Below, piece by piece: positions 1 to 64,000 of a DNA stretch of 64,000 nt (position 1 is the stretch's first letter; the number at the start of each line of letters is the position of its first letter). Below the pieces are notes generated by a model, which was given only the letters and a program-made list of their open reading frames with translations, was not told where the DNA came from and searched no databases. The stretch is from Topomyia yanbarensis. Its lineage: Eukaryota; Arthropoda; Insecta; Diptera; Culicidae. Position numbers and translations under genes: made by a program. The DNA lies in assembly GCF_030247195.1 (NCBI RefSeq), contig NC_080672.1, positions 186,546,872 to 186,610,871 of the forward strand, read 5' to 3'.

Positions 1-216
1 CTGATACCTAGCATATTGTTCGTATGTCATCGGTTCGTCGAAAGAAGAGCAATGCTTGACGTCTGTGGCTGGGACACAACCCCTGATACCCTTATTCAGC
101 GGATGTGTCAATCGGTGGAGAAGTGGAACGCAGTCTCGGCTGCTACCATCCAGATTGCCTGTAGGCTACAGGTAATCTGGCGAACCGAGCAACAGACGAC
201 AGGCACGGCTAACTAG
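1..216 (+). pseudogene. R1-clade (Waldo-like) non-LTR retrotransposon ORF2, C-terminal end (copy W1)
   Basis: The window opens inside the ORF2 of a non-LTR retrotransposon; the last ~60 codons read in frame to TAG at 214-216 and match the end of the intact ORF2 at 22327-25302. Compared with that copy, W1 has lost about 165 nt in frame just before base 16: the codons for LIPSI are joined directly to FVCHRF. This removes the CPDC zinc-knuckle region. A further 3-nt loss follows in CHRF-VERR. W1 therefore has a damaged ORF2 even before the window edge. The rest of the element is upstream of the window. Confidence 0.85.
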
Positions 217-1150
217 TGATTGGTTAGCTGGAGCGAAAAAGGCCAAACGCAAAAAAGGGAGTGAATGGTCTGTTCATGCTGAAGCAGGTTTGGCGCAGCG
301 ACTGGCAACCGCGTAAGGGGTAAACCCAGCCACCCCGAAGCAAGACAGAAGAGTGAGTGTATAGGCGTATAAGTGGACTGCCTCATGCCAAGACGGGAGG
401 GTCGTAGCGTAGTATGTTGGGACTTAGCTATCGATGCCTCATGGCGTGGCAGAGGAGTGAAAGGGTGAGCATCCAAGTCAGTCTCACACGGCATGTTAAG
501 GGTGAGCACAAAAGTCAGCCTCACATGGTATGGTAGAGGCTAGCACAAAAGTAAGCCTAGCAAGGAATTAAAAAGGTGAGCACACAAGTCAGCCTCGCAT
601 GGTATGTCAGAAGTGGGGCCTAAGAAAAATGTCCCACATGGGATGCCAGGGGGAGTGACGGAGGTACAATAGAGTGGCACGATTGAGAGTGAATCAGGTG
701 ATAGGGTGAGCACCCAAGTCAGCCTCACATGGTATGGGTGGGGCGAGCACAAAAGTAAGCCTAGCAAGGAATGAGTAAGATGAGCACACAAGTCAGCCTC
801 GCAAGGAACGAAAAAGGTGAGCACAAAAGTCCGCCTCATGTGGGAGTGTTTGAGAGTGAATCAAGGTGCGATAGAGAGAGCACCCAAGTAAGCCTCATAC
901 AGGACGCATGAACGCGCGAGTGAGAGTGAATGAGTACATTAAGTACAGCCATCCCCCCAGAAGTAATACTGAGTGGTAGTTCCTGGGAGGAACGATGGCG
1001 GAGCCCAATGGAGTTTAGTCGGTATTAATGGCAGCGTCACCATTCGAGCCCGACACGCCCCCAATGCACCCCGTGCGTTAGCTTGGACCCTACCAATAGC
1101 ACGTGTACTGGGCTAGGACGTAAAGATCTTCTCCATTGTAAAAAAATACA
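217..1150 (+). mobile_element. 3' UTR of Waldo-like copy W1, ending in poly(A) beside a CATACA microsatellite
   Basis: Non-coding. It is the same 3' UTR as in W2 (7401-8341) and W3 (21395-22326). Positions 440-900 hold an irregular minisatellite built on units such as GTGAGCACAAAAGTCAGCCT. The element ends in a short A run at 1140-1147, after GATCTTCTCCATTGTA, and is followed at once by ACATACACACATACATAC. The long open frames here (MRLTFVLTL-type) are the minisatellite translated and are not genes. Confidence 0.85.
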
Positions 1151-1316
1151 TACACACATACATACACACAGATATTTTGCGATCTCGGCGAACTGAGTCG
1201 AATGTTATATGAGACTCGGCCCTCCGGGCCTCTGTTAGAAAGTCGGTTTTTGGAGCAATTGCATAACCTTTCTATATGAGAATGGCAAAAGAATAATATC
1301 TAATTAGCTTAATCAG
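1151..1316 (-). repeat. R-A repeat fragment, reverse orientation (TTTTGCC family)
   Basis: Reverse complement of the left end of the R-A repeat seen at 11320 and 17383. It contains the CATACA microsatellite edge, GCGATCTCG, the core GAGACTCGGCCCTCCGGGCC, and CTATATGAGAATGGCAAAAG. It runs on to AATTAGCTTAATCAG, which is the 3' end of the neighbouring R-B repeat. W1 sits in its microsatellite. Confidence 0.8.
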
Positions 1317-4011
1317 ATAAACCTGAATCACTGTGATACCGCACAGCAACTGTTGTGGCAGTCTACGACAGAAACTATGTGCGATGTCGCTTTGATCGCA
1401 GAGCCTTATCAATTCCCCCCTAATAACGGTAACTGGGTGGCGGATAGATCAGGAACCGCTGTGATACAAGTAATGGGAAGATTTCCCATCCAAGAAGTGG
1501 TAGAACGTTCATTCGAGGGTTTCGTGATAGCCAAAATCAACGGCACCTTCGTATGTAGCTGCTACGCTCGCCCAAGGTGGACAGTAGAGCAGTTCAGCCT
1601 AATGCTGGAGCAGTTAACCGAGCAGTTGATCGATCGAAAGCCGGTAGTCATTGGTGGTGACTTTAACGCCTGGGCTGTGGAATGGGGCAGTAGAGTAACC
1701 AACACAAGAGGGTGTGTCCTGCAGGAAGCTCTAGCGAAGTTAGACGTACGATTGTGCAATGAAGGCTCTGTTAGCACATTTCGGAGAGACGGCAGGGAGT
1801 CTATCATCGACGTCACATTCTGTAGTCCCTCATTGACGGCGAACATGAATTGGAGAGTATGCGAAACGTATACGCATAGTGACCACCAGGAGATTCGCTA
1901 CCGTATCGGTCAACGGAACCCCGCAGCAGTACAGAGAAGGGTGACCGGCGAACGAAAGTGGAAGACGAAAGCCTTCAACAAAGACCTCTTTGTTGAGGCA
2001 CTTCGGCCGAACGACGGGACCGAGAACGTGGATGCGGCTGACCTAACAAGAAGGATTGTGGCGGCTTGTGACGCCACAATGCCGCGAAAACTGGAACCAC
2101 GCAATAAACGGCGTCCAGCTTACTGGTGGAACGAGACGCTTAGTACGTTACGCGCTGCTTGTCTCAGAGCCAGAAGGCGGGCCATAGAGCAAGGTTGGAA
2201 CCAGATAGAGAAGAGCGTAAGGCAGCGTTTCGGGAAGCTAGGGCCGCTTTAAAACGGGAGATCAGACTTAGCAAGTCAGAGTGCCACAAGGAGCTATGCC
2301 GAGAAGTAGACGCCAATCCCTAAGGTGACGCATACCGAGTCGTGATGGCGAAAATGAAGGGTCCGACGACGCCAGCCGAAATGTGTCCGAGCAAGCTGAA
2401 GATAATCGTCGAGAGTCTTTTCCCGAAGCACGACCCAACTATATGGCCACCGACACCGTACGGCGAAGAAGAAGGAACAAACACGGAACGGCAATTGACT
2501 AACGACGAGCTAGCAAAAGCATCGAAACGCCTAAAATCAAAGAAAGCCCCTGGTCCGGATGGAATACCAAACGTGGTACTGAAAGCTGCGATCCTGGCAT
2601 ATCCGGACATGTTCAGGATAGTGATGCAGAAGTGCCTAAATGAAGGCAACTTCCCCGAAATGTGGAAGGTCCAGAAGCTGGTGTTGCTGCCGAAGCCAGG
2701 GAAGCCACCTGGCGACCCGACCTCGTACAGGCCCATATGCCTGCTGGATACACTCGGAAAACTCCTGGAAAGGATCATTCTTAACAGGTTGACGAAATTC
2801 ACGGAAGGTGAGCGTGGACTGTCCAAGATGCAGTTAGGTTTCCGCAAAGGAGCATCGACAGTGGATGCAATTCGGATAGTGCTCGAGAGTCCTGAGAAGT
2901 CATCTAAACAGAAGCGAAGAGGAGATCGATACTGCGCTGTGGTCACGATAGATGTGAAGAACGCGTTCAACAGTGCCAGCTGGGAAGCCATCGCTGCAGC
3001 GCTGCATAGAATGAGGGTTCCCGACTATCTATGCCAGATCCTGAAGAGCTACTTTCAGAGCAGAGTGCTGCTGTACGAGACCGAGCGAAGGACAGAAGTC
3101 ACTGCGTGTCACAGCGGGCGTTCTTCAGGGCTCCATTCTCGGTCCAATAATTTGGAACGGGATGTACGATGGGGTCCTAACGCTGCAGCTGCCTAGGAAA
3201 GTGAAAATCGTAGGTTCGTCAACAACCACGTTGATTACGCCTGTGAAAAGTCGGCGAAGGCAACGAACGCAATAGCGAGAATAATGCCAAACGTCCGGTC
3301 CGAGAAGCAGCACGAGACGTCTGCTATCTACTGTTTCGTCATCGATACTCCGATATGGGGTTCCTGCCTGGAGTGCTGCGCTGAAAACCATGCGGAATGG
3401 CCGTACGAGTCGCGAGTGCCTACAGAACAATATCGTCGGAGGCAGTATGCGTTATCGCCGGGATGATCCCCATCTGCATCACCCTGGCGGAGGACGTGGA
3501 ATGCTATCAGCGGAGAAATGTACGTAACGCTAAGAGACTGGTTCGAGCGGACTCGTTGGCTAAATGGCAACAGGAGTGGGACAACGCGGAGAAAGGAAGG
3601 TGGACCCACCGACTCATCCCAAATGTATCGGCCTGGGTACATAGGAAGCATGGAGAGGTGAACTTCCATTTGACGCAGTTTTTGTCCGGGCACGGATGCT
3701 TCCGGAAGTACTTGCATCGGTTTGGAAATGCTTCGTCACCCCTTTGCCCCGAGTGTGCGACTGTGCAGCAGACACCGGAACACATGGTCTTCGAATGCCC
3801 TAAATTCGAAGAAGTTCGTAGGGGTATACCTGGTATGACAGTGGACAATATCGTCGAAGAAATGTGCCGTGACGAACATACCTGGGATGCTGTCAACAGA
3901 GTGGTCTCGAGCATACTCTCCGAGCTGCAGAGAAAGTGGCGAAGTGAACAGCAAGAAGCCGCAAATCGGGTTTCGAGAGAAATTCCGCCGGGGAACTCTC
4001 CAACTGTGTAG
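1317..4011 (+). pseudogene. R1-clade non-LTR retrotransposon ORF2, second family (EN + RT + zinc knuckle), decayed
   Basis: 5'-truncated ORF2 starting at the INLNHC motif of an AP-type endonuclease. Endonuclease (1317-2230): catalytic Glu in IAEPY, GDFNAWAVEWGS and SDHQE are present. The frame is lost near 2230 and resumes at 2342. Reverse transcriptase (2342-3215): KKAPGPDGIPN, PKPGKPPGDPTSYRPIC, LGFRKGASTVDAI and DVKNAFNSASW. Another frameshift lies near 3110; QGSILGP continues in a second frame to KIVG at ~3215. There the FADD catalytic box and about 110 codons are missing, and sequence resumes at DYACEKS (~3230). The C-terminal part (3397-4011) is open and holds the CCHC knuckle CPEC-x8-H-x4-C. 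It is clearly related to but distinct from the W elements. It cannot encode an active polymerase. Confidence 0.9.
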
Positions 4012-5316
4012 ACTAGGCCCACCGCCGGGGACCAGTTGAGCAGTACGTGACGTAGCACCGAGTTGGGTCGTCGGGGCGCCTGGGAACCGGACGTCAAGCT
4101 TCACCGGAATCGCTGAACCGACCTCGACATCCTACCGGGTAGTTCGTGAGTAGGCTAGATCCACCACCGGGGATTAGACCGAGTAGACCGCGTCGCAGAG
4201 CTAGCAGTGGGTCGTTGGGGCGCTGGTGAACCGGAAACTACGCTCCAACCGGAATCGCCGGATAGACCTCAGCACCTACTGTATGGCCCGTTGAGTAGGC
4301 TAGATCCACCGCCGGGGACTAGATCGAGTAGATCGGGATGACGCGGAGTGCTAAATGGCTCACAAAAACGAACATCGGAATCAGGAGCAATCTATCGCTC
4401 GGTTGCAGGAGAATAGGCTAGATCCATTGTTGGGGACTAGACTGAGTAGTTCGCGAACAAGTGAGGGCGGGAGCTGAATGGCTCATCGGGAAAGTAGAGC
4501 GAAACGGAACGAGAGGTAGCTAAAGGGCTCAAGAAATTGTGGTGCTAAAACAAAAGAAGAATCGATAACGGGAGAGCCTCCTTCGTCGGGGAACTCTCCG
4601 TCGGCGTAAGCTAGATCCACCGCCGGGTACTAGACTGAGTAGACCGCGACGAAATACCACCAGTCGCAGGTCGTCGGGGCATCAGCGAACCGGACGCCCT
4701 GCTCCACCGGAATCGCCGAACTGACCTCGATATCTGGTTGGTTGGCTCGGTTTCGGGAGAACTTCTCTCGCCGAGGAATTCTCCGTCGGAGTAGGCTAGG
4801 TCCATCGTCGGGGACTAGACCGAGTATTTCGCGAACAAGTCTGGTGCTCAATGAGTAAACGGCGCTGAATGGTGCGAGAAGGGAGTTGCGGTGCTACCTG
4901 GCACAATGGAGCCGAAGGGCTCGGTGAATGAGACAGTCTCAAGTTTGTCACCCAGGCTGTACTCGTAGGGGAGAAGTACTAAGCCTCGACTCACAGCCAG
5001 CTTTCCGACTGCCATGTAGAACTTGCCAGTCTGTGTGGATGGTAGAGAATTGGTGGTGTGTAGAGGAGTGGGGCTGTAACCCTGCGGAAGAAACGAACTA
5101 GTAAGTAGATGAATTAGAGTGTGTGCTATGCACATAAAAACCCCTCCCCGAAGTAATGCCGTACGGTAGTGCCGGGGAGGAATCAGGTTCTGGGCAAGAG
5201 CAGTGGTTTTTAGCGGGTCGGGTGATGGTAGCCCAAACCCGTTCCCTGAGACATTGGGGTTTTTGAACATTTTTCCTCACTCAGAGTTTTCCTGAAAAAA
5301 TTTTTACCGCTCTCTA
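4012..5316 (+). mobile_element. 3' UTR of the second R1-clade family, with six dispersed subrepeats
   Basis: Non-coding tail of the element above. A ~40-bp motif, GTAGGCTAGATCCACCGCCG then GGGACTAGACCGAGTAG, recurs with variation near 4009, 4150, 4300, 4415, 4603 and 4790. It is separated by GTCGTCGGGGCGC / GAACCGGACGC / ACCGGAATCGCCG blocks. The element ends CTCTAAAAAAAA (5310-5320) and abuts ACATACACACAGATATTTTG. So this second R1 family also terminates at the microsatellite of an R-A repeat. No gene is seen in the short open frames. Confidence 0.8.
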
Positions 5317-5515
5317 AAAAAAACATACACACAGATATTTTGCGATCTCGACGAACTGAGTCGAATATTATATGAGACTCGGCCCTCCGGGCCTCGGTTA
5401 GAAAGACGGTTTTTGGAGCAATTGCATAACCTTTCTATATGAGAAATCTCTGAGAAAATTGTGTGAGTTTAAATGACACACACATACACACATATACGAG
5501 AAAGGCAAAAATACA
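5317..5515 (-). repeat. R-A repeat end joined to an R-B piece, reverse orientation
   Basis: 5321-5450 is the reverse complement of the R-A left end, with the core GGCCCTCCGGGCC and CTTTCTATATGAGAA. It then switches to reverse-complement R-B sequence (TCTCTGAGAAAATTGTGTGAG, TTTAAATGACACACAC) and ends ACGAGAAAGGCAAAAAT. This looks like an internally deleted chimeric repeat. Confidence 0.7.
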
Positions 5516-5586
5516 AATATTACAAAAAATGAATCTTAAAATCTAAGTCAACCTATTTTTGAAAACTTCAAAAGATACAGAAAAGT

Positions 5587-5894
5587 CTAAATGGTCATAA
5601 ACACTATTAAAAACATTACACATCGCCCTAATGGGTTCGTTTTGACCGTACTGGGTGCTGAAGCTTCCAGGACAGATCCAACAAGTGAAAAATAGAGTGC
5701 CCGCAAACAATATGGATCACTGAACTCTTTGGAGATTCTTATAATGAAACAGAGATTTCTATTTGCCTGTGCTGTAACATGAGAGTAATGATTTCTGAAT
5801 GTCAGTTGTGAGTCAAGAAGTACACCGAAGTCTCTGACAACTGTCATTCTCTCTAGCGATTCCTCGGAGATGGTGTAGTTCCACAGTATTGGAT
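5587..5894 (-). pseudogene. LINE reverse-transcriptase fragment (Jockey-like), C-terminal RT region
   Basis: Minus-strand frame with VVRDFGVLLDSQLTFRNHYS and a following ISKEFSDPYCLRALYFSLV segment. This is the conserved region after the palm domain in Jockey/CR1-type LINE polymerases (RDLGV-x-LD-KL-F). It starts right at the TTTTGCCTTTCTC end of the repeat at 5895 and is cut at both ends. Family assignment beyond Jockey-like is not supported. 5516-5586 shows nothing recognisable. Confidence 0.75.
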
Positions 5895-6925
5895 TTTTGC
5901 CTTTCTCAATAGAAAGGTATTGAAATTACTCTAAAAACCGACTTTTTAACGGAGGCCCGGATGGCCGAGTGACATATACCATTCGATTCAGTTCGTCGAG
6001 TTCGGCAAATGTCTGTGTGTATGTATGTGTATGTGTGTATGTATGTGTGTGTATGTGCGTCTGTGTGTGTGTACGCGAACACAATCTCACTCACATTTCT
6101 CAGAGATGGCTGAACCGATTTTCTTAGTTCCAAATGAAAGGTGCAACGTTCCCATAGGCTGCTATTGAATTTCTAATTGATCCGACTTCCGGTTCCGGAA
6201 TTACAGGTTGATGAGTACGATCACGTAGAAAATGTCGATTTTAATACATTCTGCAAGGAATGTCTAATGGTGAAAATTTTTCCAAAATGTGACCACAACT
6301 GCTTCGATTTGTAGTACTAGGTCACTAACAGCCATTCAAAGTCTTTTTGGTCACATTGGCACCATCATCGGTTCCGGAAGCCCCGGAGGAAGTGTCCAAA
6401 TTCAGAATAACAGTCACATCGGTTTCTCGGAGATGGCTAGACCGAATCAACCAAAGTTAGTCTCAAATGAAAGATGTTGCGTCCCCGTAAATGGCTATTA
6501 AATTTTATCCCGAACCGACTTCCGGTTCCGGAGTTACGGGTTGTGGCGTGCGATCACATAGCAAATTGTGATTCAAACCGATACTCCGATGAAAGCAAAA
6601 AAGGTAAAAATTTCGCTAAAATGTCTCTCAAACAACTTAAATTTGCAGTTCTAGGTCACCGACGGCCAAACAAACTTTCGTTGACTGCGATGACCACCAT
6701 TGACGGATCCGGAAGTGCCCGGGAAAGTTTCTCGGAAAAGGTTGGGCCGATTTTCACAAGCTTAGTCCCAAATGGTAGCTATATTATCCCCACAGATGTC
6801 TGTAAAATTTCGCACGAATCGCTTATATGGTTCCGGAAATATAGACTGAACCGTCCGGTCACATATGAAATTCCCATATAAGCCGGAACTCAAAATTTTT
6901 CAAAAGGGGACCCCATGAAATTTGT
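5895..6925 (+). repeat. R-C repeat copy (TTTTGCCTTTCTCAATAG family)
   Basis: Begins TTTTTGCCTTTCTCAATAG, carries a one-base variant of the shared core (GAGGCCCGGATGGCCGAGT), and has a short (TGTA)n stretch at 6010-6075. It continues with repeated blocks of the form ATCGGTTTCTCGGAGATGG ... AAATGAAAGGTGTTGCG ... CCGACTTCCGGTTCCGGAGT, each block about 250-300 bp. It is homologous to 18033-19040. No coding capacity. Confidence 0.8.
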
Positions 6926-7262
6926 TACTACGTTTTAGTTGCCGCAAGGTTCTACTGTATCGATTTTGTTGGCTATTTTCGGCAAATTTGAGACTAAGAG
7001 AAACGAAAGCAATGAAAATGAAAGACGGATAGGTATCCTAGACCGAATCAGTTATAAACTTAGAACGGAAAACTAGGACTAGGCAGGCTCATATGGACAT
7101 GATCGAAAGGAAATGTGAAGAATCCTTTGCCTTCTGCTAAGTAGGAGTTGGGCGTTGCACCCAAGTCTACCGCATGGTCTATGGTAGAACATAACTCATC
7201 ATCATGTTTTACCGCCGACGCCGGCGTCGGCGGCTTTTTGGGACTTCGCCGATTTCACACCT
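6926..7262. other. Unassigned interval with a GC-rich palindrome
   Basis: No gene or known repeat is recognised between 6926 and 7235. It replaces the last part of the R-C repeat. 7236-7262 (TTTTTGGGACTTCGCCGATTTC) matches the R-C end at 19148-19170. The only striking feature is the palindrome at 7212-7233. Confidence 0.5.
7212..7233. repeat. Perfect 22-bp palindrome
   Basis: CCGCCGACGCC followed immediately by its exact reverse complement GGCGTCGGCGG, with no spacer, in an otherwise AT-rich stretch. It is seen directly; its role is unknown. Confidence 0.9.
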
Positions 7263-7400
7263 TTTTGCCTTTCTCAATAGAAAGGTATTGCAATTGCTCT
7301 GAAAACCGACTTTTAACGGAGGCCCGGAGGGCCGAGTGAAATATACCATTCGATTCAGTTCGTCTAAATCGGCAAATGTCTGTGTGTGTGTGTATGTATG
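7263..7400 (+). repeat. R-C repeat left half, interrupted at its microsatellite by W2
   Basis: TTTTGCCTTTCTCAATAGAA to the TGTGTGTGTGTATGTATGTG microsatellite. The repeat is split by W2; sequence on the far side resumes at 10135 with microsatellite and then CATTTAAACTCACACAATTT, an R-B type right half. Confidence 0.8.
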
Positions 7401-10134
7401 TGTTTTTTTTTACAATGGAGAAGACCTTTACGTCCTAGCCCAGTACACGTGCTATTGGTAGGGTCCAATCTACCACACGGGGTGCACCGGGGGCGTATCG
7501 GGCTCGAATGGTGACGCTGCCATTAATACCGACTAAACTCCATTGGGCTCCACCATCGTTCCTCCCAGGAACTACCTCTCGGTATTACTTCTGGGGGGAT
7601 GGCTGTACTTAATGTACTCATTCACTCTCACTCACGCGTTCATACGTCCTGTATGAGGCTTACTTGGGTGCTCTCTCTATCGCACCTTGATTCACTCTCA
7701 AACACTCCCACATGAGATTGACTTTTGTGCCTACCTTTTTCGGTCCTTGCGAGGCTGACTTGTGTGCTCACCTTACTCATTCCTTGCTAGGCTTACTTTT
7801 GTGCTCGCCCCACCCATACCATGTGAGGCTGACTTGGGTGCTCACCCTATCACTTGGTTCACTCTCAATCGTGCAACTCTATTGTACCTCTGTCACCCCC
7901 CCCCCCCCCCCTGGCATCCTATGTGGGACATTTCTTAGGCCCCACTTCAGACATACCATGCGAGGCTGACTTGTGTGCTTACCTTTTTCATTCCTTGCTA
8001 GGCTTACTTTTGTGCTAGCCTCTACCATACCATGTGAGGCTGACTTTTGTGCTCACCCTTAACATGCCGTGTGAGACTGACTTGTATGCTCACCCTTTCA
8101 CTCCTCTTCCACGCCATGAGGCATCGATAGCTAAGTCGCAACATACTACGCTACGACCCTACCGTCTTGGCATGAGGCAGTCCACTTATACGCCTATACA
8201 CTCACTCTTCTGTCTTGCTTCGGGGTGGCTGGGTTTACCCCTTACGCGGTTGCCAGTCGCTGCGCCAAACCTGCTTCAGCATGAACAGACCATTCACTTC
8301 CTTTTTTGCGCTTGGCCTTTTTCGCTCCAGCTAACCAATCACTAGTTAGCCGTGCCCGTCGTCTGTTGCTCGGTTCGCCAGATTACCTGTAGCCTACTGG
8401 CAATCTGGATGGTAGCAGCCGAGACTGCGTTCCACTTCTCCACCGATTGACATCCGTTGAATAAGGGTATCAGGGGTTGTGTCCCAGCCACAGACGTCAA
8501 GCATTGCTCTTCTTTCGACGTCGAACCGATGACATACGAACAGTATGTGTTCGGCAGTTTCGTCTACACCTGGGTAGTCTGGGTAGACTGGGACCTCCAC
8601 GAGCCCGAACCTGTGGAGGCACTGTCGGAAACAGCCATGGCCTGACAGGAATTGTGTCAGGTGGAAGTGAACTTCCCCATGGGGTCTTCCCACCCAGCTC
8701 GATATGCTAGGTATCAGCCGGTGGGTCCACCTACCTTTCGAGGAGTTGTCCCACTCACGCTGCCATCTGGCGACCGAGGTCACCCTGGTGCGCTCGCGGG
8801 CTCCTCTATTTCCACGTAGCTCGAAACACTCCTCATCTTCCCGAATGACCAGCCCGACTGGCATCATGCTCGTTATCACGCAGGATGAATCGTGTGATAC
8901 CGTGCGGTAGGCAGATATCACTCTGAGGCACATCACGCGGTAGGTGCTCTCCAGTTTCTGTAGGTAACTGGTTACCCTCAGTGCTCTTGAACATGACGGG
9001 CCGCCGTAGCTGAGGATAGATACGGCAACGCCTGCCAGTAACCTACGTCTACTGGAGCACACCTTTGAGCTGTTGGACATCATTCTCGATAGAACCGCAA
9101 CAGCAGTCGACGCTCTCTTGCATGTATAGTCGACATGGCTACCGAAGGTCAGCTTGTCGTCTATAATGACTTCGAGAGACTTCAGACTTCGCTGTGAAGT
9201 GATCGCGACTTCTCCCACATGGATAACTGCATGTTGTGCCGACTTGCGGTTGTTGACGATAACTACCTCCGTCTTATGATGAGCGAGCTCCAGGCCTCTC
9301 GCGCTCATCCATTTCTCCACCGTGTTGATCGTGTGTTCTGCGGTTAGTTCTACCTCAGGAATTGACTCCCCGTAGACCTCCAAGGTTACGTCGTCAGCAA
9401 AGCCGACGATCTTGACCCCAGGAGGGAACTTCAATCTCAGAACCCCGTCATACATGAGGTTCCAAAGCACCGGGCCTATGATCGAGCCCTGTGGGACTCC
9501 GGCGGTAATCGGAACCCTTTTCTGACCGGCATCGGTCTCGTATAGCAGTACGCGGTTCTGGAAGTAACTTTCCAAGATCCGGTACAGACCCACCGGTAGG
9601 CTAAGCCGGTGTAACGAGAGCGCGATGGCATCCCAGCTTGCGCTGTTGAATGCGTTCTTCACGTCAAGTGTCACTAACGCACAGTATCGAATACCTCGCC
9701 TTTTCCGTTGGATCGCTATCTCGGCAGTATTTATCACTGAGTTGAGAGCGTCCACTGTGGACTTACCCTTCCGAAAGCCAAACTGGTTGCTTGACAGGCC
9801 GTCCGTACCCTCCGCGTACGGGGTTAGCCTGTTGAGGATGATCCTCTCAAGCAGTTTGCCAGTCGTGTCGATCAAACAGATTGGTCTGTACGCCGATGGG
9901 TCGCCTGGCGGCTTCCCGGGCTTCGGCAACAGCACCAATTTCTGCCTTTTCCATCTATCGGGGAAACGGCACTCGTCAAGGCATTTCTGCATAGCTAGCC
10001 TGAACATGTTCGGGTTCGCTATGATCGCTGCCTTGAGAGCGTTGTTTGGAACTCCATCCGGCCCTGTAGCTTTATTCATTGCTAGGGATTTAGCCACTGC
10101 GAGTAGTTCTTCATTCGTCACTGGAGCCACCATT
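7401..10134 (-). mobile_element. Waldo-like R1-clade element W2, 5'-truncated, in a (TGTA)n microsatellite
   Basis: Minus-strand element: poly(T) 7401-7410 (its 3' poly(A)), 3' UTR to 8341, ORF2 relic 8342-10134. It lacks ORF1, the endonuclease and the first ~395 ORF2 codons, the usual outcome of incomplete target-primed reverse transcription. Both flanks are microsatellite (TGTGTGTATGTATGTG and GTGTGTATGTGTGTGTG). It is closely similar to W3. A C homopolymer at about 7896-7912 is expanded relative to W3. Confidence 0.9.
8342..10134 (-). pseudogene. W2 ORF2 relic: reverse transcriptase and C-terminal zinc-knuckle region
   Basis: Reads from VAPVTNEELLAVAKS through the whole RT (PGPDGVPNNALK, PKPGKPPGDPSAYRPIC, FGFRKGKSTVDAL, VKNAFNSASW, GVPQGSIIGP, VGFADDV) to the C-terminal region. 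The Waldo/R1 knuckle is altered: the second Cys of CPDC is Tyr and the first residues read YPDYPG. A 2-nt loss near 8449 (GACATCC against GACACATCC in W3) shifts the last ~35 codons. The apparent N-terminus MTHTHTHT is translated microsatellite, not protein. The RT core is open, but the protein lacks an endonuclease. Confidence 0.85.
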
Positions 10135-11319
10135 GTGTGTGTATGTGTGTGTGTCATTTAAACTCACACAATTTTCTCAGAGATGGCTGAACCGATTTTC
10201 GCAAACTTAGTTTCGTCTGAAAGGTATAACGCTTCCATAAGCTGCTATTGAATTTTTAGTTGATCCGACTTCCGGTTCCGAAGTTACGGGTTGAAGAGTG
10301 CGGTCAAACAGCAAATTTCCATATAAACTGGTACCACCATGATATTAAAATGATGTAAAACATATTAAAATTGACGTAACATTACTCTAGTTTGCGGGTC
10401 TGGATCACTAATGATCAATTAAAGCAGCTTTGACCACATTGGCCACCTATGACGGTTCATGACGCCTCCGGGGAACCCGCAAAGTTTCTAAGCTAATATC
10501 ACACCCATTCCCCAACGAATTCTCTACCGATTTTTACAGGCTTAATTTCAAATGAAAGATACAGTATTAGCATTGACTGCTGCTGAATTTCATTCGGTTC
10601 TGACTCTTGCTTCCGGAGTTACAGGGGTGTTAGTAAGGATACACTGGAATTTCCCATATAAATCGGTACAATCGTAATACCTCATAGGCTAAAAACTATT
10701 GAAATGGTCACCAAATTACTTCTAATCGCAGATCTAGATCACTCATCGCCAATCAAACATTTTTTGAATATATTGTCCACTATCGACGATTTCGGAAGTC
10801 CGGTATTCCGGGCTTATTCCACAATTAAAGTAACATCGGTTCTTCGGTGATGACTGAACCGATTTTCTCAAACCAAGACTCAAATGGAAGGCAAAATATG
10901 CAGTTGAGCATTGCGTCGCCGCACCTCCCCCCTTGCCTTACCCTTAAACCTCCGTCCTTCATCACTCCTCTCCCCTTGGACCACCATCACGCCCGCATTT
11001 CCTTCATCCACCCCGTATACCGAAATAAGATGAAGGATTTATGACGCATCCTCCACTCCCACTCTACTAACCCCCCATTCCCTCCACTTTCAAACCCATT
11101 CCACCAACATTTCAAAATATAATCACATGCAGATAACAATGAACTCATGCTGATTAAGCTAATTAAATTTAAGATGAAGGATTTCTGACGCATCCTCCAC
11201 TCCCACTCTACTAACCCCCCATTCCCTCCACTTTCAAACCAATTCCACCAACATTTCTAAATATAATCACATGAAGATAACATTGAACTCATGCTGATTA
11301 AGCTAATTAAATACTATTC
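10135..11319 (+). repeat. R-B repeat, right part
   Basis: After the microsatellite: CATTTAAACTCACACAATTT, TCTCAGAGATGGCTGAACCG, then blocks with CCGACTTCCGGTTCCG, GACCACATTGGCCACCTATG and a C-rich stretch. It ends with CGCATCCTCCACTCCCACTC, which is duplicated in tandem here (11045 and 11190), before AAGCTAATTAAATACTATTC. It is homologous to 16370-17382, 20150-21212 and 30140-30930. No coding content. Confidence 0.8.
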
Positions 11320-11479
11320 TTTTGCCTTTCTCATATAGAAAGGTTATGCAATTGCTCCAAAAACCGACTTTCTAACCGAGGCCCGGAGGACCGAGTCTCA
11401 TATAACATTCGACTCAGTTTGCCGAGATCGCAAAATATCCGTGTGTATGTATGTGTGTATGTATGTGTGTATGTGTGTG

Positions 11480-11511
<32 letters not shown>

Positions 11512-13025
11512 TGTATGTATGTATGTATGTATGTATGTATGTATGTATGTATGTATGTATGTATGTATGTATGTATGTATGTATGTATGTATGTATGTAT
11601 GTATGTATGTATGTATGTATGTATGTATGTATGTATGTATGTATGTATGTATGTACGTATGTATGTATGTATGTATGTATGTATGTATGTATGTATGTAT
11701 GTATGTATGTATGTATGTATGTATGTATGTATGTATGTATGTATGTATGTATGTATGTATGTATGTATGTATGTATGTATGTATGTATGTATGTATGTAT
11801 GTATGTATGTATGTATGTATGTATGTATGTATGTATGTATGTATGTATGTATGTATGTATGTATGTATGTATGTATGTATGTATGTATGTATGTATGTAT
11901 GTATGTATGTATGTATGTATGTATGTATGTATGTATGTATGTATGTATGTATGTATGTATGTATGTATGTATGTATGTATGTATGTATGTATGTATGTAT
12001 GTATGTATATTTGTATGTATGTATGTATGTATGTATGTATGTATGTATGTATGTATGTATGTATGTATGTATGTATGTATGTATGTATGTATGTATGTAT
12101 GTATGTATGTATGTATGTATGTATGTATGTATGTATGTATGTATGTATGTATGTATGTATGTATGTATGTATGTATGTATGTATGTATGTATGTATGTGG
12201 GTGTATCCGGATTTGTTAACAAAATGTCCACATCGGTTTCTCGGAGATGGCTGAACCGATTTTTAGAAACTAAGATTCAAATGAAAGGTATAATATTTCC
12301 ATAGGTTGCTATTGAATTTCATTATCAACCGACATCTTGTTCCGGATTACGAGTCGAAGAGTATGGTTACAAAACAAAATTTGTGGATTTGTCCACATCG
12401 GTTTCTCGGAATTTTCTGAACCGATTTTGACAAACTTGATTTTAAATGGAAGGTTCATCAGCTGCTGTTGAATTTTGTGTGGATCCGAGTTCTAGTTCCT
12501 GAATTACAGGGTGATACGTACGATCACGCAGCAAATCCCGATTCTAAAGAATTCTGCGATGAATGTAAAAAGGTGATTTTTTTTCCAAAATGTAAACACA
12601 ACTGTTGAATTTGTAGATCTAGGTCACCAATAGTCATTCAAAGTCTCTTTAGCCACACTGGCCACCATTGACGGATCCGGAAGCATCCAAATTCAGAATA
12701 TCGGTTATATTGGTTTCTCGAAAATGGCTAAAACGATTTGATCAACTTAGTCTCAAATGAAAGGTGTTGCGTCCCCGGAAACTGATATTAAATTCCATCT
12801 CCATCCGACTTTCTGCTCCGGAGCTACGGGTTGTGGAGGTCGATCACATAGAAAACTCCGATTAAAACCGATTCCGCGATGAATGAAAAAAGGTGCTCTT
12901 ACCAAGTGTAATAAGAATGAAAGACATTTCCATAATGCTATATTGTACGAACCAGCTATTAAATCATATTTTGGAGAAATGAGAAAGGCACAATTGCTCC
13001 ACTAGGTGGATTAAAACAGGTTTTT
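11320..13025 (+). repeat. R-A repeat, end to end, with expanded internal microsatellite
   Basis: The best complete copy of R-A. Left end TTTTGCCTTTCTCATATAGA, core CGAGGCCCGGAGGACCGAGT (one change in the palindrome), microsatellite 11450-12197, then ACAAAATGTCCACATCGG blocks. The right end is TGAGAAAGGCACAATTGC, CTAGGTGGATTAAAACAGGT, TTTT. Left GCCTTTCTCA and right TGAGAAAGGC form a short inverted repeat. I see no transposase, so this is a non-autonomous repeat of unknown class. Confidence 0.75.
11467..12197. repeat. (TATG)n microsatellite, about 0.73 kb
   Basis: About 180 nearly perfect TATG units, with isolated variants at about 11655 (CGTA) and 12008 (TATATTTG). It produces long artefactual open frames in all + frames (MYVC repeats) and on the minus strand (THTYI repeats). 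The flanks belong to R-A. Other copies of the same internal microsatellite are far shorter, for example about 0.11 kb at 17543-17650. Confidence 0.98.
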
Positions 13026-13240
13026 CAGTTCAACATTACCGTGGCTGTTTTTTCTTTTACAAAATTGTAGAATTCGAATAATGATTTCTTTTTCTGTATA
13101 TAGTTGTCATGTGACGTATAATAATAAAATGCAATATATGCATTTAAAAGCTTTTAATGAATATAAACAACGCACACATTCTCGTGTTCATGATTGAGAA
13201 AGGCACGATTGCACCACTAGGTGGATCGAAATAGGTTTTT
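13022..13240 (+). repeat. ~210-bp tail unit, single copy
   Basis: TTTTTCAGTTCAACATTACC through AAACAACGCACACATTCTCG and TGATTGAGAAAGGCACGATTG to CGAAATAGGTTTTT. It ends with the same GAGAAAGGCAC ... AGGTTTTT block as R-A. It is the same unit that is tandemly triplicated at 19175-19815 and single at 32821-33035. Confidence 0.8.
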
Positions 13241-13690
13241 CTACTTGTAAAAGATATTATGGAGCACTTGGACACGCTGAGAGCCAGCAAGTTGCGATTA
13301 CACCAACTACAGAAAGCATCTAAGTGTTGCTGTAGTTCCATGCAATCTTCTATTGACCGCACAATAAGAAATAGTTTGAGATCATCGGCATATATAAGTC
13401 TACACCAGGAGGTATAACAAAACAAACGTCATTGAGGAACAACGAGAAAAAATAACGGTCCTAGATTGCTCCCTTTAGCCACTCCCGACAAGTTGATGAA
13501 ACTGTATGACTCGTTATTTCCTAATTTTACAGACAGAGAACGATTTACGAGATATGATTTAAGCCACCCTATAAAATTTTCCGAAGCGCCCAGCCGCTTC
13601 ATCTTTGGCAGTAGAAGAGAGTGATCTAAACGATCGAATGCAGCCTTGAGATTCGATTGATAACGACCGGAGATCCAACTTCAATATTTT
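13241..13690 (-). pseudogene. Jockey-like LINE reverse-transcriptase palm fragment
   Basis: Minus strand, running from FDRLDHS (right) through GWLKSYLVNRSL, to the catalytic box LIYADDLKLFLIVRS, ending at ISFTSRKT where the tail repeat begins. It is interrupted by frameshifts around 13430-13480. It is paralogous to 33036-33490 at high identity. Confidence 0.8.
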
Positions 13691-13801
13691 TAATAGAGCA
13701 ATCATTTGGAGCAAACATTTTGGATTTTTATTTATTCGTCAAACATTGTAGACTACATTATACAAACATTAAATGCTTATATACTATACTGTACACTATT
13801 C

Positions 13802-14165
13802 CTATGTACAATGATGCCGCAAAGAGTTGAAAAACTGTTTTAAACTTGTTCGGGGCAGGGTAACGTCAATACTTTCACAATGCTCGTTATACACAGCCAT
13901 CATCTGCTTTAGTGGTCCGTATTTAGCATAATCTGTACGGTGATGACCTATCGCGAACAAATTTCTATTGCGTAATTGACGAGTAGGAGCATATAAATTT
14001 AATTTTGACAATATGTAAGATGAGTCAGTACGCTGCATGGCAATATCGTTTAGAAACGAGATCATAGCATAGTCCCTACGTTCTTTCACTGTTTGAATAT
14101 CTATCGACATACAACGTGCTTCATAAGATGGAAGAGGGAATACTGTCCATCTTAACTTGCGTAGT
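13802..14165 (-). pseudogene. Jockey-like LINE ORF2 C-terminus; unoccupied hAT target site
   Basis: Minus-strand frame from PLPSYEARCMSIDIQ to a stop at 13802, with SSYILSKLNLYAP and RNRNLFAIGHHRTDYAKYGP. This is the conserved C-terminal tail of Jockey-type ORF2 proteins. The sequence TTGACAAT at 14005-14012 occurs once here. In the paralogue the same 8 bp flank a 14.9-kb hAT insertion (33802-33809 and 48725-48732). 13691-13801 is AT-rich 3' sequence without a gene. Confidence 0.8.
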
Positions 14166-15709
14166 ATAACGAGTACGTTAATTGTAAATAATTAAATGTA
14201 TATAGATTTGTAAATATAAGTACGTATGCGTAAATTGTTATTTTTTCTAAATTTTTTAATATGCATGGTATCCATATTATCAATTTAAACCATGGAGAAA
14301 TGTTCGCAAAATCGAGTTGCTACGGTAGCGCGAGAGAGACTTCATCAAGAGACTTGCTATAATACGAACTTGATGAGTGCCCGCAGTTCTTCGCAAGTGC
14401 CCATTACTAATTTGCTGGCCTAGAGATGCCGCCGGTGAGGGGAGGGATTGGGCTGCCGAAAGAGGCCATCGGCCCTTGGTCAATTTCACGAATATTTGCA
14501 CTGTTGGGAGAGCGTTTTGTTTCACTTTAATGTTTGGACAGGCTGCAGCCGTGCATGATAGACGCCGTCCGCAGAAATGAGATGCGGTCATGAAACTGGG
14601 GAAGTTCGGGATGATCAATATGATATTGGAAATGTCTCTATTGTCTCTATTCGTGGAAATTGCGTCAGATCCACTGACGAAGATCTCCAAATCGCGGTTA
14701 TTCTGAGGATTCCCAGAGCCCAATAAACCACTTTAATCGTTTCAGTGGAAGAGGCAAGAGTGGTTCAATTTTGTTCGCGCCGTGATGTGTTTAGTGTGGT
14801 AAATTGACTCGACTTTAATTGTTTCACCAAATTGCTAATAAGTTTCCCTCCCTAATAGAAAAGTATTGCAAAGTATTGCAATAAGTAGCTTGGCGATTCT
14901 AGTGTGTGCGCTGTTGGCAAAATATAAGGTAAACCCGTAATTTATGGTTACCACCAAAATGTGCGCGTGCTGATTTGTTCTCGTGCGACGGCAATTTATT
15001 TCACAGGTTCGTGGCAGCCGTCGAAAATCCGACACATCACACCTCTTCGTTAGTGACCGCTCTTGACCCCACGATTCGGCCCAAAGTTGGTCCCGGCGGT
15101 ACACGTGGCCGGAAGAAGGCAGCATCCGTCAAATCGCGCCTTGGCAGGACCACTCGAAGACAGCAGATTCAACATCAACAGCAATCTACACCTTCCGGTG
15201 ACGACCGAAGGTTTCGACGGAAGTATCCCGTCTGCGTAAGTTCCACGAATCGGCGGTGGAGACCATCGTCGTCAGTCCAGTCCGATCAAGGGTGATCGCA
15301 CGTGGTGTCAGCAGTAGCAGCAGCAGCAGAAGGAATTGCCGTAAATCCTAGGTCGTGATTAAAGTGAAATATATGTTGTGATTGTCCATGCGCATGGGGT
15401 CACATTAGACGGCCTTACCCTACCGTCAGATTTTGCCAGCCGTGGCTCGAAGTAACATTGCAAACTAAATAGCATCGCACGGTATCAAACAATACACACG
15501 CCGAGAGCACGCAAAATGTGCTCTGTATATCGCCACACTATAGGATAGGGAAACCGAGAGGGATAGAGAGGAAAATGCGTCTAGCTAGGCTTGAATAAAG
15601 AAAACCGAAGAATGGGAATAAATCGCAAATTGTAAATAGGAATAAATGTTTTGATGAAGTGAAAAGATCTGTTCTGTGTTAAATGAGGCTTCCCGTACGG
15701 TAGATGTAG
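14013..15709. repeat. Duplicated segment, copy 1 (partner 48733-50447)
   Basis: About 1.7 kb aligning base for base, with few substitutions, to 48733-50447; the match stops abruptly after GTACGGTAGATGTAG. Beyond the LINE end at 14165 the content is unassigned. A 147-codon minus frame (14280-14723) and a 106-codon plus frame (14975-15295) are kept in both copies, but match no family I know and could be chance at this identity. CAG trinucleotides lie at 15311-15332. Copy 1 lacks 21 nt present in copy 2, next to GAATTGCCGT (15341). Confidence 0.85.
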
Positions 15710-16187
15710 TAATGGTGAAGTATTTGGGGTCTAGTTTATTTCGGTCGGTATTCTTTTCTCGTCTTTTTTTTGTCTTTTGCTGGGGAGGTTGGCCCCGATA
15801 CCAACCGGAACCACTCTCGAATCGAACGCTAGTTCGTCAATTGGTCGGATTGGACTCTGCCAGTGATGAAAACCCCCCGGCGAACAGAATCTTTGCTTCG
15901 GAACTAGTTTGTATTGATCATTTCGGACATTTCTCGGGTTTATTATACGCGCGGCTCGGACGGTTGTGATCAGCTAGCTTGCTTCCTTCCTACATTGAGG
16001 AAAATCAGAACCTTCTCCTGAAGGGTCTCACAAGGCCGGGCAGCTCTAAACCAGGTGGGTGGTCTCTCAGCTGAGAGTGGCGCATAAACCACCTACTTAC
16101 TTACCTCGGAAGCTCGTTAGGCTGGCCAGTCACAGTAGTGCATATAATAGAAACTGCTTTTGGATTGACTCAATTCTCACTTCGCGT
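15710..16187. other. Unassigned interval
   Basis: No gene recognised. There is a T-rich run (15755-15775) and a GC-richer stretch without motifs. The 97-codon plus frame 15676-15969 crosses the duplication breakpoint at 15709, so it is unlikely to be a gene. Confidence 0.4.
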
Positions 16188-17382
16188 TTTTGCCTTTCTC
16201 ATATAAAGAAAGGCTATGCAATCACTGTAAAAATCGACTTTTTAACCGAGGCCCGGAGGGCCGAGTGTCATACACCATTCGATTCAGTTCGTCGAGATCG
16301 GCAAATGTCTGTGTGTGTATGTATGTGTGTGTGTATGTGTGTGTGTGTATGTGTGTGTGTCATTTAAACTCACACAATTTTCTCAGAGATGGCTGAACCG
16401 ATTTCCGCAAACTTAGTTTCATCTGAAAGGTATAACGCTCCCATAAGCTGCTATTGAATTTTTAGTTGATCCGACTTCCGGTTCCGGAGTTACGGGTTGA
16501 AGAGTGCGGTCACACAGCAAATTCCCATATAAACTGGTACCACCATGATGTTCAAATGATGTAAAACCTATTAAAATTGATGTAACATTACTCTAATTTA
16601 CGGGTCTGGATCACCAATGATCAATCAAAGCAGCTTTGACCACATTGGCCACCTATGACGGTTCATGACGCCCCCGGGGAACCCGCCAAGTTCCTAAGCT
16701 AATATCACACCCATTCCCCAACGAATTCTCTACCGATTTTTACAAACTTGATTTCAAATGAAAGATACAGTAATACCATTGACTACTGCTGAGTTTCATT
16801 CGGTTCTGACTCTTGCTTCCGGAGTTACAGGGGTGTTAGTAAGGATACACTGGAATTTCCCATATAAATCGGTACAATCGTAATACCTCAGAGGCTAAAA
16901 ACAATTGAAATGGTCACCAAATTACTTCTAATCGCAGATCTAGATCACTGATTGCCAATCAAACATTCTTTGAATATATTGTTCACTATCGACGATTCCG
17001 GAAGTCCGGAATTCCGGGCATATTCCACAATTAAAGTCACACCGGTTCTTCGAAGATGACTGAACCGATTTTCTCAAACCAAGTCTCAAATGGAAGGCAA
17101 AATATGCAGTTGAGTATTACGTCGCCGCCCCTCCTACCCCCGCCTTGCCCTTACACCTCCCTCCTTCATCACTCCCCTCCCCTTGGACCACCCTCACGCC
17201 CGCATTTCCTTCATCCACCCCGTATACCGAAATAAGATGAAGGATTTCTGACGCATCCTCCACTCTCACTCTACTAACCCCCCATTCCCTCCACTTTCAA
17301 ACCCATTCCACCAACATTTCAAAATATAATTACATGAAGATAACATTGAACTCATGCTGATTAAGGTAATTAAATACTATTG
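16188..17382 (+). repeat. R-B repeat, complete copy
   Basis: Left end TTTTGCCTTTCTCATATAAAG, core CGAGGCCCGGAGGGCCGAGT, short (TGTA/TG)n at 16308-16360, CATTTAAACTCACACAATTT. The right end is C-rich with CGCATCCTCCACTCTCACTC and TGATTAAGGTAATTAAATAC. It is followed directly by R-A, the same R-B/R-A order as at 11319/11320 and 21212/21213. Confidence 0.85.
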
Positions 17383-18032
17383 TTTTGCCTTTCTCATATA
17401 GAAAGGTTATGCAATTGCTCCAAAAACCGACTTCCTAACCGAAGCCCGGAGGGCCGAGTCTCATATAACATTCGACTCAGTGCGCCGAGATCGCAAAATA
17501 TCTGTGTGTATGTACGTGTGTTTGTATGTGCGTATGTATGTGTGCATGTATGTATGTATGTATGTATGTATGTATGTATGTATGTATGTATGTATGTATG
17601 TATGTATGTATGTATGTATGTATGTATGTATGTATGTATGTATGTATGTGTGTGTATGTGCGGATTTGTTAACAAAATGTCCACATCGGTTTCTCGGAGA
17701 TGGTTGAACCGATTTTTAGAAACTAAGATTCAAATGAAAGGTATACTATTCTCATAGATTGCTATTGAATTTCATTTTCAACCGACATCTTGTTCCGGAT
17801 TACGAGTTGAAGAGTATGGTTACAAAACAAAATTTGTTGATTTGTCCACATCGGTTTCTCGGAATTTTCTGAACCGATTTTGACAAACTTGATTTTAAAT
17901 GAAAGGTCCATCAGCTGCTGTTGAATTTTGTGTGGATCCGAGTTCTGGTTCCTGAATTACAGGGTGATACGTACGATCACGCAGCAAATCTCGATTCTAA
18001 CGAATTCTGCGATGAATGTAAAAAGGTAAAAT
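17383..18032 (+). repeat. R-A repeat copy with (TATG)26-like array
   Basis: TTTTGCCTTTCTCATATAGA, core CGAAGCCCGGAGGGCCGAGT, (TATG)n at 17543-17650, then ACAAAATGTCCACATCGG blocks. It is truncated on the right where R-C starts at 18033. Confidence 0.85.
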
Positions 18033-19174
18033 TTTTGCCTTTCTCAATAGAAAGGTATTGCAATTGCTCTGAAAACCGACTTTTTAACGGAGGCCCGGAG
18101 GGCCGAGTGGCTTATACCATTCGATTCAGTTCGTCGAGTTCGGCAAATGTCTGAGCGTGTGTATGTATGTGTGTATGTATGTATGTGTGTGTATGTGCGT
18201 CTGTGTGTGTGTATGTGACCAAAATTGAATTTCTGGTGGATCCGGAAATTGAATTTCTGATGAATCCGACTTCCGGTTCCGGAATTACAGGGTGGTGAGC
18301 ACGATCACGCAGAAAATGTCGATTTTAATAAATTCTGCAATGAATGTATAAAGGTGAAATTTTTTCCAAAATATGACCACAACTGCTTCGATTTGTAGTA
18401 TTAGGTCACTAACATCCATTCAAAGTCTTTTTGGCCCCATTGGCCACCATCATCGGTTCTGGAAGCCCCGGCGGAAGTATCCAAATTCAGAATAACAGTC
18501 ACATCGGTTTCCCGGAGATGGCTAGACCGATTCAACCAAACTTAGTCTCAAATGAAAGGTGTTGCGCCTTCGTAAATGGTTATTTAATTTCATCCCGATC
18601 TGACTTCCAGTTCCGGAGTTACAGGTTGTGGCGTGCGATCACATAGCAAATTGCGATTCAAACCGATACTCCGATGAAAGCAAAAAAGGTAAAAATTTCG
18701 CTAAAATGTCTCTCAAACAACTTAAATTTGCTGTTCTAGGTCATCGACGGCCAACCAAACTTTCGTTGACTACATTGACCACCATAGACGGTTCCGGAAG
18801 TGCCCGGGAAAAGCGGCCATCTTTCAAAATTGACGTACTCACATCAGTTTCCCGGAAATGGTTGGGCCGATTTTCACAAACACTGTCCCAAATGATAGCT
18901 ATAGTATCCCCACAGATGTCTATAAAATTTCGTACGGATCGCTTGGATGCGTCCGGAAATATAGACTAATCCATCCGGTCACATATGAAATTCCCATATA
19001 AGCCGGAACTCAAATTTTTTTTCAAAGGGGGGACCCCATGAAATTTCAGAAATCAAATTCGTTTTTGATGCCAAACATCTTTAAAATGCATGAAATGTCG
19101 AGATTTTATGTTATCTCGAAAATTTTTTTTTTTTATGAAAATCGACTTTTTGGGACTGCCGATTTCGCACCTTT
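18033..19174 (+). repeat. R-C repeat copy
   Basis: TTTTGCCTTTCTCAATAGAA, core GAGGCCCGGAGGGCCGAGTG, (TGTA)n at 18158-18215, three or more GGAGATGG...AAATGAAAGGTGTTGCG blocks. It ends in a T-rich run (19120-19135) and GACTTTTTGGGACTGCCGAT. It is homologous to 5895-6925 plus 7236-7262. Confidence 0.8.
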
Positions 19175-19815
19175 TTTCAATTTAATATTAATGTAGCTGT
19201 TTTTTCTTTTACAAAATTTTAGAACTCGAATAGTGATTTTTTCTTGTATATTTATCATGTCATGTATAATAATAAAATGTAATATATTCATTTGAAAGCT
19301 TTTAATGAATATAAACAACGCAAACATTCACGTGTTCATGATTGAGAAAGGCACAATTGCACCGCTAGGTGGATTAAAATAGGTTTTTCAATTTAATATT
19401 ATTGTAGCTGTTTTTTCTTTTACAAAATTTTAGAACTCGAATAGTGATTTTTTCTTGTATATTTATCATGTCATGTATAACAATAAAATGTAATATATTC
19501 ATTTGAAAGCTTTTAATGAATATAAACAACGCAAACATTCACGTGTTCATGATTGAGAAAGGCACAATTGCACCGCTAGGTGGATTAAAATAGGTTTTTC
19601 AGTTCAATATTACCGTGGCTGTTTTTTCTTTTTCAAAATTTTAGAACTCGAATAATGATTTATTTTCCTGTATATAGTTGTCATGTGATGTATAATAATA
19701 AAATGTAATATATGCATTTAAAAGTTTTTAATGAATATAAACAACGCACACATTCTCGTGATTCATGATTGAGAAAGGCACAATTGCACCGCTAGGTGGA
19801 TTAAAATAGGTTTTT
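19175..19815 (+). repeat. Three tandem ~210-bp tail units
   Basis: Units end with AGGTTTTT at 19388, 19598 and 19815. Each carries GTAGCTGTTTTTTCTTTTAC, a GTATAATAATAAAATGTAAT stretch, ATAAACAACGCAAACATTCA, and TGAGAAAGGCACAATTGCAC. Units 1 and 2 are more alike than unit 3, which fits stepwise tandem amplification. Confidence 0.9.
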
Positions 19816-20120
19816 ATGAATGGTGACCAAACAATACTACAATATTCTAAAATAGACCGAACATATGCTACGTAAAGGGTTTTAACTGTGTAAGGATCTT
19901 GAAAGTGATATCCGAAGCGTTTTATAAAATTAAGCATATTACCAGCTCTATGAACAATTGTGTTGTAATGTTCCACAAATTTTAATTTTTTGTCTAAGAT
20001 TACTCCTAAATCTCTTATTTTATCGCATTTCTGAACGGTTTGATTACCTATTGTAATTGACACAGAGGTCGTGATTTGTTTTCTGCTAAAAGTTATGAGA
20101 TTACATTTTTTAACAAAGTT
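19816..20120 (-). pseudogene. LINE reverse-transcriptase fragment (Jockey-like)
   Basis: Minus-strand frame with CNLITFSRKQ, DKIRDLGVILDKKLKFVEHY and LYVAYVRSILEYCSIVWSPF, the post-palm/thumb region of a Jockey-like RT. It ends at a Lys codon run (AAA) where the tail repeat begins. On the right it is cut at ~20120 by R-B sequence (GTCGAGATCGGCAAATG). Confidence 0.8.
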
Positions 20121-21212
20121 TGTCGAGATCGGCAAATGTCTGTGTGTATGTATGTGTGTGTGTATGTGTGTGTATGTGTGTGTGTCATTTAAACTCACAC
20201 AATTTTCTCAGAGATGGCTGAACCGATTTTCGCAAACTTAGTTTCATCTGAAAGGTATAACGGTTCCATAAGCTGCTATTGAATTTTTAGTTGATCCGAC
20301 TTCCGGTTCCGGAGTTACGGGTTGAAGAGTGCGGTCACACAGCAAATTCCCATATAAACTGGTACCACCATAATGTTCAAATGATGTAAAACATATTAAA
20401 ATTGATGTAACATTACTCTAGTTTGCGGGTCTGGATCACTAATGATCAATCAAAGCAGCTTTGACCACATTGGCCACCTATGACGGTTCATGACGCCCTC
20501 GGGGAACCCGCCAAGTTCCTAAGCTAATATCACACCCATTCCCCAACGAATTCTCTACCGATTTTTACGAACTTAATTTCAAATGAAAGATACAGTAATG
20601 CCATTGACTGCTGCTGAATTTCATTCAGTTCTGACTCTTGCTTCCGGAGTTACAGGGGTGTTAGTAAGGATACACTGCAATTTCCCATATAAATCGGTAC
20701 AATCGTAATACCTCAGAGGCTAAAAACTATTGAAATGGTCACCAAATTACTTCTAATCGTAGATCTAGATCACTGATTGCCAATCAAACATTCTTTGAAT
20801 ATATTGTCCACTATCGACGATTCCGGAAGTCCGGAATTCCTGGCATATTCCACAATTAAAGTCACATCGGTTCATCGGTGATGACTGAACCGATTTTCTC
20901 AAACCAAGTCTCAAATGGAAGGCAAAATATGCAGTTGAGTATTGCGTAGCCGCCCCTTCCCCCCCTCCCCACCTTGCCCTTACACCTCCCTCCTTCATCA
21001 CTTCCCTCTTCTTGGATCACCCTCACGCCCAGATTTCCTTCATCCACCCCGTATACCGAAATAAGATGAAGGATTTCTGACGCATCCTCCACACCCACTC
21101 TACTAAACCCCCATTCCCTACACGTTCAAACGCATTCCACCAACCTTTGCAAATTATAATCACATGAAGATAACATTGAACTCATGCTTATTAAGCTAAT
21201 AAAATATTATTC
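20121..21212 (+). repeat. R-B repeat lacking its left end
   Basis: Starts inside R-B at TCGAGATCGGCAAATGTCTG, microsatellite 20140-20185, CATTTAAACTCACACAATTT, then the usual blocks to AAGCTAATAAAATATTATTC. It is followed by R-A. Confidence 0.8.
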
Positions 21213-21394
21213 TTTTGCCTTTCTTATATAGAAAGGTTATGCAATTGCTCCAAAAACCGACTTTCTAACCGAGGCCCGGAGGGCCGAGTCTCATATAACA
21301 TTCGACTCAGTTCGCCGAGATCGCAAAATATATGTGTGTATGTATGTGTGTATGTATGTATGTGTGTATGAATGTATGTGTGTATGTATGTTTG
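21213..21394 (+). repeat. R-A repeat, left half of the copy interrupted by W3
   Basis: TTTTGCCTTTCTTATATAGA to the microsatellite. The last ~14 bases, TATGTATGTTTGTG, are repeated at 27120-27133 on the other side of W3 and form its target-site duplication. Confidence 0.85.
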
Positions 21395-22326
21395 TGTTTT
21401 TTTTTTTACAATGGAGAAGACCTTTATGTCCTAGCCCAGTACACGTGCTAACGGTAGGGTCCAATCTACCACACGGGGTGCACTGGGGGCGTGTCGGACT
21501 CGAATGGTGACCAGCCATTAATACCGACTAAACTCCATTGGGCTCCGCCATCATTCCTCCCAGGAACTACCTCTCGGTATTACTTCTGGGGGGATGGCTG
21601 TACTCAATGTACTCATTCACTCTCACTCGCGCGATCATACATCCTGTATGAGGCTTACTTGGGTGCTCTCTCAATCACACTTTGATTCACTCTCTAACAC
21701 TCCCACATGAGGCTGACTTTTGTGCTCACCTTTTACGTTCCATGCGAGGCTGACTTGTGTGCTCACCTTACTCATTCCTTGCTAGGCTTACTTTTGTGCT
21801 CGCCCTACCCATCCATGTGAGGCTGACTTGGGTGCTCACCCTATCACCTGATTCACTCTCAATCGTGCCACTCTATTGTACCTTTGTCACTCCCTCTGGC
21901 ATCCCATGTGGGACATTTTTCTTAGGCCCCACTTCTGACATACCATGCGAGGCTGACTTTTGTGCTCACCTTTTTCATTCCTTGCTAGGCTGACTTTTGT
22001 GCTAGCCTCTACCAACCTGTGAGGCTGACTTTTATGCTCACCCTTAACATGCAATGTGAGACTGATTTGGATGCTCACCCTTTCACTCCTCTGCCACGCC
22101 ATGAGGCATCGATAGCTTAGTTCCAACATACTACGCTACGACCCTCCCGTCTTGGCATGAGGCAGTCCACTTATACGCCTATACACTCACTCTTCTGTCT
22201 TGCTTCGGGGTGGCTGGGTTTACCCCTTACGCGGTTGCCATTCGCTGCGCCAACCTACCTCGGCATGAACAGACCATTCACTCTCTTATTTTGCGCTTGG
22301 CCTTTTTCGCTCCAGCTAACCAATCA
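21395..22326 (-). other. W3 3' UTR with minisatellite and poly(A)
   Basis: On the plus strand: T run 21395-21407, ACAATGGAGAAGACC, then from 21650 to 22090 an irregular array of GAGGCTGACTTTTGTGCTCACC-like units (about ten, spaced 40-60 bp), then sequence conserved in W1 and W2 up to the ORF2 stop. Open frames on the plus strand here are the array translated. Confidence 0.85.
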
Positions 22327-25302
22327 CTAGTTAGCCGTGCCCGTCGTCTGTTGCTCGGTTCGCCAGATTACCTGTAGCCTACTGGCAATCTGGATGGTAG
22401 CAGCCGAGACTGCGTTCCACTTCTCCACCGTTTGACACATCCGCTGAATAAGGGTATCCGGGGTTGTGTCCCAGCCACAGACGTCAAGCATTGCTCTTCT
22501 TTCGACGTCGAACCGATGACATACGAACAGTATGTGTTCGGCAGTTTCATCTACATCTGGGCAGTCCGGGCAGACTGGGACCTCCGCGTGTCCGAACCTG
22601 TGGAGGTACTGACGGAAACAGCCATGGCCTGACAGGAATTGTGTCAGGTGGAAGTGAACTTCCCTATGGGGTCTTCCCACCCAGCTCGATATGCTAGGTA
22701 TCAGCCGGTGGGTCCACCTACCTTTCGAGGAGTTGTCCCACTCACGCTGCCATCTGGCGACCGAGATCACCCTGGTGCGCTCGCGGGCTCCCCTATTTCC
22801 ACGTAGCTCAAAGCACTCCTCATCTTCCCGAATGACCAGCCCGACTGGCATCATGCTCGCTATCACGCAGGATGCATCGTGTGATACCGTGCGGTAGGCA
22901 GATATCACTCTGAGGCACATCACGCGGTAGGTGCTCTCCAGTTTCCGTAGGTAACTGGTTACCCTCAGTGCTCTTGACCATGACGGGCCGCCGTACCTGA
23001 GGATAGATACGGCAACGCCTGCCAGTAACCTACGTCTACTGGCGCACACCTTTGAGCTGTTGGACATCATTCTCGATAGTGCCGCAACAGCAGTCGACGC
23101 TCTCTTGCACGTATAGTCGACATGGCTGCCGAAGGTCAGCTTGTCGTCTATAACGACTCCGAGAGACTTCAGACTTCGCTGTGAAGTGATCGCGACTTCT
23201 CCCACGTGGATAACTGCATGTTGTGCCGACTTGCGGTTGTTGACGATAACTACCTCCGTCTTATGATGAGCGAGCTCCAGGCCTCTCGCGCTCATCCATT
23301 CCTCCACCGTGCTAATCGCGTGTTCTGCGGTTAGTTCTACCTCAGGAATTGACTCCCCGTAGACCTCCAAGGTTACGTCGTCGGCAAAGCCGACGATCTT
23401 GACCCCAGGAGGGAACTTCAGTCTCAGAACCCCGTCGTACATGAGGTTCCATAGCACCGGGCCTAGGATCGAGCCCTGCGGAACTCCGGCGGTAATCGGA
23501 ACCCTTTTCTGACCGGCATCGGTCTCGTATAGCAGTACGCGGCTTTGGAAGTAACTTTCCAGGATCCGGTACAGACCCACCGGTAGGCTAAGCCGGTGTA
23601 ACGAGTGCGCGATGGCATCCCAGCTTGCGCTGTTGAATGCGTTCTTCACGTCAAGTGTCACTAACGCACAGTATCGAATACCTCGCCTTTTTCGTTGGAT
23701 CGCTATCTCGGCAGTATTTATCACTGAGTTGAGAGCGTCCACTGTGGACTTACCCTTCCGAAAGCCAAACTGGTTGCTTGACAGACCGCCCGTACCTTCC
23801 GCGTACGGGGTGAGCCTGTTGAGGATGATCCTCTCAAGCAGTTTGCCAGTCGTGTCTATCAGACAGATTGGTCTGTACGCCGATGGGTCGCCTGGCGGCT
23901 TCCCGGGCTTCGGCAACAGCACCAGTTTCTGCCTTTTCCATCTATCGGGGAAACGGCACTCGTCAAGGCATCTCTGCATAGCTAGCCTGAACATGTTCGG
24001 GTTCGCTATGATCGCTGCCTTGAGAGCGTTGTTCGGAACTCCATCCGACCCTGGAGCTTTGTTCATTGCTAGGGATTTAGCCACTGCGAGTAGTTCTTCG
24101 TTCGTCACTGGAGCCACCATTTCGACCGTGCCCGCACTGTCTCGTAGTGCAGGTGGCCAGGGGCTTGTGGCTCGAGACGGGAAGAGTACTTCGATAATCG
24201 TTGCCAACCGGTCCGGAGACCGTTCTGGGGGTGAGGAGCCCCCTTTGGTCTTGGCCATCACAATCCGGTAGGCGTCACCCCACGGATTCGCGTTGGCACT
24301 CTCACACAGGTTGTCGAAACACGCTCTCTTGCTGCTTTTAATAGCCTTGTTAAGGGCTAATTTCGCAGCTCGAAACACTTCACGGCGGTTCACTCTTGCA
24401 TCCTCGGTGCGAGCTCTTTGCATCCTACGTCTAGCTCTGAGGCAGGCTGACCGTAGAGCTGCAATCTCGGCACTCCACCAGTATACCGGGCATCTGCCGT
24501 TTCTTGGCAGTGTTTTTCTCGGCATAGTGGCGTCGCACGCGCGTGATAGAACAGCTACCAGCGCATCCCCGCTTAGACTGTCGGTGTTGGCCTCCAGTCC
24601 CAGGGCCGCGGTGAAAGCTTCGCTGTCGAAGTGATTGGACTTCCACCCGCGTACCTGACAGGGATCTCCCGCCCTCGGATGCTGCACATCATAGTTGATC
24701 TTAAAGCGGATTGCTAAATGATCACTATGGGTGTAGCCTTCGTCTACCCTCCATTCCATGCCTGGAGCCAGGCTCGGGCTGGCAAAGGTCAAATCAATCC
24801 ACGCCTCCACTCCGTTTCTACGGAATGTACTAGCGGAGCCATCATTAGCTAGCACAGTATCGAGTTTCGCAAACGCTTCCATTAGCGCTTGACCCCTGCT
24901 ATTTGTACAGCGGCTGCCCCACTCCACTGCCCAAGCGTTGAAGTCTCCCGCTATTACTACCGGTTTCCGGCTCACTAGGTCCGACGAGAGCCTGTCGATC
25001 ATCTGGTAGAACTGTTCTATTGGCCACCTTGGTGGGGCGTAGCAGCTGCAATAGAACACACCATTGATCTTGGCAATCGCCACACCCTCGGCGGAGGGGT
25101 GTATTACCTCTTGAACCGGGAACCTTCCCGTTGTACAGATTGCCACCATTCCAGACCCGTCCGACATCCAATTGCCGTTGCCGGCAGGGATGCTGTACGG
25201 GTCTGATAAGAGGGCGACATCTGTCCTCGACTCCGAGACCGACTGCCACAGCAGCTGTTGGGCTGCTGCACAATGGTTAAGATTTAGCTGTGTGACTCTC
25301 AC
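22327..25302 (-). CDS. W3 ORF2: AP endonuclease, reverse transcriptase, zinc knuckle (991 codons)
   Basis: Polyprotein for nicking the target and reverse-transcribing the element RNA. AP-type endonuclease, residues ~5-200: LNLNHC, SDPY at 33-36, GDFNAWAVEWGS at 119-130, SDH at 193-195. RT, ~395-730: KAPGSDGVPN, PKPGKPPGDPSAYRPIC, FGFRKGKSTVDAL, VTLDVKNAFNSASW, GVPQGSILGP, and catalytic FADD at 639-642. C-terminal knuckle: CPDC 911-914, His 923, Cys 928. The frame opens with GTG, overlapping the ORF1 stop as GTGA. The first ATG is only at codon 46, inside the endonuclease, so initiation is probably by coupling or -1 shifting. The catalytic Glu expected before PY is Asp here (the second-family element has Glu). 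Confidence 0.93.
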   Translation of the reverse strand: MRVTQLNLNHCAAAQQLLWQSVSESRTDVALLSDPYSIPAGNGNWMSDGSGMVAICTTGRFPVQEVIHPSAEGVAIAKINGVFYCSCYAPPRWPIEQFYQMIDRLSSDLVSRKPVVIAGDFNAWAVEWGSRCTNSRGQALMEAFAKLDTVLANDGSASTFRRNGVEAWIDLTFASPSLAPGMEWRVDEGYTHSDHLAIRFKINYDVQHPRAGDPCQVRGWKSNHFDSEAFTAALGLEANTDSLSGDALVAVLSRACDATMPRKTLPRNGRCPVYWWSAEIAALRSACLRARRRMQRARTEDARVNRREVFRAAKLALNKAIKSSKRACFDNLCESANANPWGDAYRIVMAKTKGGSSPPERSPDRLATIIEVLFPSRATSPWPPALRDSAGTVEMVAPVTNEELLAVAKSLAMNKAPGSDGVPNNALKAAIIANPNMFRLAMQRCLDECRFPDRWKRQKLVLLPKPGKPPGDPSAYRPICLIDTTGKLLERIILNRLTPYAEGTGGLSSNQFGFRKGKSTVDALNSVINTAEIAIQRKRRGIRYCALVTLDVKNAFNSASWDAIAHSLHRLSLPVGLYRILESYFQSRVLLYETDAGQKRVPITAGVPQGSILGPVLWNLMYDGVLRLKFPPGVKIVGFADDVTLEVYGESIPEVELTAEHAISTVEEWMSARGLELAHHKTEVVIVNNRKSAQHAVIHVGEVAITSQRSLKSLGVVIDDKLTFGSHVDYTCKRASTAVAALSRMMSNSSKVCASRRRLLAGVAVSILRYGGPSWSRALRVTSYLRKLESTYRVMCLRVISAYRTVSHDASCVIASMMPVGLVIREDEECFELRGNRGARERTRVISVARWQREWDNSSKGRWTHRLIPSISSWVGRPHREVHFHLTQFLSGHGCFRQYLHRFGHAEVPVCPDCPDVDETAEHILFVCHRFDVERRAMLDVCGWDTTPDTLIQRMCQTVEKWNAVSAATIQIASRLQVIWRTEQQTTGTAN

Positions 25303-26771
25303 GGCTTCTTCTTATTTAACTCGCCGAAGGGACACGAAGGTCCGCCCATAGCATGTTTATGGGCTTGCTTCTTAGAGGTGCAGATAAGGCACTTATATGC
25401 CTTAGTGCATCCCCGCTCTTTATGCCCCTCCTCGCCGCATCGACGACATAGCTTGCTCCTGTCTATGCCATTGCATTCGTAAGCTTTATGGCCGGATTCT
25501 AGGCACCGATAGCACCTGTCCACTGAAGGCGGCTGGGGTATACTAATAGGGCATACCGACCAGCCGATCTTCAGCTTCCCTTTCTCGGTTACCTTTTTGG
25601 CATCCGCATTGAGTAGCCTGAGGTAGGCTACTTGGGTGCCAGAGGGTCCGTCCCTCAATCGCACAGAGGCCCGCTCGATTGTGACGCCGCAGTGCTCCTT
25701 GACGGCTGCGACGACGTCTTCTGCGGTCGCGAACTCGTCCAAGTGCTTGCACTGGAGAGTTGTTTCCGCACCTAGCGACCTGATTTGGGCGCCCTCGCCA
25801 AGGACCTCTTGAGCCAAGGCCTTATATATTGCACTTGATTGTGCGCCTCGCTTCAGCACCAGGAGCATCTCTCCCGTGTTGGTGCGTCTTACGCTACGCA
25901 CATCCTGCCCAAGGGCCGAGAGGCTTTCGGCCGCCTTCATCGATTTAAGGACATCGGCGTATTTGTCCTTGTCGGTTTTTAACCACAAGGCTTCGCCTCT
26001 GTCCTTGGCCTTCCTCGCAGGCCGCGGTACCTCCGGTTTCGGTGCCGGCTTTTTCTTGGTAACCAGCGTCCAGGGGTTTGAGCCCCCCTGCCCCGGTCGT
26101 GCCGGGTTGCTGGTACCATCGCTCTCCACAGCGAGGTCACTCTCGCCCTCACTTACCTCACCCAGGCGGCGTTTGACCTTGACGGTTGCACGCCGAGTGG
26201 TGTCGGTTTTGGCACCCTCTCCTGGCGACTTCCTAGGGCGCTTCGCATTCGATGCCGTCTTGCGATTGCCCTTTCCTTTTCCCTTCGAGGGGAACTCGGT
26301 CGCCGCTCCGATCGACGTGGCTGCTCCGTAGAAGGTAAAGGCCACTGTCTGTGAACCTCTATTGACCTTCTCTCTTTCCTCCCTATTGGAGGCCACTGTC
26401 TGGGTTTCTCTGTCGGGCCTCTCCCGACATTCCACCCTCTCAACATATGCCTGCTGTTCCTGTCTTGCGACACGAACAGCTTTCCGGAGCTCCAGAAGGC
26501 TCAACTTCAACTCCTTGGCTATGTTCTGCTTTGCGCTAGCGAAGTCGATTATAGCATCGAGTTGCTTCGCTACTTTGCGCATCGCAGCTATTGGCCCCTC
26601 CGATGCATTGGTAGGGGTATTGCCTACCGCTGCTGGGGGGTCACTGGTGCTTTCAGGTGCAGCACTCATCGCTCCACTACTCTCCCCACGGGGGGGAGAC
26701 CTCGCCAAACCACCTCTTGCGAAGGGGTTTGGCACCTCCGTCTGTTTATTTTTATTTTTATTTGCCTCCAT
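25299..26771 (-). CDS. W3 ORF1: gag-like RNA-binding protein (490 codons)
   Basis: ATG at 26771 (MEANKNKNKQTEVPNPFARG); an upstream in-frame GTG exists, but the ATG is preferred. The N-terminal half is charged and low in structure, with RK-rich nuclear-localisation-like stretches (KGKGNRKTASNAKRPRKSPG). The C-terminal part has the R1/Jockey ORF1 fold region and three knuckles at about residues 420-485: CYRCLESGHKAYEC, CRRCGEEGHKERGC, and a CLIC-type third. It ends GELNKKKP, with its TGA overlapping the ORF2 frame. It binds element RNA to form the transposition particle. Confidence 0.9.
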   Translation of the reverse strand: MEANKNKNKQTEVPNPFARGGLARSPPRGESSGAMSAAPESTSDPPAAVGNTPTNASEGPIAAMRKVAKQLDAIIDFASAKQNIAKELKLSLLELRKAVRVARQEQQAYVERVECRERPDRETQTVASNREEREKVNRGSQTVAFTFYGAATSIGAATEFPSKGKGKGNRKTASNAKRPRKSPGEGAKTDTTRRATVKVKRRLGEVSEGESDLAVESDGTSNPARPGQGGSNPWTLVTKKKPAPKPEVPRPARKAKDRGEALWLKTDKDKYADVLKSMKAAESLSALGQDVRSVRRTNTGEMLLVLKRGAQSSAIYKALAQEVLGEGAQIRSLGAETTLQCKHLDEFATAEDVVAAVKEHCGVTIERASVRLRDGPSGTQVAYLRLLNADAKKVTEKGKLKIGWSVCPISIPQPPSVDRCYRCLESGHKAYECNGIDRSKLCRRCGEEGHKERGCTKAYKCLICTSKKQAHKHAMGGPSCPFGELNKKKP

Positions 26772-27119
26772 GTATAGTCCCACGAGTAGCGCGAGAAATA
26801 TATGTCCGCCACGCCAGAGCTCCGCATTAGCGTGGTAAGGGACGCTTACTGTGGGGGTTGCCCAGGTACCCCACAGGCTCCGTTAACGATCGAGCATCTT
26901 TTTCACCCCCTCGATCACTCATCCCTCGGCACGGGTCGCTTCACGCCTTGGAATTGGGGTTATGCCCTACCTTGCTTTACGTGGTGATCTCGGCCCGGAT
27001 CATCACAACCATCCTCCTTTACCAGGGCTTTGGACCTGTAGCTCTGGTTCTCAATAGTTCCATGTACGTATGTTATTACAGACATGCTACTATTGGGATC
27101 CGTCATTCGCTAGCGGAGT
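26772..27119 (-). other. W3 5' UTR
   Basis: About 350 bp between the microsatellite target (27120) and the ORF1 ATG. GC-richer than its surroundings. No coding frame supported. The internal promoter expected for R1-clade elements should lie here, but no motif is assignable by eye. Confidence 0.6.
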
Positions 27120-27980
27120 TATGTATGTTTGTGTGTATGTGTATGTGTGTATGTGCGGATTTGTTAACAAAATGTCCACATCGGTTACTCGGAGATGGCT
27201 GAACCGATTTTTACAAACTAAGATTCAAATGAAAGGTATAATATTCCCATAGGTTGCTATTGAATTTCATTTTCAACCGACATCTTGTTCCGAATTACGA
27301 GTTGAAGAGTATGGTTACAAAACAAAATTTGTTGATTTTTCCAAATCGGTTTCTCGGAATTTTCTGAACCGATTTTGACAAACTTAATTTTAAATGAAAG
27401 GTCCATCAGCTGCTGTTGAATTTTGAGTGGATCCGAGTTCTGGTTCCTGAATTACAGGGTGATACGTACGATCACGCAGCAAATCCCGATTGTAACGAAT
27501 TCTGCGATGAATGTAAAAAGGTGATTTTTTTTTCCAAAATGTAAACACAACTGTTGAATTTGTAGATCTAGGTCCCCAACAGTCATTCAAAGTCTCTTTG
27601 GCCACACTGGCCACCATCGACGGATCCGGAAGCATCCAAAGTCAGAATAACGGTTATATTGGTTTCTCGAAAATGGCTAGATTTGCTCAACTTAGTCTCA
27701 AATGAAAGGTGTTGCGTCCCCAGAAACTGATATTAAATTCCATCTCCATCCGACTTCCAGCACCGGAGTTACGGGTTGTGGAGGTCGATCACATAGAAAA
27801 CTCCGATTCAAACCGATACCGCGATGAATGCAAAAAGGTGCTCTTATATATACTTACCAAGTGTAATAAGAATGAAAGACATTTCCATAAAGTTATATTG
27901 TACGAACCAGCTATTAAATCGTAGTTTGGAGAAATGAGAAAGGCACAATTGCACCTCTAGGTGGATTAAAACAGGTTTTT
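27120..27980 (+). repeat. R-A repeat, right half of the copy interrupted by W3
   Basis: Starts with the duplicated TATGTATGTTTGTG (27120-27133), continues as microsatellite, ACAAAATGTCCACATCGG, and the usual blocks to ATGAGAAAGGCACAATTGCA, CTAGGTGGATTAAAACAGG, TTTTT. Together with 21213-21394 it makes one complete R-A. Confidence 0.85.
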
Positions 27981-28375
27981 AAAAACGGGAAACATAACTG
28001 ATATTTTCCAACATACGGGTAACGTTGATTGCGACAGCGATTGGTTAAAAATTAGTCTTAAAGGCGTACACAATGCGCTTACGCATCTTTTCAGTATAGT
28101 TAAAGGAATACCATCTGGTCCTGCCGATGTTGAAGACTTTAGCTTTCTCATAGCAGTTAGAATATCTTCATCAGTAAATTGAATAATACCTAAATTAATT
28201 ACATCATGAGGGACATCTTGAAGACTAGGCTCCACCTGAATGGAGTTGGCCAAGACTTTTTTAAACACACTTGTGAAATGCTGCGCAAATAGGTCACAGA
28301 TGCCGCTTGGGTTGCTTGATGTTTCATTTGCAAGGAACATACTGGAAGGAAGCCCATTTTCTTTACGTTATAAGC
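27981..28375 (-). pseudogene. LINE reverse-transcriptase fragment, N-terminal RT region (Jockey-like)
   Basis: Minus-strand frame: NPSGICDLFAQHFTSVFKK, then FTDEDILTAMRKLKSSTSAG, PDGIPLTILKRC, LPVCWKISVMFPVFKN. This is the start of a Jockey-like RT domain (K-x-S-S-x-GPDGIP). It ends after a Lys codon where R-A terminates in AGGTTTTT. 28376-28560 shows no gene. Confidence 0.8.
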
Positions 28376-28560
28376 CTTTCAGACAACAGTTTTCCCTGTT
28401 TGTTTCTGCCTTGATGGATATCGGAACAGTGACGACAATTGAAGGAAAATTAATGCATGATTTTTAATCATTTTTGCATTCCATCTATTGCTTTATTTTA
28501 ACTTGTAAAAATTCCGAAAAAATAAACTTTCACTGAGCCACCATATGGACAATAAAATTA

Positions 28561-29907
28561 GGGGAATTGTGGGAAAAACCGACACTGTGGGTAAAACCGA
28601 CACCCCACAACTTTTCCTAGAAATCAAATTTTTATTCATTTCATAATGATACAATATTATTAGTACGTTTATTTAGAGCATTTGAAGAAAAATTGGATTT
28701 ACGTTGGTGCGCCGAATGTCATAAAAATTAACAAAACATTCGACAGCAGCGTTCATACTCGTCTGGATGTAAAATTTCGATGGTAGATTTTAAGGTTTAA
28801 ACCGAACGAAAGTTTTTCAAATCACCCCATTTTTCAGTACCTATTATTATCGGCCTGTCCTATGATCAACTAGGTGCATTGAAGACGAGTTTGAAAAATT
28901 CAATATTTTTAATTGCTTTTATAAAAAAACGTGCGCTGTTGGGGTAAAACCCTAATGGTTAGGGTAAAACCGACACCCTGTTAAGATGGTTGTGTATAGT
29001 TGCGATTCATTTCAAAATACTGGGGATCTTTGTGACACTTCAATTAGCCTATTAGAACACTATAGTATTAGCAGAAATGCACAGAAATACTTTTATTGTG
29101 TTTATTTCTTGTAAGTCTCTTTAAAAATCAAAAATTGGAATTTTTGCTTATCTGATTCTAACGAAGCTTTTGCTATTTCTGCAAAAAGGTCATCAAACCG
29201 AATTTCTAGTGTTCTCTTGGTTTGTCATAGACGAATTTTATCACATTGAGACAATGATATTATGTATACTCCAATAGATCGTTGATGATCAGAGTCCGAA
29301 AAATCAAATCTAAAAAAGATAGTTTTACTAAGAAGTGTGTGTGTCACTTATAAGTGAATGAATTCAATTGGCAGAACGTAGAACGCTTGAAAATCTTCTC
29401 TTATGAAATAAAATGACACTGGAGGTTGCAATGATGTGCGCAAGGATTATTTGGAAATACTCATATCAATAAATAATCCTATAGCATAAAATACTCTTAT
29501 TTATAGAACTACGCTTTCGAACTTTCTTCCCCTCACTACATGATGAAGCAATAAAAAGCACATATTTGCATCATACATACTCACACTTTATTAATCACGC
29601 ATATATCTCATTTTTAATAAAGATAAAGATTTTAATAAAGTGGAGAGAAAATAAATTAAAGGGGGTGTCGATCTTACCCCTATGGAGTGTCGGTTTTACC
29701 CGCAGTGCTTACTAAAAGTCACTTTGTTTTCCAAGTTTTACAACCAATATTTTTTAATGAAATTAATTTTTTGAAGCGCTGAAAAAATTAAGTCTTGTTA
29801 AGAATTTTCTGAAGAAGAATTCTGCATAAAAATTATAATTTTATTGGTTTTGTGGCAACTTAGAAAAAGTGTTAAGCTTAAGGTGTCGGTTTTAACCATA
29901 ATTCCCC
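28561..29907. mobile_element. 1.35-kb non-autonomous DNA transposon/MITE, ~25-bp TIRs, TA duplication
   Basis: The left end GGGGAATTGTGGGAAAAACC then GACAC, and the reverse complement of the right end GGGGAATTATGGTTAAAACC then GACAC, match at most positions. Flanking dinucleotide is TA on both sides (28559-28560, 29908-29909), as for Tc1/mariner-type integration. The subterminal motif GGGTAAAACCGACACC recurs near 28590, 28965 and, inverted, near 29675 and 29695. There is no transposase frame. A diverged second copy of the right third lies at 58021-58431. Confidence 0.85.
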
Positions 29908-29971
29908 TACCTATTTTTTCCATCCGTTATTTGACACGGCATTTGCGAAAGCTTTTTACGCCAAAGTTTCC

Positions 29972-30933
29972 TTTTGCCTTTCTCATGTAAAGAAAGGCTA
30001 TGCAATTACTGTAAAAATCGACTTTTTAATCGAGGCCCGGAGGGCCGAGTGTCATACACCATTCGATTCAGTTCGTCGAGATCGGCAAATGTCTGTGTGT
30101 ATGTATGTGTGTATATATATATGTGTGTGTATGTGTGTGTCATTTGAACTCACACAATTTTCTCAGAGATGGCTGAACCGATTTTTGCAAACTTAGTTTC
30201 ATCTGAAAGGTATAACGCTCCCATAAGCTGCTATTGAATTTTTAGTTGATCCTACTTCCGGTTCCGGAGTTACGAGTTGAAGAGTGCGGTCACACAGCAA
30301 ATTCCCATATAAACTGGTACCACCATGATGTTCAAATGATGTAAAACATATTAAAATTGATGTAACATTACTCTAGTTTGCGGGTCTGGATCACTAATGA
30401 TCAATTAAAGCAGCTTTGACCACATTGGCCACCTATGACGGTTCATGACGCCCCCGGGGAACCCGCAAAGTTCCTAAGCTAATATCACACCCATTCCCCA
30501 ACGAATTCTCTACCGATTTTTTCAAACCTGATTTCGAATGAAAGATACAGTAATTCTGTTGACTGCTGCTGAATTTCATTCGGTTCTGACTCTTGCTTCC
30601 GAAGTTACAGGGGTGTTAGTAAGGATACACTGGAATTTCCCATATAAATCGGCACAATCGTAATACCTCAGAGGCTAAAAACTATTGAAATGGTCACCAG
30701 ATTACTTCTAATCGCAGATCTAGGTCACTGATTGCCAATCAAACATTCTTTGAATATATTGTCCACTATCGACGATTCCGGAATTCCGGGAATATTCCAC
30801 AATTAAAGTCACATCGGTTCTTCGGTAATGACTGAACCGATTTTCTCAAACCAAGTCTCAAATGGAAGGCAAAATATGTAGTTGGGTATTGAGTCGCCGA
30901 CCCTCCCCCCCTCCGCCTTGCCCTTACACCTCC
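29972..30933 (+). repeat. R-B repeat, right end deleted
   Basis: TTTTGCCTTTCTCATGTAAAG, core TCGAGGCCCGGAGGGCCGAG, microsatellite with an ATATATAT patch (30100-30145), CATTTGAACTCACACAATTT, and blocks up to the C-rich stretch. It then jumps at ~30933 straight into the interior of R-A, skipping the R-A left end and microsatellite. Confidence 0.8.
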
Positions 30934-31426
30934 TTGAATTTCATTTTCAACCGACATCTTGTTCCGGATTACGAGTTCAAGAGTATGGTTACAAAACAAA
31001 ATTTGTTGATTTGTCCACATCGGTTTCTCGGAATTTTCTGAACCGATTTTGACAAACTTGATTTTAAATGGAAGGTCCATCAGCTGCTGTTGAATTTTGT
31101 GTGGATCCGAGTTCTGGTTTCTGAATTACAGGGTGATACGTACGATCACGCAGCAAAACCCGATTCTAACGAATTCTGCGATGGATGTAAAAAGGTGATT
31201 TTTTTCCAAAATGTAAACCCAACTGTTGAATTTGTAGATTTGTTGCAACGGTTGAATTTGTAGATCTAGGTCACCATTAGTCATTCAAAGTATCTTTGGC
31301 CACACTGGCCACCATCGACGAATCCGGAAGCGTCCAAATTCAGAATAACGGTTACATTGGTTTCTCGAAAATGGCTAGAACAATTTGATCAATTTAGTCT
31401 CAAATGAAAGGTGTTGCGTTCCCAGA
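30934..31426 (+). repeat. R-A repeat interior, first part
   Basis: TTGAATTTCATTTTCAACCG onward through the CACATCGGTTTCTCGGAATT block to GGTGTTGCGTTCCCAGA, where foreign sequence begins. Confidence 0.75.
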
Positions 31427-32573
31427 ATATATTTCAACCATAGGCTCTGTTGATTAAACTATATAGCTGAATCATATGTTGGATGTTTTCATGTAACTTT
31501 AAAATGTTTCACAATATCGCCTTGATGTCAAAGAGAAAGTTGCAGGAAAGTTTACGGGCCTTTTGAAAAACCTATTATTGTTCATGGAGAAACGCGACTA
31601 ACTTATGAAAATGTCGTAATAAAACAAAATAATTGTGTTGTTAAAACAAATGTTAAAATATCTCGAGAACTACTACATTTTAGAAATTTTTTGTTAAGAG
31701 CATTTCGATTTAAAATGGCGTTTAGAATCATATTCAAAAAGAAAATTGTATTTTTGACTGCAAATAGTAAGAATTATAATAAAATGTCAAAATTTGTTGT
31801 TAGGAAAACTTTTTTATTGAAAGCTTCTCCAGGATCCAAATACACTAAAAAAGTTGCTTTTACGTCTTTAAAACGATATTAAATTTTTGACATTTTTTTA
31901 TGGGGTTACGCGAATAACTTTTAAAAAGAGCATAATTACACGAATTAATTGTTTTTGAAGGAGCAAAATTTCAAATATCTCGAAAACTATCGCATTTTGG
32001 AAGATTTTTGTTAAATTCATTTTGATTTTAAATGGTGCTTAGAATTATATTCTGTAATAGAATTACAATTTTGTATGTTTATTAGTATGAAATTTAAAAA
32101 CATGTACGAAGTTATTGTTAGGAAAACTTTTTTACCGATTTATTCTCCATCATGCAATCACATTCAAAATGTTTCTTTTCTCTTTAGGTTTTTGGTAACA
32201 AAATATAAAAAAAAAATTAAAAGAATGGGTTTTTTTCGCAATTTAAATTATCATAAATTGTTGTTTTTTGAAAAATGCCACAACATATTTTTCAGTGTAT
32301 ATTTTTTTCAGACAAAAAGTATTTCATTCCCTGTAACTCGTTCTCAGATAGTTTTGCTGTATAAAATACAGTAATCGAACAAAAAAATTTGAAATTCATA
32401 CACGTAGAAACGTTTACGCCCTTTTGATCAGTTGCTCTTGAGTCAAAATGATCTTATTATCTCTGGAAAATATTTACTCTTGCATGACGGTGAAACGTGT
32501 AAACTTTCATTGGAATCTAAGATGGTCGGTCACGATTTTAAAGATTTTCGGACGGATCTTCGTGGAATTCCTC
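31427..32573. mobile_element. Unclassified ~1.15-kb AT-rich insertion in R-A
   Basis: Uninterrupted R-A reads CCCAGAAACTGATATT (27720). Here that point is opened by about 1.15 kb of AT-rich sequence. Two diverged copies of one module occur inside, around 31640-31880 and 31950-32190. Both contain ATATCTCGA-AACTA, a GATTTAAAATGG-like block and TTGTTAGGAAAACTTTTTTA. No clear TIR or target duplication, and no protein family in the short frames (63-99 codons). Confidence 0.55.
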
Positions 32574-32820
32574 TGATATTAAATTCCATCTCCATCCGAC
32601 TTCCAGCTCCGGAGTTACGGGTTGTGGAGTGCGATCACATAGAAAAAGCCGATTAAAACCGATACCGCGATGAATGAAAAAAGGTGCTCTTATATATACT
32701 TACCAAGTATAATAAGATTGAAAGACATTTCAATAATGTTATATTGTACGAACCAGCTATTAAATCATAGTTTGGGGAAATAAGAAAGGCACAATTGCAC
32801 CTCTAGGTGGACAGGTTTTT
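32574..32820 (+). repeat. R-A repeat, right end
   Basis: TGATATTAAATTCCATCTCC through AAGAAAGGCACAATTGCACC, CTAGGTGGACAGGTTTTT. It completes the R-A copy interrupted at 31427. Confidence 0.75.
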
Positions 32821-33035
32821 CAGTTCAATATTAGCGTGGCTGTTTTTTCTTTTACAAAATTGTAGAACTCGAATAATGATTTCTTTTTCTGTATATAGTT
32901 GTCATGTGACATATAATAATAAAATGCAATATATGCATTTAAAAGCTTTTAATGAATATAAACAACGCACACATTCTCGTGTTCATGATTGAGAAAGGCA
33001 CAATTGCACCGCTAGGTTCATCGAAATAGGTTTTT
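32821..33035 (+). repeat. ~210-bp tail unit, single copy
   Basis: Same unit as 13022-13240, ending CGAAATAGGTTTTT at 33035. It adjoins the same LINE fragment as the 13-kb copy, so repeat plus LINE were duplicated together. Confidence 0.8.
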
Positions 33036-33490
33036 CTACTTGTAAAAGATATTATGGAGCACTTGGACACGGTGAGAGCCAGCAAGTTGCGATTACACCA
33101 ACTACAGAAAGCATCTAAGTATTGCTGTAGTTCCATGCAATCTTCTATTGACCGCACAATAAGAAATAGTTTGAGATCATCGGCATATATAAGTCTACAC
33201 CCAGGAGGTATAACAAAACAAACGTCATTGAGGAACAACGAAAAAATAACGGTCCTAGATTGCTCCCTTTAGCCACTTCCGACAAGTTGATGAAACTGTA
33301 TGACTCGTTATTTCCTAATTTTACAGACAGAGAACGATTTACGAGATATGATTTAAGCCACCCTATAAAATTTTCCGAAGCGCCCAGCCGCTTCATCTTT
33401 GCCAGTAGAAAAGAGTGATCTAAACGATCGAATGCAGCCTTGAGATTCGTGTATGCAGTAACGATCGGAGATCTAACTTCAATATTTTTA
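33036..33490 (-). pseudogene. Jockey-like LINE reverse-transcriptase palm fragment, paralogue of 13241-13690
   Basis: Minus strand: TAYTNLKAAFDRLDHSFLL, GWLKSYLVNRSLSVKLG, LIYADDLKLFLIVRS, ending at ISFTSRKT. It is better preserved than the 13-kb copy but still frameshifted around 33240. 33491-33640 is AT-rich LINE 3' or flanking sequence. Confidence 0.8.
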
Positions 33491-33640
33491 ATAGAGCAAA
33501 CATTTAGAGCAAACATTTTGGATTTTTTTTATACGTCAAACATTGTTGACTACATTATACAAACATTAAATGCTTATATACTATACTGTATACTATTCCT
33601 ATGTACTATGATGCCGCAAAGAGTTGAAAAACTGTTTTAA

Positions 33641-33809
33641 ACTTGTTCGGGGTATGGTAAGGTCAATACTTTCACAATGCTCGTTATACACAGCCATCAT
33701 CTGCTTTAGTGGTCAGTATTTAGCATAATCTGTACGGTGATGACCTATCGCGAACAAATTCCTATTGCGTAATTGACGAGTAGGAGCATATAAATTTAAT
33801 TTTGACAAT
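33641..33809 (-). pseudogene. LINE ORF2 C-terminus, part cut off by the hAT insertion
   Basis: The distal codons of the LINE C-terminal frame (SKLNLYAPTRQLRNR-like). They stop at TTGACAAT (33802-33809), the left copy of the hAT target-site duplication. The preceding codons lie at 48725-48890, on the far side of the hAT. Confidence 0.85.
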
Positions 33810-35835
33810 CAAGGTTGTAGATAGGCGATAAAATCGCTGATTGCGAACGATATTTTTTCAGTGTTTGAGCTATCCATGTTGATTCATACGCTCAGGTAGG
33901 CAGCATACGCAGCCACTCACTGAATGAACCTATATGTGACGTTTGGTGTATGTGTTCATTCCATCGTGTTTACCGAACGACCATCGGCGCTACCCATCGT
34001 CGATTGAATGTTTACTGATCGGAGGAGAGTGAAAATTTACCAGAGAAGAATCGGCAACTGACAATTTCTTCAATGGATTGTGGTTTCCACTCATTTTGAT
34101 AATTATCATTATCTAGTTTTTAGCTTGGAAGTGCAAGCAGTTTCATTGCAATATCAAATAAGATTGGTGAAATTGTTATAAAGTTTCAGTCGATCGAACG
34201 TTTTTAATGCCATCGAAATACTAATATTTGTAGTTAAAAACTATTTCATATGCAATACTCGTCAATATAAGTTCTGAAAGATTTCGAAGAACTAAGCATC
34301 TATAAGTAGTGAAAGTAAACTTTGTCAAAAGTCAGACAACTTCAAAAATTGCAACTTGGCGAGAAACCTGTAACATTTCAAAAGAATTTATTTGTATCCA
34401 AACGTCACTTGCACGATTAATATTTTACTAAAGCATGTTCTCGGATGAAATTCTCGAGCAGTCCACAATAATACTGCAAAAGCCATAATTCATTATTTAT
34501 TGTAGGAACAAATTCAGGAAGATAAATATACGGTAATCACTGACGAAAGAAAAACTTTTCCCTTGTTAACTGACAACTGTATTTTATGAGTAACGGTTAG
34601 TTCAGAATTTCCCTCAGAATCGAAAATGTTGACAGTTGCTCTTACTTTAGATTACGCGACAGTCATTCAATTAGATAATCCAAATAGTTTCTGGTCAGCT
34701 GATTATTTCTTGTTTACTTCTGACGTTAGGACTTCTGCGACTTCCGATAAATTCGTGGGCTCGATCCGACATCAAATGAATCGGAGCTACGGAAAATGTT
34801 CATCGGACGGCTTTTTCTGTTCACCAGAGCAGAGCAAAACAAACTTTTTTACAAAATCCAACGCTGAATTGTCAAACCAACGTCGTATGGATTGCCTAAT
34901 ATCCTATTTCAATGTATATTTAATCAAAAGCAACCACTAACATTATATTTATTGTATGCTTAAAAGCTTTTTCTTTCATATCCGCCGTACTGGGTGCACT
35001 GTGCTCACTACGAACATGATGTAGAAAACAAAGGTGAGCATATTTATCGTTCTCTGGTGCACTGATTATACTATACGTGCGAAATTGTGTTATTGAGCCC
35101 TGTGTTGTTTCACATATTTTCAAATGCGACACTGACGAATAAATGGTGAACAAAAGATTGAGATGGCGGGTGTTTAAAAGAGATTCGATTACTTTATATT
35201 GAATTGGGAGAATTGATACTAGCGCAATAACCATACAGGAGGTATAATTTACCAGCTAATAGTGGGAAATCTCTATAATATATATTCTTTTCCACTTGTA
35301 GGTACTCACAATTGATTCGTAATTGACTTATTTGACGTCTAGAACACCAACACAGTGGCAATGTGTATAGACATATGTGCATACGATTCGTGTGTGTTTA
35401 CGATTCGCCATCTGATTTAACCTCATTTGGCAAAAATTCCCCCCGATTCAACCTCAATCTCGCACTAACACAACTGCACATGGATTAGTCAATAACCTAA
35501 TTTTCGTAGAGTAGAGTGCATGTACCCTCTTCTAAGTTGCTGCACTTTTCAGGATTACTAAGTTTCTAAAACCTGTCCCTTTACTTTTTGATGGCGTCAT
35601 CATGCAACATCCCGTAGTCTAACAGGGACATATTTACATTTTCGTAGAAATTCAATAATTAATCATTCAGAAGTGTCAAGTGTTGCAAATTGTTTCATTT
35701 AGAAAGTTTAGACTTGATCGACATATGTAATAACAAAGTTCTTCAAATTCTCACATTATGAAATATGTTTCCACCTTTCATTCTACCCTGTGTAAAGGCA
35801 GCTGTCAAATAGCAATCAGTAAAAATAATCAACTA
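33810..35835. other. hAT left arm, non-coding
   Basis: AT-rich, with no gene recognised. A 104-codon plus frame (34626-34940) and a 104-codon minus frame (34920-35234) have no family signature. It probably represents the non-coding 3' side of the transposon, or older debris within it. Confidence 0.5.
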
Positions 35836-36018
35836 CACGGTGAAATAAAACAACCTGCAGAAAAGTTGTTTTAACTTACTTTTGAGTTGTGCTTCGCTTT
35901 CGCTTGGGTTACCAACCGTCCTTATTTTAAAGGACATGTCCTTATTTTCGAGGTTTTTGGAAAGCGTCCTTATTTTACTTCAAATGTCCTTAATTTTAGT
36001 CTTAAACCTTGGCATATA

Positions 36019-36874
36019 CAGGGTGGTTCAACATGAAGTTTTTAACAGGGCTTTTTCTTGTAGGTAACGGGTACTAACTGCAAACTGTCATGCTATTGTA
36101 GTTTAGTGTTGTTTGCCATTTCATAATGGAACGACTTACACTGGCTCACCATCTTCAAATTATTCAACTATATTACGAAAATCAGCGATCTGTGGGAAAT
36201 AAGTTTAATGCACTCCGACCATAATATGGTCGACATAATCGGCCAACTGATTCAACTATTCGCCATACAACCAAAAAGTAAGCGTTGTAGTTCTCGTTAT
36301 TGGACGATTACCCGAGCAAATACTCATGGGTTCAAATACCACATAGCCCCTTGAAAAGACCTTAAACATGGTCCGTGCCAAAATTCACAACCATCAAGAC
36401 ACCATAAAATGGTCTCAATAACCAATAAATACACCAACCTATGGTATTTTATATGGGATCTACCGGACCATGGTGATGGTATTTTCATGGGTTGAACCCA
36501 TTTCAAACACCCATGCCAAACCCCATGAGCATGGGTGTATTATGGGCTTTTCGTTTGCTCGGGTAGCGAACAAATCGACCACATCCAGCACGCAGTGAAG
36601 AAAACAGAGCGGCGGTGACATTTCCAAGCATTGGAAATCAACATTACTCGAGTAATTAGCCAGATACCACTTGAAATGCTCGAATCCGTCATCAAAAATT
36701 GGACCAGTTGAATGGACTACCTAAAGCGCCAACATGGTCAACATTTAAAAGAAATTGTTTTCAATCAATTACTGGCAAAAAATGTTCTTTCGATTGACAA
36801 ATAAACAATTCGCGATTTACTCCATTTTTCAATTTTTTCACAACAATAAAAAAATATCATGACGAATCACCCTG
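36019..36874 (+). pseudogene. Tc1/mariner transposon remnant with transposase N-terminus
   Basis: Ends CAGGGTGGTTCAACATGAAG and, inverted, CAGGGTGATTCGTCATGAT. From ATG at 36126 the frame reads ERLTLAHHLQIIQLYYENQ, then degraded residues typical of an insect IS630/mariner-type transposase helix-turn-helix region. Most of the catalytic domain is missing. A 253-bp MITE is inserted at 36311. It lies inside the hAT-type MITE above. Confidence 0.7.
36311..36563. mobile_element. 253-bp MITE, TIR CCCGAGCAAA, TA duplication
   Basis: CCCGAGCAAATACTCATGGG at the left; GTTTGCTCGGG at the right; TA at 36309-36310 and 36564-36565. The interior has inverted CCATGGGTTC/ACCCATG words (36325-36535), giving a strong hairpin. 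It is nested in the mariner remnant. Confidence 0.88.
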
Positions 36875-37519
36875 AATTAAATTATTCAGATCAACTTTAT
36901 TCCAAGAGAATTAATTTCAATTCCTTTCAGCGATTTTTTTTGTTAATGCATACTCTCTACGACTCATGGCAATCAAAATTTGTTTTACTCAGAAATAACC
37001 AAAATTTGTTGGATAGCTCAATATGAGGTTTGGCCAAAGTGGTATCTTCGTTCGGTATTGGTACTACACCATTCTAATTTGTCTCGATTGAGATTCAACG
37101 TTCCAATTCAACCGTTGGAAAATGAGACAGATTTTTTTTTAGAATTCTGGCTCAAGTGACCTAACTGGCATAAAATTTGGCAGGGATGTCCTTAATTTGC
37201 TCTCAGTCCATTTGGTAACCCTAGCTTTCGCACTTATTAGTGTTGTCAAAAACAAAAAGAGAGATTCGACTCAGTCGAGGTCTTCCGTGGAGGAAGGTAC
37301 TTTTGAGTTGTTTGGGTTGAACTCAAAATTAGGTAAATTCAACTTAAATTTGAGTATAAAAAACCTATCAATGAGTTGTAATTTTTGCCGTGGTTAAATG
37401 GAAACTACCTTCAACACGGTTTACCTAATTTTAAGTTCCCCCACCATACCACGAGATTGAGTCAAAGGAACTCAATTTTAGGTAGTTTTTCGTTTCCGTG
37501 TATAATGTTATGTTTGGAG

Positions 37520-37809
37520 CAGCGATGCCACATGTTTTTTTGAAATGTCTGTAGAAGAATAACTAAAATGTCTGTAAAAGTCTGTAGATGGTTGTGTAAA
37601 TCCTAGTTACACTAAAATTTGACTTTCAAAATAGATTGAAAGTAGAATTTTATTGTGAAGCGGAATCACTCGTATTCGAAAACAGTTCTTCTAGTGCAAT
37701 TTTACTAAACACTATTACCCTTTTAAAAGTCTGTAGATCTCTGGCTACGTCTGTAGGAGACATCAAATGTCTGTAAAATACAGACATGTCTGCAAATCTG
37801 GCATCGCTG
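37520..37809. mobile_element. 290-bp hAT-type MITE, TIR CAGCGATGCCA, 8-bp duplication
   Basis: CAGCGATGCCACATGTTTTT and the inverse of the right end CAGCGATGCCAGATTTGCAG. The target duplication GTTTGGAG is perfect at 37512-37519 and 37810-37817. The interior is rich in TGTCTGTA words. It sits inside the larger hAT. Confidence 0.92.
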
Positions 37810-37817
37810 GTTTGGAG

Positions 37818-38209
37818 TGAATTGTTTTTCTTTTGATCGCCACGGATTCTGTTTTTGGAAATCTTGCGGGAAGTTTTTTGTAAGTAATCTAATTAATAAA
37901 GAACTGATACTTTGTGTTTTATAGGAAAATTTCACCGTTAGCGTTCCAGAAATTGCATCACTTCTAATAACTGCCACTGTCATTATTTCCACCGTGCACA
38001 CGATTTTGTCACACAAAATACAGGGAAAGTTTCAATGGACCTCTATAGTTCCAGCAGATCCGCCTAAAAATTATGCTCTGACGACGTTCAAGGACGGAAG
38101 TGCTACGCTGTGGGTTATGCTACAAATAATATTCGCTTCAGAGTACGGAGAATATTTCTCTTTGTGGTGTTCTGCAGTTGATTGCATCATTGAAGCAATC
38201 CAGACACTC
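37818..38209 (+). other. Possible two-exon reading frame of unknown function in the hAT arm
   Basis: A 96-codon open stretch begins at GAAAATTTCACC (37925), right after a good 3' splice site (GTGTTTTATAG). It contains a hydrophobic run, IASLLITATVIISTV. A GTAAGT donor lies 51 nt upstream of the acceptor, after AAGTTTTTT. In frame before it are ~23 codons leading, across the GTTTGGAG MITE site, to an ATG at 37510. Past the gypsy target (GTCAT) the frame would end within about 7 codons at TGA. No family recognised. It may be a captured gene piece, a second transposon ORF, or chance. Confidence 0.3.
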
Positions 38210-38214
38210 GTCAT

Positions 38215-39255
38215 TGTAGTATATAATTGGTTTGGGTAATTAAATATCTAAAGTTGGTTAAAAATATCTACCGGTATATTACCATAGAACGAAAAAGGCT
38301 ATACTTTGCCGGAGGAATTCCTGCTTCAAGATATAGGTGAGAGGGGAGACTGCATTTGTGTGCAATAGTCTTGTTGATATAGACAAAGCACGAATGCGAG
38401 AAATGATGCCCGAAGTTGGGATGAATGCTGAGCAAATAAGGTGAACACGATTCTCTAATCGAGGCTACATGAGTGGTATGATAGTTGAGAGAGAGAGAGC
38501 GAGCGCACGATCGGAAACATTTCTCATATGTATATGCGACGCAGTCCTTCTATATATGGTCTACTTAATTAGGCCTTGCATTGGTATTCTAGGTCGAGTG
38601 ACGTCATTGTCCGAAAAAATTAGAACAAAATTTTCTGATAATGACGCCATTTCAAGAATGTATTAGTGGATTTGCGTGTAATATACAACTCAAATATGGA
38701 GAGTTGCTTTGGTGACATACGTCGGTTACGTTTCGTGTGGATGTCGGGAGATAGAGAGAGCGTAAGATTGAGGGAGAATTTCAATATAACGATGACGAAG
38801 AAGTTCTAGTCAGCGACATGCGTCTTTCACTGAGCTTTGGGAATAGCTCATTCGAGTTGTAAAGTACGAATTACACGATACGTCACGCTTGCGTCATTGG
38901 TACTGCCCGTCAGAGTAACGTCAGAATTAGTTACATAAGATACAAATAAATGGACCATTCATACACAACGTCAACGGAACGGAACGTTTTGACGTACGGG
39001 ACCTGAGAACGGGCACACGAGAAACGCATTTGAATTATCCTGACGGAACAGTGACGTAGCTGATGTATCGTCTGAATCGGGCTTATAAGACCGAACTTGG
39101 GGAGAGAGCGTAACTTAACACTAGAGAACGAGCGAAGGGTCGCAGTCGCTGGGATTGAACGTGAGCATCATTCTGTTGGCGAAATTTGACTCGATCGGTC
39201 GTGATTTTGTAGTTGTGCGTCGGTTGATTTAAAATGGCCACTAAGCGTCACGACA
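38215..39255 (+). repeat. 5' LTR of gypsy copy G1
   Basis: TGTAGTATATAATTGG ... AAGCGTCACGACA. A TATA-like GGGCTTATAAGACC lies at about 39080, with a likely start region GTAACTTAACACTAG about 30 bp downstream. An AATAAA lies at 38945-38950. The Gag start codon ATG (39234) lies 22 bp before the LTR end. Confidence 0.95.
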
Positions 39256-41185
39256 ATGGCGCAGTAGACGCTCCCGTTCGGTAAGTATACCTGGTCCGAA
39301 AATAGGTATAACTAGTAGGTATAAATGCGCTTACCATTAAATGGGGAGGCGACTAATAATGTAGCTCCCAGCGTCATGTTCATAGAAATCAAGAGCGACA
39401 TGAAGGGTTATTTTAATTGTAAAGTTTGTTGCAAAAAATATATAAAGTATAGGGAAATTTGAGCGAAAGGACTCAATAAAGGAAAGGAGCGAGAGGACTC
39501 CTGAAGAAAATGGAGCGGAAGGACTCCTAGGTAATTAAATAACTGGAGCGAGAGGACTCCTGAAGAAAATGGAGCGGAAGGACTCCTAGGTAATTACTTT
39601 ACTTTAGGTAAAAAAAAATAAAACAAACATAAATGGAACGGTAGGCCACCGGTGGTATAATGTTGCCGGAGCGAGAGGACTCCATAAAATACACAAGGCT
39701 TCAAAAAAAGAGGAGCGATGACGAGCTTTAATTATACGAACGAAAAAAAAATGGTCGAAACTAAAACAATAAAGCAAATAAAATAAACCCTTCTTCAATA
39801 AACAGAACATAACGCTAGGCAAAGTATATGAAATATAAATAACAGTATAACACACTTCATCGTAGTATTGTATAGTAGTTACGTATTAAGGTTACTATTA
39901 CTTTTTCAGAAAACTAAAGAAGAAAAACTCGAAATTGGACACAATAATGAAGGAATTAGAGCAAGAAAAGCTTGCCAGGGCAGAGTTGGGAAAGCAGCTC
40001 GAGAAGGCTAACGAAACTATGATGGCTCTGCAGGCAAGTTTAAGAACACCGCGCAGTGAAAGTGTGGATAGCACAGCGTTCTCAGGATATGTAGGTCCTT
40101 CCAGTACCCAACACCAACGAAATGAGTCGGGTGCTGAAATGTCACGATTCATGACGTCAGTGAACCAAATGTCCATTACCTCTATTACTGTACCGGAGTG
40201 TAAGCCCTCTGTAGCTGGTGAGCAGATTGGACGTCGCGACTATCAATTATGGATTGATCTATTGACGGATTCGCTGAAGTTAGCGGGAGTAGAGGCTGAG
40301 TCGACTAAATTCGTGATCTTCAAAGTAAAAGCCGGACCACTTCTGCTAGACATCTTTAAGAACACAAAGTCGTCTCCAGAGAGCCCCGATGAGGCAGAAT
40401 ACCCTTATGCAAACGCCTTGTTCAGACTGAATGCGTACTTTGGGTCCGCTTCGGATATTATGTTGCAGCGCCGTAAGCTGGCATTGATGGTGCAGGATCC
40501 GGTGGAATCAGATTTATCATTCATAATGAGAGTCGGTTCTACGGCTCGGATGTGCGACTTCAAGGATGGGAAGCAGTTCGAAGAAATCGTCAATGCTGTT
40601 GCGACTCATGCAAGAAACAAAGACGTGCGTATCGTAGCTCTTAAAATGCTCAATCGTCAAGGTTCATTTACGGAATTGGTTGATGCGGTCCGAGAAATCG
40701 AAGCGGTTTCGATCAACGAAGCATATTATCGTTTGCAGCACGGCACGCCAGAGCAAACTAATGTGGCGGCGGTTAGCGCCGCTTTTCCAAGAGCGGGTTT
40801 GTCACGTCGAAATACCAATCGTCCTGGTGTTCGTGGCAGATTTGGACAACAATATCCGAACCACTCCAGATACGCCTTCCATCGGTATACGGACCGGAAA
40901 GGATTCGGAAACACTCAGGAGGCGGAAGCTTATCGCTGCTTCAGATGTAATAGCGTCTATCACAAAGCGGAGGATTGTTTTGCCATCGATAAGATCTGTC
41001 TAAAATGCGGTCGTAAGGGTCACATTCAAAGAGCGTGTCGCCCAACACACCCCAAGGAAGACCGTCGCGGAATGGGAGAAGAGCAATCGGATGTCAAGCC
41101 TGGAAAGATTGCGGCTATTGACGTCGAAGTTGTAGCGGAAGCAGAGGAGCAATCGGACGACAAAAATGTAGGTGTTACCAACTAA
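39234..41185 (+). CDS. gag: Gag of gypsy G1, two coding exons (39234-39280, 39910-41185)
   Basis: Exon 1 (MATKRHDNGAVDAPV) starts in the LTR and crosses the primer-binding-site region to CG|GTAAGT. The acceptor ATTACTTTTTCAG|A joins it in frame to LKKKNSKLDTIMKELEQEKL, giving 440 residues. N-terminal coiled-coil-like segment (KELEQEKLARAELGKQLEKA), central capsid-like region, two CCHC knuckles near 40930-41040 (CFRCNSVYHKAEDC, CLKCGRKGHIQRAC), acidic tail. Stop TAA at 41183 lies inside intron 2, so this protein needs intron 2 retained. The exon-2 frame has no ATG until codon 4, which supports the spliced start, though internal initiation at that ATG is an alternative. Confidence 0.85.
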
Positions 41186-44100
41186 GTTATCGGCGATGAA
41201 CAAGATGATTTACATATGGAAATTTGAATTTGTCTATTTGCTATTAATGAGTTGAAGTTGAAAAAAAGAATAATAATAAAAAAATGAATAAATAAAAGAT
41301 GACTTCGAGTATTTCCTAGTATATCAATGTTTATAATGATAGATTAGATCGTTTTTACGTCTGGTTAATAAACTTTTATTTGCAGTTGCATATTGCAACA
41401 TTTACGACAACGAATTCAACAGCTGACGTTGGTACCATAATGGCAACAGTCGCAGGATTGAAGTGTGAGTTTCTCATAGACTCTGGGGCTCAGGTGAACA
41501 CAATAACTGAACAGCGATTTGCCATACTGTGCACAGAGGATCAATACAGGAAAGAACTATATAATGTTCAGGATAGTACCGATCGGCCTCTAAGGGCATA
41601 TGCAACTGCTGGCGAGATAGAAGTGCTATCAACCTTTGAGGCATACATGTATATATCGGAAAACAGACCAACCCTACTCGAAAAATTCTATGTTGTGAAG
41701 GAATGCCGGTCTCTTTTAGGACGTGCTACGGCAACTCGATATAGTGTTCTACTGCTCGGGTTGCAGGTCCCAGTAAATCCAGTGAAGAGCAGGTCACATT
41801 CGTGGTACGAAGCGGACGAGATTGCATCGGTAGTGGTAGACCAAGTTTTTCCCAAATTCAATATCCCTCCAGTGCACATAAGTTACGACAGAACAAGACC
41901 ACCATGCCGCAACATCTTTATGAATATTCCGATTGCGGTTAAGCCGATGGTTGAGAATCGGTTGAAACAGCTTCTTTCGGCAGGGATTATTGAGCAGGTT
42001 ACGAACGAAATGGACAACTCGTTTTGTTCGTCAATGCTAGCAATACCCAAGGGAAAGGATGACATAAGGTTAGTTATTGACCTTAGAGGACCTAACAGCT
42101 ACATCGAAAGATCTCCGTTTGCCATGCCGAGCCTGGAAAAAATTCTTGCTGAATTAGACGGGGCACAGTGGTTCTCGACTATAGATTTGGTCAACGCATA
42201 TTTTCACATCGAGCTTGACGAGAAAAGTCGTCATCTGACGAATTTCTGCACCGAGTTTGGCATGTTCCGGTGCGTTAGATTGCCATTCGGGCTATGCAAC
42301 GCACCGGACATTTTCCAGGAGGTGTTGCAGCGTAGGATTCTCGGAGGATGTAGTGGTGTTAAAAATTATTTAGACGATATCCTTGTCTACGGGAAAACTC
42401 CAGAAGAGCACGACGAGAACTTAGAAGCGGTTATGGCACGACTTCGAGAGCACAACGTACAAATTAATGTATCTAAATGTGTATTCAAGAGTCAATCCGT
42501 TAAGTTCATCGGATTTAAATTAACTCCGGAAGGCTGGCAAATAGAGGAAGAAAAAATGCGAGCTATTGAAGAGTTCAGAACACCAGAAACTATCGCAGAG
42601 GTGAAGAGTTTCTTGGGTTTGGCGACGTTCGTCGACAAGTTTGTGCCACATCGAGCAACGCGAACTGAAAAGTTGCGTGCGTTGGCTAACGCAGAAAGTT
42701 TTTATTGGTCCGCCGAAGAAGAATTAGAATTCCAAGCATTTAAGAAGGAAGCATTGCATCTTATTAAAACACTTGGTTATTACAACACGTCGGACAGAAC
42801 GGAGATATTTGTCGATGCGTCAGCTGTCGGCCTCGGAGCCATCTTAGTACAGTTCAATAACGTTGGAATACCGAGAATCATAGCTTGTGCGTCCAAAGCT
42901 CTAACCACAACTGAGCAGCGGTATCCTCAAACACACCGAGAAGCTCTAGCGGTGGTGTGGGGCGTCGAACGATTTGCGTACTATTTGTCGAGCAGATCGT
43001 TCATTATCAGAACAGATGCCGAAGCAAATCAATTTATTTTTGGCGGAAAGCATCGTATCGGCAAGCGAGCAGTTTCGCGAGCAGAAGCGTGGGCTTTGCG
43101 TTTACAACCTTTCGACTTCTCTATTGAACGAGTACCAGGTGAATTCAATCATGTTTTGAAAAAAATAATGGAATGGTAACAAACTAACGAATACTTATTG
43201 AAATAGGCGATGAAAACGTTGCAGATGTTATGTCAAGGCTATTACATAACTCCCAGGAGGCTGAACCGTTCGACGATAGCTGTGAGAATCACGTATTGTT
43301 TGTCTTGGATATTGGCAATATGGAAATTTCCCTAGCAGAAATTGAAGGGGCTACCGAGTCGGATGAAGAGTTGATACAAGTAATTGAGGCCCTTAAGTGC
43401 GACAAATGGCCCCGGGATTTACGCAAATATGAAGCGCAGAAGAGCAACCTCCACCATCTCGGTTCATTGGTTTGTAAAGACGGTAAAATTGTTCTTCCTC
43501 ATTCTTTGCGACGAAGAGCCATGGAATCCGCTCATGGGGGGCACGTGGGAGAAGTCGCCATGAAAAGAATCATGCGCGAATTCTTCTGGTGGCCACGCAT
43601 GGCTTCAGAAACTGAGCTGTTTGTCAAACAATGCCAAACATGTTGTATGTTGTCCAGAAAAAATCCCCCGTTGCCTATTTCATCTCGTGATCTTCCCGAG
43701 GGCCCGTGGGAAATCATTCAAACGGATTTTCTTTCTATTCCGAATTATGGAACAGGAGACTTTCTAACTGTGGTAGATACATACTCTCGCTATCTCTCAG
43801 TTGTCGAGATGAAGCGAAAAACAGCTGAAGCGACCAACGCTGCGCTCTGTGAAATCTTCAAACTTTGGGGATGTCCTCGCATTTTGCAGAGTGATAACGG
43901 TCCACCATTTAATAGTACAACATTTTGTTCATTCTGGGAAAATAAGGGGGTGAAAGTTCGGAAGTCGATACCGTTAAATCCTCAATCAAATGGGCTCATT
44001 GAGCGACATAACCAGTCTATAATTAAAGCCGTATCAGCTTCTACAATAGACGGTTCTAATTGGCGTAGGAGCTTGGAAACATTCGTACACAACCACAATA

Positions 44101-44702
44101 CGCTGATTCCACATGCACGACTCATGGTCACGCCGTTCGAACTGCTGGTAGGCTTTAAATACCGTGGTCAATTTCCAAGTCTTTGGAATGAATACCGTTT
44201 CAAGGAACTGGACCGCGAAAACGTACGTGAATTAGACAAAGAAGCCAAATTAAATAGCAAGTATTACGCGGACGAGGTACGAGGAGCAAAGGAGAGCCGT
44301 ATTAAGGTGGGCGATGTCGTGTTGATGAGCCAGCAAAAGAAATTCAAAAGTGACCCGACGTTTCCATCGGAGCGATTCACGATAATAGCACGAACAGGGG
44401 CAAAAGTAGTCGTTATGAGCGGTAATGGGGTGCAATATACCAGGAATGTGCAGGACGTAAAATTGGCTCCACCAACACAAGAGATAGATAATTCGAAACA
44501 GGAAGAAATTCAGGACGAAGTGCATCAAAATTCAGATAATGAGGGAAGGAGAGTTATATCAGAGAACGATTCAGAAAATCACTATATAAATTTTCCAGGT
44601 TGCGATAAGCCGAGCGTTGATAAAGCCACGCGCCGACAGCGGGTCAACATAAAACGACCGGCCAGGTTCAATGACAGTTATGTTTATCGTGTGTACCAAT
44701 AA
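39234..44702 (+). CDS. pol: Gag-Pol of gypsy G1, four exons (39234-39280, 39910-41167, 41386-43138, 43207-44702)
   Basis: Spliced length 4,554 nt, 1,517 codons plus stop, in frame at every junction. After Gag: protease with DSGA at 41479; RT with FSTIDLVNAYFHIE and catalytic YLDD at 42367; RNase H with FVDASAVGLGAILVQ, ALAVVWGVE and RTD; the last RNase H motif VPG|DENVADVMSRL is split by intron 3. Integrase: HHCC zinc finger (HGGHVGE ... CQTCC, 43530-43645) and DDE core (QTDFL, QSDNGPPF, NPQSNGLIERHN), then a basic C-terminus. No chromodomain or env is recognised. Without splicing, pol would be three separate frames lacking start codons. Confidence 0.85.
39257..39274 (+). other. Putative tRNA primer-binding site
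   Basis: TGGCGCAGTAGACGCTCC starts one base after the 5' LTR. It begins with the TGG expected opposite a tRNA 3' CCA end. The tRNA is not assigned. It lies within coding exon 1. Confidence 0.6.
39281..39909 (+). other. Intron 1 of gypsy G1 (629 nt)
   Basis: Donor CG|GTAAGTATA, acceptor TTACTATTACTTTTTCAG|A. The interior has direct repeats of GGAGCGAGAGGACTCCTGAA with GAAAATGGAGCGGAAGGACT (starts at 39486 and 39545, period 59; a partial third at 39668). These purine-rich blocks could act in splicing or packaging. The same intron is at 61480-62107 in copy G2. Confidence 0.85.
41168..41385 (+). other. Intron 2 of gypsy G1 (218 nt): Gag/Gag-Pol switch
   Basis: Donor AAAAAT|GTAGGT, acceptor CTTTTATTTGCAG|TTGCAT, branch-point-like GGTTAATAAA about 25 nt upstream. 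Phase 0 on both sides, so Gag codon AAT joins Pol codon TTG. The Gag stop codon is inside the intron. Same sequence at 63366-63583. Confidence 0.8.
43139..43206 (+). other. Intron 3 of gypsy G1 (68 nt) in the RNase H-integrase boundary
   Basis: Donor CCAG|GTGAAT, acceptor TTGAAATAG|GCGATG, with a consensus branch point CTAAC (43185-43189) about 18 nt before the acceptor. Splicing rebuilds the conserved V-P-G-D-E-N-V-A-D motif exactly. Retention ends the protein after 13 extra codons at TAA 43177-43179. Its size is typical for dipteran introns. Confidence 0.88.
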
Positions 44703-44793
44703 AATGTACCCATCTTATGAATCTTTCTTTTAATCATTCGATAAATATAAAAATTTCAAAAATAGTTAAAGATAGAAACCACATTCTATCATT

Positions 44794-44824
44794 AAAGAAA
44801 GGAAATGGGAGTAGAGGTGGGGAA
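44794..44824 (+). other. Polypurine tract of gypsy G1
   Basis: AAAGAAAGGAAATGGGAGTA then GAGGTGGGGAA immediately before the 3' LTR, the expected plus-strand primer. Confidence 0.75.
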
Positions 44825-44827
44825 TAT

Positions 44828-45872
44828 TGTAGTATATAATTGGTTTGGGTAATTAAATATCTAAAGTTGGTTAAAAATATCTACCGGTATATTACCATAG
44901 AACGAAAAAGGCTATACTTTGCCGGAGGAATTCCTGCTTCAAGATATAGGTGAGAGGGGAGACTGCATTTGTGTGCAATAGTCTTGTTGATATAGACAAA
45001 GCACGATGGCGAGAAATGATGCCCGAAGTTGGGATGAATGCTGAGCAAATAAGGTGAACACGATTCTCTAATCGAGGCTACATGAGTGGTATGATAGTTG
45101 AGAGAGAGAGAGAGAGCGAGCGCACGATCGGAAACATTTCTCATATGTATATGCGACGCAGTCCTTCTATATATGGTCTACTTAATTAGGCCTTGCATTG
45201 GTATTCTAGGTCGAGTGACGTCATTGTCCGAAAAAATTAGAACAAAATTTTCTGATAATGACGCCATTTCAAGAATGTATTAGTGGATTTGCGTGTAATA
45301 TACAACTCAAATATGGAGAGTTGCTTTGGTGACATACGTCGGTTACGTTTCGTGTGGATGTCGGGAGATAGAGAGAGCGTAAGATTGAGGGAGAATTTCA
45401 ATATAACGATGACGAAGAAGTTCTAGTCAGCGACATGCGTCTTTCACTGAGCTTTGGGAATAGCTCATTCGAGTTGTAAAGTACGAATTACACGATACGT
45501 CACGCTTGCGTCATTGGTACTGCCCGTCAGAGTAACGTCAGAATTAGTTACATAAGATACAAATAAATGGACCATTCATACACAACGTCAACGGAACGGA
45601 ACGTTTTGACGTACGGGACCTGAGAACGGGCACACGAGAAACGCATTTGAATTATCCTGACGGAACAGTGACGTAGCTGATGTATCGTCTGAATCGGGCT
45701 TATAAGACCGAACTTGGGGAGAGAGCGTAACTTAACACTAGAGAACGAGCGAAGGGTCGCAGTCGCTGGGATTGAACGTGAGCATCATTCTGTTGGCGAA
45801 ATTTGACTCGATCGGTCGTGATTTTGTAGTTGTGCGTCGGTTGATTTAAAATGGCCACTAAGCGTCACGACA
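44828..45872 (+). repeat. 3' LTR of gypsy copy G1
   Basis: Nearly identical to the 5' LTR: GAATGC versus GATGGC near 45006, and two extra GA units near 45105. It also carries the ATG exon start (45851), but not the GTAAGT donor, which lies outside the LTR. Confidence 0.95.
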
Positions 45873-45877
45873 GTCAT

Positions 45878-48480
45878 CATTCCTTTTTATCTTTGAATAC
45901 GATAGAAAAGAACGGAAGTTAATCGAAGATGTGACTGACTGGTTTTATTTTGTTTAATATGATGCAGTTATTTAAATACATTAGAATGATTGAAACAAAA
46001 AAGAATATAACGTGACAGGACTATTCGATAAAATCAGGTAACATTGCTTTTCTCTATTCTGTCTACTACTTCTGGTAATAAATCCGAATTCATTTTTAGT
46101 AGCATTATATCCTTTATAGCTACGTCGCTGAGTCTCATCCTAGAATCAGTCAGTATGTACTTGACTGCACAGACGTTCAACCGCTACCTGTGTTGAAGGT
46201 GCAGATAGTACAATCATGGCAAGCCGATATAAACGAGGGTTTGAAAATTTCCTCTTCTTCCAGTATTGAAAAATATCAAAACGAGGAACCGTCGATGGAG
46301 TTATAATGCTGGTATTTGGATCACCAGGTTCAGCTGCTGTTGTGAATTGTTGAGCTTTGTATATACTGTTAGTGGATTGTTGTAAAGGGAGGCATGAGAT
46401 GCCAGATGACTGCACAGAATTACCAGCAGTGATGTTAACTTTTTCTCTGTTTTCCAGTTTCATCAGATCAAACAATAAACATTCGTTTACTGAATTCTTG
46501 GCAGAACTGGATGCACTGTTGTCCAAAACTTCTTCATTGAAAAAAATCATCAAATCCTCGATGAAACCGGTGTTGGGTGGTGCTTTTGCTTCTCCACCCC
46601 TCTCCTCTTTCAACCCATTTATGTCGTCCAAGCGGTTATTCAATACAATGAGGTATTCCTGAAAAGAAATGTTCATCCATAAAATGATCACATTTTGTAT
46701 GAAATATAAAGGTACCTGCACATCTTTCTTATCGCTCGTACTTAATCTACCTGATCCAGCAAAATTGAAACGTGGATCCAAGAACAAACTAGCTTTGAAG
46801 GCCATGCTTTCACTGAGCTTATGGATTCTTTTTTCCATTGATGCTAGCAATTTCGCAGCCAATGTGTTGTGCCCGTTTTCAATGGCGTGTAGTTCAGCCT
46901 GGCAGATCAACCAATCAGCATAGAAATCGGAAAGGGGAACGTGATCTTTTTGCAATTTGAGAGTCAACACATATATTGGTTTGAACGCTTCGCAGAAACG
47001 ATCGACGAACGACCAGTGATTTTTCAAATCTGTGAGATAACAAAAAAATTTCAATATTGTATAAATAAATGTAGAACTTGAATAATGACGATTAATACTA
47101 ACCTAGCGATGGATCCTGACTCTGTAAGATTATCAACAATGGTTTGGATCTTAGAGCTTGAAAGTATCGTAGTAGAAGAAACCATACATTCCACCGGGTT
47201 TCGTTTACCTTAGGCGGCAAAGGTATTTTGTGTAGTACAAAAAGTTGACGGTTGACTTTGTGATGCATCATAAGACATATTTTATTAATACGTGCCAATC
47301 TTGTCTTATGCAATTTAATGACGTCAAACGCAACAAGTTGAGCCCCACATCTAACGCTATTCAGGATTTCGAGGTCTCCAAACTTGTCAGTAATTATGGA
47401 ATCGGCGCTACCATCTCGCTCGATTTCAAAATCATCAGTTTGTTCAGATGTAGTATCGTTGCTATCGTCATCTGTTCCATTGTCTGCTTCGTCATTTGCT
47501 TCGACGTCTATTTCATCGTCACTTTCTGTTTCCAGGAAGTCCTTATGATGGAATTCATTTAATAATTCGTTCTCAGCTGTCAGCATACTGCGCCATGGTA
47601 CAGCTTCATCGGTGAATGTTTCCATCAATTGTTTAAGGAGCCGTACAGTGGCACACATATTGGCACCATTGTCATGTGCAATGGCGAAAATCTCCCGAAT
47701 TTCCAATCCGAACTCGTCCAATTCTTGTTCAAGAACTTTTGCCAGATTTTCTGTCGTTTGCCGTTCGTTTATCTCATGCACAGCTTTGAGGATGAAAACA
47801 GAATGAACATATGAAAAAGAGCCGATTGGATTTTTGGAATTAGTGATGCACTTACCTAGATGTATTATTTTAATGTTGTCTTCGTCATCGGCATGAATTG
47901 ATACCGAACACAGATCGCCCTCGTCGGGATGCAGAATCGATTTTGATGCTCACTAATTTTTTGTAACAGCTTTTTTTACAAATTCCGTAAGACCTCTACG
48001 TGTCATTTGTAAACCGGATGCCTTTAACAAGGGATGTAGTAGCGTTTTGGAACCGGACCATTCAATGAAATTGAATGGCAGGCTGTTACATGACACAAAC
48101 TGAAGAAGTCCAAGAAGCACGTTGCGCTTATCCATTTCAACGAGCAGCTTTGAAACTCTTGGTTTTTTGGAGGAAGGCTCTACTTCGACTTTATCGTCCA
48201 GCGCCAATTCCTGCAGGACATTCGGATGGTTGCTATGGAAATGTCGTTTAAAATTACCCGCGACAAATGACTTTCTCTGCTCGTAAGAGCACTTTCGAAC
48301 ACTGTCAATATCAACAGCGCAACGGTAAACGATTGTTTCGCCGTCCTGCACTTTCTCCACAACCTGCAAAATTTTCTCTTTCTGAGTTTTTGTTTTTGAT
48401 TCATTCTCACTATGAACGCTACCACTCTCAATCAGAAATTAATTGGATAAAACGTTTCAACTTTTCACACGCAATCGGAT
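45878..48480 (-). pseudogene. hAT transposase gene with introns, decayed
   Basis: Minus strand. A zinc-finger (BED-like) exon at 47953-48445 has YRCAVD ... C ... H-x4-H (HFHSNH). Then an exon at 47856-47950 (HPDEGDLCSVSIHADDED), in a frame not continuous with the first, with much of the early catalytic region absent. Then intron 47784-47855 (donor GTAAGT), exon 47103-47783 (IAHDNGANM, ETRWNVWFLLLRYFQAL), intron 47030-47102 (donor GTTAGT), and exon below 47029 with SFVDRFCEAFKPIYVLTLKL. The hAT dimerisation motif reads LSAPSTQVAVERL and then shifts frame by a small deletion near 46185. Both introns splice in frame. It is inactive, but its structure is legible. Confidence 0.8.
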
Positions 48481-48724
48481 CGTAAAGCGATAATGAACAG
48501 CCAATTGATGCTTATGAATGTCTCTATAAGTTGAACAAGAGAGCAGCAATGAACTAACGTGAAATCTGGAGACTGGGGCACTCACGTTGTGTTCATTCGG
48601 GGTTTCAAGCATCATATCGGTTTTCATTTAGTGTGGCGATAAAAGTTTGTAAATGTGCGTGTATAAAGCGCTTGAATGAAGAGTTCCAAATGAGTGTTCA
48701 TTGATATGATAGAAAGCAACCTTG
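48481..48724. other. hAT right end
   Basis: Non-coding terminal sequence from the transposase 5' side to the inverted end CAACCTTG (48717-48724). No promoter motif can be pinned down. Confidence 0.6.
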
Positions 48725-48890
48725 TTGACAATATATAAGATGAGTCAGTACGCTGCATGACGATATCGTTTAGAAACGAGATCATAGCATAGTCCCTACG
48801 TTCTTTCACTGTTTGAATATCTATCGACATACAACGTGCTTCATATGATGGAAGAGGGAATACTGTCCATCTTAACTTGCGTAGTGTAAC
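48725..48890 (-). pseudogene. LINE ORF2 C-terminus, part on the far side of the hAT
   Basis: Continues the LINE frame of 33641-33809: PSYEARCMSIDIQ-type codons, RRDYAMISFLNDIVMQRTDS, ending at TTGACAAT (48725-48732). The frame runs on into the transposon end for about 30 meaningless codons. Confidence 0.85.
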
Positions 48891-50447
48891 GAGTACGTTA
48901 ATTGTAAATAATTAAATGTATATAGATTTGTAAATATTAGTACGTATGCGTAAATTGTTTTTTCTAAATTTTTTAATATGCATGGTATCCATATTATCAA
49001 TTTAAACCATGGAGAAATGTTCGCAAAATCGAGTTGCTACGGTAGCGCGAGAGAGACTTCATCAAGAGACTTGCTATAATACGAACTTGATGAGTGCCCG
49101 CAGTTCTTCGCAAGTGCCCATTACTAATTTGCTGGCCTAGAGATGCCGCCGGTGAGGGGAGGGATTGGGCTGCCGAAAGAGGCCATCGACCCTTGGTCAA
49201 TTTCACGAATATTTGCACTGTTGGGAGAGCGTTTTGTTTCACTTTAATGTTTGGACAGGCTGCAGCCGTGCATGATAGACGCCGTCCGCAGAAATGAGAT
49301 GCGGTCATGAAACTGGGGAAGTTCGGGATGATCAATATGATATTGGAAATGTCTCTATTGTCTCTATTCGTGGAAATTGCGTCAGATCCACTGACGAAGA
49401 TCTCCAAATCGCGGTTATTCTGAGGATTCCCAGAGCCCAATAAACCACTTTAATCGTTTCAGTGGAAGAGGCAAGAGTGGTTCAATTTTGTTCGCGCCGT
49501 GATGTGTTTAGTGTGGTAAAATGACTCGACATTAATTGTTTCACCAAATTGCTAATAAGTTTCCCTCCCCAATAGAAAAGTATTGCAAAGTATTGCAATA
49601 AGTAGCTTGGCGATTCTAGTGTGTGCGTTGTTGGCAAAATATAAGGTAAACCCGTAATTTATGGTTACCACCAAAATGTGCGCGTGCTGATTTGTTCTCG
49701 TGCGACGGCAATTTATTTCACAGGTTCGTGGCAGCCGTCGAAAATCCGACACATCACACCTCTTCGTTAGTGACCGCTCTTGACCCCACGATTCGGCCCA
49801 AAGTTGGTCCCGGCGGTACACGTGGCCGGAAGAAGGCAGCGTCCGTCAAATCGCGCCTTGGCAGGACCACTCGAAGACAGCAGATTCAACATCAACAGCA
49901 ATCTAAACCTTCCGGTGACGACCGAAGGTTTCGACGGAAGTATCCCGTCTGCGTAAGTTCCACGAATCGGCGGTGGAGACCATCGTCGTCAGTCCAGTCC
50001 GATCAAGGGTGATCGCACGTGGTGTCAGCAGTAGCAGCAGCAGCAGAAGGAATTGCCGTCTCCCGCCACCATGTCCACGTAAATCCTAGGTCGTGATTAA
50101 AGTGAAATATATGTTGTGATTGTCCATGCGCATCGGGTCACATTAGACGGCCTTACCCTACCGTCAGATTTTGCCAGCCGTGGCTCGAAGTAACATTGCA
50201 AACTAAATAGCATCGCACGGTATCAAACAATACACGCGCCGAGAGCACGCAAAATGTGCTCTGTATATCGCCACACTATAGGATAGGGAAACCGAGAGGG
50301 ATAGAGAGGAAAATGCGTCTAACTAGGCTTGAATAAAGAAAACCGAAGAATGGGAATAAATCGCAAATTGTAAATAGGAATAAATGTTTTGATGAAGTGA
50401 AAAGTTCTGTTCTGTGTTAAATGAGGTTTCCCGTACGGTAGATGTAG
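48733..50447. repeat. Duplicated segment, copy 2 (partner 14013-15709)
   Basis: High identity to copy 1 throughout. It has 21 extra nt at about 50059-50079 containing CCCGCCACCATGTCCACGTA, a Kozak-like ATG followed after three codons by TAA (or by a GTAAAT possible splice donor). The match ends after GGTAGATGTAG; copy 2 then continues ATTCACCATTAC into R-A. Confidence 0.85.
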
Positions 50448-50459
50448 ATTCACCATTAC

Positions 50460-50943
50460 TATAACATTCGACTCAGTTCACCGAGATCGCAAAATATCTG
50501 TGTGTATGTATGTGTGTATGTGTGTATGTATGTATGTATGTATGTATGTATGTATGTATGTATGTATGTATGTATGTATGTATCTATGTATGTATGTATG
50601 TATGTATGTATGTATGTATGTGTATGTATGTGCGGATTTGTTGACAAAATGTTCACATCGGTTTCTCGGAGATGGCTGAACCGATTTTTACAAACTAAGA
50701 TACAAATGAAAAGTATAATATTCCCATAGGTTGCTATTGAATTTCATTTTCAACCGACATCTTGTTCCGGATTACGAGTTGAAGAGTATGGTTACAAAAC
50801 AAAATTTGTTGATTTGTCCACATCGGTTTCTCGGAATTTTCTGAAACGATTTTGACAAACTTGATTTTAAATAGAAGGTCCATCAGCTGCTGTTGAATTT
50901 TGTGTGGATCCGAGTTCTGGTTCCTGAATTACAGGGTGATACG
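50460..50943 (+). repeat. R-A repeat fragment
   Basis: Starts within the R-A left arm (ATAACATTCGACTCAGTTCA), (TATG)n 50507-50630 with one TATC, ACAAAATGTTCACATCGG blocks, ending at TTACAGGGTGATACG. Confidence 0.85.
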
Positions 50944-52020
50944 CAGGCTTACCAATATGACTGCCTTTTTACTACTGTCGCTGTGCAACAGAATAGGATG
51001 TCTTTATGTGTGCTCGACGCTCTCTTGCTACAGCATGTTCGCTCGCCAAGCCGAACTGTAATGGCAACAGTGCAATCTTGTGAGAAAAGGTGCTGTTTGG
51101 GGACAGCCTGTTCGGCGCTCGTTTTGTTGACAATATTCTACGCTAAACGTAGCGAGCCGAATGGGCTGTCGGTTTACCATTTTTTTGTGTCTGCTGTTTC
51201 GCATAAACTGTCGCGGAGGCAGCCTTCTGAGAGGGATAACATTCTTCGTCCAAACTGGTAAAACTGTCGTCTAGGGCTGTCATATGATGAATGTCACCAT
51301 TGAACATTTGCATGGAGTTTGAATCGACGCAGCGGCAATAATTTGCGCTAAAGCGGACCCTGCACGAGCAGAAATATTAACAATAAATCATAGATTGATT
51401 CTGTAGAATTTAAATGAGATTGATGGATTGAAGCAGTCTTATCAATATATTTATTGACAATATTTCTGTCTCGTGTAAGGTCCGCTTAAGGATCAACGCA
51501 TGTTTAAGCGAACGAACGTGTAAAGTGTACTTTTCAGCATAACAGTTATACAGTTATGCTAATCATGCGCATTAATTTGGACGTGCTTTAGGCCTGATAA
51601 AACGCAGTTTTCAAACGTAGAAAAATTTGCCCAGGACAGAATTCTGGCACGATTTTCATTGGATGTCATTTAACATCAGTTTTCATTACGTTGTCTTGGG
51701 AAATTGATTTATAGCATGATGGATTGAATTGATTAAATAAATAGTTTTCTAATGCCGTTTTTTAATGAACAACCCCGGAGCAGTAAGTGGCAGTTTCTAG
51801 CGAAAGAGCCGGCCACTAGACGTGTTTATTCCCATTTCTGTCAGAAAGTGCAACACTAGTGCAATTCGCTGCCCCGGGCTAACTTAATTTAAGTATTTTT
51901 AGCATTTCACTTGTTTAGTTCTCACCGATTACTGTGACGTATGCAATCTGTATATTGTAAAAACGAAAACTGAACCAGCGCTGTTGTTGTAGAATATTTG
52001 CTGGTTAGTCGCCAATTTAA
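50944..52020. other. Unassigned interval
   Basis: No gene recognised. A 122-codon plus frame (50893-51261) begins inside R-A and has no family signature. CCTGCACGAGCAGAAATATTAA (51358) and its near-inverse TTCTGTCTCGTGTAAGG (51463) suggest a small foldback. Confidence 0.35.
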
Positions 52021-52023
52021 AGC

Positions 52024-52088
52024 TGGGGCGCAACGACTTGGATAGGGCGCAACAACCTGGATGGGGCGCAACGACATTGATGGGGTAC
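52024..52088. repeat. Short tandem repeat, about 3.5 units of ~19 bp
   Basis: Variations of TGGATGGGGCGCAACGAC repeated in direct order (GGGGCGCAACGACTT, AGGGCGCAACAACCT, GGGGCGCAACGACAT, then GGGGTACAA). Confidence 0.85.
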
Positions 52089-53740
52089 AAAAACTATAAC
52101 GCCACTATACGTAAAGTGGACCGGAAAATGAGCGGCGTGAATGCAAACATAACGAAAAGTACTAAATTGGTGCTTTTTGCTATGAAGGGTGCATTCCACA
52201 TAAAAATTAATATCCGATTTCTTCGAAAAAAATTTCTCACACCCTTTAACAAAAAAGTGTGTCAATTGTTATTTGTTAAGCTTATTATTCAATAAATTGT
52301 ACATATACCATAATAACCATAATGATAACTCGTAAACTTTACAATATATGGAAAGAAATTAAAATTAAAGTTGGATTTTTTATTGAACTTAACTTAACTC
52401 TTAAGAGTTCGGAAATTAGTATAAACAAATTGAATATTTTTATATCTCGATCCATTTTTTACTTTCTAAATATTTAGAATCATGTTGGAAAGATGGTGTA
52501 AAAGATTCATATGGGAGTCTGAATACTTCATGAGATATTTCAATAATACCAATAAAGCAAGGCTACTTTATAGTAGACACCCTGTGATAGAAACTTACAA
52601 AATGGTTTGTAAATCTGATGTGAATTTTGTTTGGTGATGGCAATGCCCTGTTTTTAAACATACGCCCTAAACGAACCCCCTGGAACTGTTACTGTTGAGG
52701 TATTAGGGCGGTAGTCTAGTACATAATATGCTCTTAACTCTTAACATAGGCTTTGTTCAACAAGCTGAGCCACCCTAGGGACTGAAATATACCTCTATGA
52801 AGTGGGTATATACAAAGTTGTGGCGAAAAAGTGAGCTAAGTTCGTGATTTTTTTAAAGTGCTTAATGCAAATTAGGCACTTTAAAAAAATCAAAGTTCCC
52901 GAGAGATCCGGTAGCGCGGTTATCGTGCATTCTGTTCTTTGTGCAGAATAATGCGAAATCTTTTCGAAATCAACAGGCTGTGTAGCGAAAGTATGAAAAT
53001 ATTTGGAACTTCATGTAAAAATTGTCTTTGTTCCAGTACCGAGAAAATTGGAAGTACTGAGCAAACAGGTAGAAAGTTATCCCGGAAGTCGCTTCTTGTT
53101 CTTCCTTTGGTACTATCGATACAGTTGAATTTTACAGTTTTCAATTGAATCGATCATCGGTGTAAATAGGAGCGTGTATTTTCTACTGCTGTTTTCTCCG
53201 AAACGATCACATGTAGTACTGGAACAAACCTATACATTGCTCCAAAACAAAAATTAAACCTTGCAGAAAAGTAGTTTTAGAATATTTAAAAAAAATCCGA
53301 ACAGAGAAGATTATTCTTGTGACAGAGGTTGCTTGACTCAGAAAGCAACTTACAAAAATGAAGAGGCATGAAGATATTTTTCGTAATGTCCAACAACGAA
53401 TATATATTATTTTGTTTTGTTGTATTCCGATGGAAAAAATGTTATGATCGTTTAAATGCGGATATAAAGACTAAATCTTTGATTTTTCCAGAAGCATGAA
53501 ATTGGTACATAATATAGAATATTTTAATCAGAACAAATATACGACCGAAACAAAACCAATATTTTGGAAACATTGGTCGAGTGGGGGTATGTCGTTTTCA
53601 ACAGGGATTAGTAAAATATAAGAAGAAGCCAGCTGGCGGATCCTATCCTAGATAGATACCACAACGGAATCTGCAAGCTGCCCTAGCGTGACGGAATTGA
53701 CAAGACATTTGTCAATGTCATTCACTTAAAAATTGTAGAG
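52089..53740. other. Unassigned AT-rich interval with one strong hairpin
   Basis: No gene or known element recognised. It includes the inverted repeat at 52845-52892. Short frames (up to 85 codons) carry no motif. Confidence 0.4.
52845..52892. repeat. Hairpin with 17-bp perfect stem
   Basis: TGATTTTTTTAAAGTGC and GCACTTTAAAAAAATCA separated by 14 nt (TTAATGCAAATTAG). It may be the core of an old MITE. A terminator role is not suggested in a eukaryotic context. Confidence 0.8.
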
Positions 53741-56700
53741 AAGGGGGCTTAGACATGAGCCCTGGGGAAGGTCCACGTAGCTAATTCGTGATGTCGACAA
53801 ATAACTTTGCGAAAAATACATATGTTTTTCAGACAACAAGCCCCCTGAGTCAGTAAGAAAACTGATGCCATCTGCTCTTTGCTAGCATATGCCATTTGAA
53901 TTCCTGTTAAGAGCAACGCAAGGCAATCGTTCGTCTCTTTGCCTTCACGAAAGCCAAATTGTGTATCTGACAGTAAGTTATTTGCTTCGGCCCAATTGTC
54001 GAGACAGAACAAGACCATTTTCTCGATTAACTTCCGAATAGAAGAGAGCATTTCAATCCGTCCATAAAAGTTGTGATCGGAGGCTGTTCTTCTTGTTTTT
54101 TTTAATGGCGTGGACCTTCACTTGCCTCCAGCCATGAGGGACAAGGTTACTCTTAAGAAACATACTAAATTAATTCAACAAACGTCTCTTGGCAGATTCT
54201 TTAACAAGTATAATTTCATTATGTCTGGTCCTGGGGCTTTATTGTTACATTATCGTCCGCGAGGGGAAGCGGCGCGGTAGATCTTCTGTGCCGGGGCGGA
54301 ATCCGTACAAACCTTCTTGGCGAAATCGAATGTCCAACTCTCTCGTTAGTACTGTTTCAGGTTCGGTTTCTCTCATTAATCCGTCACCGAACCAGCGACA
54401 GTAAGCGTTTGTTGGCTTTCATAAAATATTTCATTGGCTCAGGTAACCAGCCATTCCGGTTGATCTTGTACGCCGGTGACCTTCTTCGCGTACACGTTTC
54501 AACACTTTTTGTCCCACCACGGGTTGGGAGACCTTCCACGAGAGTTCGCGTTTGGTACACGTTTTCTGAGCTTGAATAGCGGTGTCGAGAATAAAGCCAC
54601 CTAAGAAGCCGTACTCTTCCTCCGGAGGAAGGTCTTGCATGGACTCGAGTTTACCGGATGCCGGAGTTTACCGGAGCTCTTCCAATCACTATTTCGTTTG
54701 AGGTCAGACGAAATATTGATTGTACTCGTTGGCCTTAAGCCGTTAGCAATAGTGATTAAAATTGACAGAGGATCGCTGCCGTGTCGATCAGGAATTACCT
54801 TCCACATGCAATCTAACCGAGTCGAGCAGAGGGACAAGTCTAAGGAGCTTGGGCGCGCTGGGGGAGCAGGGATCCGTGTCATTTCACCGGTGTTCAAAAT
54901 TGTCAATGGAGTTATCACAAAGTTTTTGGAGTGAGGTAGATTTCGATTATCATTATCATGAAAGCAATCCCATGCTATGCCGTGGGAGTTAAAATCAACT
55001 AAAACTAAGTTCAGTGCGGGAAAGAGTTCTGCAATGTCGCAAGATCTTCAATGCCTGGTGTCGAGGGAAGGTTAATGCTATTGAAAAAATAGCACGTTTT
55101 GATCCCCAGTACTCTTCCGTAAGAGTGTTCTGGATCCAAGCAAATAAAATTAAAATCTATTTCTGAAGTACGTCATGTTTCGCATAATAAATTTTAAAAG
55201 GATCGAGTTTCGGGATAATGTTTTTTTAATGCTACTGTTAAACAGTGATCAAATCCGTGACCTCGTTCGAATTAGCTATCGAAGGATACAATCGCTGAAA
55301 GGAGGGGCTATTTTGCAGTCAACTGCATTAAGAATGTTTTTATTGCAGTGAGAAAGCTTACCAGGATGCTTTTAAGAGGGTGTTCTGTAACAATACGGTC
55401 CACAGTGCTGGGAACTTCTTTTCTGAGCTCAGGTTTCGGAGACCAGGAGCTGTTTGCTTCGGTTTTGCACCAGTAAGTACTGTTATTTTGGAGGACATTG
55501 AAGAGACACCTTCTGAACATTACAACGAATCTTAGGAGAGGAAAAGTTCCTCCTTTTTCTATTGCTTCTAGATGTTCCCTGCTGGTGTTCATCAGAGTCA
55601 CCATCGTCAGTAGACAAGCCAGTATAGATTTTTGTAGAGACTTGTGGCTTAGCTATTTAAAGCAGCATTTCTGCGAAAGATCCCTTAGAGCGTCCCTGAA
55701 GGGAACTCGTCAGTTTCTCTCCGCACTGTATCATCATGTCGGGAGATTATGTTGATTTCCCCCACTGTAAAGATACTTTTCGACACCCCTCCCCCAGGAG
55801 TCATCCACATGATTCTCATCGCATTTCCCACAACGAACCTTGTTGCTACAATGGGAGGCTGTGTGTCCTGATTGTTTACAATTTTTGCATTTCATTACCC
55901 GTGGCACAAAAAGGCGAACAAGTAGACGATCATTGTCAAAGAGGAGGTAGGTAGAGCAAAACCGACGAAGGTCACCCGATAAGAGTCTAAGTTGACGTAT
56001 GACGTATCCTGTCAGCTGCCACTGATGTTGAATGCAAACATCCTGTATCTTCCCTGACTGAAGCATGGGGTCTTTAACTCTTGATAAGGCCGAGAGTTTG
56101 GGGCTAATAATGAATGTTATATTAATGGAAACACGGTTCTTTCACTTAGTTTAGAATCTACATTTATTTCGTAATAAAAACTGTTTTGAAAAAGGTGGCG
56201 ATATAGTTGCCACCGCCCGGTAAACACGTTTTATTAAACTCTATTTCTTAAGGATAGTATAGGAAGAAATCCAAACGAAAGCTTAAGCTAGCTACCGTTA
56301 TGCCCGTTTTTATGTAACCATTTTTGTTATTGCTAGATTCACTGTTTTTACCTCCATCTTTGTTCAGGGCAGTGCTCAGGACATTTTTAAGGGGGTTGGT
56401 TTTATTCGTTTCTTACAAAAGAAGGGTATAGCAACCCTCAAACTTTGAAGATCTTTTCTCAGGTATGGAGGCCCTATTCTTTTGTATCAATCGACTCAGC
56501 TCAACAAATTGGGACAATGTCTGTTATCGAGAAGGAATCTTGAACAGACAGTGCTGCCTGTGGCTCGTGGCAGTGCGGATTACTGCAGTGATTTGTAGTA
56601 AGCTTACCGACTAAACCTAAACCTCTTGTTCCTTCCAGCCTTCAACTTACGCAGTCACCGTTAGGTATTACCTCAGTAGGGATTGTGTGTTTACTCTTTT

Positions 56701-57776
56701 TATATTGTGTTAATTGTTCGTAGATTTCCCATTGCTGTTGTTTTTTGCTTGCTGTCCAACTTTCGCGCTATATCTAACTTGCTGATGTCTACTGTAAATA
56801 TCGTCACCTGCCGAGACGCGAAACGATCCAGATGACCGACATGTCTTTACAACTACCTTTCTTGACGCTAGTCGTTTCGAATTATCCTGATTAGCTGGTG
56901 CTGAGCGGGGTACTCTCACAGGAATAGAAATTTTTGCTTACCGATTCCCGTTTTTGTAAACCATTTAGCTCTCAGGCACTAGGACAGACCACAGGCGGTG
57001 GTATTTTTTTGGATGATCTTATCCCGATTTCTCTGACTTCGTGTTGTTTGTTTGTTGTTTTTCATCCATAGCTGATGTTGCAAGCTCAGAAAGAAGGGAA
57101 ACATTTCAAAAGTAATTCAAAGCCTTCATTGGAATGGGTTTGAGACAACTATATTGCCACCTATTTAGATTCATTTTATTTTGATCTTTGTATTTTTTGC
57201 AACTCAAGAACCGCGTTTTCGGATAAAAAATACTTGTTTTTACAAATTTTGATCACCAACTTATAGGGTGTAGAGTATTTTATTCAAAATCGAGTTAATT
57301 GTATTGTCCGTGCAGGAAAAGAAAAGGTGACAATATAGTTGCCACTGTCTTATAAAGGGGTAAAACAGCTAACATGAGGACGACCGCGTCACATTCAACC
57401 CGATTAGATGGTACATATACACTATACTCCTTTGCAAAAGGCCCGTAGCCAGCAAAATAATTTGCGTGCTTCAAATTATTTTCCTTCACCAGAAGCTTAT
57501 CAGGGCTAAATATTGATGTTTCTGTCACCGCCGAATATTGCTTCATCAGAACTCGAAAAATCTGCAATAGATCCAAACATTTCTTGTCTTCGGTCCGGAA
57601 AAGTTTACAAATGGCCCGGTTGCGGAGGGTGGGTTTATTTTTAGTCGGGGAGGTGATTTTATTGCGACATCCATCTCGCCTTGAGGCAAACCATTATCAA
57701 CGAAAGCCGTTTTTGCACGGGTTGTATTATAGTCATGAATGAGGAATATACAGTCGTGATTCACTTGTTGGCCCAC
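53741..57776 (-). pseudogene. Degraded Jockey/LOA-like LINE: RT, endonuclease and ORF1 remains
   Basis: Minus strand, read right to left. The ORF1 N-part (57295-57700) has YSVYVPSNRVECDAVV, a motif of LINE gag-like proteins. The ORF1 C-part (55734-56066) has LLVRLFVPRVMKC then knuckles CKNCKQSGHTASHC and CGKCDENH. The endonuclease piece (~54600-55020) has VDFNSHGIAWD (normally GDFN). The RT start (53749-54250) has MLSSIRKLIEKMVLFCLDNW and LSDTQFGFREGKETNDCLAL. Many stops and frameshifts; the catalytic RT box is not seen, being past the break at ~53750. 56100-57290 separates the two ORF1 parts and is unassigned. Confidence 0.75.
56100..57290. other. Unassigned sequence between the two halves of the LINE ORF1
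   Basis: Probably an insertion. Related words with a hairpin, GTGGCGATATAGTTGCCACC (56194), the inverted ACTATATTGCCACC (57148), and GTGACAATATAGTTGCCACT (57327), occur near both ends and could mark a foldback element. No coding content recognised. Confidence 0.4.
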
Positions 57777-58020
57777 AGCCTATGTCCAACTAACGAATTT
57801 GATTCGCTAGTTGGACCAACTGACAAATGTCAAAAACTCTCCAAAGAAGACGTTAGTAGTGTAAAAGATTAATAAATAGATTGTCAAAGCAAATTTGACA
57901 TGAGATTTTGGCGTTCAGATGTTTTTCAGTTGGACAAAGGTCCAACGGCACGGCACGAAATATTATCTGTCATTCTGCCCGAGACTTGCGCGCAATTCAT
58001 TCAACTTTCAGCCAAAATAT
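57777..58020. other. Interval with inverted TTGGAC words
   Basis: GTCCAACTAACGAATTTG, AGTTGGACCAACTGACAAAT and GTTGGACAAAGGTCCAAC occur in mixed orientation and suggest a small decayed MITE. No gene. Confidence 0.4.
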
Positions 58021-58431
58021 CTTATGAAGGTTGCAATGATGTTCGGAAGGATTATTTGAAAACATCCATACCATGAAAAAATCATATAGGATGAAATACT
58101 CTTTGCTTATAACACTAAACTTTTGCACTCTCTTCCTCTTACTACGTGATGAAGCTACAATATGCACATATTTATATCACATATACTTATCTATACATCA
58201 CACTTACTTTCACTTTGAACACACGTACATATTACATTTTCAATGATAAAGTGCAGCGAAAATTATTTTTTATTAAATTTTTTTTTGAGGACCTCACAAA
58301 AATAGGTCTTGCCAAGAACCTTCCAAACAAGTATTCTAAACAAAAATATAAATTTTATTGGTTTTGTGACAACTCAGAAAAGGTATCTAAAGCTTTTGGT
58401 ATCGGTTTTAATCATACTTCTCCTACAGGTT
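58021..58431. repeat. Diverged partial copy of the 28.6-29.9 kb MITE (right third)
   Basis: GGTTGCAATGATGTTCGGAA and following sequence align with 29424-29907 (GGTTGCAATGATGTGCGCAA ...). It ends GGTATCGGTTTTAATCATAC then TTCTCCTACA, corresponding to the right TIR. It is older than the first copy. The 95-codon frame over it is not a gene. Confidence 0.75.
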
Positions 58432-59929
58432 AAACCATTTATAATTTTATTAGCCAGAAAATTACTATGAGATGTTGTTCCTCTGTCATAATAATAATTT
58501 TATAATGAGAGGTTGGTTAACTTGTTTGCAATATCAGCCAGGGTATTCAGATAAATTCAATTTTCTTGAACGATATAGACACTGTGGGTATACAGAATAA
58601 CTTTTGAACCAGAAGTCGTAGCCTATTACTTTTCTTGGAAAAGTTGTACACTGTACTAGTATCTGCCGGAGTTAGCATTGTACATTTTTTAGAACACATA
58701 GGAAACTGTCTACACAAATTTAAATATGAAAATTTGTGCCACCCTAGTAGTCATAATATGACATATATTATGTTTGTTAAACATGTATGTGAAAATAGTT
58801 AAAACTGACGAAGCTACGGCATTTATCTTGAAATGTATCCAGTGAAAATGTAATCGTGCACAGAGCATTCGCACGACTGATTTGTTTAGAAATATTTCCT
58901 AAATTATGAACGAAGGGTTTTGCATACAAAGATGAATAACTTTTATAAGCATAAAACATTATTTTCATCCTAATTATTAGTGAATTTCCCCAAAATTCCA
59001 CGCGGCCTTTCCCGATTGAAAGGAACGGCCGCGCTCCATGATACGCCGCGCTTAGCCCATCTGTCATAATATCGCGATTTTACATAACGAAGGGCTAAAT
59101 GAACCAACAGGTCTGTGCCACAAAAGGAAAAGGGCTAAAGGATAACACATATTGTTCCAGAAAACAGCACTGCGTTATGCAACGTTTTGTGCAGGTTGAT
59201 TATACCAGGTGCAAGTGGTGCCAAATTCACAACGTTCATTCCGAATTGAAAAGTCCTTTTAGATTACAGAATTGATAAAATTGGTTAAATGAGATAAACT
59301 AATCAATCAAATTCTGTTTTAAAAATTGTCCTTGCGTCTAAAACAAAATGGGAGGCTTATTATTACCGCTACATACTAAATTTTAAGCGCAAATAGCAAA
59401 TACAATTGCTAGTTACACCAAAAGCTTACTGGCAACCTTACAGCGGCATTTAAGAAGCAGTTGGTGCGGCGTGTACGTTTCAGTGAATCTCTCAATAAAA
59501 ATTCCAACGTATAGGACGAACTTGTTAATAATTATTGGAGTATACCAAATATCAAACGTAGTTAATTTAATCGTGCGTGCAAACGCGTAAAAGACGGGAG
59601 CGGACTTGGTGGGCACAATGTCAGAACCACCACAACGAATTCTCTAGACTATAAATGGTATTGGTTTTAAATTTCAAAGCAAAAACGTGATTGGAACACT
59701 TCAGCGAACCACCTGTTTTTTTCTTTTTTCCAATGCGGGGGGAAGGGCATGTCATGTTTGTTCTTAAACGACTTTTTTCTTCGCTCCAAAGAGTGTTGCA
59801 GTAGTTCTGTGTAAAAGTTTGAGCTTAGAGATGCAAAGAGGCATGAGTTTCGGGCTTCCGAGTTTTGTTTTTTTTTTCATGAGCTGTATAAGTATAGTCA
59901 AACATGAAATTTCAGAAACAACTAACATA
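58432..59929. other. Unassigned AT-rich interval
   Basis: No gene, RNA or recognised repeat. A palindromic patch ACGCGGCCTTTCCCGATTGA ... GAACGGCCGCG occurs near 58998-59032. T/A-rich elsewhere. Confidence 0.35.
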
Positions 59930-60106
59930 CCGCGTAGTAGCACAGCACCGGCTGGCTGGCTGGCTTGATTGCAGAGGGGAAGGAGCTATCTGACCAAGAA
60001 CTTATTTCTCATAACAGTTCGATATGGCTTAAAGCCGCAGGCAAATTACTCTTACGTATGTGTTGGTGACCATACTGACATAAAAAGAAATTCGCGTTAA
60101 AATAAT

Positions 60107-60180
60107 TTACCCAAGAGACTTGAACCGACAATCATTGTCTCACCGAAGACACCCCTTTATTAACTGAGCTAACGCGATAC
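60107..60180 (-). other. tRNA-like sequence in the left arm (not called as a functional tRNA)
   Basis: On the minus strand: GTATCGCGTTAGCTCAGTTA with an A-box-like TAGCTCAGTTAATAA, then GATTGTCGGTTCAAGTCTCT with a B-box GGTTCAAGTCT at tRNA-like spacing. Acceptor and T stems do not pair well, so it is more likely a tRNA-derived (SINE-head type) promoter or a tRNA pseudogene. Confidence 0.5.
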
Positions 60181-60530
60181 ATAACAGCGTGATGGCAAAG
60201 TGGCATACATAAGTTTCGCTTGAGCGTGAACGATCTAAGCGCAGAGCTTCTGCTCGTGCATGCATGGGTATGGTACATTGCAAGATGACGTCGTATGAGT
60301 AAAAATGCTCGAAAAAATGACAGCTCAGCGAGCTTGTTTACATGGACTTCGAAATTCTTTTATTCCGATTCAGTGCAAGTGAGCGTGTCATATCTTCGAG
60401 CATTTTTACTCATATGACGTCAACTTGCAATGTCCCATACCCATGCCATGCACGGGCCGCAGCTCAATACGCTTGAATCGTTCACGCTCAAGCGAAACTT
60501 ATGTATGTCACTTTGCGAAGACACTGTCAT

Positions 60531-60602
60531 GTATCGCTATAGCGCAGTTAGTAAAGGGGTTTCTTTGGTGAGATATTGATTGTCGGTTCAAGTCTTGGTA
60601 AT
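60531..60602 (+). other. tRNA-like sequence in the right arm
   Basis: GTATCGCTATAGCGCAGTTA, AGTAAAGGGGTTTCTTTGGT, then TTGTCGGTTCAAGTCTTGGT. Inverted partner of 60107-60180; the B-box GGTTCAAGTCT is kept, and the A-box is altered (TAGCGCAGTTAGTAA). Confidence 0.5.
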
Positions 60603-60775
60603 TGTTTAATGCGAATTTATTTTTATGTCAGTTGGTCACCAACGCATACGTAAGAGTTATTTACCTGCGACGTCAAGCCATACCGAACTTTTGAATGAGA
60701 ATGAAGTTCCGGGCCAGAGCGCTCCTTTCCCCTCTGCAATCAAGCCAGCCAACCAGCCAGCTGTGCTACTAACGG

Positions 60776-61149
60776 TAGGGGAGACCGGGGCTAGTTGGCG
60801 GTGTTTTCAGTTTTCATTTTTTACTGCTTTGACTTTGGTAGATCTTGCAAAATAGAACACGTTGTATGAAATAATAGACTGTTGGCAACATCTCTGAATT
60901 TTATTAAAATGTTTGATACGTTGTCTTCATTTCTAGAGACAAAAAAAGTAACGCGGAAAAGCTGCCAACTTACCCCAGCCTCGGGGTAAGTTGGCGGTAT
61001 GCATGGGGTAAGTTGGCGGACTGCCAGAAAATAAGCAATTCATTAGGAATACAATCACATAAGTGGTCCATATGGAATGTGCCGATTGTCTTTTCAATAA
61101 AACTGTATAGTATTCGGCATATCTCATTATATTTCAGTTTCAATTTCAG
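60776..61149. other. Likely MITE remnant with GGTAAGTTGGC ends
   Basis: TAGGGGAGACCGGGGCTAGT then TGGCGG on the left. On the right, CTGCCAACTTACCCCAGCCT, CGGGGTAAGTTGGCGG and GGGGTAAGTTGGCGGAC occur in both orientations (60961-61025). It is bounded on the right by TTTCAATTTCAG, where gypsy copy G2 begins. No gene. Confidence 0.45.
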
Positions 61150-61432
61150 TGGACCATTCATACACAACGTCAACGGAACGGAACGTTTTGACGTACGGGA
61201 CCTGAGAACGGGCACACGAGAAACGCATTTGAATTATCCTGACGGAACAGTGACGTAGCTGATGTATCGTCTGAATCGGGCTTATAAGACCGAACTTGGG
61301 GAGAGAGCGTAACTTAACACTAGAGAACGAGCGAAGGGTCGCAGTCGCTGGGATTGAACGTGAGCATCATTCTGTTGGCGAAATTTGACTCGATCGGTCG
61401 TGATTTTGTAGTTGTGCGTCGGTTGATTTAAA

Positions 61433-63383
61433 ATGGCCACTAAGCGTCACGACAATGGCGCAGTAGACGCTCCCGTTCGGTAAGTATACCTGGTCCGAAA
61501 ATAGGTATAACTAGTAGGTATAAATGCGCTTACCATTAAATGGGGAGGCGACTAATAATGTAGCTCCCAGCGTCATGTTCATAGAAATCAAGAGCGACAT
61601 GAAGGGTTATTTTAATTGTAAAGTTTGTTGCAAAAAATATATAAAGTATAGGGAAATTTGAGCGAAAGGACTCAATAAAGGAAAGGAGCGAGAGGACTCC
61701 TGAAGAAAATGGAGCGGAAGGACTCCTAGGTAATTAAATAACTGGAGCGAGAGGACTCCTGAAGAAAATGGAGCGGAAGGACTCCTAGGTAATTACTTTA
61801 CTTTAGGTAAAAAAAATAAAACAAACATAAATGGAACGGTAGGCCACCGGTGGTATAATGTTGCCGGAGCGAGAGGACTCCATAAAATACACAAGGCTTC
61901 AAAAAAAGAGGAGCGATGACGAGCTTTAATTATACGAACGAAAAAAAAATGGTCGAAACTAAAACAATAAAGCAAATAAAATAAACCCTTCTTCAATAAA
62001 CAGAACATAACGCTAGGCAAAGTATATGAAATATAAATAACAGTATAACACACTTCATCGTAGTATTGTATAGTAGTTACGTATTAAGGTTACTATTACT
62101 TTTTCAGAAAACTAAAGAAGAAAAACTCGAAATTGGACACAATAATGAAGGAATTAGAGCAAGAAAAGCTTGCCAGGGCAGAGTTGGGAAAGCAGCTCGA
62201 GAAGGCTAACGAAACTATGATGGCTCTGCAGGCAAGTTTAAGAACACCGCGCAGTGAAAGTGTGGATAGCACAGCGTTCTCAGGATATGTAGGTCCTTCC
62301 AGTACCCAACACCAACGAAATGAGTCGGGTGCTGAAATGTCACGATTCATGACGTCAGTGAACCAAATGTCCATTACCTCTATTACTGTACCGGAGTGTA
62401 AGCCCTCTGTAGCTGGTGAGCAGATTGGACGTCGCGACTATCAATTATGGATTGATCTATTGACGGATTCGCTGAAGTTAGCGGGAGTAGAGGCTGAGTC
62501 GACTAAATTCGTGATCTTCAAAGTAAAAGCCGGACCACTTCTGCTAGACATCTTTAAGAACACAAAGTCGTCTCCAGAGAGCCCCGATGAGGCAGAATAC
62601 CCTTATGCAAACGCCTTGTTCAGACTGAATGCGTACTTTGGGTCCGCTTCGGATATTATGTTGCAGCGCCGTAAGCTGGCATTGATGGTGCAGGATCCGG
62701 TGGAATCAGATTTATCATTCATAATGAGAGTCGGTTCTACGGCTCGGATGTGCGACTTCAAGGATGGGAAGCAGTTCGAAGAAATCGTCAATGCTGTTGC
62801 GACTCATGCAAGAAACAAAGACGTGCGTATCGTAGCTCTTAAAATGCTCAATCGTCAAGGTTCATTTACGGAATTGGTTGATGCGGTCCGAGAAATCGAA
62901 GCGGTTTCGATCAACGAAGCATATTATCGTTTGCAGCACGGCACGCCAGAGCAAACTAATGTGGCGGCGGTTAGCGCCGCTTTTCCAAGAGCGGGTTTGT
63001 CACGTCGAAATACCAATCGTCCTGGTGTTCGTGGCAGATTTGGACAACAATATCCGAACCACTCCAGATACGCCTTCCATCGGTATACGGACCGGAAAGG
63101 ATTCGGAAACACTCAGGAGGCGGAAGCTTATCGCTGCTTCAGATGTAATAGCGTCTATCACAAAGCGGAGGATTGTTTTGCCATCGATAAGATCTGTCTA
63201 AAATGCGGTCGTAAGGGTCACATTCAAAGAGCGTGTCGCCCAACACACCCCAAGGAAGACCGTCGCGGAATGGGAGAAGAGCAATCGGATGTCAAGCCTG
63301 GAAAGATTGCGGCTATTGACGTCGAAGTTGTAGCGGAAGCAGAGGAGCAATCGGACGACAAAAATGTAGGTGTTACCAACTAA
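61433..63383 (+). CDS. gag: Gag of gypsy G2 (exons 61433-61479 and 62108-63383)
   Basis: Start codon in the LTR remnant, donor GTAAGT at 61480, acceptor TTTTTCAG at 62107. The exon-2 frame from 62133 translates identically to G1 over 416 residues, including both zinc knuckles. Stop TAA at 63381 in intron 2. Independent preservation of every splice signal supports the spliced gene model, although the two copies are too similar to prove selection. Confidence 0.85.
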
Positions 63384-63583
63384 GTTATCGGCGATGAACA
63401 AGATGATTTACATATGGAAATTTGAATTTGTCTATTTGCTATTAATGAGTTGAAGTTGAAAAAAAGAATAATAATAAAAAAATGAATAAATAAAAGATGA
63501 CTTCGAGTATTTCCTAGTATATCAATGTTTATAATGATAGATTAGATCGTTTTTACGTCTGGTTAATAAACTTTTATTTGCAG

Positions 63584-64000
63584 TTGCATATTGCAACGTT
63601 TACGACAACGAATTCAACAGCTGACGTTGGTACCATAATGGCAACAGTCGCAGGATTGAAGTGTGAGTTTCTCATAGACTCTGGGGCTCAGGTGAACACA
63701 ATAACTGAACAGCGATTTGCCATACTGTGCACAGAGGATCAATACAGGAAAGAACTATATAATGTTCAGGATAGTACCGATCGGCCTCTAAGGGCATATG
63801 CAACTGCTGGCGAGATAGAAGTGCTATCAACCTTTGAGGCATACATGTATATATCGGAAAACAGACCAACCCTACTCGAAAAATTCTATGTTGTGAAGGA
63901 ATGCCGGTCTCTTTTAGGACGTGCTACGGCAACTCGATATAGTGTTCTACTGCTCGGGTTGCAGGTCCCAGTAAATCCAGTGAAGAGCAGGTCACATTCG
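63584..64000 (+). CDS. pol: Pol of gypsy G2, third exon, partial (protease region)
   Basis: Follows acceptor TTTTATTTGCAG (63583). Reads LHIATFTTTNSTADVGTIMA and protease FLIDSGAQVNTIT, open to the window end. In a spliced transcript it follows the Gag exon ending at 63365. Confidence 0.85.
   Translation, partial: MHIATFTTTNSTADVGTIMATVAGLKCEFLIDSGAQVNTITEQRFAILCTEDQYRKELYNVQDSTDRPLRAYATAGEIEVLSTFEAYMYISENRPTLLEKFYVVKECRSLLGRATATRYSVLLLGLQVPVNPVKSRSHS

What the first reader, a model, noticed from the sequence alone, without database searches (positions are those of the whole stretch)
39234..44702. A Ty3/gypsy element whose Gag-Pol needs three spliceosomal introns
Seen: three gaps between open frames coincide with GT...AG pairs (39281-39909, 41168-41385, 43139-43206). 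Removing all three gives one 1,517-codon frame and rebuilds the conserved RNase H end V-P-G-D-E-N-V-A-D exactly. Intron 3 has a CTAAC branch point and typical dipteran size (68 nt). Known: most Ty3/gypsy elements use one ORF or frameshifting; plant Ogre elements have an intron between gag-pro and pol. A multi-intron gypsy element in an insect would be unusual, because its genomic RNA must escape splicing while its mRNA must be spliced.
Basis: partly seen in the sequence, partly recalled or inferred. Interest (0 to 1): 0.92.

Follow-up and report, generated by a model that had tools for sequence, protein, structure and literature searches.

The report
Mosquito retrotransposon clade with introns
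A family of virus-like jumping genes in mosquitoes keeps its protein-coding gene split by ordinary introns, and one genomic copy has lost one of them exactly at its splice sites, so these parasites seem to use the host's splicing machinery to make their proteins while still copying an unspliced genome.

Summary
A full-length Ty3/gypsy element (LTRs 38215-39255 and 44828-45872, TSD GTCAT) has gag, PR-RT-RH and IN exons separated by three AT-rich GT-AG gaps at the stated coordinates.

It is not a lone oddity. Introns 1 and 2 recur across related elements: exon 1 carries the start codon and tRNA-Ser primer site with a donor just after it, and gag ends at a phase-0 donor in 21 of 22 scored loci. 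One recent insertion with its own TSD lacks intron 2 exactly from GT to AG while a 99.5%-identical sister keeps it: a retro-processed copy. Database proteins from other mosquitoes start with the predicted exon 1 joined to gag.

Intron 3 is younger: absent at 48 of 48 other-family places examined here, but relatives outside this assembly with 83-84% identical exon 3 are interrupted at the same codon by unrelated sequence. Another family has a different pol intron.

No RNA reads were available. Roles are inferred: intron 1 separates genome RNA from mRNA; intron 2 sets Gag versus Gag-Pol. My ten paper searches found no such description.

The parts
38210..38214 (.). target-site duplication GTCAT, left copy (right copy 45873-45877)
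38215..39255 (+). 5' LTR (TGTAG...CGACA)
   Evidence: 99.4% identical to the 3' LTR
39234..39280 (+). exon 1: start codon inside the LTR, predicted MATKRHDNGAVDAPVR
   Evidence: database proteins P0001, P0005, P0071, P0196 start alike
39257..39275 (+). primer binding site for tRNA-Ser, two 8-nt blocks (TGGCGCAG and ACGCTCCC) that skip the T arm
39281..39909 (+). intron 1 (629 nt, GTAAGT...TTTTTCAG; holds imperfect tandem repeats and 12 ATGs)
39910..41167 (+). exon 2: gag with zinc knuckles; without splicing it reads on to the stop at 41185
41168..41385 (+). intron 2 (218 nt, GTAGGT...TTTGCAG, phase 0)
   Evidence: the same position is lost in retro-copy L042 of a sister family
41386..43138 (+). 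exon 3: protease, reverse transcriptase, RNase H
43139..43206 (+). intron 3 (68 nt; CTAAC at 43184-43188)
43207..44702 (+). exon 4: end of RNase H, integrase, stop
44794..44824 (+). purine-rich stretch before the 3' LTR, probable polypurine tract (label recalled, not tested)
44828..45872 (+). 3' LTR
61150..64000 (+). copy B, truncated 5' LTR, running past the window; shares A's 3' flank

Best explanation
This is a recently active, env-less LTR retrotransposon of a mosquito Ty3/gypsy clade whose Gag-Pol mRNA is made by spliceosomal splicing. Shown by comparative sequence: three intron-like gaps that evolve as non-coding DNA; introns 1 and 2 shared across the clade; intron 2 removed from an RNA that was later reverse-transcribed and integrated (in a sister family); intron 3 and another pol intron present only in sublineages. 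Inferred: the unspliced RNA is the genome. With intron 1 retained, the start codon opens only a 9-24-codon leader, so that RNA makes no Gag from it and is free for packaging. Splicing intron 1 alone gives Gag mRNA, which stops just inside intron 2. Splicing all introns gives Gag-Pol, so splicing takes the place of the frameshift that sets the Gag to Gag-Pol ratio in other elements. Intron 1 probably carries the packaging signal.
For: Retro-processed copy L042 lacks exactly the 300-nt GTAAGT...GTCACAG intron 2 that its sister L043 has; both are separate insertions with TSDs TATAC and TTAAC. Phase-0 donor at the gag end in 21 of 22 scored loci, some of them near-copies; 58 of 62 scorable gag homologs (of 75) end in V[SG], the in-frame image of that donor, against 418 of 3315 windows elsewhere. 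Exon 1 plus donor at 39 places, 0 for the reversed control. Database proteins with the predicted joins: P0001, P0005, P0071, P0196, P0009, P0198. Exons conserved and free of indels, introns not. Same-codon interruption of pol in relatives and a second pol intron in L045, L046, L051. Leader ORFs of 9-24 codons in 7 of 7 families read.
Against: No RNA evidence. Intron 3 is in 0 of 48 other-family places examined in this genome, and P0219, inside a clade with the interrupted site, reads through. The same-site relatives of intron 3 were seen as protein only, from unnamed contigs; a contig end can also stop an ORF. I do not know whether the database proteins rest on reads. One retro-copy among 115 gag matches is one event, and in another family than A. 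One of 22 gag ends (L087) lacks the donor.
Confidence: 0.85

Rival explanations
1. Introns 1 and 2 are real, but the 68-nt segment in pol is an inactivating insertion carried along by non-autonomous copies that borrow integrase from intact relatives.
For: Absent from 48 of 48 other-family places with the site. Only four places in the genome hold it; B is a duplicated segment, C has one stop in gag, D has four deletions in exon 4.
Against: GT...AG and CTAAC at the exact bases that restore the conserved VPGDENVAD. Exon 4 behind it has 10 substitutions and no indel between A and C. P0076 and P0200, the nearest relatives outside this assembly, are interrupted at the same codon by unrelated sequence, P0200 by 21 in-frame residues with the integrase intact behind them.
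Confidence: 0.1
2. Gag and Pol are separate ORFs; pol is expressed by internal initiation or a ribosomal bypass, and the gaps are not introns.
For: gag and pol frames do not overlap; elements with two ORFs are the usual description in mosquitoes (PMC3286476, passages).
Against: The retro-processed copy lacks exactly GT...AG. Donors and acceptors are conserved with phase while the introns between them are not.
Confidence: 0.03
3. The interrupted frames are decay or assembly error in dead copies.
For: B is a truncated duplicate; C and D carry disabling changes.
Against: Three TSD-flanked insertions share the layout; A's LTRs are 99.4% identical and its exons are open.
Confidence: 0.01

Closest known systems
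Mosquito Mag-lineage Ty3/gypsy elements (for example cqgypsy_24, _25, _66; PMC3286476, passages seen)
   Same: tRNA-Ser primer site and mostly 5-bp TSDs in that table; some have tandem repeats in the 5' UTR, as intron 1 has here
   Different: The passages describe one or more ORFs and no introns in the elements. LTRs are listed as about 120-300 nt for Mag rows, about 1040 here. RT-based membership was not tested.
Plant Ogre (Ty3/gypsy)
   Same: Transcripts spliced between ORFs (PMC3735527, passage); as I recall the intron lies between gag-pro and pol, so splicing makes the longer product
   Different: Plant element; here a further 5' intron just after the primer site and introns inside pol. 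The Ogre paper itself (PMC2596294) was not held.
copia, BARE1 and EVADE (Ty1/copia)
   Same: Splicing makes separate RNAs from one element (PMC3735527, PMC12786077, passages)
   Different: In copia and BARE1 the spliced RNA makes Gag only; here splicing is needed for Gag-Pol.
Cer1 of C. elegans (Gypsy/Ty3-related)
   Same: An animal Ty3/gypsy element with a spliced mRNA (PMC12786077, passage; PMC3315495 seen as a listing only)
   Different: There the spliced mRNA encodes a protein needed for export of the unspliced RNA, by that passage; no multi-intron gag-pol is mentioned in it.

Membership tests
Ty3/gypsy LTR retrotransposon | LTRs with TG...CA ends and short TSD | tested here: met
Ty3/gypsy LTR retrotransposon | order RT, RNase H, integrase | tested here: met
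   Pfam on exons 3 and 4
Mag lineage | primer site for tRNA-Ser (or tRNA-Leu) | tested here: met
   lineage trait from PMC3286476 passages
Mag lineage | RT phylogeny with Mag reference elements | not tested
   no reference Mag sequence was at hand
Spliceosomal introns (the three gaps) | GT...AG ends that restore the frame | tested here: met
Spliceosomal introns (the three gaps) | non-coding evolution of the segment with constrained exons | tested here: met
   introns pooled; intron 3 alone too short to test (0 changes A-C; 1 substitution and a 4-nt deletion A-D)
Spliceosomal introns (the three gaps) | intron-less retro-copies | tested here: inconclusive
   met for intron 2 in a sister family; none for intron 1 (one acceptor class); none for intron 3 among the A copies
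Spliceosomal introns (the three gaps) | spliced RNA observed | not testable with these tools
   no reads at hand
Ogre-type elements | plant Tat/Ogre lineage RT | not tested
   compared by mechanism only

The most novel reading that the evidence does not exclude
A whole mosquito retrotransposon clade runs its life cycle by nested splicing. Intron 1, whose donor abuts the tRNA primer site, separates genome RNA from mRNA and must stay in packaged RNA; retention versus splicing of intron 2 sets Gag against Gag-Pol; further short introns have been gained more than once inside pol. The genome's copies then record which introns the packaged RNAs still had.
Probability: 0.5. Interest if true: 0.9.

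Novelty: new variant of a known kind. Interest (0 to 1): 0.8.

Why it matters
Elements that move through RNA are expected to lose introns in transit. A recently active clade that keeps a 5' intron, keeps one at the gag-pol boundary and has others inside pol implies that genome RNA is kept apart from mRNA, and makes that separation testable, because each insertion records which introns its RNA had. It also shows how splicing could replace frameshifting in setting Gag to Gag-Pol. ORF-based annotation would call such elements broken or two-ORF, so coding-competent elements in mosquito genomes may be undercounted.

Tried and rejected
Private insertion for all three introns: rejected, introns 1 and 2 recur across families. 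Intron 3 as a duplicate of its flanks or of the element: similarity no better than shuffles (19 of 200 and 26 of 200 reach it, reverse strand 109 of 200). Intron 3 as a genomic repeat: 4 matches, all in copies of this element. B as an independent insertion: rejected, it shares A's 3' flank to the end of the compared stretch.

Limits of my own steps. One search printed minus-strand loci unturned and served for plus-strand loci only; one search turned them. In one search the script did not find the L040 and L071 acceptors; L040's was read by eye. In one search the label rules misfiled rows; P0085, P0105 and P0157 were relabelled by hand and unlabelled long rows set to 'through' by rule; the tree holds 117 of 221 rows (those with the whole core region). 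P0200 and P0256 stood as 'through' there and only one search showed their in-frame inserts. Recurrent end sites LDTG, YLTG and LQPYNF in foreign pol proteins are weaker intron candidates: a contig end can stop an ORF too. In one search, 13 of 75 gag homologs were dropped (8 without the second zinc knuckle, 5 with a long tail). In one search, 8 of 30 loci had no scorable gag end; L087 was scored and lacks the donor; near-copies are included. One search printed one line in a wrong frame, not used.
Full report
WHAT IS THERE. The window holds a complete LTR retrotransposon: 5' LTR 38215-39255, 3' LTR 44828-45872 (99.4% identical, 2 mismatches and 1 gap) and a 5-bp target-site duplication GTCAT. 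Between them lie three open stretches in three frames: 39890-41185, 41320-43179 and 43188-44702. Pfam on the pieces taken apart gives RVT_1, RT_RNaseH, RT_RNaseH_2, then Integrase_H2C2 and rve, the Ty3/gypsy order. Only 125 bases separate the last stop from the 3' LTR, so there is no room for env.

HOST AND COPIES. G000 has contigs of 217,786,545, 470,223,097 and 428,584,394 bases, the lengths given for contigs of Topomyia yanbarensis proteins P0009, P0133 and P0198; the host is very probably that mosquito. The 68-nt intron 3 was found at four places. A (window), C (C1:128.87 Mb) and D (C2:234.96 Mb) are separate insertions with TSDs GTCAT, GTACG and GGGGA. B (window 61150 onward) shares A's 3' flank and has a truncated 5' LTR, so it is a duplicated segment, or a duplication in the assembly. 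A and C differ by 27 substitutions and no indel in 4554 exon bases, but by 15 substitutions and 7 indels in 915 intron bases; A and D have no indel in exons 1-3 (3058 nt) and 9 in the introns (p=1.9e-6). Against full function of the copies: D's exon 4 has four deletions and C's gag has one stop.

INTRON 2 IS SPLICED IN THIS CLADE. In one search one relative had an open frame of 1532 aa where two rows of the same score had 1095. Fetched (L042) and compared with one of these (L043), the two agree at 2875 of 2889 aligned positions over gag and upstream and at 318 of 318 over pol, but L042 lacks a 300-nt segment that begins GTAAGT and ends GTCACAG. They are separate insertions (TSDs TATAC and TTAAC), and the two LTRs of L042 agree except for one gap over the stretches compared. 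This is what a spliced RNA leaves when it is reverse-transcribed and integrated. Intron 1 is retained in L042. Among 115 gag matches it is the only one with a gag frame longer than 507 aa (114 of 4707 candidates were scored, so counts are lower bounds).

INTRONS 1 AND 2 RECUR ACROSS THE CLADE. Four other families (L038-L041) show LTR end, ATGGCGCAG..., donor GTRAGT, and an acceptor before gag that keeps the frame in phase 1; intron lengths are 373, 550 and 807 nt in the three measured. L043 has the layout with donor GTAAGA and 897 nt. A degenerate pattern for exon 1 plus donor occurs at 39 places, 34 exactly, with 0 for the reversed control. At the gag end 21 of 22 scored loci have a phase-0 GTRRGY within 16 codons of the stop; several are near-copies, L087 lacks it, and 8 of 30 loci could not be scored. 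Of 75 gag homologs from public proteins 62 could be scored and 58 end in V[SG] within 14 residues, the in-frame image of GTRAGT or GTAGGT, against 418 of 3315 windows elsewhere; shared descent makes these rows non-independent. Five loci of different families (L011, L014, L016, L022, L026) have a short exon between gag and pol and a second short intron of 60-70 nt. Database proteins fit: P0001 (Ae. albopictus) starts MASKRHDNGAVDAPVRKMKKK, P0005 (Wyeomyia smithii, isoform X1) MAEKRHDNGAVDAPEKKMKKK, P0071 (Ochlerotatus camptorhynchus) MAGKRHDNGAVDAPERKIKKK, P0196 (Toxorhynchites rutilus) MASKGHDNGAVNASDRKTKKK; the window predicts MATKRHDNGAVDAPVR then KLKKK. P0196 also joins gag to LHIAT, the first residues of exon 3, and P0009 and P0198, of this genome, carry joins predicted from DNA. 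Whether those proteins rest on reads I do not know.

INTRON 3 AND ANOTHER POL INTRON. At the RNase H/integrase boundary 26 of 26 non-A loci of the first set read through, as do L044 and L095. Of 20 further places 17 have no intron there, some with private indels or frameshifts, and 3 copies of one family (L045, L046, L051) have an 86-nt GTCAGT...TGTCTAG segment about ten codons further on, whose removal gives ALSR^LVNET. L100 has the site deleted. So intron 3 is in 0 of 48 other-family places with the site. Relatives outside this assembly tell more: P0076 (84% identical in exon 3), P0090, P0092, P0096, P0100 and P0102 end within 26 residues after the same V-[PS]-G, mostly with residues that GTAAG or GTGAG would give, and P0200 (83% in exon 3, 76% in exon 4) and P0256 carry 21 and 20 unrelated in-frame residues exactly there, with the conserved sequence resuming behind. 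Conserved exons with unrelated sequence at one fixed codon is what a persisting intron looks like, but these were seen as protein only, their organisms are not named, and P0219 in one such clade reads through. On a tree of 117 pol cores A groups with P0076 and P0200 (support 99), the other same-site carriers form a separate clade, and six ALSR-site proteins form one clade.

HOW IT MAY WORK (inferred). With intron 1 retained the start codon gives only 9-24 codons in 7 of 7 families read, and A's intron 1 holds 12 ATGs. So the unspliced RNA should be a poor mRNA and can serve as genome. Removing intron 1 gives Gag, which stops just inside intron 2; removing the rest gives Gag-Pol. A search for intron-1-less junctions gave 3 matches, each with one mismatch and each reading GTAAA after the exon, so none spliced, while intron 2 has been lost once. 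This fits a packaging signal in intron 1, but rests on one event and one class of acceptor. The primer site is for tRNA-Ser: in L041 16 bases match a tRNA-Ser end of this genome without a break, while in A and L042/L043 two 8-base blocks match the acceptor end and the variable arm and skip the T arm.

WHAT IS KNOWN. In the passages seen, PMC3286476 describes mosquito Mag-lineage elements with tRNA-Ser or tRNA-Leu primer sites, some with tandem repeats in the 5' UTR, and no introns in them; PMC5248466 mentions no introns of the elements; PMC5718144 treats introns as elements, not within LTR elements; PMC3735527 and PMC12786077 name spliced LTR elements: copia, BARE1, Ogre, CRR, Bagy2 env, EVADE, Cer1. 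Ten searches of the held library listed no paper on introns in gag-pol of mosquito or other insect Ty3/gypsy elements by title or abstract; I read passages of five papers only. Subscription papers are mostly not held, so this is no proof that it is unpublished.

VERDICT. Confirmed, and larger than reported: a clade-wide variant of a known kind. The weakest links are the lack of RNA and the single retro-copy, and for intron 3 the protein-only evidence from relatives.

Noticed in passing
39257-39275; exon 1 of L042/L043 and L041: Primer site in A and L042/L043 is bipartite: 8 nt match the tRNA-Ser acceptor end and 8 nt the variable arm, skipping the T arm; in L041 16 nt match without a break.
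   Followed up: partly
61150-64000 and L035: Copy B: same element about 22.2 kb downstream, truncated 5' LTR, shares A's 3' flank; segmental duplication or assembly duplication.
   Followed up: partly
L045, L046, L051: A different pol intron (86 nt, GTCAGT...TGTCTAG) in another family, about ten codons after the intron-3 site.
   Followed up: partly
P0078, P0080, P0085, P0088 (LDTG); P0093, P0105, P0109 (YLTG); P0115, P0119, P0122, P0129, P0137 (LQPYNF): Pol proteins from other contigs end at three more recurrent sites, possible further introns; contig ends not excluded.
   Followed up: no
22330-26882 (-), 8397-10157 (-), 1308-3193 (+): Non-LTR-type retroelement pieces: RVT_1 and endonuclease domains, one with a zinc knuckle ORF.
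   Followed up: no
46149-47102 (-): hAT-type transposase remnant next to the element (Dimer_Tnp_hAT).
   Followed up: no
11444-12198: Array of about 189 TGTA units, which gives long spurious ORFs on both strands.
   Followed up: no
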